From Mastigias papua (Eukaryota > Cnidaria > Scyphozoa > Rhizostomeae > Mastigiidae): a stretch of DNA of 64,000 nucleotides. The notes beneath the pieces are model-generated. The model saw only the letters and a list, made by a program, of their open reading frames with translations. It searched no databases and was not told where the DNA came from. This document shows, piece by piece, positions 1-64,000 of this stretch (position 1 is its first letter; each line of letters starts with the position of its first letter). The position numbers were made by a program, and so were the translations under genes. The stretch lies in contig OZ025277.1 in the NCBI GenBank assembly GCA_964019165.1, positions 7,972,889 through 8,036,888 of the forward strand. The letters are read 5' to 3'.

Positions 1-354
1 CTTTGGCTACGCTAAGGGAGTATTATAGCAAGCTGTTTCAAGCATTGTACTTTACTGTATGTATAGTGGTAAATGTGGGAAAAACTGGAACACTTTAAAA
101 TTTGTATCTAAAGTTAGGTCAAATTTGCAATACTTTCAATATGTAATATAATGGAATTGATGTTGTATAATGGCAACAGAAAATGAAATTTTACTCAAAA
201 TTTTGAAATTGGCTACACTTAGTGAGTATTATAGAAAGCTTTTTCAAGCATTGTATTTTACTGTATGTATAGTGGCAAATGTGGGAAAAATTCGAACGCT
301 TTCAAATTTGTATCTAAAGTTAGGTCAAATGTGCAATACTTTCAATTTGTAATA

Positions 355-3300
355 TAATGGAATGGAGGTTGGATAGTGGCAACAGAAAATTAGATTTTAC
401 TCAAACTTGTGACATTGGCGACACTTAGGGAGTATTATAGAAAGCTTTTTCAAGCATTGTACGTTACTGTATGTATAGTGGCAAATGTGGGAAAAATTGA
501 AACACTTTAAAATTTGTATCTAAAGTTAGGTGAAATTTGCAATACTTTCAATATGTAATATAATGGAATTGAAGTTGTATAGTGGCAACAGGAAGTGAAA
601 TTTTACTCGAAATTTTGACTTTGGCTACGCTAAGGGAGTATTATAGCAAGCTTTTTCAAGCATTGTACTTTACTGTATGTATAGTGGCAAATGTGGGAAC
701 AATTGGAACACTTTCAAATTTGTATCTAAACGTAGGTCAAGTTTGCAATACTTTCAATATGTAATATAATGGAATTGAAGATGTATAGTGGCAACAGGAA
801 ATGAAATTTTACTCGAGATTTTGACTTTGGCTACGCTAAGGGAGTATTATAGCAAGCTTTGTCAAGCATTGTACTTTACTGTATGTATAGTGGCAAATGT
901 GGGAACAATTGGAACACTTAAAAATTTGTGTCTAAAATTAGGTCAAATTTGCAATACTTTCAATTTGTAATATAATGGAATGGAGGTTGGATAGTGGCAA
1001 CAGAAAATTAGAGTTTACTCAAACTTGTGACATTGGCTACACTTAGGGAGTATTATAGCAAGCTTTTTCAAGCATTGTACTTTACTGTATGTATGGTGGC
1101 AAATGTGGGAAAAATTGGAACACTTTAAAATTTGTATCTAAAGTTAGGTCAAATTTGCAATACTTTCAATATGTAATATAATGGAATTGAAGTTGTATAG
1201 TGGCAACAGGAAGTGAAATTTTACACGAAATTTTGACTTTGGCTACGCTAAGGGAGTATTATAGCAAGCTTTTTCAAGCATTGTACTTTACTGTATGTAT
1301 AGTGGCAAATGTGGGAACAATTGGAACACTTTAAAATTTGTATCTAAAATTAGGTCAAGTTTGCAATACTTTCAATTTGTAATATAATGGAATTGAAGAT
1401 GTATAGTGGCAACAGGAAATGAAATTTTACTCGAGATTTTGACTTTGGCTACGCTAAGGGAGTATTATAGCAAGCTTTGTCAAGCATTGTACTTTACTGT
1501 ATGTATGGTGGCAAATGTGGGAAAAATTGGAACACTTTAAAATTTGTATCTAAAGTTAGGTCAAATTTGCACTACTTTCAATATGTAATATAATGGAATT
1601 GAAGTTGTATAGTGGCAACAGGAAGTGAAATTTTACACGAAATTTTGACTTTGGCTACGCTAAGGGAGTATTATAGCAAGCTTTTTCAAGCATTGTACTT
1701 TACTGTATGTATAGTGGCAAATGTGGGAACAATTGGAACACTTTAAAATTTGTATCTAAAATTAGGTCAAGTTTGCAATACTTTCAATATGTAATATAAT
1801 GGAATTGAAGATGTATAGTGGCAACAGGAAATGAAATTTTACTCGAGATTTTGACTTTGGCTACGCTAAGGGAGTATTATAGCAAGCTTTGTCAAGCATT
1901 GTACTTTACTGTATGTATAGTGGCAAATGTGGGAACAATTGGAGCACTTTAAAATTTGTGTCTAAAATTAGGTCAAATTTGCAATACTTTCAATTTGTAA
2001 TATAATGGAATAGAGGTTGGATAGTGGCAACAGAAAATTAGATTTTACTCAAACTTGTGACATTGGCGACACTTAGGGAGTATTATAGAAAGCTTTTTCA
2101 AGCATTGTACGTTACTGTATGTATAGTGGCAAATGTGGGAAAAATTGAAACACTTTAAAATTTGTATCTAAAGTTAGGTGAAATTTGCAATACTTTCAAT
2201 ATGTAATATAATGGAATTGAAGTTGTATAGTGGCAACAGGAAGTGAAATTTTACTCGAAATTTTGACTTTGGCTACGCTAAGGGAGTATTATAGCAAGCT
2301 TTTTCAAGCATTGTACTTTACTGTATGTATAGTGGCAAATGTGGGAACAATTGGAACACTTTCAAATTTGTATCTAAACGTAGGTCAAGTTTGCAATACT
2401 TTCAATATGTAATATAATGGAATTGAAGATGTATAGTGGCAACAGGAAATGAAATTTTACTCGAGATTTTGACTTTGGCTACGCTAAGGGAGTATTATAG
2501 CAAGCTTTGTCAAGCATTGTACTTTACTGTATGTATAGTGGCAAATGTGGGAACAATTGGAACACTTAAAAATTTGTGTCTAAAATTAGGTCAAATTTGC
2601 AATACTTTCAATTTTTAATATAATGGAATGGAGGTTGGATAGTGGCAACAAAAAATTAGAGTTTACTCAAACTTGTGACATTGGCTACACTTAGGGAGTA
2701 TTATAGCAAGCTTTTTCAAACATTGTACTTTACTGTATGTATGGTGGCAAATGTGGGAAAAATTGGAACACTTTAAAATTTGTATCTAAACGTTAGTCAA
2801 GTTTGCAATACTTTCAATATGTAATATAATGGAATTGAAGATGTATAGTGGCAACAGGAAATGAAATTTTACTCGAGATTTTGAATTTGGCTACGCTAAG
2901 GGAGTATTATAGCAAGCTTTGTCAAGCATTGTACTTTACTGTATGTATAGTGGCAAATGTGGGAACAATTGGAACACTTAAAAATTTGTGTCTAAAATTA
3001 GGTCAAATTTGCAATACTTTCAATTTGTAATATAATGGAATGGAGGTTGGATAGTGGCAACAGAAAATTAGAGTTTACTCAAACTTGTGACATTGGCTAC
3101 ACTTAGGGAGTATTATAGCAAGCTTTTTCAAGCATTGTACTTTACTGTATGTATGGTGGCACATGTGGGAAAAATTGGAACACTTTAAAATTTGTATCTA
3201 AAGTTAGGTCAAATTTGCAATACTTTCAATATGTAATATAATGGAATTGAAGTTGTATAGTGGCAACAGGAAGTGAAATTTTACACGAAATTTTGACTTT

Positions 3301-5300
3301 GGCTACGCTAAGGGAGTATTATAGCAATCTTTTTCAAGCATTGTACTTTACTGTATGTATAGTGGCAAATGTGGGAACAATTGGAACACTTTAAAATTTG
3401 TGTCTAAAATTAGGTCAAATTTGCAATACTTTCAATTTGTAATATAATGGAATGGAGGTTGGATAGTGGCAACAGAAAATTAGAGTTTACTCAAACTTGT
3501 GACATTGGCTACACTTAGGGAGTATTATAGCAAGCTTTTTCAAGCATTGTACTTTACTGTATGTATGGTGGCAAATGTGGGAAAAATAGGAACACTTTCA
3601 AATTTGTATCTAAACGTAGGTCAAGTTTGCAATACTTTCAATATGTAATATAATGGAATTGAAGATGTATAGTGGCAACAGGAAATGAAATTTTACTCGA
3701 GATTTTGAATTTGGCTACGCTAAGGGAGTATTATAGCAAGCTTTGTCAAGCATTGTACTTTACTGTATGTATAGTGGCAAATGTGGGAACAATTGGAACA
3801 CTTAAAAATTTGTGTCTAAAATTAGGTCAAATTTGCAATACTTTCAATTTGTAATATAATGGAATGGAGGTTGGATAGTGGCAACAGAAAATTAGAGTTT
3901 ACTCAAACTTGTGACATTGGTTACACTTAGGGAGTATTATAGCAAGCTTTTTCAAGCATTGTACTTTACTGTATGTATGGTGGCAAATGTGGGAAAAATT
4001 GGAACACTTTAAAATTTGTATCTAAAGTTAGGTCAAATTTGCAATACTTTCAATATGTAATATAATGGAATTGAAGTTGTATAGTGGCAACAGGAAGTGA
4101 AATTTTACACGAAATTTTGACTTTGGCTACGCTAAGGGAGTATTATAGCAAGCTTTTTCAAGCATTGTACTTTACTGTATGTATAGTAGCAAATGTGGGA
4201 ACAATTGGAACACTTTAAAATTTGTATCTAAAATTAGGTCAAGTTTGCAATACTTTCAATATGTAATATAATGGAATTGAAGATGTATAGTGGCAACAGG
4301 AAATGAAATTTTACTCGAGATTTTGACTTTGGCCACGCTAAGGGAGTATTATAGCAAGCTTTGTCAAGCATTGTACTTTACTGTATGTATAGTGGCAAAT
4401 GTGGGAACAATTGGAGCACTTTAAAATTTGTGTCTAAAATTAGGTCAAATTTGCAATACTTTCAATATGTAATATAATGGAATGGAGGTTGAATAGTGGC
4501 AACAGAAAATGAAAGTTTACTCACAAGATTGACATTGGCTACACTTAAAAAGTATTATAGCAAGCTTTTTCAAGCATTGTACTTTACTGTTTGTATAGTG
4601 GTAAATGTGGGAAAAATTGGATCACTTTAAAATTTGTATCTAAAATATGGTCAAATTTTCAATACTTTCAATATCTAATATAATGGAATGGAGGTTGAAT
4701 AGTGGCAACAGAAAATTAGATTTTACTCAAACTTGTGACATTGGCTACACTTAGGGTGTATTATAGCAAGTTTTGTCAAGCATTGTACTTTACTGTATGT
4801 ATAGTGGCAAATGTGGGACAAATTGGAACACTTTCAAATTTGTATCTAAAGTTAGGTCAAATGTGCAATACTTTCAATTTGTAATATAATGGAATGGAGG
4901 TTGGATAGTGGCAACAGAAAATTAGATTTTACTCAAACTTGTGACATTGGCGACACTTAGGGAGTATTATAGAAAGCTTTTTCAAGCATTGTACGTTACT
5001 GTATGTATAGTGGCAAATGTGGGAAAAATTGAAACACTTTAAAATTTGTATCTAAAGTTAGGTGAAATTTGCAATACTTTCAATATGTAATATAATGGAA
5101 TTGAAGTTGTATAGTGGCAACAGGAAGTGAAATTTTACTCGAAATTTTGACTTTGGCTACGCTAAGGGAGTATTATAGCAAGCTTTTTCAAGCATTGTAC
5201 TTTACTGTATGTATAGTGGCAAATGTGGGAAGAATTGGAACACTTTCAAATTTGTATCTAAACGTAGGTCAAATTTGCAATACATTCAATTTGTAATATA
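355..5300. repeat. 8-monomer higher-order repeat in satellite A
   Basis: A 1,648-bp block (8 x 206) recurs. The variant monomer with the word acattggcgacacttaggg is seen near 410, 2,060 and 4,950, and the monomers starting at 582 and 788 reappear nearly unchanged at 2,230 and 2,436. Neighbouring monomers differ more from each other than the same monomer does one block away, which is the signature of block-wise amplification by unequal exchange. Confidence 0.8.
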
Positions 5301-6112
5301 ATGGAATTGAAGTTGTATAGTGGCAAGAGAAAATGAAATTTTACTCAAAATATTGACATTGGCTACACTAAGGGATTATCATAGCTAGCTGTATCAAGCA
5401 TTGTACTTTACTGTATGTATAGTGGCAAATGTTTGATAAATTGCAAAACTTTACAATTTGTATCTAAAGTCAGGCCAAATTTGCAATACTTTCAATATGT
5501 AATATAATGGAATGTAGGTTATATAGTGGCAACAGAAAATGACATTTTACTCAAGATTTTGACATTGGTTACACTATGGGAGTATTATAGCAAGCTTTTT
5601 CAAGCATTGTACTTTACTGTATGTATGGTGGTAAATGTGGGAAAAATTGGAACACTTTAAAATTTGTATCTAAAGTTAGGTCAAATTTGCAATACATTCA
5701 ATGTGTAATATAATGGAATTGAAGTTGTATAGTGGCAACAGAAAATGAAATTTTACTCAAAATTTTGACATTGGCTACACTTAGGGAGTATTATAGCAAG
5801 CTTTGTCAAGAATTGTACTTTACTGTATGTATAGTGCCATATGTGGGAAAACTTGGAACACTTTAAAATTTGTATATAAAGTTAGGTCAAATTTGTACTA
5901 CTTTCATTGTGTAATATAATGGAATGGAGGTTGTATAGTGGCAACAGAAAATTAGATTTTACTCAAACTTGTGACATTGGCTACACTTAGGGAGTATTAT
6001 AGCAAGCTTTTTCAAGGAGTGTACTTTACTGTATGTATAGTGGCAAATGTGGGAAAAATTTGAACACTTTAAAATTTGTATCTAAAGTCAGGTCAAATTT
6101 GCAATACTTTCA

Positions 6113-6268
6113 ATAAGTATTATATATTGGAGATGACGTTGCGTATTCGTTTGAAGTAGAAATTTTGTATACATTGTATCCCTGATGTTGAGGTAAGAAG
6201 CTTGCCTCGTGCTTTTGCTGACAATGGCGATCTAACTTCGTGTGTACTGCTCTCTCAATAGTTTTATC
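6113..6268. repeat. ~156-bp non-satellite block inside a monomer, copy 1
   Basis: The monomer is interrupted after caatactttcaata by sequence unrelated to the satellite, containing gagatgacgttgcgtattcg and ctaacttcgtgtgtactgct, and the satellite resumes at tataatggaatggagg. The same block occurs at 14,091-14,246 with only a few differences. No terminal inverted repeat or clear target duplication was found. It may be an old insertion carried along as the array expanded. Confidence 0.8.
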
Positions 6269-6279
6269 AATATAATGGA

Positions 6280-9200
6280 ATGGAGGTTGGATAGTGGCAA
6301 CAGAAAATGAAATTTTACTCAAAATTGTGACATTGGCTACACTTAGGGAGTATCATAGCAGGCTTTTCAAGCATTGTACTTTACTGTATGTATAGTGGCA
6401 AATGTGGGAAAAATTGTAAAACTTTAGAATTTGTATCTAAAGTCAGGTCAACTTTGCAATACTGTGAATATATAATATAATGGAATGGAGGTTGGATAGT
6501 GGCAACAGAAAATTAAATTTTACTAAAAATTGTGACATTGGCTACACTAAGGGATTATCATAGCTAGCTGTATCAAGCATTGTACTGTACTCTATGTATA
6601 GTGGCAAATGTGGGATAAATTGCAAAACTTTACAATTTGTATCTAAAGTCAGGCCAAATTTGCAATACGTTCAATATGTAATTTAATGGAATTGAAGTTG
6701 TATAGTGGCAACAGAAAATTAAATTTTACTCAAGAATTTTGACATTGGCTACACTTAAGGAGTATTATAGCAAGATTTGTCAAGCATTGTACTTTACTGT
6801 TTGTATAGTGCCATATGTGGCAAAAATTGGAACACTTTAAAATTTGTATCTAAAGTTAGGTCAAAGTTGCAATACTTTCAATATGTAATATAATGGAATT
6901 GAAGTTGTATAGTGGCAACAGAAAATGAAATTTTACTCAAAATTTTGACATTGGCTACACTTAGGGAGTATCATAGCAGGCTTTTCAAGCATTGTACTTT
7001 ACTGTATGTATAGTGGCAAATGTGGGAAAAATTGTAAAACTTTAGAATTTGTATATAAAGTCAGGTCAACTTTGCAATACTGTGAATATATAATATAATG
7101 GAATGGAGGTTGGATAGTGGCAACAGAAAAGTAAATTTTACTAAATATTGTGACATTGGCTACACTAAGGGATTATCATGGCTAGCTGTATCAAGCATTG
7201 TACTTTACTGTATGTATAGTGGCAAATGTGGGATAAATTGCAAAACTTTACAATTTGTATCTAAAGTCAGGCAAAATTTGCAATACTTTCAATATGTAAT
7301 ATAATGGAAAGGAGGTTGTATAGTGGCAACAGAAAATTAAAGTTTACTTAAAATTTTGACATTGGCTACACTTAGGGAGTATTATAGCAAGCTTTTTCAA
7401 GCATTGTACTTTACTGTATGTATAGTGCCATATGTGGGAAAACTTGGAACACTTTAAAATTTGTATATAAAGTTAGGTCAAATTTGTACTACTTTCATTG
7501 TGTAATATAATGGAATGGAGGTTGGATAGTGGCAACAGAAAATTAGATTTTACTCAAACTTGTGACATTGGCTACACTTTGGGAGTATTATAGCAAGCTC
7601 TTTCAAGTATTGTACTTTACTGTATGTATAGTGGCAAATGTGGGAAAACTTGGAACACTTTAAAATTTGTATCTAAAGTTAGGTCAAATTTGCAATACTT
7701 GCAATATGTAATATAATGGAATTGAAGTTGTATAGTGGCAAGAGCAAATGAAAGTTTACTCAAAATATTGACATTGGCTACACATAGGGAGTATTATAGC
7801 AAGCTTGTTCAAGCATTGTACTTTACTGTTTGTATAGTGGTAAATGTGGGAAAAATTGGAACACTTTAAAATTTGTATCTAAAGTTAGGTCAAATTTGCA
7901 ATACGTTCAATATGTAATTTAATGGAATTGAAGGTGTATAGTGGCAACAGAAAATTAAATTTTACTCAAAAATTTTGACTTTGGCTACACTTAAGGAGCA
8001 TTATAGCAAGATTTTTCAAGCATTGTACTTTACTGTGTGTATAGTGCCATATGTGGCAAAAATTGGAACACTTTAACATTTGTATCTAAAGGTAGGTCAA
8101 AGTTGCAATACTTTCAATATGTAATATAATGCAATTGAAGTTGTATAGTGGCAACAGACAATGACATTTTACTCAAAATTTTGACATTAGCTACACTTAG
8201 GGAGTATCATAGCAAGCTTTTTCAAGCATTGTACTTTACTGTATGTATAGTGGCAAATGTGGGAAAAATTGCAAAACTTTAGAATTTGTATCTAAAGTCA
8301 GGTCAAATTTGGAATACTGTGAATATATAATATAATGTAATGGAGGTTGGATAGTGGCAACAGAAAATTAAATTTTACTAAAAATTGTGACAGTGGCCAC
8401 ACTAAGGGATTATCATAGCTAGCTGTATCAAGCATTGTACTTTACTGTATGTATAGTGGCAAATGTGGGATAAATTGCAAAACTTTACAATTTGTATCTA
8501 AAGTCAGGCCAAATTTGCAATACTTTCACTATGTAATATAATCGACTGGAGGTTGTATAGTGGCAACAGAAAATTAAAGTTTACTTAAAATTTTGACATT
8601 GGCTACACTTAGGGAGTATTATAGCAAGCTTTTTCAAGCATTGTACTTTACTGTATGTAAAGTGGTAAATGTGTGAAAAATTGGAACACTTTAAAATTTG
8701 TATCTAAAGTTAGGTCAAATTTGCAATACTTTTAATATGTAATATAATGGAATTGAAGTTGTATAGTGGCAACAGAAAATGAAATTTTACTAAAATTTTG
8801 ACATTGGCTACACTTAGGGAGTATCATAGCAGGCTTTTCAAGCATTGTACTTTACTGTATGTATAGTGGCAAATGTGGGAAAAATTGTAAAACTTTAGAA
8901 TTTGTATCTAAAGTCAGGTCAACTTTGCAATACTGTGAATATATAATATAATGGAATGGAGGTTGGATAGTGGCAACAGAAAAGTAAATTTTACTAAATA
9001 TTGTGACATTGGCTACACTAAGGGATTATCATGGCTAGCTGTATCAAGCATTGTACTTTACTGTATGTATAGTGGCAAATGTGGGATAAATTGCAAAACT
9101 TTACAATTTGTATCTAAAGTCAGGCAAAATTTGCAATACTTTCAATATGTAATATAATGGAAAGGAGGTTGTATAGTGGCAACAGAAAATTAAAGTTTAC

Positions 9201-12200
9201 TTAAAATTTTGACATTGGCTACACTTAGGGAGTATTATAGCAAGCTTTTTCAAGCATTGTACTTTACTGTATGTATAGTGCCATATGTGGGAAAACTTGG
9301 AACACTTTAAAATTTGTATATAAAGTTAGGTCAAATTTGTACTACTTTCATTGTGTAATATAATGGAATGGAGGTTGGATAGTGGCAACAGAAAATTAGA
9401 TTTTACTCAAACTTGTGACATTGGCTACACTTTGGGAGTATTATAGCAAGCTCTTTCAAGTATTGTACTTTACTGTATGTATAGTGGCAAATGTGGGAAA
9501 ACTTGGAACACTTTAAAATTTGTATCTAAAGTTAGGTCAAATTTGCAATACTTGCAATATGTAATATAATGGAATTGAAGTTGTATAGTGGCAAGAGCAA
9601 ATGAAAGTTTACTCAAAATATTGACATTGGCTACACATAGGGAGTATTATAGCAAGCTTGTTCAAGCATTGTACTTTACTGTTTGTATAGTGGTAAATGT
9701 GGGAAAAATTGGAACACTTTAAAATTTGTATCTAAAGTTAGGTCAAATTTGCAATACGTTCAATATGTAATTTAATGGAATTGAAGGTGTATAGTGGCAA
9801 CAGAAAATTAAATTTTACTCAAAAATTTTGACTTTGGCTACACTTAAGGAGCATTATAGCAAGATTTTTCAAGCATTGTACTTTACTGTTTGTATAGTGC
9901 CATATGTGGCAAAAATTGGAACACTTTAACATTTGTATCTAAAGGTAGGTCAAAGTTGCAATACTTTCAATATGTAATATAATGCAATTGAAGTTGTATA
10001 GTGGCAACAGACAATGACATTTTACTCAAAATTTTGACATTAGCTACACTTAGGGAGTATCATAGCAAGCTTTTTCAAGCATTGTACTTTACTGTATGTA
10101 TAGTGGCAAATGTGGGAAAAATTGCAAAACTTTAGAATTTGTATCTAAAGTCAGGTCAAATTTGGAATACTGTGAATATATAATATAATGTAATGGAGGT
10201 TGGATAGTGGCAACAGAAAATTAAATTTTACTAAAAATTGTGACAGTGGCCACACTAAGGGATTATCATAGCTAGCTGTATCAAGCATTGTACTTTACTG
10301 TATGTATAGTGGCAAATGTGGGAAAAATTGCAAAACTTTAGAATTTGTATCTAAAGTCAGGTCAAATTTGGAATACTGTGAATATATAATATAATGTAAT
10401 GGAGGTTGGATAGTGGCAACAGAAAATTAAATTTTACTAAAAATTGTGACAGTGGCCACACTAAGGGATTATCATAGCTAGCTGTATCAAGCATTGTACT
10501 TTACTGTATGTATAGTGGCAAATGTGGGATAAATTGCAAAACTTTACAATTTGTATCTAAAGTCAGGCCAAATTTGCAATACTTTCACTATGTAATATAA
10601 TCGACTGGAGGTTGTATAGTGGCAACAGAAAATTAAAGTTTACTTAAAATTTTGACATTGGCTACACTTAGGGAGTATTATAGCAAGCTTTTTCAAGCAT
10701 TGTACTTTACTGTATGTAAAGTGGTAAATGTGTGAAAAATTGGAACACTTTAAAATTTGTATCTAAAGTTAGGTCAAATTTGCAATACTTTTAATATGTA
10801 ATATAATGGAATTGAAGTTGTATAGTGGCAACAGAAAATGAAATTTTACTAAAATTTTGACATTGGCTACACTTAGGGAGTATCATAGCAGGCTTTTCAA
10901 GCATTGTACTTTACTGTATGTATAGTGGCAAATGTGGGAAAAATTGTAAAACTTTAGAATTTGTATCTAAAGTCAGGTCAACTTTGCAATACTGTGAATA
11001 TATAATATAATGGAATGGAGGTTGGATAGTGGCAACAGAAAAGTAAATTTTACTAAATATTGTGACATTGGCTACACTAAGGGATTATCATGGCTAGCTG
11101 TATCAAGCATTGTACTTTACTGTATGTATAGTGGCAAATGTGGGATAAATTGCAAAACTTTACAATTTGTATCTAAAGTCAGGCAAAATTTGCAATACTT
11201 TCAATATGTAATATAATGGAAAGGAGGTTGTATAGTGGCAACAGAAAATTAAAGTTTACTTAAAATTTTGACATTGGCTACACTTAGGGAGTATTATAGC
11301 AAGCTTTTTCAAGCATTGTACTTTACTGTATGTATAGTGCCATATGTGGGAAAACTTGGAACACTTTAAAATTTGTATATAAAGTTAGGTCAAATTTGTA
11401 CTACTTTCATTGTGTAATATAATGGAATGGAGGTTGGATAGTGGCAACAGAAAATTAGATTTTACTCAAACTTGTGACATTGGCTACACTTTGGGAGTAT
11501 TATAGCAAGCTCTTTCAAGTATTGTACTTTACTGTATGTATAGTGGCAAATGTGGGAAAACTTGGAACACTTTAAAATTTGTATCTAAAGTTAGGTCAAA
11601 TTTGCAATACTTGCAATATGTAATATAATGGAATTGAAGTTGTATAGTGGCAAGAGCAAATGAAAGTTTACTCAAAATATTGACATTGGCTACACATAGG
11701 GAGTATTATAGCAAGCTTGTTCAAGCATTGTACTTTACTGTTTGTATAGTGGTAAATGTGGGAAAAATTGGAACACTTTAAAATTTGTATCTAAAGTTAG
11801 GTCAAATTTGCAATACGTTCAATATGTAATTTAATGGAATTGAAGGTGTATAGTGGCAACAGAAAATTAAATTTTACTCAAAAATTTTGACTTTGGCTAC
11901 ACTTAAGGAGCATTATAGCAAGATTTTTCAAGCATTGTACTTTACTGTGTGTATAGTGCCATATGTGGCAAAAATTGGAACACTTTAACATTTGTATCTA
12001 AAGGTAGGTCAAAGTTGCAATACTTTCAATATGTAATATAATGCAATTGAAGTTGTATAGTGGCAACAGACAATGACATTTTACTCAAAATTTTGACATT
12101 AGCTACACTTAGGGAGTATCATAGCAAGCTTTTTCAAGCATTGTACTTTACTGTATGTATAGTGGCAAATGTGGGAAAAATTGCAAAACTTTAGAATTTG

Positions 12201-12700
12201 TATCTAAAGTCAGGTCAAATTTGGAATACTGTGAATATATAATATAATGTAATGGAGGTTGGATAGTGGCAACAGAAAATTAAATTTTACTAAAAATTGT
12301 GACAGTGGCCACACTAAGGGATTATCATAGCTAGCTGTATCAAGCATTGTACTTTACTGTATGTATAGTGGCAAATGTGGGATAAATTGCAAAACTTTAC
12401 AATTTGTATCTAAAGTCAGGCCAAATTTGCAATACTTTCACTATGTAATATAATCGACTGGAGGTTGTATAGTGGCAACAGAAAATTAAAGTTTACTTAA
12501 AATTTTGACATTGGCTACACTTAGGGAGTATTATAGCAAGCTTTTTCAAGCATTGTACTTTACTGTATGTAAAGTGGTAAATGTGTGAAAAATTGGAACA
12601 CTTTAAAATTTGTATCTAAAGTTAGGTCAAATTTGCAATACTTTTAATATGTAATATAATGGAATTGAAGTTGTATAGTGGCAACAGAAAATGAAATTTT
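6280..12700. repeat. 9-monomer higher-order repeat (1,853 bp) in satellite A
   Basis: An almost identical 1,853-bp block of nine monomers repeats here. The same 68-codon frame starts at 7,098, 8,951 and 11,010. The last interval is 2,059 bp, that is 1,853 plus one extra monomer, explained by a local monomer duplication visible around 10,200-10,410. The high identity between blocks points to recent amplification. Confidence 0.85.
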
Positions 12701-14090
12701 ACTAAAATTTTGACATTGGCTACACTTAGGGAGTATTATAGCCAGCTTTTTCACGCATTGTACTTTACTGTATGTATAGTGCCATATTTGGGAAAAATTG
12801 GAACACTTTAAAATTTGTATATAAAGTTAGGTCAAATTTGTAATACTTTCATTGTGTAATATAATGGAATGGAGGTTGTATAGTGGCAACAGAAAATTAG
12901 ATTTTACTCAAACTTGTGACATTGGCTACACTTTGGGAGTATTATAGCAAGCTTTTTCAAGTATTGTACTTTACTGTATGTATAGTGGCAAATGTGGGAA
13001 AACTTGGAACACTTTAAAATTTGTATCTAAAGTTAGGTCAAATTTGCAATACTTGCAATATGTAATATAATGGAATTGAAGTTGTATAGTGGCAACAGCA
13101 CATGAAAGTTTACTCAAAAATATTCACATTGGCTACACATAGGGAGTATTATAGCAAGCTTGTTCAAGCATTGTACTTTACTGTTTGTATAGTGGTAAAT
13201 GTGGGAAAAATTGGAACACTTTAAAATTTGTATCTAAAGTTAGGTCAAATTTGCAATACGTTCAATATCTAATTTAATGGAATTGAAGTTGTATAGTGGC
13301 AACAGAAAATTAAATTTTACTGACAAATTTTGACATTGGCTACACTTAAGGAGTATTATAGCAAGATGTTTCAAGCATTATACTTTACTGTATGTATAGT
13401 GCCATATGTGGGAACGATTGGAACACTTTAAAATTTGTATCTAAAGTTAGCTCAAAGTTGCAATACTTGCAATATGTAATATAATGGAATTGAAGTTGTA
13501 TAGTGGCAACAGACAATGAAATTTTACTCAAAATGTTGACATTGGCTACACTCAGGGAGTATCATAGCAAGCTTTTTCAAGCATTGTACTTTACTGTATG
13601 TATAGTGGCAAATGTGGGAAAAATTGCAAAACTTTAGAATTTGTATCTAAAGTCAGGTCAAATTTGCAATACTGTGAATATGTAATATAATGGAATGGAG
13701 GTTGGATAGTGGCAACAGAAAATTAAATTTTACTAAAAAGTGTGACATTGGCTACACTAAGGGATTATCATAGCTAGCTGTATCAGGCATTGTACTTTAC
13801 TGTATATATAGTGGCAAATGTGGGATAAATTGCAAAACATTACAATTTGTATCTAAAATCAGGCCAAATTTGCAATACTTTCAATATGTAATATAATGGA
13901 ATGGAGGTTGTATAGTGGCAACAGAAAATTAAAGTTTACTTAAAATTTTGACATTGGCTACACTTAGGGAGTATTATAGCAAGCTTTTTCAAGCATTGTA
14001 CTTTACTCTATGTAAACTGGTAAATGTGGGAAAAATTGGAACACTTTAAAATTTGTATCTAAAGTCAGGTCAAATTTGCAATACTTTCAA

Positions 14091-14246
14091 TAAGTATTAT
14101 ATGTTGGAGATGACGTTGCGTATTCGTTTGAAGTAGAAATTTTGTATACATTGTATCCCTGATGTTGAGGTAATAAGCTTGCCTCGTGCTTTTGCTAACA
14201 ATGGCGATCTAACTTCGTGTGTACTGCTCTCTCAATAGTTTTATCA
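14091..14246. repeat. ~156-bp non-satellite block inside a monomer, copy 2
   Basis: Second copy of the block seen at 6,113, at the same place in the monomer and with the same junctions. The shared position implies a single original insertion followed by duplication, not two independent events. Confidence 0.8.
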
Positions 14247-16589
14247 ATATAATGGAATGGAGGTTGTATAGTGGCATCAGAAAATTAAATTTTACTCAAA
14301 ATTTTGATATTGGCTACACTTAGGGAGTATCATAGTTAGGGTTATCAAGCAGTGTACTTTACTGTATGTATAGTTGCAAATGTGGGAAAAATTGCAAAAC
14401 TTTAAAAGTTGTATCTAAAGTCAGGCCAAATGTGCCATACTTTTAATATGTAATATAATAGAATGGAGGTTGTATAGTGGCAGCAGAAAATTAAATTTTA
14501 CTCAGAATTTTGAGAATGGCTACATTAAGGGAGTATTAAAGCAAGCTTTTTCAAGCACTGCACTTTACTGTATGTATGGTGGCAAATGTGGGAAAAATTG
14601 CAAAACTTTACAATTGGTATCTAAAGTTAGGTCAAATTTGCAATACTTTCAATATATAATATAATGGAATTGAAGTTGTATAGTGGCAACAGAAAATGAA
14701 ATTTTACTCAAAATTTTGACTTTGGCTACGCGTAGGGAGTATTATAGCAAGCTTTTTCAAGGATTGTACTTTACGGTATGTATAGTGGCAAATGTGGGAA
14801 AAATTGCAAAACTTTACGATTTGTATCTAAAGTTAGGTCAAATTTGCAATACTTTCAATATATTATATATTGGAATTGAAGTTGTATAGTGGCAACAGAA
14901 AATGAAATTTTACTCAAAATTTTGACTTTGGCTACGCGTAGGGAGTATTATAGCAAGCTTTTTCAAGCATTGTACTTTACTGTATGTATAGTTGTAAATG
15001 TGGGAAAAATTAGTAGATTAACGTTGCTAGGCCGTTGTCAGCACAGTTCCCTTCTCTATTTCCCACACTTATCGTAGTTCCAATCCCCTTTCTATCTTCC
15101 TTCTGTCCATGCTGCATGCGTCTTCCTTCTTGGTTGCAAGAAAGTTTTTAGATCTACTGCCATCGGAACTGTTATTGTATGGTAAAGTAGTATAAAGCGG
15201 TATTCATATTGTACTGCAGTTGATTGTGATGATGCGGCATAAATCTATGTGATGTTTTCAGCTGTGTATTGTCTTTTGTCACGGCCTATCGGTCAGTCAT
15301 TGTGTGCCTTCGGCGCCAGCTTGGACATTTGACTTCCTGTAAGAAAAGCGCTTCACCCATCCGTCGGTCGAGATAGATGAGCCACAACCCAGACAATGAA
15401 TCTGACACTCATTGTGGCTATCCAGTACCGACTGCACATGTTCACTTTTCAAGATTCATCTTAACCATTCGCACTATTGGGCCCAACGTTCTGTACGGCC
15501 TAATTCGCAGAACTGCATTCCTCGCAAGATCCAATTTCGTAGCTGCTGCCACCGTTCCTGCCAACCCACCGAGTGTAAATACCCACATACCCAAGACCAA
15601 CTGCATGTCGTTAGCTCAGCCATGTCTGATATTCCATCATAGCCTACTAAGATTCCTGCATCTCGCTTAGTACACGTCAAACTTTATGGGTGAGTCAATC
15701 TACCTGAATTTTACCCCCCTTTACTTTTACCCCGATATGGCACGTTACCTTATCACTATTAGCACAAATGAACAAGCCACTGTATGATGATATATTTGCA
15801 CACACCTAGCAGCGTTGTATACATTAGTGACATGAGTTTATATGTCAAGTTAGCTATCAGAGACAGCAGTCCACTCTCCCATTGCGTTCTATATAGTTAT
15901 CGTTCGATGATTCCTACCTGAAGCTCCTTTTGCTTGGCCGAGAAGAGTTTGAGCTTACCAGCTACATGAGCCTGTTTTACTTATTGCCATATCACTACCT
16001 TCGTGTTCATTGTTCTGATATACTACCTTTACAGCTGCCTTATACTCGTTTGTTATATACCAGATATAGTAAATATCTAGATAATATTTATCCTCAGCCA
16101 TCTGTTTCTAGGATTTTACCCCTTAACATGCAAGTATACCTTTACCTGCTGCGCGATATCACTTAATTTGTTATTTCAATGCTTCTTTAGTTTATTAGCT
16201 AGCATTTGTTCTTAGCTATCAGTTTGGAGGACTTGTCCCCTCACTATGCACGTAGAGAGGAGGTCTCTGCTTGCTGCGCGATTTTACTTAATTCTTTCGT
16301 TCCATATTTCTTTCGTTTATTAGCTCGTATTGTTTTCAGCAATCACTTTCTAGGAACTTACCCCTCAATATGCACATATAGCTTTGCTTCCTGCGCGATG
16401 TCACTTGTTGCTCGGCTCCATGTTTCTTAGTTTATTACTAGTATTGTTGTCAGCAATCAGTTTCCTGGATTTTACCCCTCAACATATGCACAGAGAGATT
16501 TGCTTGCTGCGCGAGGTCGCTTAGTTCGTTAGCGCTTAATTTTTTTTTTCAGCTATCTTTTTCAAGGTTTTTTACCCCTCAACTGCCCA

Positions 16590-16824
16590 ATGGTTTGAAA
16601 GACAGTGACGCTGTGCTAGAATTTACAGAAAAATAAAACAGTGGAACAGAATGCCTTGCAACTGCAGATTGTGCAAAGTTATATTAAAGATTTAGGTTTT
16701 TTGGCTTAGTTCTGTATTTATATTCTCTTTTGTTTCTCTTTTTTGTCTCTTAGTTTTAGAGTTAGTTTAGGTTGGCCTTAATTAGCTTCCTTTTAGCTAT
16801 AAATACAGCCAACTGTAAATAAAT
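16590..16824 (+). pseudogene. 5'-truncated CR1-like LINE 3' end
   Basis: Conceptual translation of about 16,625-16,690, with a frame interruption, matches the extreme C-terminus of the LINE at 46.4-50.8 kb: a lysine-rich FxEKI stretch followed by a cysteine motif of the C-x-CRLCK type. It is followed by a T-rich 3' UTR resembling the one at 50.83-50.96 kb and then a trinucleotide tail. Only the tail end of the element was inserted, as is usual for incomplete target-primed reverse transcription. Confidence 0.65.
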
Positions 16825-16868
<44 letters not shown>

Positions 16869-16981
16869 ATGGTCATGGCGATAAAAGAGAAGAAGAAGAA
16901 GAAGAAGATGATTATGATCATGATCATGATGATGATTATGATGATGATTATGATGATGCTTATGATGATGATGATGATGAG
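16825..16981. repeat. GAT-rich microsatellite tail
   Basis: A run of GAT units, broken by short GAA and TTAT variants, directly follows the LINE 3' end. It is best read as the element's simple-repeat tail, later expanded. The long minus-strand isoleucine-rich ORF across it is an artefact of the repeat. Confidence 0.9.
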
Positions 16982-18714
16982 CACGCCCATATAGATTTGT
17001 TTGCTGCGCGATGTCACTAATTTGTTAGTCCTATACTTCTTTAGTTTATTAGCTAGTATTGTTTTTCAGGAATCAGTTTCAAAGAATTTACCCCCACAAC
17101 ATGCACATAGAGAATTGCTTGATGTGCAAGGCCGCTTACTTCATTAGTACTTATTTTTCCAGCTATCGGTTTCTAGGATTTTACCCCTCAACATACATAT
17201 AGAGATTGCCTGCTGCGCTATGTCGCGTACTTTGTTAGTTCTATACTTCTTTGGTTTCAGCAATCAGTTTCAAGACTTTATCCCACAATATGCACATATC
17301 GATTTGCTTGCTGCGCGATGTCGCTTTATTCTATAGTCCTATGCTTCTTTAGTTTATTACTAACACACACTTGTGGTCGCACTTAGCTTACATCGTACCC
17401 CCCCCCCCAGAGGCTTCCCCTCATTCGCATTTCCAGCCATTCCACACATTGTATCAGTTGTGCATTTTATTGTTATCTCCTTTATTTCTATACTTCCCCC
17501 CTCCCTCCCAGCATGTTCTGTTATTCGCATGAGCTATCTTCACATAGCCCTAATTTCCCTGGGCCCCAGCACTTATCTAGGGATTGTTTCATGCACTCCC
17601 TATTTTCCATCCCACCGCTTGCGCACTAGCTGGGCTGCGTTGATAATGCGTTCACTCTTTAGACCTTAGCTCATCATTGTCGGTTTATACTTGTTATTGT
17701 TGCTTTGTAATACAACTCGCCTTTACGCCTCTAAAGTATCCTTCGCAGGTCTCAGCTGGTAGTATTTTAGGTCATATAGTAGTAATGTATTTGGTTATCC
17801 TCCAGTAGTAATACTCTGTTTCAACTCACTTGTTCCTTGGGAATCCATTGTGAATATTGTGAATCTGAAAACAGTTCTGGTTTACTGCCCAGCAAGACTG
17901 GATTGCAGATCGCCTAACCAAGTTATATGTGCTACTACCTGAAGTCGGGTATCCTGAACTGATCAATCCTCACGTCTGTTCCCACCATTATCACAGGAGT
18001 GATGAGAGTCAGCTAGCCTGCCTCCCATCCCAATATACTGATCCTTAATTAACTCATTGTTCATCAGGACTACTTAACAAGGCAACATCTTCTATCAAAG
18101 CTGAGGATTTTGCCTAGCCACTCATGACAACTACTTCTGCGGGGACAGGACCACATAGCTGTCATCACTACAGAGGTGCAGCTCGCTGCAGACCTTTACC
18201 TTCACTACAACCGGCAATTCTACTCTGAAAGATCAAAGAGGGTTTAGTAGCACACCTCAGCAACTGTTGTGAGCCTATGAAGTTAAGACATCCACAGAAC
18301 AACATCAATGACCAGAGAATCTCCATTATTAACTTTGCGGGGACAGGACAGGACGGTTTGCGCATGTATACCTGGCAGACTTGTAACGCTTGGAGACAGC
18401 TCTTGAAAGTAGTATGCAAGGTGGCAGAAGCAGACTTTACGTTAAACATTCTTGTCATTAGCAAGTGACAGTAATTCGAAATTTAGTTATAGTCTTAATG
18501 CCTATTGTATTATGGTAGTCCTATAATTGGTAGCACCCCCCCCCCACTCATCTGACGGATTACACAGGCTCATATATAGTTCCAATGGAGTATGCAGGCT
18601 CATACATAGTTTTATCGCAGCTTGGAGCGTATCTTGGCGTATCTTGGCGGTTAGGCCACCAAATGTGGTGGCAGTATGCTACAACTTAGGCACTAATGTA
18701 CTTAGTATATATTC

Positions 18715-19640
18715 GTTCAGGGGAGAAAGTCACCCCCTGTGTGAACCAGTAGCTATGTTGAAGAGTTCAGCACCCGGGCAACCCGCAGGGGAGAAAGTCA
18801 CCCCCTGTGTGGACCTGGAAAAAACCCCGGGCAACCTGCAGGGAAGAAAGTCACCCCCTGTGTGGACCTGGAGAAACCTCCGGCCAACCCACAGGGGAGA
18901 AAGTCACCCCCTGTGTGGACCTGGGGAAACCTAGTGTGTTATAATATTACTCATCATAGCCCCCCAGGCAACCTGCAGGGGAGAAAGTCACCCCCTGTGT
19001 AGACCTGGGGAAACATAGTATGTTATAATATTACTCATCGTAGCACACCCAGGTAACCTGCAGGGGAGAAAGTCACCCCCTGTGTGGACCTGGAGAAACC
19101 CCCGGCCAACCTGCAGGGGAGAAAGTCACCCCCTGTGTGGACCTGGGGAAACCTAGTGCATTATAATATTACTCATCGTAGCACCCCAGGCAACCTGCAG
19201 GGGAGAAAGTCACCCCCTGTGCAGACCTGGGGAAGAGCTAGTGTGTTATAATATTACTCATCATAGCACCCCAGGCAACCTGCAGGGGAGAAAGTCACCC
19301 CCTGTGTAGACCTGGGGAAACATAGTATGTTATAATATTACTCATCGTAGCACACCCAGGTAACCTGCAGGGGAGAAAGTCACCCCCTGTGTGGACCTGG
19401 AGAAACCCCCGGCCAACCTGCAGGGGAGAAAGTCACCCCCTGTGTGGACCTGGGGAAACCTAGTACATTATAATATTACTCATCGTAGCACCCCAGGCAA
19501 CCTGCAGGGGAGAAAGTTACCCCCTGTGCAGACCTGGGGAAGACCTAGTGTGTTATAATATTACTCATCGTAGCACCCCAGGTAACCCACAGGGGAGAAA
19601 GTCACCCCCTGTGTGGATCTGGGAAAACCTAGTGCGTTTA
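18715..19640. repeat. Minisatellite with hairpin core caggggagaaagtcacc
   Basis: Thirteen copies of a core reading caggggagaaagtcacccc, followed by ctgtgtggacctgg, are arranged in a mixture of short (~52-bp) and long (~90-bp) units. The long units add a spacer with ttataatattactcatcgta. The core can fold on itself because CAGGGG and CCCCTG flank its centre. The short/long pattern recurs, so multi-unit blocks have been copied together. Confidence 0.9.
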
Positions 19641-19797
19641 CTATGACTATGTATCATTCATTCACTATTACATAACAGTTGAGCCAGATACGACCCCAAT
19701 AGCTGCCAAGTTCGTCTATTTCTTAGTTGTTACCACTCTATGCTGTTTATCACGCGCACCTAGGCCGCAGATGAGTTAATCGACGTTTACGGAGTAA

Positions 19798-20867
19798 ATG
19801 GAACACTTTAAAATTTGTATCTAAAGTTAGGTCAAATTTGCAATACTTTCAATATGTAATATAATGGAATTGAAGTTGTATAGTGGCAACAGAAAATGAA
19901 ATTTTACTCAAAATTTTGACATTGGCTACACTTAGGGAGTATTATAGCAAGCTTTTTCAAGCATTGTACTTTACTGTATGTATAGTGGCAAATGTGGGAA
20001 AAATTGCAAAACTTTACAATTTGTATCTAAAGTCAGGCCAAATCTGCAATACTTTCAATATGTAATATAATGGAATTGAAGTTGTATAGTGGCAACAGAA
20101 AATTAAATTTTACTCAAAATTTTGACATTGGCTACACTTAGGGAGTATTATAGCAAGCTTTTTCAAGCATTGTACTTTACTGTATGTACAGTGGCAAATG
20201 TGGGAAAAATTGCAAAACTTTAGAATTTGTTTCTAAAGTTAGGTCAAATTTGCAATACTTTCAATATTTTATATAATGGAATGGAGGTTGTATAGTGCCA
20301 ACAGAAAATTAAATTTTACTCAAAATTGTGACATTGGCTACACTAAGGGATTATCATAGCTAGCTGTATCAAGCATTGTACTTTACTGTATGTATAGTGG
20401 CAAATGTGGGAAAAATTGCAAAACTTTACAATTTGTATCGAAAGTTAGGTCAAATTTGCAATACTTTCAATATGTTATATAATGAAATGGAGGGTGTATA
20501 GTGGCAACAGAAAATTAAATTTTACTCAAAATTGTGACATTGGCTACACATAGGGAGTATTATAGCAAGCTTTTTCAAGCATTGTACTTTATTGTATGTA
20601 TAGTGGGAAATGTGGGAAAAATTGGAACACTTTAAATTTGTATCTAAAGTTAGGTCAAATTTGCAATACTTTCAATATGTAATATAATGGAATTGATGTT
20701 GTATAGTGGCAACAGAAAATTAAATTTTACTCGAGATGTTGACTTTGGCTACACTTAGGGAGTATTACAGCAAGCTTTTTCAAGCATTGTACGTTACTCT
20801 ATGCATTGTGGCAAGTGAGGGAAAAATTGCAAAATTTTACAATTTGTATCTAAAGTCGGTTGACACT
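19798..20867. repeat. Satellite A array, right-hand end
   Basis: About five further 206-bp monomers continue the array in the same orientation. The last one decays after position 20,840 and passes into a flank that begins agatgttgtatattgctgac, which is also found next to satellite monomers at about 63,040. Confidence 0.95.
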
Positions 20868-22250
20868 TGCATAGATGTTGTATATTGCTGACAGAAGGTG
20901 ATTTGAATAGAGGAGTGATTTGATTGATATTGAAAGCATTTTCAAGCTGTGTTGTGGCATTGAAGAATAGCATAGCGTATTGTTGAAGTACAACACTTAT
21001 GGGAGCTGGTACTGAACATAAGACTGTAAGGCATTTGTGAAAATGTTAAGGAAAATTAAGTTCAGTGAAGTTACCTCAAAGCCTCTATTTCATATGGACA
21101 ATAGTTTAAAAAGAATGATGTTTTAAATATGCCCTTGCTAGGGGCATATTTTCCCAAGGTTGCTGCCCACTCACTAAGTAAAGTGCAACTGGTATATAAG
21201 CTGGCAATGAAGATAACTTTTTGAGGCATTTGGCGAAATTTTGAGGAAAATTATGTTTTATAAAGTAACCTCATAGCACCTATCCCATATGGACAATAGT
21301 GCACAAACAACCATATATTCCCAGGTGTGCCACCTCCTAATTAGTGAGTTGCAACACTTATACAAGATGGTATTGGACATAACTTTTTGTGACATTTGTT
21401 AAAAGTTGTGAGTACTCTCTGTTCCTTAATAGTAGGGGGGTTTTGTTAAAAAGGGGATTGGCAATGTTTTCGGAAGAAATAAATGTAGAGGGTGTGAATA
21501 AATAGAAATGGATGGATTTTGTCATGCAGTACTTAGATAGGGGGGTTGTCAATAGGTGGGGGGGGGGTAAGATTAATTTTTGATAATTATTATTTTGTTC
21601 TATTTCTGGAAAAAACTTCTTGTGTTACTGAAAACTATACAATACTTCTATTTTCATTGTTTTTAGTTATTTTTTGAGGGGTGTCTAATAAATGGGAGTG
21701 GGTGGAAAGCTTTTTCTATGGAAATGGAAATGGAAATGGGTTCCAATATTGTAAAACTTTGGAGTAAAGGGGAATACTATTAATGGAGGTACGGGGAGTA
21801 GAAGTATGTTTGATGAGTTCACTTGAGGTCATCTACATTAATGGCCTGAATAGCGTACAAACAAGCATAGAAGTATAAGGTTTGGGACTTTTTGTGAGGG
21901 AGTGCATTGATATCAGCTGTGAAGTTATCGGGTTTTTTACCAAAACAGATGAAGCCTAGACAATGATACTATAGGATCCCCTGCCTTGCCTCCATCCCAA
22001 TATTTTTGAGGCCAGCAGAATCGGCGCTAATTCAGGCGTTCCTGATAGGGTGGTCATAAAATATAATACTACGAGAGGTTGCATGCAGCTTTGTCTTTCT
22101 AGTCTTTCTAACCTGAACACTGTTATACTCCCCACTGTAGGAAAGAACCCAAATTTCTAAATGTGTCGTCGAATGTGAACCTGCTACGGAATCTGCTTTG
22201 AACTGTTCTGCTTTCAATTTACAGTTTACAAAGTGACCCTCTTTTCCCCT
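20868..22250. mobile_element. 3' flank of satellite-bearing element, copy A
   Basis: This non-coding stretch matches 63,040-63,970 over most of its length (shared words include gagtactctctgttccttaa, agaaataaatgtagagggtg and ccccactgtaggaaagaacc), and its last ~200 bp also matches 42,840-43,040. Between about 20,985 and 21,400 it carries two diverged monomers of satellite B in inverted orientation, missing from copy C. Together with the adjoining satellite A array it forms the right end of one member of the three-copy family. Confidence 0.75.
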
Positions 22251-23140
22251 CAGTAAGAGGTTGGATCTGTCAATGCCGAATTGAGGCCGGTTGGTATTAA
22301 GGTAAAATATGTGCTTAGATAGAACGAAATGCTGCCGCTACCATAGTTACATCAAATAGGCCCTGACAGTTGATCAACATATGCTGCGGCGTTTGAAGTG
22401 TAGACCATTACGAGTTTGCTTGACAATACCGTGACATATTTTAACGTATGATCAAGAGTTACTATTCTTGAGAAGTAATATTTCTATTTATGAAAGGAAG
22501 GAGTACAGTTTTGAGGTAAGTACATTTGTGAATTGTTAGTTGCTTGTTGCAAAATTTAACTAATATTGTACGGAAAAGAGCATAGGAGATGGTAATCTTT
22601 TTGAACAGTTGTGTATTAGAAGTCGTAATCTTGATTCAAGCAGTGATTAGATTTGTAATTTCAATGAAGGTTTGATTGGCCTGAGAAATATTTGCTTAAC
22701 GTATTCAATTAAATCTACTTTGACGGCCGTGTAAGTACGACGGTATACAACTACAAGACACAACCGACTCAAGGTCGCTTATCGCATGTCTTGCACTATT
22801 GAAGATATGTATCCCAATAGATTATATGCCATTCAATGGCTCTCAATGAGTAGATTAAAATGATACCGTCATTTGCACAACTGCTCAAATTTTTTGGGGA
22901 GCTAGCAAAGGGTAGTGGTTTGGGGCCAGACTGCCGTGAAATAGAATTGCATTGCAAATTATGTGCACTCTTTGTAGTGCGCGGGGAATATCTTCCCTAC
23001 GCCACTTTGACTTCTTCCATCCGCATACATGCCATTACTTGGTAAAGGCCCTATTAGCGGTATTTTAAATACCTGTGTCAGGTGACATATGTTTAGTTCC
23101 ACAATTGTTTAATGTGACAAGTCTGTTGGTACTACAGAAC
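22251..23140. other. Non-coding interval
   Basis: No coding sequence, repeat family or RNA gene is recognised here. Short ORFs lack similarity to anything else in the window. Confidence 0.6.
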
Positions 23141-23200
23141 TTCACTACAGCACGAAAAAGCGGTACCATGTATTAACCATACTGAAAAGCTTTTCTAACA
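23141..23200 (-). mobile_element. Penelope-like 3' remnant
   Basis: The segment cactacagcacgaaaaagcg followed by catactgaaaagctttt matches the outer end of the Penelope-like element at 51,078-51,130. Only the terminal half of the hammerhead region remains; the catalytic CTGANGA segment is missing. Confidence 0.55.
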
Positions 23201-23479
23201 ATAAAAATTGTTTAATGCACCCATAGTTACCTGACAATGAGCTTCCCGCGCCAAATTCAAAACATGCAGTCTGGGTAGGGGCAGGGATAGCGTCTGCGCT
23301 TTAATCATATCAGGCCGTAAAATTTAATAAGTTTTACTACTGTCAACATGACATCAAAGAAATAGGTAAATTTCTAGCAATTTGAGATTATTTGAACCAT
23401 AACTCTTACCCGTGTCGAGCGGGATTGGTAGGGTTAGGTGCAGATCAGAGACACATGCAAAGTAGATGGATATGTAGTA

Positions 23480-24302
23480 TGATATAATATAATAATATGT
23501 AATCAATTTCTTTGTAGTAGACTAAATAAGAGATATTATAAAAGATCTAATAGTACAGAAAACTTTCTTACAACAATACTAGTTATAATACATTGAAAAA
23601 AAAGAACTGATACATTGAATGTTCTTTAGTAGCAACAAGTGAAAAAAGAGATGCTAAGACAAAATGCCAACTTAGGCCAGGTATTGTTTGCATAATCTGC
23701 AAGGATGTCTTTCCTCCCTTTCCAAGTTAGTAACATTTTTTAATATAGATATGCGTCTAGAATTTTTAATTTCATTTGGTACTGTATTCCATAATGAACT
23801 ACTTGGAAATGCTGCACTTTGTATGCAATATGTTACGGTTTTAAACCTGGGTAAATCCAGCTGGTTATTCACTCTTAAATTGTATTGTGTGCTTTTCTGT
23901 ACAAAAACAGTGTTCATGAAACATGGGTTAAGGCCTGACTTTTTCCTGTAGATTTCTGTCATTAGCAGTAACAAATGCCATTGGTGGATTGTCACTGAGC
24001 TATCTTTTTGTAGCAAAGTATTTAGATCAGATGATGTATCCTCATATACAATATGCAGAGCCATTTCATGATTCTGTTATTGAATTGTCTATCAGAAAAT
24101 ATCCAGATTAGAGGACAGTAACTGAACTGAGATAGTAAGAATGCCCTCATGATTTGTCGTAGCTTTCCACTATCTGTAAAATGAGAGCTCTGAGATACGG
24201 CATGCAGAAGTGAAAGTTTTCTATATATTATCACCCCTAGAAGTTTTTCATAGGGAACTTTTTATTATCACTGATAGAGACACTTATCAACCAATCTTAA
24301 AC
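23480..24302 (-). pseudogene. CR1-like LINE fragment, C-terminal RT region
   Basis: Read on the minus strand, pieces in at least two frames follow the C-terminal third of the ORF2 at 48.3-50.8 kb. They include FSYCPLIWIFSD (compare FNYCPLVWMFND), a tyrosine/asparagine-rich QYNLRVNNQLDLPRFKT segment and the terminal HPCRLCKQY motif. Frameshifts and stops separate the pieces. The 3' UTR runs to an AT-rich trinucleotide stretch near 23,480. At about 24,302 the fragment abuts Gypsy-1 RT sequence with no intervening DNA, and the rest of that gypsy element is not found on the other side, so the junction is a chimera or deletion and not a simple insertion. Confidence 0.85.
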
Positions 24303-24842
24303 TTACCTCTGAAACTGCTCTGAACCAGCTGTGATACCATATGGTAATCTCAGAAAACAATATCTTCCCCATAAGGTAATAAAAGTGGCAAGTAACTGAC
24401 TACTTTCAGACAAAGTCCATTGCCAAAAAGCACTGTTTGCATCAAGCTTGGAAAATATTTTAGAATCTCCCAATTTTCCTAGAATATGATCAACAGATGG
24501 AAGAGGGTGGATTTCCCTTTTCACATTAAGATTCAATTTCATTATATCTACACACAACCTCACTGTACCATTGGGTTTGGGTACAATAACAATAGGTGCA
24601 CACCAATCAGTTGGTTCTTGTGCTGGTCTGATAACACCTAATTCAAGCATTCTTTCAATTTCCTTCTTAGTCTCAGACAAAAGTGGTAGAGGTACCTTCC
24701 TTGGAACTGTGAGAGCAAATAGCTGTGCACACTCTCTAAGAGTTATACCCAAGACCATGTTAAAAAGTGTTGGATACTGTTGCATAATGCTAGATGCATA
24801 AGGAATGCCTGTAACTTCAGCAAGATTTTGAATGATATTCAA
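24303..24842 (-). pseudogene. pol: Gypsy-1 reverse transcriptase, N-terminal half
   Basis: Ty3/gypsy-type reverse transcriptase copying the element's RNA in cytoplasmic particles. The ~180-residue frame shows the fingers and palm start: ERMLELGVIRPA, then WCAPIVIVPKPNGTVRLCVD, then FSKLDANSAFWQ (first catalytic aspartate) and LRLPYGI. It stops before the YxDD box, where LINE sequence begins. Family RTs continue for another ~200 residues into RNase H. It lies just downstream (minus strand) of the Gypsy-1 gag and protease remnants. Inactive. Confidence 0.9.
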
Positions 24843-25017
24843 ACTTCTACAGGCTGCTCTCCCTGATATTGGCCTCTCAAGGCCATCAATAACAAAATTT
24901 CTGCATCAATTAAGGATTTGGTTGACTCTAACTTTGCATCAAATTTGCCAATACAATTTTATTTGTAATTGCATGGACCAAGCAAACCTTTATTTGTACT
25001 TTGAAGTGTAACATCTT

Positions 25018-25830
25018 TCAATTTTGAAAACAAGTTTGCAGGAATAACAGATACATCTGCCCTGCTATCAATGTGAAATTTGACTGCCAAGGCTGCTGAG
25101 AAAAGTGAACTGTGTCAGTAACTTTACCTAAAAATGTGCCAGCAGTCAAAACTGAGCTAATCTCATTTACTTTTTTTGGAACTTCTGCAAGCTCTTTTCC
25201 AGTGACCTTTCTTTCTACAAGTATGACAAATAGAATCACGAGCTGGACGCTCTGATTTATGGTGTGAAGGTTCATTACATCTAAAACATGTGGAACTTGA
25301 TTTAAATTTATTACCTGCCAAGTTTGATCTACAATATATGGTAGCTGTGCTCTTCTTAGCTTTAATCTGGTCAACACTTGAGCCATAGGATTCAGACTGC
25401 TTATGAAAAATTCTTTGCTGCTGATGGACTAGTTCTTTCTGCCTTGCTTGTGTCATGGCCTTTTTCCATTGTCAAATCAGCCTCTAATTGCAATCTTTCT
25501 GATTGGCTTTTGTCTGCTAAGCCCACTACAATTCTGGCTCCAAATTCACAATGTTCTGCCAAGCTGAATAAGTCGGTGATAAAGTTGTCAACAGGCTCTT
25601 CATGTCTTTGCACTCTCATATTGAACTTTGCTCTTTCATAGATTTCATTCCGTTTTATGACGAAGTGGTTATCACACTTTTCTTTGACAGCTGTATACGA
25701 CCTCGTTTCAGCAACAGCTAATTTGAACCATTGATTTGAACGAAGCTAAAATATCATCAGCATCATCACCCATACTGTAAACTAATGTATTCACTTGAGC
25801 TTCTTCACTTTCGTCATTTAATTTCGATGC
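25018..25830 (-). pseudogene. gag: Gypsy-1 gag (C-terminal part) and protease remnant
   Basis: Minus-strand pieces in shifting frames give a gypsy gag: SEEAQVNTLVYSMGDDADD near the top, then an FITDLFSLAEHC capsid segment (25,401-25,619), then two zinc knuckles. The second knuckle, CHTCRKKGHWKRAC, is intact; the first has lost its last cysteine to arginine (CFRCNEPSHHKSER). A protease follows with IDSRADVSVI where families have D-S/T-G-A, so the glycine next to the catalytic aspartate (25,061-25,069) is now arginine. At least two frameshifts are needed. The 5' part of this gag lies at 34,758-34,849, separated by the whole of Gypsy-2. Confidence 0.85.
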
Positions 25831-25950
25831 TATAATATCTGATCAATGTCTTCAATACTAATCTGAAAAACTAACTACACGTGCTCTAAAGCTATGCTAC
25901 TAATTCATGATAATTTATGATATGACTAAATATGGAATCAAAACATTATA
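25831..25950 (-). repeat. Gypsy-2 3' LTR (120 bp)
   Basis: Near-identical to 34,634-34,752, with ends TATAATG and ATTATA when read on the minus strand. A purine-rich tract (GAAAGGGGGAGA on the minus strand, 25,951-25,964) lies immediately upstream, as expected for plus-strand priming. Outside it is the 5-bp GCATC, which matches GTATC beyond the other LTR with one mismatch, a decayed target duplication. Confidence 0.88.
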
Positions 25951-26145
25951 TCTCCCCCTTTCTCGAATAAATACTTTGAGGTTCATAAGAGTTTGTTCTA
26001 AATTGCCCAAATCGAATAAATCAAGTCCATATAACAAAATGAAACAGTAACGAATATGTGGGTAAATGAGTTTGAATATATATCGCAAGTGTCATTAACA
26101 ATCATAAATGTTCTGACCAAATCTTTGGGTCCTTTGTCAATTCCT

Positions 26146-27180
26146 TCATGGATATCTTACTTGTAGCTCATTTTCTTGCATAGTTTGCGGTTGATTAAGA
26201 AAACTATCTTCTTCTAAACCATCTTCAAGAGATTTAGCAATATCACCCATTTTGTCATTCTTAGGTATGCGTTTATAAGAACAGATGTTTCTTGTATCAT
26301 AATGTCCATTTCTCAATGCCGTAATTGTAGTTCCTTTCACTTTAACAACTCTATATGGCTTTGGATCAAAATCTGACGAAAATTTGTTTCGACGCTTCTG
26401 GCGAATTAATACAAAATCACCGATTTGAATGTCCCTTTCTTTTGCACCTGATTTTTTGTCTGCATTTTCCTTCATTTTCTCCTTTGCTTTTTCGTCATTT
26501 TCACGGCTGTCTGTATCTATCGGGCACTTATTTCCATCTATTCTGCTTGGTAATTTGGTACAAATTTCACGATTGAACAGGAGTTTGGCAGGCGAGTGTT
26601 TGGTGGTTATGTGAGGGGTTGCTCTGTAATTTAACAAAAATCGATACAATTCTCTTTTCCAATCTCTCCCTTCAATTTGCGCTGTTTGAATACCTTTTTC
26701 CAGTACTTTATTGAAATTTTCTGCTTCCGCACTCGCTTGCGGCCATAAACGAGTTATTGGAGTAAAGGATATTCCATTTTCATTCATGTAATCTCTCAAT
26801 TCTTTGCTGTTAAAGGGCGGTCCGCTATCAGTTTTGACTCTAGATGGTAGACCATGAGTTGCAAATATACGACTTAGGTGATTTATCGTAGTAAAAGCAG
26901 ATGTTGATGTTACTATGGCTATTTCAGGAAATCGGGTATATGCATCTATTACTACTAATATATATTCACCGGAGGGAAAAGGTCCACAGTGATCAAGATG
27001 TAGGGTATGCCATGGGGCAGGTGGAAGTTCGTTCATACGAAGTGGAGCAGGCTTGTTTGCATTACCGACAGCTTGACAGGGTAGACAATTGACAATCATG
27101 TTCTTTACATCTTTGTCGATACCTGGAAACCAGATTTTCTCTCGTATCAGCTGTTTGGTCTTTACAAGACCTTGATGGCC
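26146..27180 (-). CDS. pol: Gypsy-2 integrase
   Basis: Retroelement integrase that would join element cDNA to chromosomal DNA. The 317-residue open frame (27,099-26,146) contains the core catalytic triad: aspartate in LHLDHCGPF, aspartate in KTDSGPPFNS and glutamate in AEAENFNK. A C-terminal gypsy-type region follows, with VLIRQKRRNKF and then KPYRVVKVKG. The CLPC of the N-terminal zinc-binding module is at the start of the frame; the remainder of that module lies in the same frame up to an in-frame TAA at 27,181 that cuts it from RNase H. The ~145-residue tail beyond the core fits the family. It is the best-preserved gypsy domain in the window. Confidence 0.93.
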   Translation of the reverse strand, partial: GHQGLVKTKQLIREKIWFPGIDKDVKNMIVNCLPCQAVGNANKPAPLRMNELPPAPWHTLHLDHCGPFPSGEYILVVIDAYTRFPEIAIVTSTSAFTTINHLSRIFATHGLPSRVKTDSGPPFNSKELRDYMNENGISFTPITRLWPQASAEAENFNKVLEKGIQTAQIEGRDWKRELYRFLLNYRATPHITTKHSPAKLLFNREICTKLPSRIDGNKCPIDTDSRENDEKAKEKMKENADKKSGAKERDIQIGDFVLIRQKRRNKFSSDFDPKPYRVVKVKGTTITALRNGHYDTRNICSYKRIPKNDKMGDIAKSLEDGLEEDSFLNQPQTMQENELQVRYP

Positions 27181-28130
27181 TTATTGAGCTATTGAAATCA
27201 CTCTAGATCGTAATGATTGAGGAGCAATAAGACGTGAACCACGTAATATAATATTCTTGCTTTCATTTACTGTTAATTCCTCACGAATTTTTGCAAAAGA
27301 TTTTAAATCGTCTGTGTTGATACCGTTTGAGGCCGTTGAAATTGCATTCAGTTTATGCCATGAGTTTGTCTCAATGATGTCAATAAGCATTTGTAACGTT
27401 TTATCTTCAAGTGTAGCATCTTGTATCTCTTCGACAGTCAGCGCTTTCGGATTTGCGTGGTTAGCAAGAAAATTTACGTATTCTTTCACATTGTGATGTG
27501 TAGAATTCTTCGTAGGACTTTCCGATCGAATGTGTCGGGACAAAAAGTCTGAAGGGTTTTCATTTCCACTCTTGTAAGTAACATTAAAATCGTATGCATG
27601 AAGTCTTAAATACCATCGTTCTATTCGCGCCGGAGGCTTAGAATGGGGGTTGCATAGAATCATTTGTAGGGGTTTGCAATCGGTAAACAGCGTAAATTCT
27701 GCTCCATACAAATGAATGTGTAAACGTTCTATTGCCCACACAATGGCCAAAGCCTCTTTCTCAGTCTGAGAATAGCGACGTTCAACATCTGATAAGGCTC
27801 TACTAACATAAGAGACAATTTTGCGATCATCTGTATTCGGTGTCTTTGTGACATTTGTGACACAATTGCAGAGAGTCCGGTAGGCGATGCGTCAGTAAAC
27901 AAGTCAGTCTCTAGTTTTATCAAAGTAGGCAATCACAGTGTCGCTAGTTAACGCATGCTTTATTTTGTCAAACGATTCCTGTGTTTGTGAAGTCCAGCTG
28001 AAATTACTGTTTTTGCGAGTTAACGCTCGTAAGGGGGCACTTAGATCACTGAATTATGGAATAAAATTTGCACAATAAGTGGCCATGCTGAGAAAACTTC
28101 ATACGTCTTTGGCGGATTCCGGCGGAGGGG
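27181..28130 (-). pseudogene. pol: Gypsy-2 RT thumb/connection and RNase H
   Basis: Minus-strand sequence from 28,130 reads SAKDV, a stop, then SFLSMATYCANFI and DLSAPLRALTRKN, the connection region of gypsy RTs. RNase H begins at about 27,930 (LFTDASPTG with its aspartate) and continues in another frame from 27,750 (AIVWAIERLHIHLYG, FTLFTDCKPLQ, ERWYLRL, SDFLSRH). It ends at a TAA at 27,181, after which integrase continues in the same frame. At least one frameshift and two stops are present. The RT palm with the YxDD box is missing between here and 32,246. Confidence 0.88.
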
Positions 28131-28265
28131 CGGTGTGAATACACCACTTTCACAGACCGCGCACCAGAGGACTGGGCCGAGATTTGGGGTGAAAGAAATT
28201 TTGTCTTGTATACAAATACCTATGAATACGGCTGGTTGATTGTGACTATTGTTGGATATTCCGCG

Positions 28266-28410
28266 TGTCTCTCGTCGTTTTCATTTGTTATCTGCTATTA
28301 TTTGCTAATATGTGATCTGGCTGCCTTGGGAAGAGTGTTTTCTCTAAACTATTGAGTGTACTTTAGGTTTCACAGCTCACAGAAATAGATAAACTGCGGT
28401 GGCAAATAGG
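28266..28410 (+). repeat. Left terminal inverted repeat of the 3.9-kb transposon
   Basis: The outer ~80 bp pairs almost perfectly with 32,115-32,200; the next ~60 bp pairs only partly. The length fits TIR transposons more than short-TIR families. Confidence 0.88.
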
Positions 28411-28424
28411 CCTAATCGAGCAAC

Positions 28425-28669
28425 ATGGATTTGGCAACGATATCTACAAAGAAAGTTGATGAATTGAAGGACTTCTTACGTCTTCGGGGATTGAGAATTA
28501 GTGGAAAGAAGGAAGAATAAAACAGCTGAGGATGTCCAAGCAGATATACTGCAAGACATTGTTAGAAAGCTGTATGTGAATGGCAGCCATATGATTCCAG
28601 ATCCGTTCAAATTGGATCAGGGTTGGGTTAGATACTGGCCAGATACACTGTACAGGGGCAGGTTTAAGC
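28425..28669 (+). pseudogene. SAP-domain protein of the TIR transposon, 5' part
   Basis: From ATG at 28,425 the frame reads MDLATISTKKVDELKDFLRL and then RGLRISGKKEE, a good fit to the ~35-residue SAP helix-extended-helix DNA-binding motif (leucine-rich first helix, GL.. turn, SGKK before the second helix). A TAA at 28,518 follows. The next frame continues with AEDVQADILQDIVRKL and GWVRYWPDTLYRG, consistent with a one-step frameshift. At 28,670 the gene is cut by an LTR element. Divergently oriented to the transposase and placed just inside the TIR, it looks like an accessory transposon protein; its function is unknown. Confidence 0.65.
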
Positions 28670-29118
28670 TATAGGAACGTGTGTTTGTGGGTCCTATAAG
28701 CTCCAAATGTTCGATAAGTGACATCCTTCGTTGATCCATGTTGTTGACGAGGATCACATTTAACGTGCTGAGAACACGGAGGCAGAGAGAGGAGACGTTG
28801 ATGTTGACGGTACTCTGACTCTACTCTGACTAAACATTACTTTACAGGTAACATGAATATATACATAAACATTGAACAACCGAAATAAACATGATTTACG
28901 TAAAGGAAGGGTTAGGTTGTTGTTAGGAGATTGTTGAATAGATTCGTGTGGAGATGTTTGCGTGGAGAACAACAGAATAGGAATGACCAGGTGTTTGATG
29001 ACAGGAGTGACGTATGGTGATGTCCAAGGTGTACGATTAGAGAATGCGAATGAATGAAACGAAGAAAATCGGCATTGAGTGAGAATGGCCTAAGTTACAA
29101 TGTTTACGTGTCACTACA
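28670..29118 (-). repeat. TRIM-like element LTR (3' LTR on minus strand)
   Basis: It matches 29,765-30,212 throughout apart from differences in the outermost ~40 bp. Purine tract adjacent at 29,120-29,132. Confidence 0.88.
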
Positions 29119-29424
29119 AGAGCTCCCCCCTTAGAATGCAAGCGGATGAGAAGCATTCGATCCGTAAGGGAGAAAGCAATGTAGGATTGTAAACAAGGTA
29201 GGAAGAATGACATGATGAGATGACGAGATGTGAGAATAGCGTTAGTTTCCCTAGTTAGGCTAATGATAAGAAGTTACATGAAAACGTATAGGTAATAATT
29301 GAAAATACACGAATATATGAAGCGAAAATATACGAAAATAAGATGACATACATATGAAGGATTTTAGATAAATGTCCAAACATACTACAAAAATGTCAAT
29401 TTATGAGGCGGCCACGAAATGATG

Positions 29425-29665
29425 TTGCCAAGGTTTTGTGTGTTGGATGACCAAGAACCAGCGTGTCGGCGTTCGACGGTTGTGATTTGCGAGGTTTTAT
29501 GTGTTGGGTCACCAGGAACCAGAATGTCGGCGTTCGACGATTGTGTGCGAGGTTTTGTGAGTAGGATCAACCAGGAACCTGAATGTCGGCGTTCGACGAG
29601 TGCTTGCGAGGTTTTGTGAGTAGGATCAACCAGGAACCTGAATGTCGGCGTTCGACGAGTGAGTT
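29425..29665. repeat. Four-unit 59-62-bp tandem repeat in the TRIM interior
   Basis: The word tgtcggcgttcgacg recurs at about 29,464, 29,526, 29,585 and 29,644, with accompanying caggaacc and gcgaggttttgtg. Confidence 0.9.
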
Positions 29666-29764
29666 GTTTAGGCACTACAGTGAGTCGAGTGCGAGTTGCT
29701 TGCTTGCTTGCTTGTTGAAGCTGGATCAACGAAGGATTTGCGGGTCACGTCTCGCCGTCACCAT

Positions 29765-30212
29765 TATAGGAACATGAATTGTTGGGTCCTATAGACTGCA
29801 ATGTTCGATAAGTGACATCCTTCGTTGATCCATGTTGTTGACGAGGATCACATTTAACGTGCTGAGAACACGGAGGCAGAGAGAGGAGACGTTGATGTTG
29901 ACGGTACTCTGACTCTACTCTGACTAAACATTACTTTACAGGTAACATGAATATATACATAAACATTGAACAACCGAAATAAACATGATTTACGTAAAGG
30001 AAGGGTTAGGTTGTTGTTAGGAGATTGTTGAATAGATTCGTGTGGAGATGTTTGCGTGGAGAACAACAGAATAGGAATGACCAGGTGTTTGATGACAGGA
30101 GTGACGTATGGTGATGTCCAAGGTGTACGATTAGAGAATGCGAATGAATGAAACGAAGAAAATCGGCATTGAGTGAGAATGGCCTAAGTTACAATGTTTA
30201 CGTGTCACTACA
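29765..30212 (-). repeat. TRIM-like element LTR (5' LTR on minus strand)
   Basis: Partner of the LTR at 28,670. The primer-binding-like sequence lies just inside it at 29,744-29,764. Confidence 0.88.
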
Positions 30213-30690
30213 AAGCCCTAGCTTTCATCCTAATGAACTTACCAGTAATGACCATAGCCATTTTCTTGAAAAGTTGGAGTTTGATAGAGAGCACTGGCTA
30301 AAGTTGGAAAGGAACTCAGAAGAATTTTACATTAGTCCATTATGTTCCTTCAGTATTTTCATAAATTTTGAAATCAGACACTCAGCAAAGAACCATATGT
30401 AAATGTATATAACCATTTTAATGATATAACATTTCTAAAGCATACTGTACTATGCTATACTACACTATGCAATACTATACTGTACTATGCTATATTATAC
30501 TTTACGTCACTATCATGTACTATTCCATAATATGTTAAACTATTCTTATCACTTGGCTTCCTGAGCCTTAATAAAAATAAAGCCTGTTTCATCTTTTGCA
30601 CTTAACATCTAAGTTGTGAATAGTATAACGTCTTCTAGTTGGTTCTTGCTCAACTTTTAATTAATGGTGCTTGAATATTGCCTATTGCTA
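30213..30690 (+). other. TIR transposon interior right of the TRIM insertion
   Basis: A plus-strand frame to 30,402 (SFHPNELTSNDHSHFLEKL, then FDREHWLKL) may be the continuation of the SAP protein after removal of the TRIM element, but the frame does not join directly. From 30,440 to 30,500 there is a ctatac/ctatgc simple repeat. Nothing else is recognised. Confidence 0.4.
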
Positions 30691-32075
30691 CACAGCTTCA
30701 TAATGCCTTCTACTAATTGTAATGCATTTATTGGCAATGTATTTGTAACTATCTTGAATTATTTTTTTTCTATTAATGGCAAGTTCATCATGAATTCTGA
30801 AATTAGCAACACCTTCTATCTTTTCACATTCTGCTGCAGTCATTTGAGACTCTACTCTAGCCCAGGTGACATATTCAAAGAGCAATAATTATAAAATCAA
30901 CATAAGACTATGATGTAGCCATTTGGGGACATTGCAATCAAAAATTTAACTGTGTTGTGACTCTTATAATCTGACCAAGTTCATTCTGTAACATGCAAAG
31001 ACTTTGATCTTTCAATACAAAATCTCAGTGCAGTCTATTATGCATCTTGTTTTTGGGCTAACCTTTTTGGGTGCAGAAGGCAAATTTGATTGAATTGGGC
31101 CCCTTGGAAGCCAGAAAATGAGAGTATTCCCATTTAAGCTTGCCAAAATTTTGATCCATGTGGTAAATGTCTTTGAGCATACACCGTAGGAAAAACAAAA
31201 TCTATCTGCTAAATCCTCATTCAAAATGTCAAGTCTAATCCATATAAGAACCATTAGAAACTGATCTCTATGGGTCACTCTATGTTGTCTCCTAGTTAGT
31301 GAGAACTTACACTTTTATGTTGGCTTAGTTTGCTTTCCTCTCCAATATATCATTGTTGGCAGGCTAGGCTTTATACATTAAATATTAAGTTACATATAGT
31401 CACAGCTTGCAAGCCAGTGTAAAATTACATTGTAGAATCAGGTGTTCTATGCATCCATTAAAGTGGCTTCCTTGCAGATATTTCTTTTAAAACTGTATGT
31501 AATACTTTATCACATTAGCTTAAAATGTTCTGCTCTGAGTACTTCAATGTCACTCTGCAAAGCAGCACTTTGTGCTCCCATATTTAGACAGCTTATACAG
31601 GATGAATCCTCAGGAAGATGACATCCATGGAGACACTTGAATTCAGTTCTTCTACATGCTCAGTTCCTGGAAGCTCAGTTTGACAGACCAAAACTTTTCT
31701 TTGCTTTTCACTCCAGCTATGTATCTTAAACTCCAAATTGGATCTGAGTTTTCAACAGTTAGTGGTCCATCAACAAAATGCTCTGAACAAACTATATCAC
31801 TCTCACCTGGGGTCCAAGCTGTATTCCTTCCAGATACCCTTCTCATTTTACAAATCCAGGCTTTCCCGTTTCTGAGTTGAGGAGTTTACTGGGGGAGTGA
31901 TACAGTGTGGAAGGTCTTGGACAAGGGCAATGTCAATGAAACAGATCTTTATGCTCACTACAGTCCTTCTTCTTCCGCTGTTTCAATCTGTAGTTGCTAT
32001 TTCGGCAACCAATTAAAACACAGTTTCCATTGACCATAACGATACGACTGGGTAGGATTAGGCCACTATAGTGTA
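30688..32075 (-). pseudogene. THAP-DDE (DDE_Tnp_4-like) transposase, broken
   Basis: On the minus strand: a THAP zinc finger begins near 32,060 (NCVLIGCRNSNYRLK, with C-x4-C) and ends near 31,740 in VCSEHFVDG (C-x2-H) and ENSDPI. Next, 31,278-31,012 gives a helix-turn-helix (LNEDLADRFCFSYGVCSKTF) and the start of the nuclease (RCIIDCTEI, first catalytic aspartate). Finally 30,885-30,688 gives MTAAECEKIEGVANFRIHDE, resembling the family's R-I-H-V-E-R end with the catalytic glutamate. The middle of the nuclease with the second aspartate is missing, and several stops and frameshifts occur. THAP plus this nuclease type is known in PIF/Harbinger-like animal transposons. Confidence 0.75.
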
Positions 32076-32114
32076 ACTCTACTTCTGTGAGCTGTGAGCC
32101 TAAATTACTCGTAA

Positions 32115-32200
32115 AAGTTTCGAGAAAACACTCTTCCCAAGGCAGCCAGATCATATATTAGCAAATAATAGCAGATAACAAATGAAAACGACGAGAGACA
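32115..32200 (-). repeat. Right terminal inverted repeat of the 3.9-kb transposon
   Basis: Inverted partner of 28,266-28,345. Confidence 0.88.
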
Positions 32201-32245
32201 TATTATTTCACATATTTCAATTCTTTAATTCTTTATCGACGACGA

Positions 32246-33318
32246 TCGTCGACAGTAGGACTAGGATAACGCTCACGTTTGATAGCGCAGTTTGGCATAC
32301 GCATGTCCACGCATAAGCGAACAGTGCCATCTGGTTTAGGAATAATTACAACAGGAGATACCCATGGTGTGCTCGTCCCAACTGAGACTTGTTCAATGAT
32401 TCCTTGTTGTTCTAAATCGCGAAGAGTGGCGGAAACTTTCTTGCGTAAATGGAAAGGAATGCGGCGTGCAGCTTGAGCAACAGGTTGACCATTTTCATCT
32501 ATGTGCAACTTCACTTCAAAATTCTTAAGCTTACCAAGTCCACAAAATAATGAAGGGTATTTTTGCTCCAAATCATCATCTGTGACAAGTACGTTGTAAT
32601 TTTTCTGAACAGTATTGATTTCGACACGAATTAAATCAAGGGCAGAGGCAGTTTTGTAACTTAACAGAGAACCAGAATTTCCTTTCACAACATGCAAGCA
32701 AGCAGGGGTCAATTTGCGACTAGTCTCAACAACAGTTTTAAATTTGCCAAGTAATGGAAGTTGTTCATGTGAACCGTATGCAAATAATTTTGTTGATGTA
32801 CGGCCTAACTGGATTCGTGCTTTCTGATCTAACTTATGGAAAGTAACTTCATCGATAATGTCAAGAAACGCACCAGTATCAACGATCATTGTAATCGGTA
32901 TGTCGTTTATTTCGACGGTAACTTTAGGCATCTTGCTATCTGCCATTTTCTCGCATGTAAAAATGTATTCCTCCTCACCGCTGTCAGTTTGCTGATGGCT
33001 TTCCTCTTTTTCTTGAATCTGACGAATAGAGGTTGAAGGATGAGTACGCTTAGGAAATTGACGTTTATGCCGACGGGGCTGTGGCACGGTATGCGATTGA
33101 GATTTTGGACGGCCTTTGCAAACTTTTGCGAAATGTCCCGTTTTACTACACTGGCGGCATATTTCATCTGTGGCGGGGCAAGGTTTGGTTTTGTGAGGCC
33201 ACAAAAATCCACATCTGTAACACTTTTGTGACGTACGTTTCGTTACAACTTATACGGATTTTGATTCGGATTTCTCAAGGCTGACTTCAATATCTCTTGC
33301 TTGCGCTTCACTAGCTTC
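32246..33318 (-). pseudogene. gag-pol: Gypsy-2 nucleocapsid, protease and RT start
   Basis: An open frame of over 320 residues on the minus strand. It begins with zinc knuckles (a variant CYRCGFLWPHKTKPC, then canonical CRQCSKTGHFAKVC). It continues with a basic linker, an aspartic protease with intact DTG (ITMIVDTGAFLDII), and the RT entry region (LEQQGIIEQVSVGTSTPWVS, VVIIPKPDGTVRLCVDM). The frame ends after SPTVDD, where the 3.9-kb transposon region begins. Unlike Gypsy-1 the protease motif is preserved. A TAA near 33,250 separates it from upstream gag (ASEAQARDIEV). Confidence 0.9.
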
Positions 33319-34055
33319 TTAGGCTGCATTCACATTGCACAATCTTTTACTGGCGTCTTAACACAGTAGGGAACAGCGCGCGCAGCCGGCGATTATCCTG
33401 TACAGATTGGCAACTTGTTTCAAAGAGCGCGATTTATGGAGCGATGAATAAACTTTCTCATTTTCCTTTCACTGAATAGGTTCAGAAATCATTCTGTGAA
33501 CTTAAATCATGTAGGACTTGCCGAAAACTCTCAAACCGACTATCATAGAAAACCAAGGCGCGAGCAAATCGTCATACCAGGAAAATTTAACTAGGGGAAA
33601 TGAAAATACCTGCCCAAGGTAAGGATGATAAGAAAACATGCACTGGGATATTGATACATTCTACAAATAAGTTATGTTCTTGCGTTACTAGCTCCCACAG
33701 AAGAGTTTATTAGAAGAGAAATTTTGTAAGCTGAAATATTATTGTGAAAAAGCTAAGAAGTTACCGAATTACAAACCTGTATTATAAATACGGTGTACCT
33801 AGATGACCATTGTATGTTTAGTTCGACAATCAGCTAAAAAATTTCTTTATTACCATGCTTTTATAACAGCAGGTCCATGTCTATCGCGCGAGTAACTTAT
33901 CTGTCAGCTTACTAGACAGCTTTAATAGCATTAGTGCGCTCGCTACAACCCGGTGCGAAGTGCGCAATGTGAACACGACAAGGGATCAGTATAGCGGAAA
34001 TTGGCAAGCGCGTATAGTCGATAGCAAAAGATAGTGCAATGTGAACGCAGCCTAA
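33319..34055. mobile_element. 737-bp MITE in Gypsy-2 gag
   Basis: Ends ttaggctgcattcacattgc and, inverted, gcaatgtgaacgcagcctaa form ~35-bp terminal inverted repeats. Gag reading KARAL on one side and EASEAQ on the other shows that it interrupts gag. No transposase is encoded. The TTA/TAA at the ends hints at the 3-bp TWA duplication of PIF/Harbinger, but the two copies are not identical. Confidence 0.82.
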
Positions 34056-34567
34056 AGCTCTGGCTTTAGACAGTAGGTTTTCAAGCGTCAGCTTGCCTTC
34101 ACGCAATACAAAACGGCGAAGAGATTTCGACAAACAATTCTGTATAATAGTAGCCTTTAACTCCTTTTCTAAATCTCAAATTCGCAATGTGCAGCAAGCT
34201 TATGAAGACGCGTAACATATTGATCATTGGTTTCATCCATGTGCTGTTGCGCCTGGCGGGATTGAAAGATTTCAAAATCGACATTCTTTTTCGGTAAGAA
34301 ATAGGCATCGAGCTTCGCGATAGTAGTGGCATAATCTTGTGCTTCACCTTCGTCAACAGGTAATGTATCGTACAGCTCTTAAGTTTCGGCACCCGCTCGA
34401 TATAATAAAAGAGTTCGTTTTTGTGCATCATTTGTTACGTTGACGGCAAGTATGTATGTCTCAAAGCGGCGCTTCGATTTAGTCCAACGCTGGCCTAACG
34501 ATGACGGATCTGATACCGGATCAAATTGTGGAAGAGGAGAAACATCGATTCTACCTGCAGTTGCCAT
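34056..34567 (-). pseudogene. gag: Gypsy-2 gag, N-terminal part
   Basis: The start at 34,567 gives MATAGRIDVSPLPQFDPVSD, then LGQRWTKSKRRFETYILAVN, a typical Ty3/gypsy gag opening. Further pieces occur in other frames (34,431-34,099 and KSLRRFVLREGKLTLENLL at ~34,130-34,070). A stop near 34,380 and frameshifts make it inactive. The primer-binding site and 5' LTR lie directly upstream. Confidence 0.85.
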
Positions 34568-34615
34568 TTTGAGAGCAGTTCTGAGAACGAAGTACTACCG
34601 AAACAGGATTAATCA

Positions 34616-34632
34616 GAGATACCTCGTCGCCA
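34616..34632 (-). promoter_or_regulatory. Gypsy-2 primer-binding site
   Basis: TGGCGACGAGGTATCTC on the minus strand begins one base after the 5' LTR, the position and TGGYG start expected of an LTR-element tRNA primer site. Confidence 0.75.
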
Positions 34633-34633
34633 T

Positions 34634-34752
34634 TATAATATCTGATCAATGTCTTCAATACTAATCTGAAAAACTAACTACATGTGCTCTAAGCTATGCT
34701 ACTAATTTATGATAATTTATGATATGATTAAATATGGAATCAAAACATTATA
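34634..34752 (-). repeat. Gypsy-2 5' LTR (119 bp)
   Basis: Pairs with 25,831-25,950, with few differences. The outer flank is GTATC on the minus strand, against GCATC at the other end. Very short for a gypsy LTR. Confidence 0.88.
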
Positions 34753-34757
34753 GATAC

Positions 34758-35010
34758 AATCCTAAATCTTTAAATCTCCTGATCCATCTTCCCCACTCTT
34801 CGGGTTAGGAAGTAAACTTATCTAGTGTACTCACTTGGAACGACACCATCGTGATTCACAGCAAATGGGCCTGTACACTTTCTTGAGTTATACGTTTCTG
34901 TGTCACAGGCGCCTCTAAGTCGTCGCACGGATGCTTAAGACCATTCTTCCTGTGCCAGAGAATATCTTAAATCTGGAATTGAGATCCCACTCCTGTCACC
35001 ATGTTGTGTT
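34758..35010 (-). pseudogene. gag: Gypsy-1 gag 5' end, leader and LTR edge
   Basis: Minus-strand sequence from the ATG at 34,849 reads MVSFQVSTLDKFTS, a stop, then EWGRWIRRFKDLGLY. This joins in sense to the Gypsy-1 gag at 25,830 once Gypsy-2 is ignored. Upstream, TGGTGACAGGAGTGGGA (35,001-34,985) is a typical gypsy primer-binding site next to ACAACA, the likely end of the 5' LTR, most of which cannot be delimited. Confidence 0.75.
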
Positions 35011-35059
35011 ATACGTGAGTACACTTCAAGAGACAGTTAGACAACATGTGCTCCGGGTA

Positions 35060-35640
35060 TATATCTTATAGAATCTTGATACAACAACAACAACCCTATT
35101 TAACATGTAATACTAACAATATTGATAATACAACAAAACTTACCATAGGAACTGAAACCAATATAAATGTCAAGAGCAATCACAAAGCTCCAAAATACAA
35201 TCCTCTTCATCATGATTTACGTTCAAGCTATAGTCAAATGAAGTTCATTAACTGATCCCTGAGTGCTCTTGGCACTGTATGATCCTCTTCAGATTCTTTC
35301 AGTGAATTACTCAAGACAGTTTTACTTTGACAACAAAATGGAAAAGCCTTTCCTGTCTAGAATCATAAACACCACCATGCGATGCACATATTACATCTTT
35401 CGCTGCTGCAGTAAACGAGAGACAACTCCAAAATTGCATGGTACATGACAATCGGACTGTCCAGTAGACAAACTTTTCTCGCCAGTTTAATTTTGTTAGA
35501 GTTTTATTTTTTTGTTTGACCCACTGCGACAGCCAATTGTACATTGCCTTATAAAGAGAGATGTAGAATTGTAATTGGTTGATATATTGTTGATGTGAAA
35601 GTTTAAGATACTTATTATTATTAACCATGAATCGCATTAG
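35060..35640 (+). pseudogene. LINE C-terminal fragment (TTYYIF/CTYYIF family)
   Basis: In mixed frames: PLHHDLRSSYSQMKFIN, SLSALGT, LLKTVLL and IINTTMRCTYYIFRCC. The order and motifs match the plus-strand fragments at 43.24-43.79 and 53.34-53.61 kb, which end in (C/T)TY(Y/F)xxxxRNK. Heavily mutated, with several stops. Confidence 0.6.
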
Positions 35641-35749
35641 CCATGAATTAACGTCTCAAGGTTTCATCATATCTTCCATCCTTAAACTCTCCGATCATAA
35701 AACCCGTGGTCTATGTTCAACTGTACAACAGAATATGCCGAAAAATATT

Positions 35750-36103
35750 TTTTTTTAAATATTAAAATAAAATAAAAATACAATATAATACTTTGTTTGC
35801 ACCACATACAGCCGGAAAGGACTCTGAGTCATCTGGTCCCAACTGCATATGGTGCTTACTATTTAGCATATTTACATCAAAATAAGAAAAGGTCATCTCA
35901 CATCAGATGTCCCATGATTAACAATTATTTGATAAAATGACATGCTAGATGTCCAGGAAAAACAATTTAAGCATATATATTGAACATTTGAAGATGTCCA
36001 ATAATACTAGACATTTGATGTGATATGAGCTATTTACTATTCTAAACAAACCCAACGACGATAGAAAAATTAAAAATAGATAATGCGCTGCTGTTGTATG
36101 TGC
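35750..36103 (-). other. 3' UTR and tail of the 2A-bearing LINE
   Basis: Downstream of the stop at 36,104 the minus strand carries agactcagagtcctttccgg-like sequence (35,815-35,835 region) and ends near 35,750 in an A/T-rich tract (tattttattttaatattt), consistent with the element's 3' end. No gene. Confidence 0.6.
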
Positions 36104-39100
36104 TCACACCACCCTTCTAGTCGACAAGATAAATGATATTGTTGCCTCCAGGATTAAGTTATTAGCTATATCGTTAAAACGCGGATTTCCAAAAAGGAGA
36201 AGTTCACATAGGGCACCGGAGCTTAGATTTCCAAGCTCAAGTCCAGGGATTCTCGAAAGCTGGTCAAGGAGGTCGTTTCGCATCTGATCATAAATAGGGC
36301 AATGCAGGAGAAAATGCTCATTGTCTTGAATACCTGAGTTGCACGCACAGATGGGACTTAAGGATTCAAAGTTGTGCCTAAATTTATGTTCATTCAGGGG
36401 ACTGAATTTAACACGGAGCTTAGTTAGGCATCTCACTCCACTTATATCACGAATTTCAAATACGGATTTCATATTAGGTCTTATCTTAGCGAGCAATTTG
36501 CCCTTAAATTCACCCAGCGTATTTGACTCACGGATATCATTATCTAGCGCATTCCATTAAACAAGCACATTGTGGAAATATGTATGAGAAAAACGAACAG
36601 TTTTGTGGATGATTGGTTCACATTCATTGACATGTCTAAGGGAATACGGAACTTCGCGAGTATCAGGAATTACCTCATATAGATACGCCGGATGCTGGCT
36701 TTTCCGCAATTTAAAGAAATGGCACAGCCTTCGAAACCACCTTCTATCATGCAAGCTTTCCCAGCCAAGCTCCTCATAGAGCCTTTGCCTACTCGTGCCT
36801 CTCCAAGTACCCGTAATAGCAAGAGCAGCAGAGTACTGTGTTTGTTCGAGTCTTTTCGTGATATCTAGGGACATTTGAGGATCGTGTCGATGATAAATAA
36901 CATCTCCATAATCGAGATGAGGTCTAATATAAAGTTTATAGATTTGGTCAAGTACATTACGAGAAACATAGTTAGACAGAAGTTTGATCATCCCAATTCC
37001 CCTTCTTGCTTTAAGAATAGCCTCTCGGATGTGGCTCTTAAAATTCAAGTTTTCCTCCAAAATCATACCAAGGTGTTTATGTTCAGTTTTTCTGGCTATC
37101 GCTTCACTATCAAGTTTTAATGGAGCATGCTGTGGTTTAGATCGCTTAGAAGAAAAGATAACTTCTTTTGTTTTCTCGACATTGAACAGCATCTTCCATT
37201 GCCATGCCCACAGACTAATAATTTCAAGGTCTTGATTTAGCTCTAGAGCTGTTTTGGCCTCATCACGAACCACTGAAAATAATGATGTGTCATCAGCGAA
37301 TAGTTTGATGCAGCAATTTACATTATCAGCTAGATCATTTATATAAACTAAAAAGAACAGTGGACCAAGAATAGATCCTTTTGGAACACCTGAACTGATA
37401 AACTCCCAGTTGGAGCATTTTCCATTTAAAACAACCCTGTGCATCCGATTTAGAAGAAAACTACGCAATAGATCTAACAAATTACGGGATATTCCATTAC
37501 ATTCTAGCTTGTACAAAAGGCCATCATGCCACACTCTATCAAATGCTTTTGAGAGGTCTAAGAAGACGGCACGAGTCTCCAAGCTAGGAGTGTTTTCAAA
37601 TGCACAATAGATGTTATGAGTTATTGCCAGAAGTTGATTAATAGCCGAATCATCTGGTCGAAAACCAGATTGGTTGGGTGTTAGAAGTCTATTGTCACAA
37701 AGGTGCTTATATATTGCATCAAGAATGACCTTTTCAAAAATTTTGCCAAAAATTGGTAACAATGATATCGGTCGATAGTTTTCCCTACTCTGCCTATTTC
37801 CTTTCTTGTGAATAGGGACAACGTTTGCTTTTTTCCAGATTGAAGGATAAATGCCAGTTTCAAGGCATTTATTAAAAATAATACATAGGGGCTCGACAAG
37901 GGAAGAATCACACAATTTAATCATTTGAGCTGAAATCCCATCCCAGCCATGAGCTTTATTACTATCTAACGACCTGATCAAAGAAAGTACTTTTACTCTG
38001 TCAACCATGACATCACATAAAGTGTTGTTACATTGTGGTAGGAAGGCTGGAATCGTACTACCAGTTGTTATGGTTGAGCACTGTTGCGCAAAGAAATCAT
38101 TTAAAATAGTGGCTTTTGTTTGAACATTGGTAATGAATGTGCCATTCTCAAGAAGGGGTGGAATATTAACCAATTTCTTTTTATTTATTAATCTATTCAT
38201 AACTGTCCAATACTTTTTTGGTCCTTGATTACGATCAGTTAGTTTCAAGCCCAAGTTCATAAAGTACTTGTCTTTAGCATTGGCAATCATTTTACTTGTC
38301 TTGTTTCGCACCGCTTTGACGAGATCCCAGTCTTCCCGCTTTTTACCTCGTCTAATGTACTTACCAAACACCCTGTGTTTACGTTTAATAGCCGTTTTCA
38401 ATTCATTTGTCATCCAAGGTGGGTCTTTGTCATTACATTTGACAACTTTGTTAGGAATATGGGCAGACAAAATAGAAAAAACTTGACTTGTAAATTTTTC
38501 AGCCATTTGGTTAGGATCCATACCATCAAAATGAGCTAGCCAGTCGATCCTATTTATGGCGGCCTTGATTTCTTGGTCATTACATTTCGCATATTCCCAG
38601 ATTGTTCTATTGTACGGAGGAGGGTAAGGAATGGATACATTCACTTTGCCATACACAATCTGATGTTGGCAATGATCATCAAGGGAAGGGTGGACTCCAG
38701 ATTCAATGAACATGTTTGGCTGATCAGTTATAATGAGATCAATACAAGACATACCCTCATTTCTTATATTGGTTGGCTCATTAACTAGCTGGTAGAGATT
38801 GTTTGTTCCAATTAATTCATCTAAAACGCTACCTTCATGATGCTCAACATCCTGGGGCCACCATTGGGACGATCTACAATTAAAATCACCAGTTAGCATC
38901 ATCATGTAAGGTCTTTCAGCTTGAATGCGACTTACAAAGGTTTCCAGACCGTTAATGAAACCATCAAACTGTTCTATTGTCTGCGTTGGACTTCGGTACA
39001 TAGTTGCAAAAATAATTTTTTTCCGTGCAACGATAACCTCAGCAGCAACCATTTCTTGCAGGCATTCAAGGTCCTTCCTACGCTTGATTGGTAACCCTTC

Positions 39101-39694
39101 ACGATAATAGAGGCAAACACCACCAACTTTATTGTTACTAGGATGATCATTGCGAAAGATATCTTTGCTGAAGCCTTCAATAGTAATATCATCAGATTCA
39201 ACTGAATCGTTCAACATGGTTTCAGATAATGCTAAGATATCGTAATGGTAAATTGTATTATAAGCCTCAATTTGTGGTATCTTCATACCTTCTCTTGCAC
39301 AAATACTATTGAGGTTCCAGTGGCAAAATTTCAACCCTTGCTCCAGATTAGGACCAGGGTTGGATTCAATATCACCAGCCAGTAAAAGAAATAGGTTTGT
39401 TTCAATCGCTTGCCAAACCAAAATGTTGTCTAAAAGAATTTTTAGCTGTAGCACATATAGTACATTTGGGAGAGACGTCACAAATTGACGCCGAAAGACT
39501 ATCGAGTTATGCAACAGTGACAAAATGTGCAGTAGTATGTGAGGAAAAAGCGACCACAGTCGCATTAATATGCAGAGCATGATTCCTATTGACGAAATGT
39601 GTTTAAAGTGGATTGTTAAGCTAGCATTTAGTATTGGTGAGTACTTTGCAAGAGCAATTCCTGCACGCCATTGATCAATGCCTACAGGCATCAA
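36104..39694 (-). pseudogene. LINE ORF2 with 2A peptide: endonuclease-RT, one internal stop
   Basis: Non-LTR retrotransposon polyprotein, ~1,195 codons interrupted by a single TAA at 36,557. Residues 1-100 are hydrophobic. A 2A-like motif GDIESNPGP lies at 107-115 (39,350-39,376), predicted to skip the final Gly-Pro bond. An APE-type endonuclease follows (FCHWNLNSI, LALSETML, LTGDFNCRSSQWW, DDHCQH). Then comes RT: YRPISLLPIFGKIFEKVI, FLDLSKAFDRVWHD, SGVPKGSILGPLFFLVYIND and LFADDTSLF, with intact catalytic aspartates. Beyond the stop the same frame continues with a cysteine/histidine motif (CACNSGIQDNEHFLLHC) common at the ends of such proteins. The preferred ATG is at 39,691. Confidence 0.92.
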
Positions 39695-40345
39695 GAGCTG
39701 AAACGGTATCCTTGACCACGTTTTCTGGAATGTTATCTATCCTATTGAGACACATGTGATAAAAATTGCAGCGCGTTGGAAATCTGTTTAAGGGTAATAC
39801 ATACAACACAAATAATCTAAAAAAATAATCAAAGAGATATGCAAATGAAAAAAGAAAAACTGTGGGTATTGCCATGAAGCTGAAACGTGCAAGAAATAAA
39901 ATGAGGGTAGTGTAGAAAATTCAAATGAGGCTTTTGGAGGATGTGCATTTTCCTACATCCTGTGCAACTTAACTTGAGAGGTATATTACAATGATGTAGA
40001 ATCATCCCAGGATGGAATGAGAAGCTCCTAAATCAACTTTTAGACCACACTGAACGGGGATTCTAACCCAGGTACAAACGGTAAAATCTGTAATCAAGGA
40101 TCAATGTGCATCAAGCAATTCTTAAAGCCTACCAATGACATAGGAATGAAACAACATATGACTGACAATTTTTACAAAGAAAGCCTTTTCTAGTCCAAGG
40201 GCCATTAGTACTTGAAAAAATATTTTCTATTTCATGAGTAAGTATCTGAGCAATACTTTGGCAACTCACAAGAACCTTTTTAAATGGCCTCTTTCCATTC
40301 CCCACCTTGCTCATTTTGTCTCCACTTGGAAGCACTCCAGCGTAG
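39695..40345. other. Non-coding interval upstream of the 2A LINE
   Basis: The first part may be 5' leader of the LINE; its boundary cannot be seen. No gene or repeat is recognised. Confidence 0.5.
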
Positions 40346-40820
40346 CAAGATGGAAAAATGTTTAAGCTCAAAATGGCGGCAGTAACTGCGAAGGCGCTCC
40401 GTAAAGCGAAGACAGAAACACGCCATGTCAGATAAGGACAGTACTGCAAGACGGTTATTTAAATGGTCTTTTATTACCCTTTCACACAGAAATGTTATCG
40501 ATGTTGTGCACGTACTCATACGGAAGTCAATTACCGCCCGATCTCAATGATAGGTAACAGTACAACCTACTCTTACTATGCTACGCTACTGTGTACTGTC
40601 CCACCGAACCTTCATTCACTTTTCATTTAGAGCCACTGGCTGGAAACATCGCTGTTTCCAACAGAAATATGATCAATGCAAACATATACCATGTAGGCAC
40701 CTATATAAACATCGATTTAAACGATTAACCTTCATCCTCCACTTATTTTTACTACTCCAATCACAATCACATCTCGTGGTTTAAGAGCCATGAACGCATA
40801 CTCTACAGTATACCTGTGAG
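40346..40820. mobile_element. 5' flank of satellite-bearing element, copy B
   Basis: Matches 61,990-62,465 over its length (gatggaaaaatgtttaag, ctgcgaaggcgctc, gataggtaacagtacaacct, catcgctgtttccaacagaa, actccaatcacaatcacatc). Non-coding. The match begins near gatggaaaaatg on both sides, which probably marks the element's outer edge. Confidence 0.85.
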
Positions 40821-42815
40821 GTGACTTCATAAAACTGAATTTATCTCAAAATTTTGACAAATGCCACAAAAAGTTATGTGCACTACCATGTTGTATAAGT
40901 GTTGTACTTCACTACTTATGTGGTGGCACACCTGGGAAAATTTGCCTCTAGCCAGGAAATGTTGTTGAAAATATGGTTAATTTTGAACTATAGTCCATAT
41001 GGGATGGAGGCTAAGAGGTGACTTCATAAAACTGAATTTATCTCAAAATTTTGACAAATGCCACAAAAAGTTATGTTCACTACCATGTTGTATAAGTGTT
41101 GTACTTCACTACTTATGTGGTGGCACACCTGGGAAAATTTGCCTCTAGCCAGGAAATGTTGTTGAAAATATGGTTAATTTTGAGCTATAGTCCATATGGG
41201 ATGGAGGCTTAGAGGTGACTTCATAAAACTGAATTTATCTCAAAATTTTGACAAATGCCACAAAAAGTTATGTTCACTACCATGTTGTATAAGTGTTGTA
41301 CTTCACTACTTATGTGGTGGCACACCTGGGAAAATTTGCCTCTAGCCAGGAAATGTTATTGAATCTATGGCCGCTTTTGAGCTATTGTCTGAATGGGATG
41401 CTATGAAACCAACCATATTGTCAATAACATTTCCTGGCTAGAGGCAAATTTTCCCAGGTGTGCCACTAGATAAGTAGTGAAGTACAACACTTATACAACA
41501 TGGTAGTGAACATAACTTTTTGTGGCATTTGTCAAAATTTTGAGATAAATTCAGTTTTATGAAGTCACCTCTAAGCCTCCATCCCATATGGACTATAGCT
41601 CAAAATTAACCATATTTTCAACAACATTTCCTGGCTAGAGGCAAATTTTCCCAGGTATGCCACCACATAAGTAGTGAAGTACAACACTTATACAACATGG
41701 TAGTGAACATAACTTTTTGTAGCATTTGTCAAAATTTTGAGATAAATTCAGTTTTATGAAGTCACCTCTAAGCCTCCATCTCATATGGACTATAGCTCAA
41801 AATTAACCATATTTTCAACAACATTTCCTGGCTAGAGGCAAATTTTCCCAGGTGTGCCACTAGATAAGTAGTGAAGTACAACACTTATACAACATGGTAG
41901 TGCACATAACTTTTTGTGGCATTTGTCAAAATTTTAAGATAAATTCAGTTTTATGAAGTCAACTATTAGCCTCTATCCCATATCAACAATAGTTCAAAAT
42001 TAACCATATTTTCAACAACATTTCCTGGCTAGAGGCAAATTTTCCCAGGTGTGCCACCACATAAGTAGTGAAGTACAACACTTATACAACATGGTAGTGA
42101 ACATAACTTTTTGTGGCATTTGTCAAAATTTTGAGATAAATTCAGTTTTATGAAGTCAACTATTAGCCTCTATCCCATATCAACAATAGTTCAAAATTAA
42201 CCATATTTTCAACAACATTTCCTGGCTAGAGGCAAATTTTCCCAGGTATGCCACCACATAAGTAGTGAAGTACAACACTTATACAACATGGTAGTGAACA
42301 TAACTTTCTGTGGCATTTGTCAAAATTTTGAGATAAATTCAGTTTTATGAAGTCACCTCTAAGCCTCCATCCCATATGAACTATAGCTCAAAATTAACCA
42401 TATTTTCAACAACATTTCCTGGCTAGAGGCAAACTTTCCCAGGTGTGCCACCACATAAGTAGTGAAGTACAATACTTATACAACATGGTAGTGAACATAA
42501 CTTTTTGTGGCATTTGTCAAAATTTTGAGATAAATTCAGTTTTATGAAGTCACCTCTAAGCCTCCATCTCATATGGACTATAGCTCAAAATTAACCATAT
42601 TTTCAACAACATTTCCTGGCTAGAGGCAAATTTTCCCAGGTGTGCCACCACATAAGTAGTGAAGTACAACACTTATACAACATGGTAGTGCACATAACTT
42701 TTTGTGGCATTTGTCAAAATTTTAAGATAAAGTCAGTTTTATGAAGTCAACTATTAGCCTCTATCCCATATCAACAATAGTTCAAAATTAACCATATTTT
42801 CAATATCATTTCGTT
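40821..42815. repeat. 197-bp satellite B array with an orientation switch
   Basis: Three forward monomers (gtgacttcataaaactgaat at 40,821, 41,018 and 41,215) are followed, after an axis near 41,400, by about seven monomers in the opposite orientation (gaagtcacctctaagcctcc at 41,561, then every 197 bp). Around the axis tgttattgaatctatgg faces ccatattgtcaataaca. Monomers are very similar to each other. Satellite B aligns with satellite A over several blocks. Confidence 0.92.
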
Positions 42816-43080
42816 TGTCTAGGCAATAGCGGCCCTAATTCAGGCGGTCCTGATAGGGTGGTCATAAAATAAAATACTGCGAGAGATTTCATGCAGCTTT
42901 GTCCTTCTAGTCGTTCTAATCTGAACACCGTTATAATCCCCACTTTAGGAAAGGATCCAAAGGTCTAAATGTACGTCGAATGTGAACCTGTTACGGATCG
43001 CCGAATCTTCTTTGAAGTGTTCTGCTTTCAATTGATAAATGATAGGCAAGAAAATACTAAAGCAAAAATGGTAACGACAG
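42816..43080. mobile_element. 3' flank of satellite-bearing element, copy B
   Basis: The region from about 42,830 matches 22,020-22,220 and 63,780-63,990 (gataggGTGGTCATAAAATA, ccactttaggaaaggatcc, cgaatgtgaacctg). The match to copy C continues to at least atactaaagcaa, whereas copy A diverges earlier. Confidence 0.8.
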
Positions 43081-43239
43081 TAATAGGCTCTAACAATCCA
43101 GTTTCAAAGAACACAATAGAGCAACTGGCCAAGCTTGCTTGGAAAATGTTATCTATGTCAATATGGTGCCTGTTGTCAAGTGAGGTTGATAGCCGTATCC
43201 ATGAAGTGCGCTGCGCATTTTTTGCGCATGTCAAATACA

Positions 43240-43790
43240 TTTTTCCATCTTGCTCTCCAGCGTGTTGTCTCGAGTTGCAGGTCTTATGTAGAGGATGGTA
43301 GGCACACCTGGCGTCACAATTCTAGTTTACTCTTCATTGCCAAACCATTTTCTTCTATGCAGAATTGCCTAGTATATACTGACCTCCCTTTTTTCCCATC
43401 TCCTTGGCTTATCACTAATGATTCTCTTCGGCCTGATCTTGCCTTGCTTTCTCCAGACAGTTGTCATTGTCTTTTAGAATTACCTGTTGCATTTGAAGCA
43501 AATTTAGAAGTTAATAGTAATAGCCAAGCTACCAAGTATAGGCCTCTTTTGCTCTACTAAAAATCACAGTATCATAAGAGCAACGTTGTAAATATTTCTA
43601 TGGGTGCTCTTGGCATTCTTGAATCTTCATCTGATTCATTTTTATACTTGATGAAAGAATTAGTCATCGACAATAGTACCCAAAGGCCAATCGTCAAAAA
43701 GATTATGAACATTGCAGTGAGGTGAACGTACTTTGTATTATTTAAAAGAAACAAGGCGTGAACAAACCCCGAACTATTAAACTTTTAATT
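43240..43790 (+). pseudogene. LINE C-terminal fragment with possible nuclease-like segment
   Basis: The plus-strand frame to 43,560 gives RHTWRHNSSLLFIA, VYTDLPFFPSPWLIT and LRPDLALLSPDSCHCLLELP, then SQATKYRPL. After a stop the next frame gives VVNISMGALGILESSSDSFL, KKIMNIAVR, TYFVLFKRNKA and NPELLNF. The RPDL...LEL spacing resembles the PD-(D/E)xK arrangement of restriction-like nucleases found at the C-terminus of some LINE clades; this is inference. Related fragments occur at 35.06 and 53.34 kb. Confidence 0.55.
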
Positions 43791-43984
43791 TAATTTCTGT
43801 TTGTTTCTTTCTTTTTTCAACCTTATTTGGTTTGCCTTTACCTATTCAGTATATATTGGTTTTTTATTGTGTTGCTTTAATACTATTGTAATTATTTTGT
43901 TTATGCCAATTATACATTGCCTTTTAATTAGTAAGATGCATAATTGCAGTTTTAAATTGTCGACTATGGAAATGAAGCTTTAAA

Positions 43985-44530
43985 AAATTATTAGCAATTT
44001 GTTGACAGTAGGCAGCATACACTTATAGCTAAAAGCTAATCAACACCAGCGAAACCTATCCTTATTTACAATTGTGAAAGATAAAGCATGGAAAATGGCT
44101 ATGAAAATTCTAAATGTTTCACGGTAATTTTGCATAATCTGCAGACGCTAGAATCTCTATCCCATAGTTTTACTTTCCGTTTGAATTCAGACAGAGTGTT
44201 GGAATTTTTTATTCCTTTTGGTAATGTGGACCACAAAGGCAACCTCCGTATTGAATATTGTCTATTCCGTATGATATTGTCTTTGCCGTTGGCAGTTGCA
44301 AATGGTTTTCACTTCTCATGTTGTACTGAGTATTTGTCTCAGGGAAAGGATCCCTCGTAAGAGTTGCATTCAAGCTATCCTTCGTTTTGTATATTTCAAT
44401 TATTAGCAACTGCATATTATCCTGATGGGTGGCTACATTTGTTTTCATCAACTTTTCAAGCGCTGCTTCACTACCTTTGCATATCAGTCGTATTGCTCTG
44501 TCTCTGATGAGATTTAGCTCGAATTTAGAC
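43985..44530 (-). pseudogene. CR1-like LINE fragment, C-terminal region
   Basis: Minus-strand reading: RDRAIRLICKGSEAALEKL, then LLIIEIYKTKDSLNATL, QYNMRSENHLQLPTAKTISY, and in another frame SEFKRKVKLWDRDSSVCRLC. This parallels the last ~150 residues of the ORF2 at 48.3-50.8 kb. A frameshift near 44,210 breaks it. The 3' UTR continues to about 43,985. Confidence 0.85.
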
Positions 44531-44663
44531 TCCTATCATTGAGTGTTAATTAGTATTATCGACCTTGTCTGTCTTAATGCAACTATGGATTTCAAGATTT
44601 AACCAGCTATGTAGCTGACTCTAAACTAGGAAATCTGCTGATCAAATATTCTTTGCGTTCTAG

Positions 44664-44923
44664 GGAGCCATCTGTACTGAAATGGGAGCTGCACTATCTA
44701 GTCAGGCAGAGCTTACATCTGTTTCTTCCAAGGATGACGGGAAGATAGAATTCTCGCCTCTCAATGAACTGCTTTTAAATAACATTCAGAAATATGTGGA
44801 GACTTTGTCCACTCAGCATCCTAAAGAATCTAAAGTGGTGTTTCGGAAGCCATTTGAATGGACAACTGGTATCAAGCCCAGTGACATGGAAAAAGAAATC
44901 TCAGGAAAATTGTATGAGATGAG
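44664..44923 (+). CDS. Candidate host-gene first coding exon (unknown protein)
   Basis: The ORF from ATG 44,682 reads MGAALSSQAELTSVSSKDDG and continues for ~80 residues to KLYEMR. It is bracketed by a plausible acceptor (tattctttgcgttctag|ggagcc) and a strong donor (gatgag|gtaagc, 44,924). It has no stops, a charged soluble composition, and lacks retroelement motifs. MGAALS fits the N-myristoylation pattern (Gly2, Ser6). I do not recognise the protein. The next exons would lie beyond the mobile elements to the right or outside the window. It could also be a chance ORF. Confidence 0.45.
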
Positions 44924-45135
44924 GTAAGCGTAGTAACTCTTGCTTAGTATACTTTTGTTTGTCATACCTACCAAGTACCACGGTTTAGCTACGGGACTCA
45001 CAGTTTTAAAAAGATACCAAGATCTCACTGTTCGTTAGGAAATTCTCGCTGTAGATTCATAAATAAAATTAAGGAAATGCATAGTATCTTCCGAATCTGC
45101 CATCTTTGTTGAACAAATTCTAGTGTATTCACATA

Positions 45136-45465
45136 TTAACTCACGGAACTGTTCTGATATCTGGAATTTGGAATTCCATTTTTCACTGCGCTTTCCCATA
45201 TGTGCATAAAACACTTTTGAGGTGATAATGTCGTATCCTTCTTGGTGATCACGCCAATTATTCTTATAGCCCGCTCATGAAGAGCAGCTAACTTTCTCGA
45301 CTGACCAGTAGTTGGTTTCAGGTTTAAAATCCCACAATACGTAACAACAGGTACAACCATAGAGCGATAAAGTTTACAAGCCGTTGTGCTATCCAAGAAA
45401 CATCTTAACTTCGATAGTAGACGTAATCTGCCAGAAGCAGATAATGCGCTGTATGAAACCAACTT
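45136..45465 (-). pseudogene. LINE RT thumb fragment
   Basis: A frame of ~108 residues with ASGRLRLLSKLRCFLDSTTA, KLYRSMVVPVVTYCG and LAALHERAIRIIG follows the pattern just after the palm in many LINE RTs. Both sides are truncated. It is a different lineage from the CR1 fragments nearby. Confidence 0.7.
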
Positions 45466-45587
45466 CTGAATTTAGAGCGACGCGAGAATTCGATGGGCAT
45501 TGACGAGCGAATTGGCAGCGAATTGAATCGGTAAATTCGCCTTGGTTTCAGACAGCGAATTACAAGCGCAGCGAATTAAATTGGTGT
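45446..45587. repeat. GCGAATT-rich repeat related to 60,845-60,975
   Basis: Shares gcgctgtatgaa and several agcgaattaaatt-type words with the segment near 60,900. Possibly one arm of a small DNA transposon whose other end is not visible. Confidence 0.4.
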
Positions 45588-45855
45588 TATAATATTCTCT
45601 CCAATTAACGGACACTATAAAAGGCGGACACCTGATTAGCGGACAATGTTTTTGTCCCCGATCATTTTCTGGTCAAAGCCTCATAAACACTTTCTAAAAA
45701 GCGGACACTTAATTAGCGGACACTCTAATCAATGGACAATATGTTTTGCACAAAATAGTCAATTTGGCAGTTTTGTCTTTCCAATTAGTGGACAGTACAC
45801 GACGTTAGGAGCCAGCGAACAAAAAACTGAGACGAATGAATATTTGTTCAAATAT

Positions 45856-46254
45856 TTATTTCAAACACTTAGACACTTGGCAATCTATTTGGCTTTGTAT
45901 AGCTTCGATCTTCTTTACAGCCCAGTTTACTAATTTTTCGTGTCCATGGAAGTGGTAAATTACTGGAATCTCCAGACCATAGCCACCTCCACGATTCAAC
46001 CTCTTTCAAATGACTTCAGCTGTAATGTAAGTGTTTGGCACTTTCAAGAATAATTTGCATAATTTCGAAATGTTTTGTGGCACGTGTCCAACAATGCTTT
46101 CTTTTCGCAAAGAATCAGTTCTAATGATGGTTATTGCATTTTCGTCCACCTCATTAGATGGCTCATGCCTGCTTTGTAAAATTTCCCCAACCAACGGACT
46201 CCAGATGTTCATATAGGCATAATATCTTCTTGCAAAAGACTTATACTGATACAC
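45856..46254 (-). pseudogene. HIRAN-like domain ORF
   Basis: The minus-strand frame reads YAYMNIWSPLVGEILQSRHE, then EVDENAITIIR, then VGHVPQNISKLCKLFLK. After an in-frame TGA at 46,006 it continues with YGLEIPVIYHFHG to a TAA at 45,856. The pattern (W.P..GE.L...RE..N..D..A..V ... VGHVP..IS) fits HIRAN-like domains, small beta-barrels that in HLTF-type proteins bind 3' DNA ends. An AATAAA overlaps the stop. Its position just inside a TIR suggests transposon cargo. The start codon is uncertain. Confidence 0.6.
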
Positions 46255-46269
46255 ATTCCAGTCCTTTTC

Positions 46270-46392
46270 GATACGGATGGGTCATCCCTTCATCGCACCG
46301 TCATCCCTTCATCGCACCACGTGAGCTTCGGACGTGCAAAATTAGTCTCTGCAAATTTCTAAATAAATTTGATAAAAAAAACTCGATAAAAT
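46270..46392 (+). promoter_or_regulatory. Putative 5' leader of the CR1-like LINE
   Basis: A 19-bp direct duplication (catcccttcatcgcaccgt type) followed by an A-rich stretch precedes ORF1. The exact 5' end of the element is not defined. Confidence 0.35.
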
Positions 46393-47790
46393 ATGGAAAA
46401 TAATATTGAAATCATAGTACAAATAACAAAGCAGCTAAGGAGCAGTAAACAGGGAAGATATCTTGAAAACATCGCTGAGTTGTGTAAGACAAAATACGGC
46501 TGGGATCTCACAACCACGAAGGCGGCCATCGACGAAGCAACTCAACAACAAAAAATCTACACCTCAGTCATGAACGGCAAAATATCTTATCGGAAACGAA
46601 AAGAAAAGATATCAACTGGCGAAGAGGAATTTAGAGATGCCGATATGCAGACAGATCCAACAGGAGAGTTACCATGCAGAAAGGATGATGAGGATTTTGA
46701 AAGATTTGTTGGGGACTTCCAAGATTATAAAGAGCACACATTCAAGGAAATTTCAACCTTGCGGGCTGAATTTGAGAAGAACCAAACCGATGGGAGCTGC
46801 AAAGGTGACATGGATCCGCAGGGGAAAATGGATCAACTTAACGAAGCTTTGATCCGCAGCTTACATGAGCGCATTTTTTCCCTGGAAAGGCAACTGGCTT
46901 ATCAACGAGATATTATTTCTAAGTTATTAGATGGGCCTAAGCGAGATACATCAACAAGCCAAGCCAGAATTCCCTCAGGAAAATCAACTCATGCTACCTG
47001 TGTCACAAAGAACGGGACTACAACAAAGCTGCTAAATAGAAGTAGTACGGACAATGAGAGTAATACAAAAGAACAAAAGTCTCATATTGTGTATGAAGAC
47101 ATTATGGAAACAAGTCAAAAGAATACATCGAAGAATGGAAAAAAGAAAAACAAATCAAAAAACAAAGCACAACAGCAACTCAAGGCAAACACGAACATAA
47201 ACAACAACGAGCGGGATGGCAAGCCAATCGAATCGAAAGAAAAGGAAGCGCCAAGTGCTATAGGCAGCAAAGTTACGACCAAAAACCATAATGTGATCAT
47301 TCTCGGTGACTCTATGGTTAAGAATCTTCAGGGCTGGAGAATGAGGACATCGAAGAAAGGCCATGAAAAGGTAATTATCAGAAGTTTTCCAGGAGCTTCC
47401 ACGGATGACATGTCGTTCCATGCCGTACCATCCATGAAAAGAAAACCGAGATGCCTCGTGTTGCACACAGGGACCAATGACTTCCGAGATGAAGAAGATG
47501 ACAATAAAATTGCGAAAACAATCTTTGGCTTAGCAAAGACGCTCAAAGCAGATGAAGATGAAAATGATGTATATGTATCTGGTATTATCAAGCGAGATGA
47601 CTACAAAATCAATGCACGAATATCCAATGTCAATAAAGTTCTAAAAGAGCTTTGCGGAGAAGCTGATTTTCCCTTCATTGATAACAGTAACATCGAGGTT
47701 GGTCGTCATTTAAATCGCAGTGGACTCCACTTAAATCGTTTTGGGGATGCAAAATTAGCGTTTAACATTATATCAGCATTGAGAAATTGA
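46393..47790 (+). CDS. CR1-like LINE ORF1: SGNH-esterase RNA-binding protein
   Basis: Intact 465-residue ORF. The N-terminus (~1-70) looks like a small helical/winged fold (IVQITKQLRSS, LENIAELCKTKYGW). The middle (~130-180) is coiled-coil-like, then a lysine/asparagine-rich linker (~220-295). The C-terminus is an SGNH hydrolase: ILGDSMVKNL (catalytic serine), SFPGASTDDM (glycine block), LHTGTNDF (asparagine block) and RSGLHLNRFG (histidine block, with Ser where Asp is usual three residues before His). ORF1 esterases of this kind are established in CR1/L2-group LINEs, where they bind RNA and form the ribonucleoprotein. Its ATG follows an A-rich leader. Confidence 0.9.
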   Translation: MENNIEIIVQITKQLRSSKQGRYLENIAELCKTKYGWDLTTTKAAIDEATQQQKIYTSVMNGKISYRKRKEKISTGEEEFRDADMQTDPTGELPCRKDDEDFERFVGDFQDYKEHTFKEISTLRAEFEKNQTDGSCKGDMDPQGKMDQLNEALIRSLHERIFSLERQLAYQRDIISKLLDGPKRDTSTSQARIPSGKSTHATCVTKNGTTTKLLNRSSTDNESNTKEQKSHIVYEDIMETSQKNTSKNGKKKNKSKNKAQQQLKANTNINNNERDGKPIESKEKEAPSAIGSKVTTKNHNVIILGDSMVKNLQGWRMRTSKKGHEKVIIRSFPGASTDDMSFHAVPSMKRKPRCLVLHTGTNDFRDEEDDNKIAKTIFGLAKTLKADEDENDVYVSGIIKRDDYKINARISNVNKVLKELCGEADFPFIDNSNIEVGRHLNRSGLHLNRFGDAKLAFNIISALRN

Positions 47791-50700
47791 CATATCATTT
47801 GCAGAAGCAAGGAACAGAACGAAACGTATGTTGATAATGAGGTGAATATTTCGCATGAATTATTACATTATAGTATATGTAGAGAGGATCTGAGAGGGGA
47901 TGTAGATGCCAAATCATTATTACAAAAAATGAGACTTACTTGTAAAAACAACTTGATAATTGCGCACCTGAATATAAATTCAATCAGAAACAAATTCGAT
48001 TTATTAAAAGAACTAATTTCAAACAATATTGATATTCTTGTGATATCAGAAACCAAGTTAGATCCAAGTTTCCCTCCTGGTCAGTTTTATATTGATGGCT
48101 ATATGCCACCTATCAGGGCTGACAGAAATCGGCATGGGGGAGGATTACTGATTTACATTAAAGAAGGTGTACCTGCCAAAGAGGTCTCACTACAAAGCTC
48201 AACTGCACAAGAAATTGAAGCAAGAGCTATTGAAATAAATCTGCATAAGATAAAATGACTGCTTATTGGCATCTACCGTCCTCCCTCTCAATCCAAAGAT
48301 TTCTTCCTAGATGAAATGCGAAAAAATATTGAAAAATTTTGTACTAAATATGAAAACATCGTAATGATTGGCGATTTTAATCTTAGTGAGAATGACGATT
48401 CCTTATATCAGTTTATGCAGGAATTAAATATGGAAAATGTAGTTAAGGTACCAACATGCTTTAAATCCGATAGTCCAACTTGCATCGATTTAATACTTAC
48501 CAGTGACAAGAGAAAACTAGCTAATATTAGAGCAATTGAAACAGGACTATCGGATTTTCATGCAATGGTGGTTACCACATTGAAAGGCAGTTTCCATAAA
48601 AAAGGCCCTAGGATTATCACCTACCGAGATTACAGTAAATTCGATAACAATGCGTTCAGAGAGAAGGTTGGAGAAGAGTTAAACTCAAAACCTTTATTGA
48701 AGCAAAATTTCAATACTTTCGATTCAACTGTTAAGAGAATACTGAATGAGCAAGCACCTCTAAAGAAAAAATACCTTAGGGCTAACGATGGACCCTTTAT
48801 GACGAAAGAACTTAGAAAGGCAAATATGAAGCGCACACGGTTAAAAAATAATTTCAATAAAACACGAACAAATGAAAATTGGGCTGCTTATAAGAGGCAA
48901 AGAAACCTGTGTGTTAAAATCCTACGTCAAAATAAGAGGTCCTACTATGCTCAACTTGACCCAAAAGTTATCAGTGACAACAAGAGGTTCTGGAAAACTG
49001 TAAAACCTTTGTTTTCAAATAAGATTCAAAGTAGCTCTTGTATCACCCTTTTAGAAAATAGTATTGTGGAATCGTCTGAGAATAATGTGGCAGAAGTTTT
49101 TAATAAATATTTTGTGAATATAGCTGAATCTCTAGATATATCCAATATACACAAGCAAGAACCTCTTAGTGATCACATGGACGATAATAGTTTATCAATT
49201 GTGGAGGGCTTTGAAACACATCCAAGTATCCTTAAAATAAAATCATCTGTTGCTAACAGCGTTAAATTTTCATTTAGGAAGATTGCAACTGAAGAAATGT
49301 TATTGCAATTACAAAATTTAGATCCTAAGAAGGGCTCACCACAAGAAGCAATCCCTCCAAAAATATTAAAATCTAACTCAGATATGATTTGCTTTCATCT
49401 AACAGAACTTTTTAATGGTTTTATTGAGACCAGCAGCTTCCCAGATAGCATGAAAAATGCGGACGTAATCCCGATCTTCAAACAGGATGATAATATGAAC
49501 AAAGTGAATTATAGACCAATAAGCCTCCTTCCAACAATTGCCAAAGTTTTTGAGCGTTTAATTCATCGACAGCTATCTGAATATATTTCAAGCTTTTTTT
49601 CACCACTACTAGGGGGGTTTAGACATGGGTATAACACACAGCATGTCTTGTTGAACTTTCTACAATCTTGCAAAAACAGCATAGATAATAAGGGGCTTGC
49701 TGGGGCTGTTTTCATGGATCTGTCAAAGGCTTTTGATTGTGTAAACCATGGTCTTCTGTTAGCAAAACTGAGTGCCTATGGGTTGAATTTGGATGCTCTC
49801 CAGCTCATAAAAAGCTACCTCACAAATAGAAAACAGAGGGTAAAGATTAACAGCTCATATAGTAAATGGGAGAAAGTAAAAATAGGAGTGCCTCAAGGGT
49901 CGGTCCTAGGGCCTTTACTATATAATATATTTATAAATGACATTTTCTCGTTTGCGAATCACGCACAAATATGCAACTATGCTGATGATACTACTGTCTT
50001 TGCATGCCATTCAGACCTAGGAATTGTTATCCGGCAATTAGAGAATGACTGCTCTGTGATTGTAAAATGGTTTTCTGATAATCATTTGAAACTCAATGAT
50101 GAAAAATGTCATCTCATGATATTTGGGGATAAAGACACAGAAATCAAAATCAAAATTGGAAATTCAGAAATTAAGGAAAGTGACTATGAAAAGTTGCTTG
50201 GAAGAACTTTCGACAAAAAATTAAACTTCAAAAAGCATACTGAGGACTTATATAGAAAGGCGAATCAAAAGATTCATGCACTTGCACGCTTGTCAAATTA
50301 TATTGATCCCGTTAAATCTGAAATTCTAATGAACTCTTTCATCAGTTCACAATTCAATTATTGCCCACTAGTATGGATGTTTAACGATAGGGCAACTAAT
50401 GCAAAACTAAATCGTACTTTTGAAAAAGCACTACGGCTGGTATGCAAAGGCAGTGAATCAAAGCTAGGAAAACTAAAAGAAAAATACGGGACCATTCATG
50501 AACACAATCTGCGGTTGCTAATGATTGAAATTTTTAAAACAAAAAATAATCTAAATCCAACATTTATGAAGGACATATTTGCTGAAAGAGATGTCCAATA
50601 TAATTTGAGAAGTAGGAATCATTTGCAATTGCCGAATGTCAAGACAGCAAAATATGGAATTGAAAACATTCAGTACATAGGTCACCATCTATGGACCTCA

Positions 50701-50826
50701 TTGCCGCAGGCGATTAAGGACTCTGGCACACTAGCTAATTTCAAAGAGAAAATAAAAGTATGGAAAGGAAGTACTTGCATCTGCAGATTGTGTAGAGTTT
50801 TTATTAATGGATTAGGGTATTTATAG
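47791..50826 (+). pseudogene. CR1-like LINE ORF2: endonuclease-reverse transcriptase, one stop
   Basis: Same reading frame as ORF1, separated from it only by the ORF1 TGA (47,788-47,790); no ATG lies between that stop and the first conserved residues. The APE endonuclease begins LIIAHLNINSIRNKFD and ILVISETKLDPSFP, has a TGA at 48,256, then resumes with LLIGIYRPP, MIGDFNLSEN and LSDFHAMVV. The RT is complete: VNYRPISLLPTIAKVFERLI, VFMDLSKAFDCVNH, IGVPQGSVLGPLLYNIFIND and YADDTTVFACH (catalytic DD). The C-terminus ends in CICRLCRVF. Apart from the one stop it looks young. Confidence 0.92.
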
Positions 50827-50989
50827 TTTTTATTTTCTCTTTTCTCACAGAAAAAAAAATCTGTAATAGTTTTTCGTTTTTACATAGTTGGCATTAATTA
50901 GCTCGTAAGCTATATATATATATATATATCTGTATATCTTAGCCAACTTTAAAGAAAGCGTTAATAATAATAATAATAATAATAATAAT
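50827..50989 (+). repeat. CR1-like LINE 3' UTR with TAA tail
   Basis: A T-rich 3' UTR with a TA run (50,912-50,929) ends in nine to ten TAA units (50,962-50,989). Trinucleotide tails of different sequence follow related fragments elsewhere in the window. Confidence 0.8.
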
Positions 50990-51074
50990 CTTGACCTCGT
51001 ACATATCTTCAGTAATAATATTTGAGTTACAAATTGCCATATCTCCGAATAAAAATAGCTATTACTATGAATCA

Positions 51075-52140
51075 TGTTCACTATAGCACGAAAAAGCGGG
51101 AAAATTGCTTAGCATACTGAAAGCTTTTTTCGTCCGACACTCGTCAGAGTATGAAACGTCGGATAGCGACCGAAGGGTGAAACGAAATATATAGCCAGAT
51201 GCGGGTACACGTGATATGATGAATAATGCGTCTATTTGGCTCTATGATTGGCCAATTAGCACCTATTCACCATTGTTTACTTGAAGAGTCCAAGTGAAAA
51301 AACGAACTCTTTTTGTTTACACAAGACTGGGTTTTGAGTCTTGATGTAAACCGATTCCAAAACACCTAAATGAAAGGACGATCTTGCTTGCCCAATGATC
51401 CGAAAATTATCGTCTGTATATGTTTTGGCGCATTCTGGATTTGTAATAAGATGTTGTCCTACGGCCGAATCACTTTTCATTTTAGAAATAGAGTTTTTAC
51501 ACATACGAGGTGGCTGTTCTCCTGTTGTTGTGTTTTTCGTCCTGATGCTCGTGGGGACATGTTGTTTTATTCTGTCTGCTAGTCTCTGCGTGGTGCGCCC
51601 TACGTACCGAGCTTCACATCGGCACGAAAATTCGTAAACTACACAACTTTTTTGAGTGGTAGGAACGCTATCTTTTTTAGCAGATGGTAGCATGACCCTA
51701 GTGTTATAAACCACACGGGGCTTCACAGCATAGAAGCAAGATGTAATGGCTTTGTTAATTTGGTTTTCAAATTTTGAAGAAACATGTCCAATCCAGGGCA
51801 ATTTTAGGTAGACCGGGCACTTTTCAGGACCAAACTATTTTTCTGATGAAATGTTGGCTAGTTTTTCCTTAATGCAAGAAACAAGGACATCTGCTGGATA
51901 TCCATTGTCAATAAGCAGTTGTTTTATTGTGCCCAGCTCAGAATCTAACTTGGTTTTAGAGCAAATCATAAGTGCCCTGTGAACTAAAGTTTTTATAAGA
52001 CATGAATCATGTTCCTTTTTCAAAGAAAATTGTTTAACATGTGAATGATCGAAAGATTTAATGAATGAAATTTCAAAGGAAAGATTGTTGAGCATCACAA
52101 CGAGGAGGTTGTCAAAAACCGTAAAAATAGCTTAAAAGAG
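51075..52140 (-). pseudogene. Penelope-like retroelement, GIY-YIG end (5'-truncated)
   Basis: On the minus strand the frame opens with the region after the RT palm (SLKKEHDSCLIKTLVHRALM, LIDNGYPADVL). It meets a TAG at 51,835 and continues in frame with CPVYLKLPWIGHVSSKF. A GIY-YIG nuclease follows (VVYEFSCRCEARYVGRTTQR, LADRIKQH, and ESVYIKTQNP with the catalytic glutamate), ending at 51,277. The RT core is missing. Penelope elements use this nuclease for target cleavage. The non-coding end carries a hammerhead motif. A partner copy is at 60.98-61.88 kb. Confidence 0.9.
51113..51153 (-). ncRNA. Hammerhead ribozyme motif (type I), copy 1
   Basis: Minus-strand order: CATACT (stem I), CTGACGA (core), GTGTCGGAC (short stem II), GAA (core), AAAAGCTTT (3-bp stem III with AGC loop), C (cleavage base), AGTATG (pairs perfectly with CATACT). 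Predicted cleavage is between 51,119 and 51,118. Core positions match the consensus, including the A15.1-U16.1 pair. Stem II is weak (two Watson-Crick pairs). Hammerheads are established features of Penelope-like elements. Confidence 0.8.
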
Positions 52141-52552
52141 AGATAATTGTCCTCATTTAAAGAGAGACTGGAAATTATTCGTGTCAACAACAAAAATAAT
52201 AGTCAATTGAAGAGTTTTCTAAGTAAGAACGTACAGTATGGCAAATATACATTTTCTTGCAGTTTTTGAGTTCGTTAGTTGATATTATATATGATGTTGA
52301 TATTAATTTCTGTTGTAAAGAAAGTTGTGTTTCGTTCAATTTGGTTATTATTTCTGTTTTAAGTGTCTAAGTTCAACCCGATAGCCACAAATAACCCAGA
52401 TCACACCTTTACACCTTTTAAATACAAAAACTCCGGCTTTTTCTCAAATTTGATACTTTCATTGCAAAGCTTTCAAAACTTGGACACTTCCAATTAGCGG
52501 ACACCTCGCTCTTGCCCCAAAGGTGTCCGCTAATTGGAGAGAATACTGTAGT

Positions 52553-53271
52553 TGAAATCATTGCTTACCGCTGCCAATCAATTTGATTTTCTTGATCACG
52601 TGTATCACGTGTGCTCGAAAGTGGGTCGTCAAAGCGGAAGTTGATTGATAAAATTGAGTGGCTTCTCATTATGCTTCTATAAATTCGATTTTGAGGAAGA
52701 TGACAATAGCTGTGATTCGGTTATAGTTATACGTTATACATTCGACAGTCTCCATTAGGGAGCGGTCCTTATTTATGCCTGGGTGGGGACTGAAGAGAAA
52801 ACGATGGGGTGGCTGAAAAAATAAGATGTGTTAGGTGGGGTAACAGAATAACTTCTGAACAGTGTAAAAGGGGAAGTGTAAAAATATATGCCATATGTAG
52901 GAATAGATACAGCCTTGCTTTGCTATTTTCCTTCGCCGTGGTAAAGAAAATTTGACTTATGCAAATGGTGGGGTAAAATTTTTGAGGGCACACAATACTT
53001 TCTCTTCAGCCTCCAACAAGGCCGTAAATGATGACCCCTCCTTTACCTTGAGAAAGGAAGGAGAGAGGAAAGTGAACTTACTGTTCAATTGAATGCTGGA
53101 GTAGAGTTGCTAATGTGGCACATGAAGGGAGGGGGGAGAGCGATATTGCTGAAAAGGCTTACTTTCAAAAATGAACATAAGTTTGAGTATTTTAGCCTTT
53201 TATTATTTTCACAATAGATGGCAATAATTTTTGAAAATATTCCGCCAGCCGACAATTCTTAGATGACGAAA
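52553..53271. other. Non-coding interval
   Basis: No gene or recognised element. Part is purine-rich. Confidence 0.6.
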
Positions 53272-53328
<57 letters not shown>

Positions 53329-53329
53329 G
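53272..53329. repeat. TTA microsatellite
   Basis: About 19 uninterrupted TTA units. Confidence 0.95.
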
Positions 53330-53335
53330 TTACAA

Positions 53336-53765
53336 TGCAGAAAGGAAGCACTTGAAATACTCACAACTAGTCTCAGATCTAAGAAGTCAGTACAAATCTG
53401 TCACTTTTGTAAACCTCGCCATGAGCTCTCTTGGGATTTACGCAAACTCTTGTCTTTCGTTTCTTGAAATGTGTGACTCCCTCTCTATTGATAACCACCA
53501 CAAACGCTTTCTCATTTCTAAGTTATCTACAATTTCAATCCGTACAACCTACTACATCTTCTGCTACAGAAATAAACCATGGAACAACCCTGATCTATTC
53601 TACTTTTAATGTTCATTTTTTGTTGTTTTGTTTGTTTTCTATGCAACACTTGTTATTTACGATTTTTTTTCATGTATTGTAACCCAGGCTAGCCAATTAC
53701 AAATTACCTTGTAATAGTGAGATTTGTAATTGTAGTTTAATTGAATGAAATATTACTGTTTCCAT
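53336..53765 (+). pseudogene. LINE C-terminal fragment (TTYYIF family)
   Basis: The frame to 53,609 reads KYSQLVSDLRSQYKSVTFVN, SSLGIY, FLEMCDSL, STISIRTTYYIFCYRNKPW and NPDLFYF, matching the fragments at 35.06 and 43.24 kb. Its 3' UTR ends in ATTATTATTATC at about 53,765, which abuts the tail of the minus-strand LINE that follows. Confidence 0.7.
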
Positions 53766-56439
53766 TATTATTATCATTACAGATATTTAAGGAGGGTAGC
53801 CCTTCAGCGGTAGCTGCTTTATAAGGGGCCCTCCATCTACGTGCAAAATACATATAGCTAAAATTAAACCTAATTACAGTTGGAATAGCTCATAGAAACG
53901 TGATATTAGCAATACTTGTTTGCCAGAAATACCTAATTAATATCAAAAACGCTAAACTGTTCCAAGTTGCCACTCCCCTGTAGGAGAAACTTTTTTGCCC
54001 CTTTGATGACGTTTTCTTGGGTAACCTAAGATCAGCCCATTTACAGATTTGAAAACCATAATTTGCGTTTCATTCTGAATTAGCTCTTCAATTGTTTTCC
54101 AACCCAAGGTTTCAATTAGGGGTTTACTGGGAGCGTCATAGTTGCTGCCAGTGACTAGTAATTGATGGATTTCAGTCAATCCACATACACCCTAGACTGA
54201 GCAACAATAGCGAAAATGTGGGTCAACATTGCTGGTATAAATGTTTTTGAATGACTCAAAAGGTAGGAATCTTTTTGCATACTTCAAAGAGTCCGAGTGA
54301 TCGGGAGATTTTTTTTGAAATTTCTTCAATATGTTTCTTCCAATTGAGGGAGTTATTAATATGAACCCCTAGGTACTTTGTACTTGGAACAGCCTCCAAT
54401 GCGCTTTGACGTATTTGCAGATTGAGTTGGTCTGTTTTTTGTTTCAAGGCAGCGTGTTTTTGCTTTATGGAAACGACCATTTACTAGATTTACTAGATTA
54501 CTACTGCGTTTTGGCCACGTTTAAGGATAGTTTATTACCTTTAAGCCAATTATCCAAAGCCTGAAGGTCCTCGTTCAGAGCTTCACTTAATCGTGAAATG
54601 TTATCGGCTTTAAAACTTAAGCTAGTGTCATCAGCTTACATGCAGACCGAGGCGTTTTTTACGAACTTGGGAAGGTCATTAATATAAATCAGAAATAATA
54701 ATGGACCAAGACATGAGCCTTGAGGAACCCCTAAATATATATTTTTGACTTCAGAGTCAATACCGTTAACCCTTGTGAATTGACTTCGATTAGAAAGGTA
54801 TGATTTAAACCATTCTAGCTCATGGTCTTGCATTCCGTATAGTACAAGCTTCTGAAGAAGGATATCGTGGTCGACAGTGTCAAAAGCATTTTTCAAATCA
54901 ACAAATACCACTACCACATAGTTCCCTTGGTATAAACCACTGTACCAGTAATCTGTACATTTTAACAGAGCAGTGATAGTTGAATGAAGTGCTCTGAATC
55001 CAGATTGATTGGATGCTAAGAGACTATTTTCCTTCAAATACTGGTACAATTGATTATAGACTAATATTCCGAAAAGCCTTGATACGACAGGAAGAACAGA
55101 AATTGGCGGATAATTGTTTTTCGCACTTTTATCCCCATCTTTAAAAATAAGTGCTACTCTGGCCATTTTCCATTGAGTGGGAAATACCCCTTTCTCTAAG
55201 AATTTGTTGAACATATAAGTTAGAGAGCTGTTAATGTATGGTAAGGCCAGTTTGAGAAAGTAACTAGAAATGTTGTCAGTACTAAAGTTTTTGGAAGTTT
55301 TTACCTTAGACATGGCATCCCTGATATGCTGAACTTTTATTTCATGAAAGCGAAAACTTGAGATGCTTTCATTTACTGTGCAATCCCCTCTCAGGAGAGG
55401 ATTAGGAGATTAATCTATTTTTTCAGCTAACTCCTCGCCTACCGAGCAAAAGTAACTATTCATAGTATTAGAAGTTTCCCTTTTTCCACTGATGTCATCA
55501 TCCCGATCTTTAAGAGAGGTTATATTTGTAGATTTACTACGTTTGTTAAAAAGTTCGTTAGTTATCTTCCATGTTTCTTTCATGTTACCTTTATGCTCTA
55601 TAATCGTATTGGTAAAGTATTGCTTTTTTAGCGAGACATTAAGGTTGTTCACTGCATTCCGGGCCTTCTTATAGCAGCTCATCATAGCTGGGGATTTATG
55701 CTTCACAGCAGCTTTTTTGAGTTTGTCCCTTGACTTCATTAAGCACTTCAACTCACTATTTACTCAAGGAGAGTTCTTATCTGAAACCCTCATCTCTCTG
55801 ATGGGAGCATGTTTCTCTATTACAGCAGATAACAAAGATAACCAATCATTAACCATTGTGTTATTATCATCGGTTCTATAAACCAATTCGTCCCAAAAGA
55901 AGTGAGAGATATCAGCCAAAATTGACTCCTAACTACAGTGTTTCATGTTTCTGCTTTTCACTAGCTTATCACCACCAACGACCACAGCATTTAGTTTTCG
56001 TTTGCAGAACACCATGTAGTGGTCATTCAAGGATACCTTGTGCACCCCTGATTCTAGAATATTATCAATGGATGGTGTTTCTATATGGTCAATAAGAGTG
56101 GAGGATGTGAGCGTTACCCTAGTTGGCTCGTCAATAGGCTGTTTAAAACTAAAAAGGTGGTAAAGATTTTGGATACATTTGGAATTGCTATCAGGCGAAC
56201 CAGAAGATAAATCACAGTTTGTGTCCCCCATAAGTATCATCTCCTTACTTACTTTGTCAAGGCATGAAGGAAATTTTTCAGCCTTTGCAAACGTGCTGAC
56301 TGGGTCGCTTGGAGGCCTATACCAGGCAGCGACCAGAATAGGCCTTGACTTTGGCGGTTGAACTTCAATACAAAGTAGCTCTAAATTATCATTGGGAATA
56401 TCATTCCTAGCATGACATTTAATAGTATCTCTAACATAG
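53766..56439 (-). pseudogene. LINE-3 ORF2: endonuclease (C-terminal part) and RT, several stops
   Basis: The minus-strand frame continues an endonuclease from 57.9 kb: YVRDTIKCHARNDIP, ILVAAWYRPPSDP, MILMGDTNCDLSSG, STLIDHIETP and LNDHYMVF. Then come a basic linker (55,751-55,410, then a TAA) and RT: ARVALIFKDGD, VVFVDLKNAFDTVDHDILL and YLGVPQGSCLGPLLFLIYIN. The tyrosine codon of the YxDD box is a TAA (54,636), leaving ADDTS. A thumb segment continues at 54,480-54,256 (STKYLGVHINNSLNWKKHI) and a last piece at 54,179-53,952. The 3' end has a GATAATAATAAT-type tail at about 53,766. Inactive. Confidence 0.9.
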
Positions 56440-57882
56440 GGTAATTCGGGGCAAAATAAGACACGGGGCAAATTGCGACATTTCTTCTTTCATAATGAAT
56501 TTTCGGTTTGTCCGGTGGAGAAACAAACCAGCTCAATCTATGATATAAAAGTTGAAATCCCTCTTTCGGCTTTTCAATCGTTGTTTCTGTGGTAACGAAA
56601 AGCTGAGGTGAGGAAAACGAATATTTTGCGGATTCATCGATGATTGAAACAGCAATTTTGCTAAGGCTAAAGAAAATATCTTGAAAACTTTTTCAAATTT
56701 TTGCGCCCTTGATTCAAGATGAGTGAGATACAACCCCCTATAGATTTTAGTTAAGCGCAACTTTATATTACTCGCAATACTATGACATGATGAAATGCAC
56801 AATTTTATGCTTATTTTCTTTCTTTCTTCTGTTATCAAACTGGGGTAAAATACGACAATGGCCTAAGTCTATCCTATTCTACTGCTAGGAATCATAGTAT
56901 ATACTAGTATTTCTTAAAATGGATTAAAATATATGTTGAATTGACTTTGATTTCAGATGGTCCGCACTTATCAAAGAGTATAAAATAGCAAAAACTTTTA
57001 TTTTAGCAAAAAACTGTCGGATCCTTCTTCAGTGGATATTCTCTAACGATTGTCGTTTTGGCCTTAAACGACTCAATAACATGAAGATTGAATTGAACAT
57101 GTTATGTGTCCTTGCGTCAAGACAATCGTTCTTAAAGTATTCGCAATATCCATAGCAATAAGGAAAAGCTTTGGTTTGTCAACAGGATAATGCATCTGCT
57201 CACAGAGCAGAGTTAACTCGAAACTTCTTCAAATAGCAGAACATTAGATTTGACATTCGAAAATGTCAAAAAATGCTTGGCTACCCATCAAACAATCGAT
57301 TAAAGATCTGTTCTAACAAACGTTTTTCGCAGCAATGTTTAACTTTTCGAATCTTAAATTAAAAGTGTTTTCATTGACCGTATTTCAACTTCCTGTTCTT
57401 TTTGATTTGCTGTTGTAATTTGCATCTAATTTGCATAACCACGCACCTCGTTGATCTTTCGCCATTACATAATGTTTAGAAGAATTTCATATATGTCATT
57501 AAATTAATTCGAATGTAAGTGTACTTATTTCAGTCATTTCAATTAGTAATATATTGGTAAAAACTGTTGAATGATATGCCTCTTGCCTCCGCCTTTTATC
57601 ATTTCAAAAAGTAAATAGTAGATGTATGTCTTTAAGAGTTATAAACATAGAAGATAAAGTGTCTCATTTTGCCCCACATGTGGGGCAAAATGAGACGGTA
57701 TACCTGTCGTAGAAAAAGCTTGAAATTCTCAAATTATGAAAATCTAGGGAAAATTGCTCTTGCTGTTGAATAGTTCGTGTGTTTAAGTAAGTATATGAAT
57801 GCTGTCCTCTTTTATTCACGTATTCCTGGCTGAGCAAGAGTAGGATATTTGCTTAAGCGCCTCATTTTGCCCCGAATTACTC
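56440..57882. mobile_element. 1,443-bp TA-flanked TIR transposon in LINE-3
   Basis: Ends gggtaattcggggcaaaata and, inverted, gagtaattcggggcaaaatg are ~20-bp TIRs flanked by TA (56,438-56,439 and 57,883-57,884). Removing the element and one TA joins the LINE-3 endonuclease halves in frame (GGGVTI then YVRDTIK), which proves the insertion. No transposase; the ORF at 56,838-56,533 is featureless. A 36-bp perfect palindrome near the right end repeats the subterminal ggggcaaaatgag word. Confidence 0.92.
57661..57696. repeat. 36-bp perfect palindrome
   Basis: gtctcattttgccccaca is followed immediately by its exact reverse complement. The half-site includes the same ggggcaaaatgag word as the TIR. 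Confidence 0.97.
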
Positions 57883-58085
57883 TATATAGTAACACCTCCT
57901 CCAAAACGAGACTTGTCAAGACGTTGCTGGTTATAACCAGCTATTTCAGTAATATTTTGGTCAATTGAACAGCCTAGTGTTGTCTCATTTAATGCCAATA
58001 TATCAATTCCCATGTCATTTATTAGTATTTTGACTTGATCAAGGTGACCCCTAAGCCCATTAACATTTAGGGATGCCATGGTAAA
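57883..58085 (-). pseudogene. LINE-3 ORF2 start: endonuclease N-terminus
   Basis: MASLNVNGLRGHLDQVKILI, then ILALNETTLG and SRFGGGVTI: the opening of an APE endonuclease (asparagine in SLNVNGLR, glutamate in LNETTL). The frame is cut by the 1.44-kb transposon and resumes at 56,437. Confidence 0.88.
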
Positions 58086-58191
58086 GCCTTTCTTAGATCC
58101 TGTACGCTGATGATACCTGTTACTGGCTACAGGACCTTGGGCATTAGATTTTGGTAAGTTGACATCAACCTGCTTACCTGTAATTTGTTCG

Positions 58192-58760
58192 TCACCCTCT
58201 CGCTAGACAGGCTAATGCCCGTCTAGCAAATAACATAATAACATAATAACATAATAATACATTGCTAGCAAATAAGCGATAACCTTCCGGGGCAAGATGC
58301 ATGCCCCATTTATCCAGATGCTTAAAGGTGATGTTGGAATTGTTAAGAAAATCAAACCCGTTCAAGAGGCAGTATCGCTCCAGTGCCACATTCGTTTCGA
58401 TGATCTGAAGTGTCTTCGTGGTATCATATTTTTGAAGAAAAATTGATGAAACGGCTATCTCAATATTCTGGTTTATCTCTCTTAATTTTCCACAAGCGGG
58501 ACCGATGTTGTTTGTTACTGCGTCTCGCTTTACCCATTTGCTAATATCATTGCTTTCAACATGAATTATTACTTCGTCTGTCTTTTCCAGCTCACTGTTT
58601 ATTGTACCCCTGTGCTTGGAAACCAATTGATCACTTTTTAACCCCCAATTCCTCTTGCCAGAATGAAGTTGGAGAGGGAGTTAGTTTCATCAATACGGCG
58701 GACGTGTGAGTCTCCTAGAAGCAATATCCTCCTTGGAGTGTTCGATGCAAGAGTACCATT
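58192..58760 (-). pseudogene. LINE-3 ORF1, SGNH-esterase domain
   Basis: Minus strand: RILLLGDSHVRRIDETN (serine block), a frameshift near 58,650, then EVIIHVESNDISKW (asparagine block with Glu replacing the usual Gly), LERYCLLNGFDFLNNSNI and KWGMHLAPEGYRLFASN (histidine block). Same domain type as ORF1 at 46.4 kb, but a diverged lineage. The frame ends at about 58,192 after a stretch of AT-rich repeats. Confidence 0.8.
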
Positions 58761-58970
58761 ATCTTTTTTGGTGCTGCTACAGCTGTCATTTTGCTTATTG
58801 ATGCTTCTTTTTGGGCGGTATTTTGGTTTTCTTTGAAGTTTTGGTGTTGCTGTTGCTAGTTTTTCTATTGTTGAAGTTATTCGATTGTAAGCGTGTGATG
58901 TTTCCCATAGTTTTGTTATTATCCTTGTGCTTTCTTCTGGGTATTAGATGATGACCGCCTTTTGCAGTGC

Positions 58971-59010
<40 letters not shown>

Positions 59011-59011
59011 G
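58971..59011. repeat. TGT microsatellite inside LINE-3 ORF1
   Basis: About 13 TGT units, read as AAC (asparagine) or another homopolymer codon on the coding minus strand. It lies in the linker region of ORF1, where the 46.4-kb homologue is also asparagine/lysine-rich. Confidence 0.9.
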
Positions 59012-59389
59012 ACTTTTCCTATTCCCTGTTGTTCTATTGTTCTTCTTCTTAAGTCAGAGTTTTCCTAAGCTTGCTCCTTTTGATCTTTTAATCGAGTAAA
59101 CTCGCGATGTTTATGCTGTTGAATTTCCTTCCACTGCTGAGCAATTTTTTCTCCTGGATTTGAATCCACTGTTGCGATTGATGTTCTTGCTTGTACTTTG
59201 TCAGTCTCTGGCCGTCAATAACCAAGGATGAGTCGAGGAGGCGACAGTTTTCATATTTTAGCTTTCTATTTCCAATTGCAGTTTTGAGATTTTGTTCTTA
59301 AGGTCATTGTTTACCTTCCTCTCATCGCTTAGTAACTGCTGTATATTTGAATTGGTAGTTACAAGCTGTTCGATAATGTTGATAGTAGA

Positions 59390-60040
59390 TTATGCCATAA
59401 AATGCTCATGGGATTTGACACTCGTCTCGTTTGAATCTTTTACTGGTGTTTTTGGTGATTGCAACTTTGAATACTCTTGGGAGCTGACACTCTTCTCTTT
59501 AGAACCTTTTTCTGGTGTTTTTATGGTATCTAGAAAATCCAAAAACGAGTTATTATGACTTCCTTCTAAATCTTCACTAAAATTCGCTTGGTTATTAGAT
59601 TTGGGACCGTCCCTCGTCAAAAAGAATGACTCCTTGCCATTGAACTTTTTCACTATGATGCAACCAGATTCTATCAGCGATGAGATAACATCATGGACGC
59701 CCTTACGTCCTACGCCAAATGTTTTGCCAATATAAGCAGGGATCGATTCTCGATCTGGTCTTTTTTGTCAATCTCTCTGATGTTAACAATTCCTTGCATA
59801 ACATAACTTCTAATCAGCACGTAATTATCGCTGTGTTGTTCCAACTTTTTGACTTCCATTTTTGGCCTAGCCCCGAGCAGTTGCGCGATTAAATCGTTTC
59901 GGTTATTTGAGGCTGTGTTGAATGAACATGAAATGGCTTTATAGAATAATAAACGTCCGTTCATATAATTTATCAGTTTTCGAGATTCTGTGGTAAGTCG
60001 AGCAGGCAAAGCAGCTATGAAATCTCATAATTATAGCAGC
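59390..60040 (-). pseudogene. LINE-3 ORF1, N-terminal domain
   Basis: Two frames: ARLTTESRKLINYMNGRLLF and NDLIAQLLGARPKMEVKKLE (60,009-59,710), then SCIIV-like sequence joining MKKFNGKESFFLTRDGPKSN (59,653-59,390). Between them PAYIGKTFGVGRKGVHDVI can be read, suggesting a helix-turn-helix/winged-helix fold. A frameshift near 59,720 separates the pieces. The function in the LINE is inferred from position upstream of the esterase domain. Confidence 0.6.
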
Positions 60041-60124
60041 AAGCTAATCACACTCTCAAGCTCTCACCTTGTCCTGAAGTTCATGGACAATACACTTATA
60101 TGATCCTAGACTACTTCTCTTTAA

Positions 60125-60754
60125 AGCCTGGTTCACACTAGGGCGATTATCATAATCGCTTTGAAGTTTTTAAAGCGAAAGATTTAATCGCTTGGTGTGA
60201 ATCGTACGCGAATACACATTTCGAAAGCGATAATCAAGGCGATTATATCAAATTTGTTTGATATAATCGCTTTCGATAATCGCCACTTCAAAGTCGACCG
60301 CTCTTCCGGCAATTGTTAAATGAAATTCTTCTGTAGTATTCCTGCAAGAATCCTGTAGATTTTGTCCTATAAGTACTATTTTGAAACAGTTTTTCCGAAA
60401 TAAACCGCGCGTAGATGAATTTATATCGAAGAAGAGAAGTAGAAGTATATCAACGGTTCCATTTCGTTCACAACCGTATAAAAATGATAATAAATCGATA
60501 TGTTTCTAAAACTGCCCGCCTAGCACCTTCCCTGTCTTGCTCTCTCCCTTCTGGGTCTATGGTAAATAATAAATAAACGCAAATTATACCTTTTATTTCG
60601 AAAACACATCTACTCGCAGTCGTTAAACCTATGCGATGTAACTTTTCACTTCAGTGGGATTCGCGATGGCTTGCTTCCGGCTGATAATCGCTTTCGATAA
60701 TCGCTTTGGATTCGCAAAGCGATTATGATAGTCGCCTCTAGTGTGAACCAGGCT
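60125..60754. mobile_element. 630-bp MITE with TAA target duplication
   Basis: Long TIRs begin agcctggttcacactagggc on the left and, inverted, agcctggttcacactagagg on the right, followed by a shared atcataatcgctttg. TAA flanks both ends (60,122-60,124 and 60,755-60,757), the 3-bp TWA duplication typical of PIF/Harbinger. Several further cgataatcgc words lie inside in both orientations. No coding sequence. Confidence 0.9.
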
Positions 60755-60844
60755 TAACGGAAAACTTTAAAGTTCAATCAGAACTTAGTTTTTGGGAAGA
60801 TATTCCCCAACATCTGACTTTGAAATGTCGCGTGATGTGAGTTG

Positions 60845-60975
60845 ATGCGAATTGAATTCATTTAACTTCGCTGTCTGAATCTACCCTTGAATTCGAAGCG
60901 CTCTAACAGCGCATTATCAGCGCTTCAAATTGAATTTAATTCGCTGCGCTCTAAATGCGCTGTATGAACTAGGCT
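60845..60975. repeat. GCGAATT-rich repeat related to 45,446-45,587
   Basis: Contains cgctgtctgaatc, agcgctctaacagcgc and gcgctgtatgaactaggctt. Probably the end of another small transposon. Confidence 0.4.
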
Positions 60976-60984
60976 TTAGTTTCG

Positions 60985-61680
60985 ACAACCAGATATATAA
61001 GCAATTGGACGGAGTAGCAATGGGTAGCCCTTTTGGCGAGCTTTAGCAAATATTTTCGTAGGTTTTGATGAAAGTAGACTTTTCAACAACACCGAAAAAC
61101 CAGGTGTCTACTTTCATTATGTTGACGATACTTGTGTCATTGTCGGCTCCGAGCTGGAATGTGATCGTTCTCATGTCAACCTCAACCAGCTACATCCAGC
61201 CCTAAACTTTACGGTAGAAAAGGAGCAAACCAGCTCCTTGAATTGTCTAGATGTTTCGGTGGAGAATACCATCTGCTAAGAAAGATAGCGCTCCTACCAC
61301 TCAAAAATTTGTGTAGTCTATGAATTTTTGTGCCGATGTGAAGCTCTGTACGTAGGACGCACTGTGCAGAGGCTAGCGAACAAAATAAAACAACAGGCTC
61401 CCACGAGCATCAGGAAGAAAAAAGTTTAGTAAGAGAACTGCCACCTCGTATGTTTAAAAGCAATAGTCCTAAAATGACTTGTGATTCTGCCACAGGACAA
61501 CATCATATTACAAATCCAGAATGCGCCAAAACATATACAGACGATAATTTTCGGATCATTGGGCAAGCAAGATTGTCCTTTCATTTAATTTTTTTCGAAT
61601 CAGTTTACATTAGGACTCAAAACCAAGTCGTGTGTAAGCAAAAAGAGTTCATTTTCTCACTTGGACGCTTCAAGTAAACA
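60985..61680 (+). pseudogene. Penelope-like retroelement copy 2, RT palm and GIY-YIG, deleted middle
   Basis: LDGVAMGSPF, a frameshift, ALANIFVGFDESRLF and FHYVDDTCVIVG (catalytic aspartates of the RT) are followed by LNFTVEKEQTSSLNCLDVS. The thumb and linker are missing, and at about 61,300 the sequence jumps to ICVVYEFLCRCEALYVGRTV (GIY-YIG core). A TAG follows, then SATGQHHITNPECAKTY and FESVYIRTQNQ with the nuclease glutamate. It ends FSLGRFK, as in the minus-strand copy at 51.3 kb. Confidence 0.88.
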
Positions 61681-61800
61681 ATGGTGAATATGTGCTAATT
61701 GGCCAATCATAGGGCCAAGTAAGCGCATTATTCAGCATTACACGTGTACCCGCATCTGGCTATAAATTTTGGTTCACCTTTCGGTCGTCAACCGACGTTT

Positions 61801-61842
61801 CATACTCTGACGAGTGTCGGACGAAGAAAGCTTTCAGTATGC
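61801..61842 (+). ncRNA. Hammerhead ribozyme motif (type I), copy 2
   Basis: CATACT, CTGACGA, GTGTCGGAC, GAA, then GAAAGCTTT, C, AGTATG. Stem I is perfect, and predicted cleavage is after 61,835. Compared with copy 1, position 15.1 is G and not A, giving a G-U pair at the base of stem III, so activity may be reduced. Confidence 0.75.
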
Positions 61843-61989
61843 TTAAATGAATGTTCCCGCTTTTTGGTGCTATATAAGATAATAATACAATTAAGCAATC
61901 ATTTATTTACAAAGTAAACAATCACATGATTTACCATCCCACTTTGCGATCACCTTTCTTGATTATGTCAAGGTACCAGCTCAGTTTTC

Positions 61990-62465
61990 AACAGGATGGA
62001 AAAATGTTTAAGTTCAAAATGGCGGTAGTAACTGCGAAGGCGCTCTGTAAAGTGACGACCGAAACGCGGGATGTAAGCTCACGATTGTACGGCTAGAAGG
62101 TTATGTTTAGATGGTCGTATATCGACCGTTAGCACAAAAAATGCGATCAATGTTGTGCGCATATTCATATAGGAGTCAATTAACCCCTGATCTCCGTGAT
62201 AGGTAACAGTACAACCTTGTTTCATCATGTTACGCTACTTAGTACGACTCCACAGAACCTTAATTCCATTTCCATTTCGGGTCACTGGCTGACAACATCT
62301 CTGTTTCCAACAGAAATAGGATCAGTGCAAACCCGTACCATGCAGGCAACTATATACACATAGATGTAGATGATCTCGCTTGATCACCTTAGTGATTCTT
62401 ACCACTCCAATCACCATCACATCTCACAGTTTATACCATATTATGCCCTATTCGATACTTGTGAG
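61990..62465. mobile_element. 5' flank of satellite-bearing element, copy C
   Basis: Homologous along its length to 40,346-40,820. Starts near gatggaaaaatgtttaag and ends in gtgaggtgatttcataaaac, which passes straight into satellite A monomers; in copy B the same flank passes into satellite B. Confidence 0.85.
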
Positions 62466-63037
62466 GTGATTTCATAAAACATAATTTTACTCAAAATTTT
62501 GACATTGGCTACACTAAGGGAGTATCATAGCTAGCTTTTTCAAACATTGTACTTTACTGTATGTATAGTGGCAAGTGTGGGAAAAATTGCAAAACTTTAC
62601 AATTTTTATCTAAAGTTAGGTCAAATTTGCAATACTTTCAATATGTAATATAATGGAATGGAGGTTGTATAGTGGCAACAGAAAATTAAATTTTACTCAA
62701 AATTTTGACATTGGCTACACTAAGGGAGTATCATAGCAAGCTTTATCAAGCATTGTACTATACTGTATGTATAGTGGCAAGTGTGGGAAAAATTGCAAAA
62801 CTTTACAATTTTTATCTAAAGTTAGGTCAAATTTGCAATACTTTCAATATGTAATATAATGGAATGGAGGTTGTATTGTGGCAACAGAAAATGAAATTTT
62901 ACTCAAAATTTTGACATTGGCTACACTAAGGGAGTATCATAGCTAGCTTTATCAAGCATTGTACTTTACTGTATGTATAGTGGCAAGTGTGGGAAAAATT
63001 GCAAAACTTTACAATGTTTATCTATAGTCAGGTGAAA
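62466..63037. repeat. Satellite A monomers in copy C
   Basis: Nearly three 206-bp monomers, closer to each other than to the main array (all carry tagtggcaagtgtggg). Confidence 0.93.
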
Positions 63038-64000
63038 GTTGCATAGATGTTGTATAGTGCTGACAGAAGGTGATTTGAATGATATTGAAAGCATTTTCAA
63101 GTTGCAACACTTATACAAGATGGTATCGGACATAACTTTTTGTGACATTTGTTAAAAGTTTTGAGTACTCTCTGTTCCTTAATAGCAGGGGGTGTGCTAA
63201 AAAGGGGATTGGCAATTTTCCCAGAAGAAATAAATGTAGAGGGTGTGAATAAATAGAAATGGATGGATTTTGTCATGCAGTGCGTAAATAGGGGGTTGTC
63301 AATAGGTGGGGGGGGGTAAGATTAATTTTTGATAATTATTATTTTGTTCTATTTCTGAGAAAAACTTCTTGTGTTACTGAAAAATATACAATACGTCTAG
63401 TTTCATTTTATTTATTTATTTTTTTGAGGGGTGTCTAATAAATGGGAGTGGATGGAAAGTTTATTCTATTTAGGGGGTTTAAATAAATGGAAATGGGTTC
63501 CAATATTTGTAAAATTTTGGAGTTGAGGGGAATACTATTAAGGGAGGGACGGAGAGTAGAAGTATGTTTGATGATTTCACTTGACGTCATCTACAGTATT
63601 GGCCCGAATAGCGTACAAACAAGCATAGAAGTATAAGGTTTGGGACTTTTGTGAAGGAGTGGATTGATACCAGCTGTGAAGTTATCGGTTTTTTTACCAA
63701 AACAGATTAAGCCTAGACAATGATACCATAGGATCCCCTGCCTTGCCCTCCACCCCAATATTTTTGAGGCCAGCAGAATCGGCACTAATTCAGTCCTGAT
63801 AGAGTGGTCATAAAATAAAATACTATGAGAGGTTGCATGCCGCTTTGTCTTTCGAACCTGAACACTGTTATACTCCCCACTGTAGGAAAGAACCCAAATT
63901 TCTAAATGTATCGTCGAATGTGAACCTGCTACGGAATCTTCTTTAAACTGTCCTGCGTTCAATTTATAAAATGATAAGCAGGTAATACTAAAGCAACAAT
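63038..64000. mobile_element. 3' flank of satellite-bearing element, copy C
   Basis: Matches 20,868-22,250 apart from a ~430-bp segment missing here. It includes a short inverted satellite B piece (caacacttatacaagatggt, then taactttttgtgacatttgt at 63,103-63,165). Runs off the window edge. Non-coding. Confidence 0.82.

What the first reader, a model, noticed from the sequence alone, without database searches (positions are those of the whole stretch)
19798..22250. A dispersed element family that carries satellite arrays inside it
Three loci share a 3' flank (ends near 22,220, 43,040 and 63,990), and two show the same 5' flank (40,346-40,820 and 61,990-62,465). Between the flanks lie tandem monomers: thousands of bases of satellite A in copy A, ~2 kb of satellite B in copy B, and three satellite A monomers in copy C. 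This parallels bivalve pearl-type and Helentron-related elements that hold internal tandem repeats, but the flanks here show no known termini that I recognise. The large array may be an expanded interior of such an element.
Basis: partly seen in the sequence, partly recalled or inferred. Interest (0 to 1): 0.85.

Follow-up and report, generated by a model that had tools for sequence, protein, structure and literature searches.

The report
Jumping gene carrying satellite DNA arrays
One copy here is a complete, apparently protein-less DNA transposon with recognisable ends and an insertion scar whose interior is largely tandem satellite repeats, and a related copy's interior appears to have grown into a satellite array of at least 15 kb; this resembles known cases in flies and bivalves.

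Summary
Copy B (40344-43254, 2911 bp) is bounded by perfect 18-bp terminal inverted repeats and a 9-bp target-site duplication, CTCCAGCGT. It is therefore a TIR DNA transposon without an ORF of 150 aa, not a Helentron/pearl element. Copy C has the same left terminus (61990, 16 of 18 TIR bases); its right end lies beyond the window. Copy A keeps the right part but breaks off at about 22221, without a TIR. Copy B's array is two opposed arrays, about 3 forward and 7 inverted monomers, forming a 1.15-kb palindrome. Satellites A (206 bp) and B (197 bp) are diverged versions of one monomer. Inverted monomer remnants in A and C are B-like, so both satellites occupy one element design. Array A (about 77 monomers seen) stays in phase across a 4.8-kb insertion and meets the 3' part at the junction seen in compact copy C, so an expanded transposon interior is the best reading. 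Genome copies and empty sites could not be examined: the genome search did not complete. The kind is known (Tetris; oyster Cg_HINE); this looks like a new member with an unusual layout.

The parts
40344..43254 (+). Copy B: complete element, 2911 bp, bounded by 18-bp perfect TIRs; no stop-to-stop ORF of 150 aa or more inside
   Evidence: ORF list (smaller ORFs not examined)
40335..40343 (+). Left target-site duplication CTCCAGCGT
43255..43263 (+). Right target-site duplication CTCCAGCGT
40344..40361 (+). Left TIR of copy B, AGCAAGATGGAAAAATGT
43237..43254 (-). Right TIR of copy B (perfect inverse of the left TIR)
40362..40817 (+). Left unique part of copy B, shared with copy C, no similarity to the monomers above shuffles
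40818..41400 (+). Forward satellite-B array, 3.0 monomers of 197 bp
41411..42812 (-). Inverted satellite-B array, 7.1 monomers of 197 bp; with the forward array forms a 1.15-kb palindrome
42830..43236 (+). Right unique part of copy B; the first 205-240 bp shared with A and C
61990..64000 (+). Copy C, left-complete: TIR AACAGGATGGAAAAATGT (16 of 18 as in B), left part, satellite-A monomers, 3' part; runs off the window
62483..63043 (+). Satellite-A array of copy C (2.7 monomers of 206 bp)
63105..63165 (-). 61-bp stub of an inverted B-type monomer in copy C
3..15011 (+). Satellite-A array of copy A, first part (reaches the window start); higher-order repeat of 9-10 monomers at about 7134-12900
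6132..6268 (.). Short insertion in a monomer, similar phase and nearly the same sequence as 14102-14245
14102..14245 (.). Second copy of the same short insertion, about 7.97 kb downstream: suggests that the array segment was duplicated after the insertion
15012..19795 (.). 4.78-kb insertion interrupting array A; monomer phase 106 before, 103 after
19796..20856 (+). Satellite-A array of copy A, last part (5.1 monomers)
20984..21412 (-). Decayed inverted B-type monomers in copy A (0.77-0.90 identity to a B monomer)
21413..22021 (+). Unique 3' segment shared by A and C (90.7%), not found in B
22022..22221 (+). Conserved 3' segment shared by A, B and C; A breaks off here with no TIR

Best explanation
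The three loci belong to one family of non-autonomous TIR DNA transposons with a 9-bp TSD, probably moved in trans by a transposase of the Mutator/MULE type. The interior carries opposed tandem arrays of a ~200-bp monomer between unrelated left and right parts. Shown: termini and TSD of copy B, left terminus of copy C, common junctions, opposed arrays, homology of satellites A and B, repeated segments inside array A. Inferred: the arrays grow and shrink by unequal exchange or replication slippage; the left arm diverged to the A type in the A/C subfamily; in copy A that arm expanded to more than 75 monomers and now looks like an ordinary satellite; the transposase superfamily.
For: 18-bp perfect TIR and 9-bp TSD exactly at the ends of copy B; a scan for exact TIRs of 12 or more within 8 kb with TSD of 7 or more gave 2 pairs in the window and 1 in all of 20 dinucleotide shuffles; a scan with shorter seed (10) and longer TSD (8 or more) gave the same 2 pairs and 0 in 10 shuffles. 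B/C similarity begins at the TIR: first 200 bp inside score 108.5 (200 shuffles, max 15.0), 200 bp upstream 11.5 (mean 11.6, max 22.5). Same 5' array junction in B and C, same 3' array junction in A and C. A and B monomers align at 39.5 vs 200 shuffles with mean 13.6, max 22. Inverted remnants in A and C score higher to B than to A, 4 of 4 pieces. Array A is phase-continuous across its insertions, has higher-order repeats and a short insertion carried by two segments. No ORF of 150 aa or more in copy B.
Against: Only one copy has both ends in view (TSD n=1). No transposase, no genome-wide copies and no empty site were seen. Copy A has neither terminus in the window. C-specific base states are scattered through array A and not confined to its right edge: at 9 sites the 4 terminal full monomers share 3, 4, 7 and 0, the other 68 average 2.34 with maximum 7, so the array's history is more complex than a frozen edge. 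The first 45 bases of C's array score only slightly better to B (32.0) than to A (26.0). A 6-bp-stem hairpin (TGCGCA, 43212-43228) lies 26 bp from B's right end, a feature also seen in Helentrons; but 132 of 1066 60-bp tiles of the window and 53 of 1000 shuffles of that end hold such a hairpin. A 9-bp TSD alone does not fix the superfamily.
Confidence: 0.82

Rival explanations
1. A Helentron/HINE (pearl-type) rolling-circle element with central repeats.
For: Satellite-like central repeats between conserved left and right modules, as in oyster Cg_HINE (PMC7492417, abstract and passages).
Against: Helentrons/HINEs make no target-site change, carry subterminal repeats and insert into T-rich sites (PMC4067079 passages). 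Copy B has terminal repeats and a 9-bp TSD, CTCCAGCGT. The hairpin is of a sort found in 132 of 1066 tiles of the window.
Confidence: 0.05
2. An independent satellite (A) into which, or next to which, element fragments came to lie; the A array is not an expanded interior, and compact copies captured monomers from it.
For: Copy A shows no 5' flank or TIR in the window; C-like monomer states occur across the array. Capture of a pre-existing tandem repeat has been proposed for the Xenopus MITE miDNA4 (reported in PMC12628747 passages).
Against: The array/3'-part junction of A and C is the same in phase and sequence; B and C share the left part and the start of the first monomer; A- and B-type monomers are homologous and both occur in one element.
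Confidence: 0.2
3. The copies spread by segmental duplication or recombination, not by transposition.
For: A is truncated; C's right end is unseen.
Against: Similarity between B and C stops at the TIR, with nothing above shuffles in the 200 bp upstream; B has a TSD.
Confidence: 0.04
4. A P-superfamily (Galileo-like) or hAT-type non-autonomous element, not Mutator (a variant of the best explanation that differs only in the transposase).
For: Galileo's F group has internal tandem repeats of about 210 bp, and Galileo TIRs can be as short as 18 bp (PMC3573991 passages).
Against: Most Galileo copies there are flanked by 7-bp duplications; copy B has 9 bp. 8-bp TSDs are typical of hAT and P (recalled).
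Confidence: 0.25

Closest known systems
Tetris (Drosophila virilis foldback element; PMC4079207, abstract and passages seen)
   Same: Non-autonomous TIR element, 8-10 bp TSD, ~220-bp internal tandem repeats within its TIRs (hence in two opposed sets), seeds kb-size satellite arrays; assigned by its authors to Mutator on TSD size and earlier suggestions.
   Different: Tetris has long TIRs (up to 1,735 bp) with an inverted flanking domain; here only 18 bp are inverted and the left and right parts are unrelated. Here two diverged monomer types occupy the same design.
Tm1 (Mutator/Foldback family of root-knot nematodes; PMC3169594, abstract and passages seen)
   Same: Mostly 9-bp TSD, composite ends with variable tandem repeats, non-autonomous forms.
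   Different: Repeats are ~14 bp within the TIR; an element encoding a MULE-like transposase is known there, none here.
Galileo (Drosophila; PMC3573991, passages seen)
   Same: In the F group, internal tandem repeats of ~210 bp that vary in number; TIR length from 18 bp to 1,250 bp.
   Different: 7-bp TSD, P superfamily; 0, 2 or 3 repeat copies, no large arrays in the passages I saw.
Cg_HINE / pearl (oyster Helentrons; PMC7492417, abstract and passages seen)
   Same: Flank modules with satellite-like central repeats; related flanks with related but distinct repeats.
   Different: Rolling-circle superfamily that makes no TSD; no opposed arrays mentioned in the passages I saw.
miDNA4 (Xenopus Tc1/mariner MITE with internal satellite; known to me only through the review PMC12628747, passages)
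   Same: A MITE with a variable number of internal satellite monomers that may give rise to long arrays.
   Different: Tc1/mariner type; opposed arrays not mentioned in the passages I saw.

Membership tests
TIR (cut-and-paste) DNA transposon | Terminal inverted repeats at both ends | tested here: met
   Copy B, 18 of 18 bp; copy C left end 16 of 18; A has none, C right end unseen
TIR (cut-and-paste) DNA transposon | Target-site duplication | tested here: met
   9 bp at copy B only, n=1; constancy of length not testable
Mutator/MULE superfamily | 8-10 bp (mostly 9) TSD | tested here: met
   9 bp; size range per PMC3169594 and PMC4079207
Mutator/MULE superfamily | MULE transposase, in the element or in an autonomous partner with the same TIR | tested here: inconclusive
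   Pfam scan of 10 of the 13 ORFs of 150 aa or more in the window gave mostly retroelement domains, no MULE transposase; the genome could not be searched
Foldback elements (Tetris type) | Tandem repeats in two opposed sets | tested here: met
   Copy B about 3 forward + 7 inverted monomers; inverted remnants in A and C
Foldback elements (Tetris type) | Long TIRs including an inverted flanking domain | tested here: not met
   Only the outer 17-18 bp of left and right parts are inverted copies
Helentron/HINE (pearl) | No target-site modification | tested here: not met
   9-bp TSD
Helentron/HINE (pearl) | Insertion in T-rich site; inverted repeats subterminal | tested here: not met
   Site CTCCAGCGT; the repeats are terminal
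Helentron/HINE (pearl) | Short palindrome near the 3' end | tested here: inconclusive
   A 6-bp-stem hairpin 26 bp from the right end, but common by chance
MITE (strict) | Short (usually under 600 bp), non-coding, TIR and TSD | tested here: not met
   No ORF of 150 aa, TIR and TSD present, but 2911 bp; length criterion as cited in PMC3573991
Galileo / P superfamily | 7-bp TSD of Galileo | tested here: not met
   9 bp; 7 bp per PMC3573991
Retrozyme (hammerhead tandem repeats) | Hammerhead ribozyme in the monomer | tested here: not met
   No Rfam family at gathering score in the window; weaker matches not searched

The most novel reading that the evidence does not exclude
The element is a satellite nursery: opposed internal arrays inside a mobile TIR element keep exchanging and re-amplifying monomers, so one transposon family repeatedly generates new satellites in the same slot (B in one subfamily, A in another) and scatters them as seeds, one of which has grown into a full satellite array.
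Probability: 0.3. Interest if true: 0.62.

Novelty: new member of a known kind. Interest (0 to 1): 0.42.

Why it matters
It shows in one 64-kb stretch what may be stages of one process: a compact transposon with under three monomers (C), one with about 10 opposed monomers and intact ends (B), and a relative whose interior is a satellite array over 15 kb long (A). If genome copies agree, it would be a clear case for asking how satellites are born inside transposons, with two diverged satellites from one slot as a natural replicate. The principle is already in print (Tetris, Cg_HINE, miDNA4).

Tried and rejected
Long TIRs: left and right parts of copy B share only 17-18 bp in inverse orientation at their ends. 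Flanks derived from monomers: no score above the shuffle range for the left part, right part or A/C 3' segment (12 comparisons, 30 shuffles each). TIR motif inside monomers as extra transposase sites: weak only (10, 46, 8 and 6 of 200 shuffles reach the observed score). Mirror pairing of forward and inverted monomers, as a sign of one inverted duplication: unclear. Of the two mirror pairs with full monomers one is the most alike of all 18 forward-inverted pairs (0.990), the other middling (0.959); means are 0.953 forward-forward, 0.955 inverted-inverted, 0.952 forward-inverted. Edge monomers of array A as a frozen ancestral set: highest overall identity to C (best of 69 runs of 4 in list order, some runs spanning interruptions) but C-specific states are scattered, so only partly supported. 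Ribozyme-type tandem element: nothing in Rfam at gathering score. Right-end hairpin as a Helentron sign: no more than chance. Other copies in viral contigs and prokaryote genome contigs: 0 exact matches; weak evidence, because these collections are not expected to hold an animal-like genome.

Full report
Observation. Self-comparison confirms three loci with common parts. The 3' part is shared by A (to 22221), B and C; A and C agree at 90.5% of 887 positions, and B shares only about 205-240 bp with them. The 5' part is shared by B and C (76.6% of 518).

Termini. Copy B begins AGCAAGATGGAAAAATGT at 40344 and ends with its perfect inverse at 43254. CTCCAGCGT stands directly outside on both sides, at 40335-40343 and 43255-43263. 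A scan of the whole window for exact TIRs of 12 or more within 8 kb with TSDs of 7 or more gave two pairs: this one (18 and 9) and 47890-55394 (12 and 8), which spans a LINE ORF and is probably chance. Twenty dinucleotide shuffles gave one pair in all. A scan with a shorter seed (10) and longer TSD (8 or more) gave the same two real pairs and none in 10 shuffles. Copy C has AACAGGATGGAAAAATGT at 61990, 16 of 18 bases as in B. Similarity of B and C starts at this point: the first 200 bp inside score 108.5 (shuffle maximum 15.0), the 200 bp outside 11.5 (shuffle mean 11.6, maximum 22.5). Copy A has no TIR: its 3' part breaks off at about 22221, and the rest of B's right end has no other match in the window at E 0.01 beyond the TIR itself and a short extension into C.

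Interior of copy B. Three forward monomers (40818-41400) are followed by a 10-bp spacer and about seven inverted ones (41411-42812). The arms form a palindrome, 1148 aligned positions at 95.5%, predicted to fold as one long hairpin as single-stranded DNA (no shuffle control at that length). Forward and inverted monomers are on average as alike across arms (0.952) as within arms (0.953, 0.955), over 3 forward and 6 inverted monomers cut in phase; one of two full mirror pairs is the most alike of all 18 cross pairs (0.990), the other is not (0.959). Left and right parts are inverted copies of each other only over the outer 17-18 bp and do not resemble the monomers above shuffles. A 6-bp-stem hairpin lies 26 bp from the right end; such hairpins occur in 132 of 1066 tiles of the window.

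Interior of copies A and C. C has two nearly full and one partial satellite-A monomer, then a 61-bp inverted B-type stub. A has the same array/3'-part junction, then about 430 bp of decayed inverted B-type monomers (0.77-0.90 to a B monomer, lower scores to A), most of which C lacks. The first monomers of B and C both begin GAGGTGAYTTCATAAAAC; the first 45 bases of C's array score 32.0 to B and 26.0 to A, a modest difference. Satellites A and B are themselves homologous: local score 39.5, against mean 13.6, SD 2.4 and maximum 22 in 200 shuffles. So one element design (left part, forward monomers, inverted monomers, right part) fits all three copies, and the left arm differs between subfamilies.

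The large array. Satellite A fills the window from base 3 to 20856, with interruptions. At 15012-19795 a 4.78-kb insertion splits a monomer; phase is 106 before and 103 after, as expected of a later insertion into one array. A short insertion of about 140 bp occurs twice, at 6132 and 14102, at a similar phase and nearly identical, which suggests that array segments were duplicated after it arrived. Blocks of 9-10 monomers are repeated at 98% or more within about 7134-12900. About 77 monomer equivalents are visible by my arithmetic; 72 full ones have a mean pairwise identity of 0.895, range 0.83-1.00. The four full monomers nearest the 3' part are the best of 69 runs of four in identity to C (0.937 against 0.904 for the other 68), but C-specific states at 9 sites are scattered over the array, so this edge evidence is mixed.

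Mechanism. B was most likely inserted by a transposase that makes 9-bp TSDs; B has no ORF of 150 aa or more, so the enzyme would come from elsewhere. MULE-type is most likely by TSD size, as argued for Tetris and Tm1, but this is inference from one copy. Array growth by unequal exchange or slippage is inferred from higher-order repeats and the duplicated insertion; exchange between opposed arms is inferred from their equal identity.

Comparison. Helentron/pearl membership fails on the TSD. Strict foldback membership fails on the short TIR. It works like Tetris: a non-autonomous TIR element whose ~200-bp opposed repeats seed satellite arrays. Of the papers used I saw abstracts or passages only, none whole. 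In the listings of nine paper searches (titles and starts of abstracts, cut at 8 of 54 and 10 of 74) I saw no description of this family, which with an unnamed host is weak evidence for novelty.

Limits. The genome search did not complete (16 requests), so copy number, empty sites, autonomous partner and the left end of array A are untested.

Noticed in passing
15012-19795: 4.78-kb insertion inside array A with two minisatellite blocks of its own (about 16147-17360 and 18774-19640), little or no TSD (about 0-4 bp) and a short inverted match near its ends (GTAGATTAAC / GTCGATTAAC); type not determined.
   Followed up: partly
40370 and 62016: AAAATGGCGG, which resembles a YY1 site (recalled), sits just inside the left TIR of copies B and C and nowhere else in the window on either strand in exact form.
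   Followed up: no
51082-51689 and 61267-61874: Inverted pair of 87% identity; the ORF at 51277-51834 looks like a GIY-YIG (Penelope-type) endonuclease piece (recalled; no Pfam hit). The second copy ends about 115 bp left of copy C.
   Followed up: no
28670-29119 and 29765-30213: Direct repeat of 450 bp at 98% identity, 1.1 kb apart, near retroelement ORFs on the minus strand (24303-27891; RT, RNase H and integrase domains); possibly LTRs of a short element.
   Followed up: no
36557-39736 and 46390-50826: Long LINE ORFs (endonuclease + RT); the second has an upstream ORF with a GDSL-like domain.
   Followed up: partly
47890-55394: Second TIR/TSD pair in the scan (12 bp TIR, 8 bp GAGAGGAT); probably chance.
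   Followed up: no
57661-57696: Perfect 36-bp palindrome.
   Followed up: no
3-15011: Array A is strongly CpG-depleted (observed/expected 0.21, against 0.37 in copy B and 0.56 in copy C), perhaps from methylation decay (inference).
   Followed up: no
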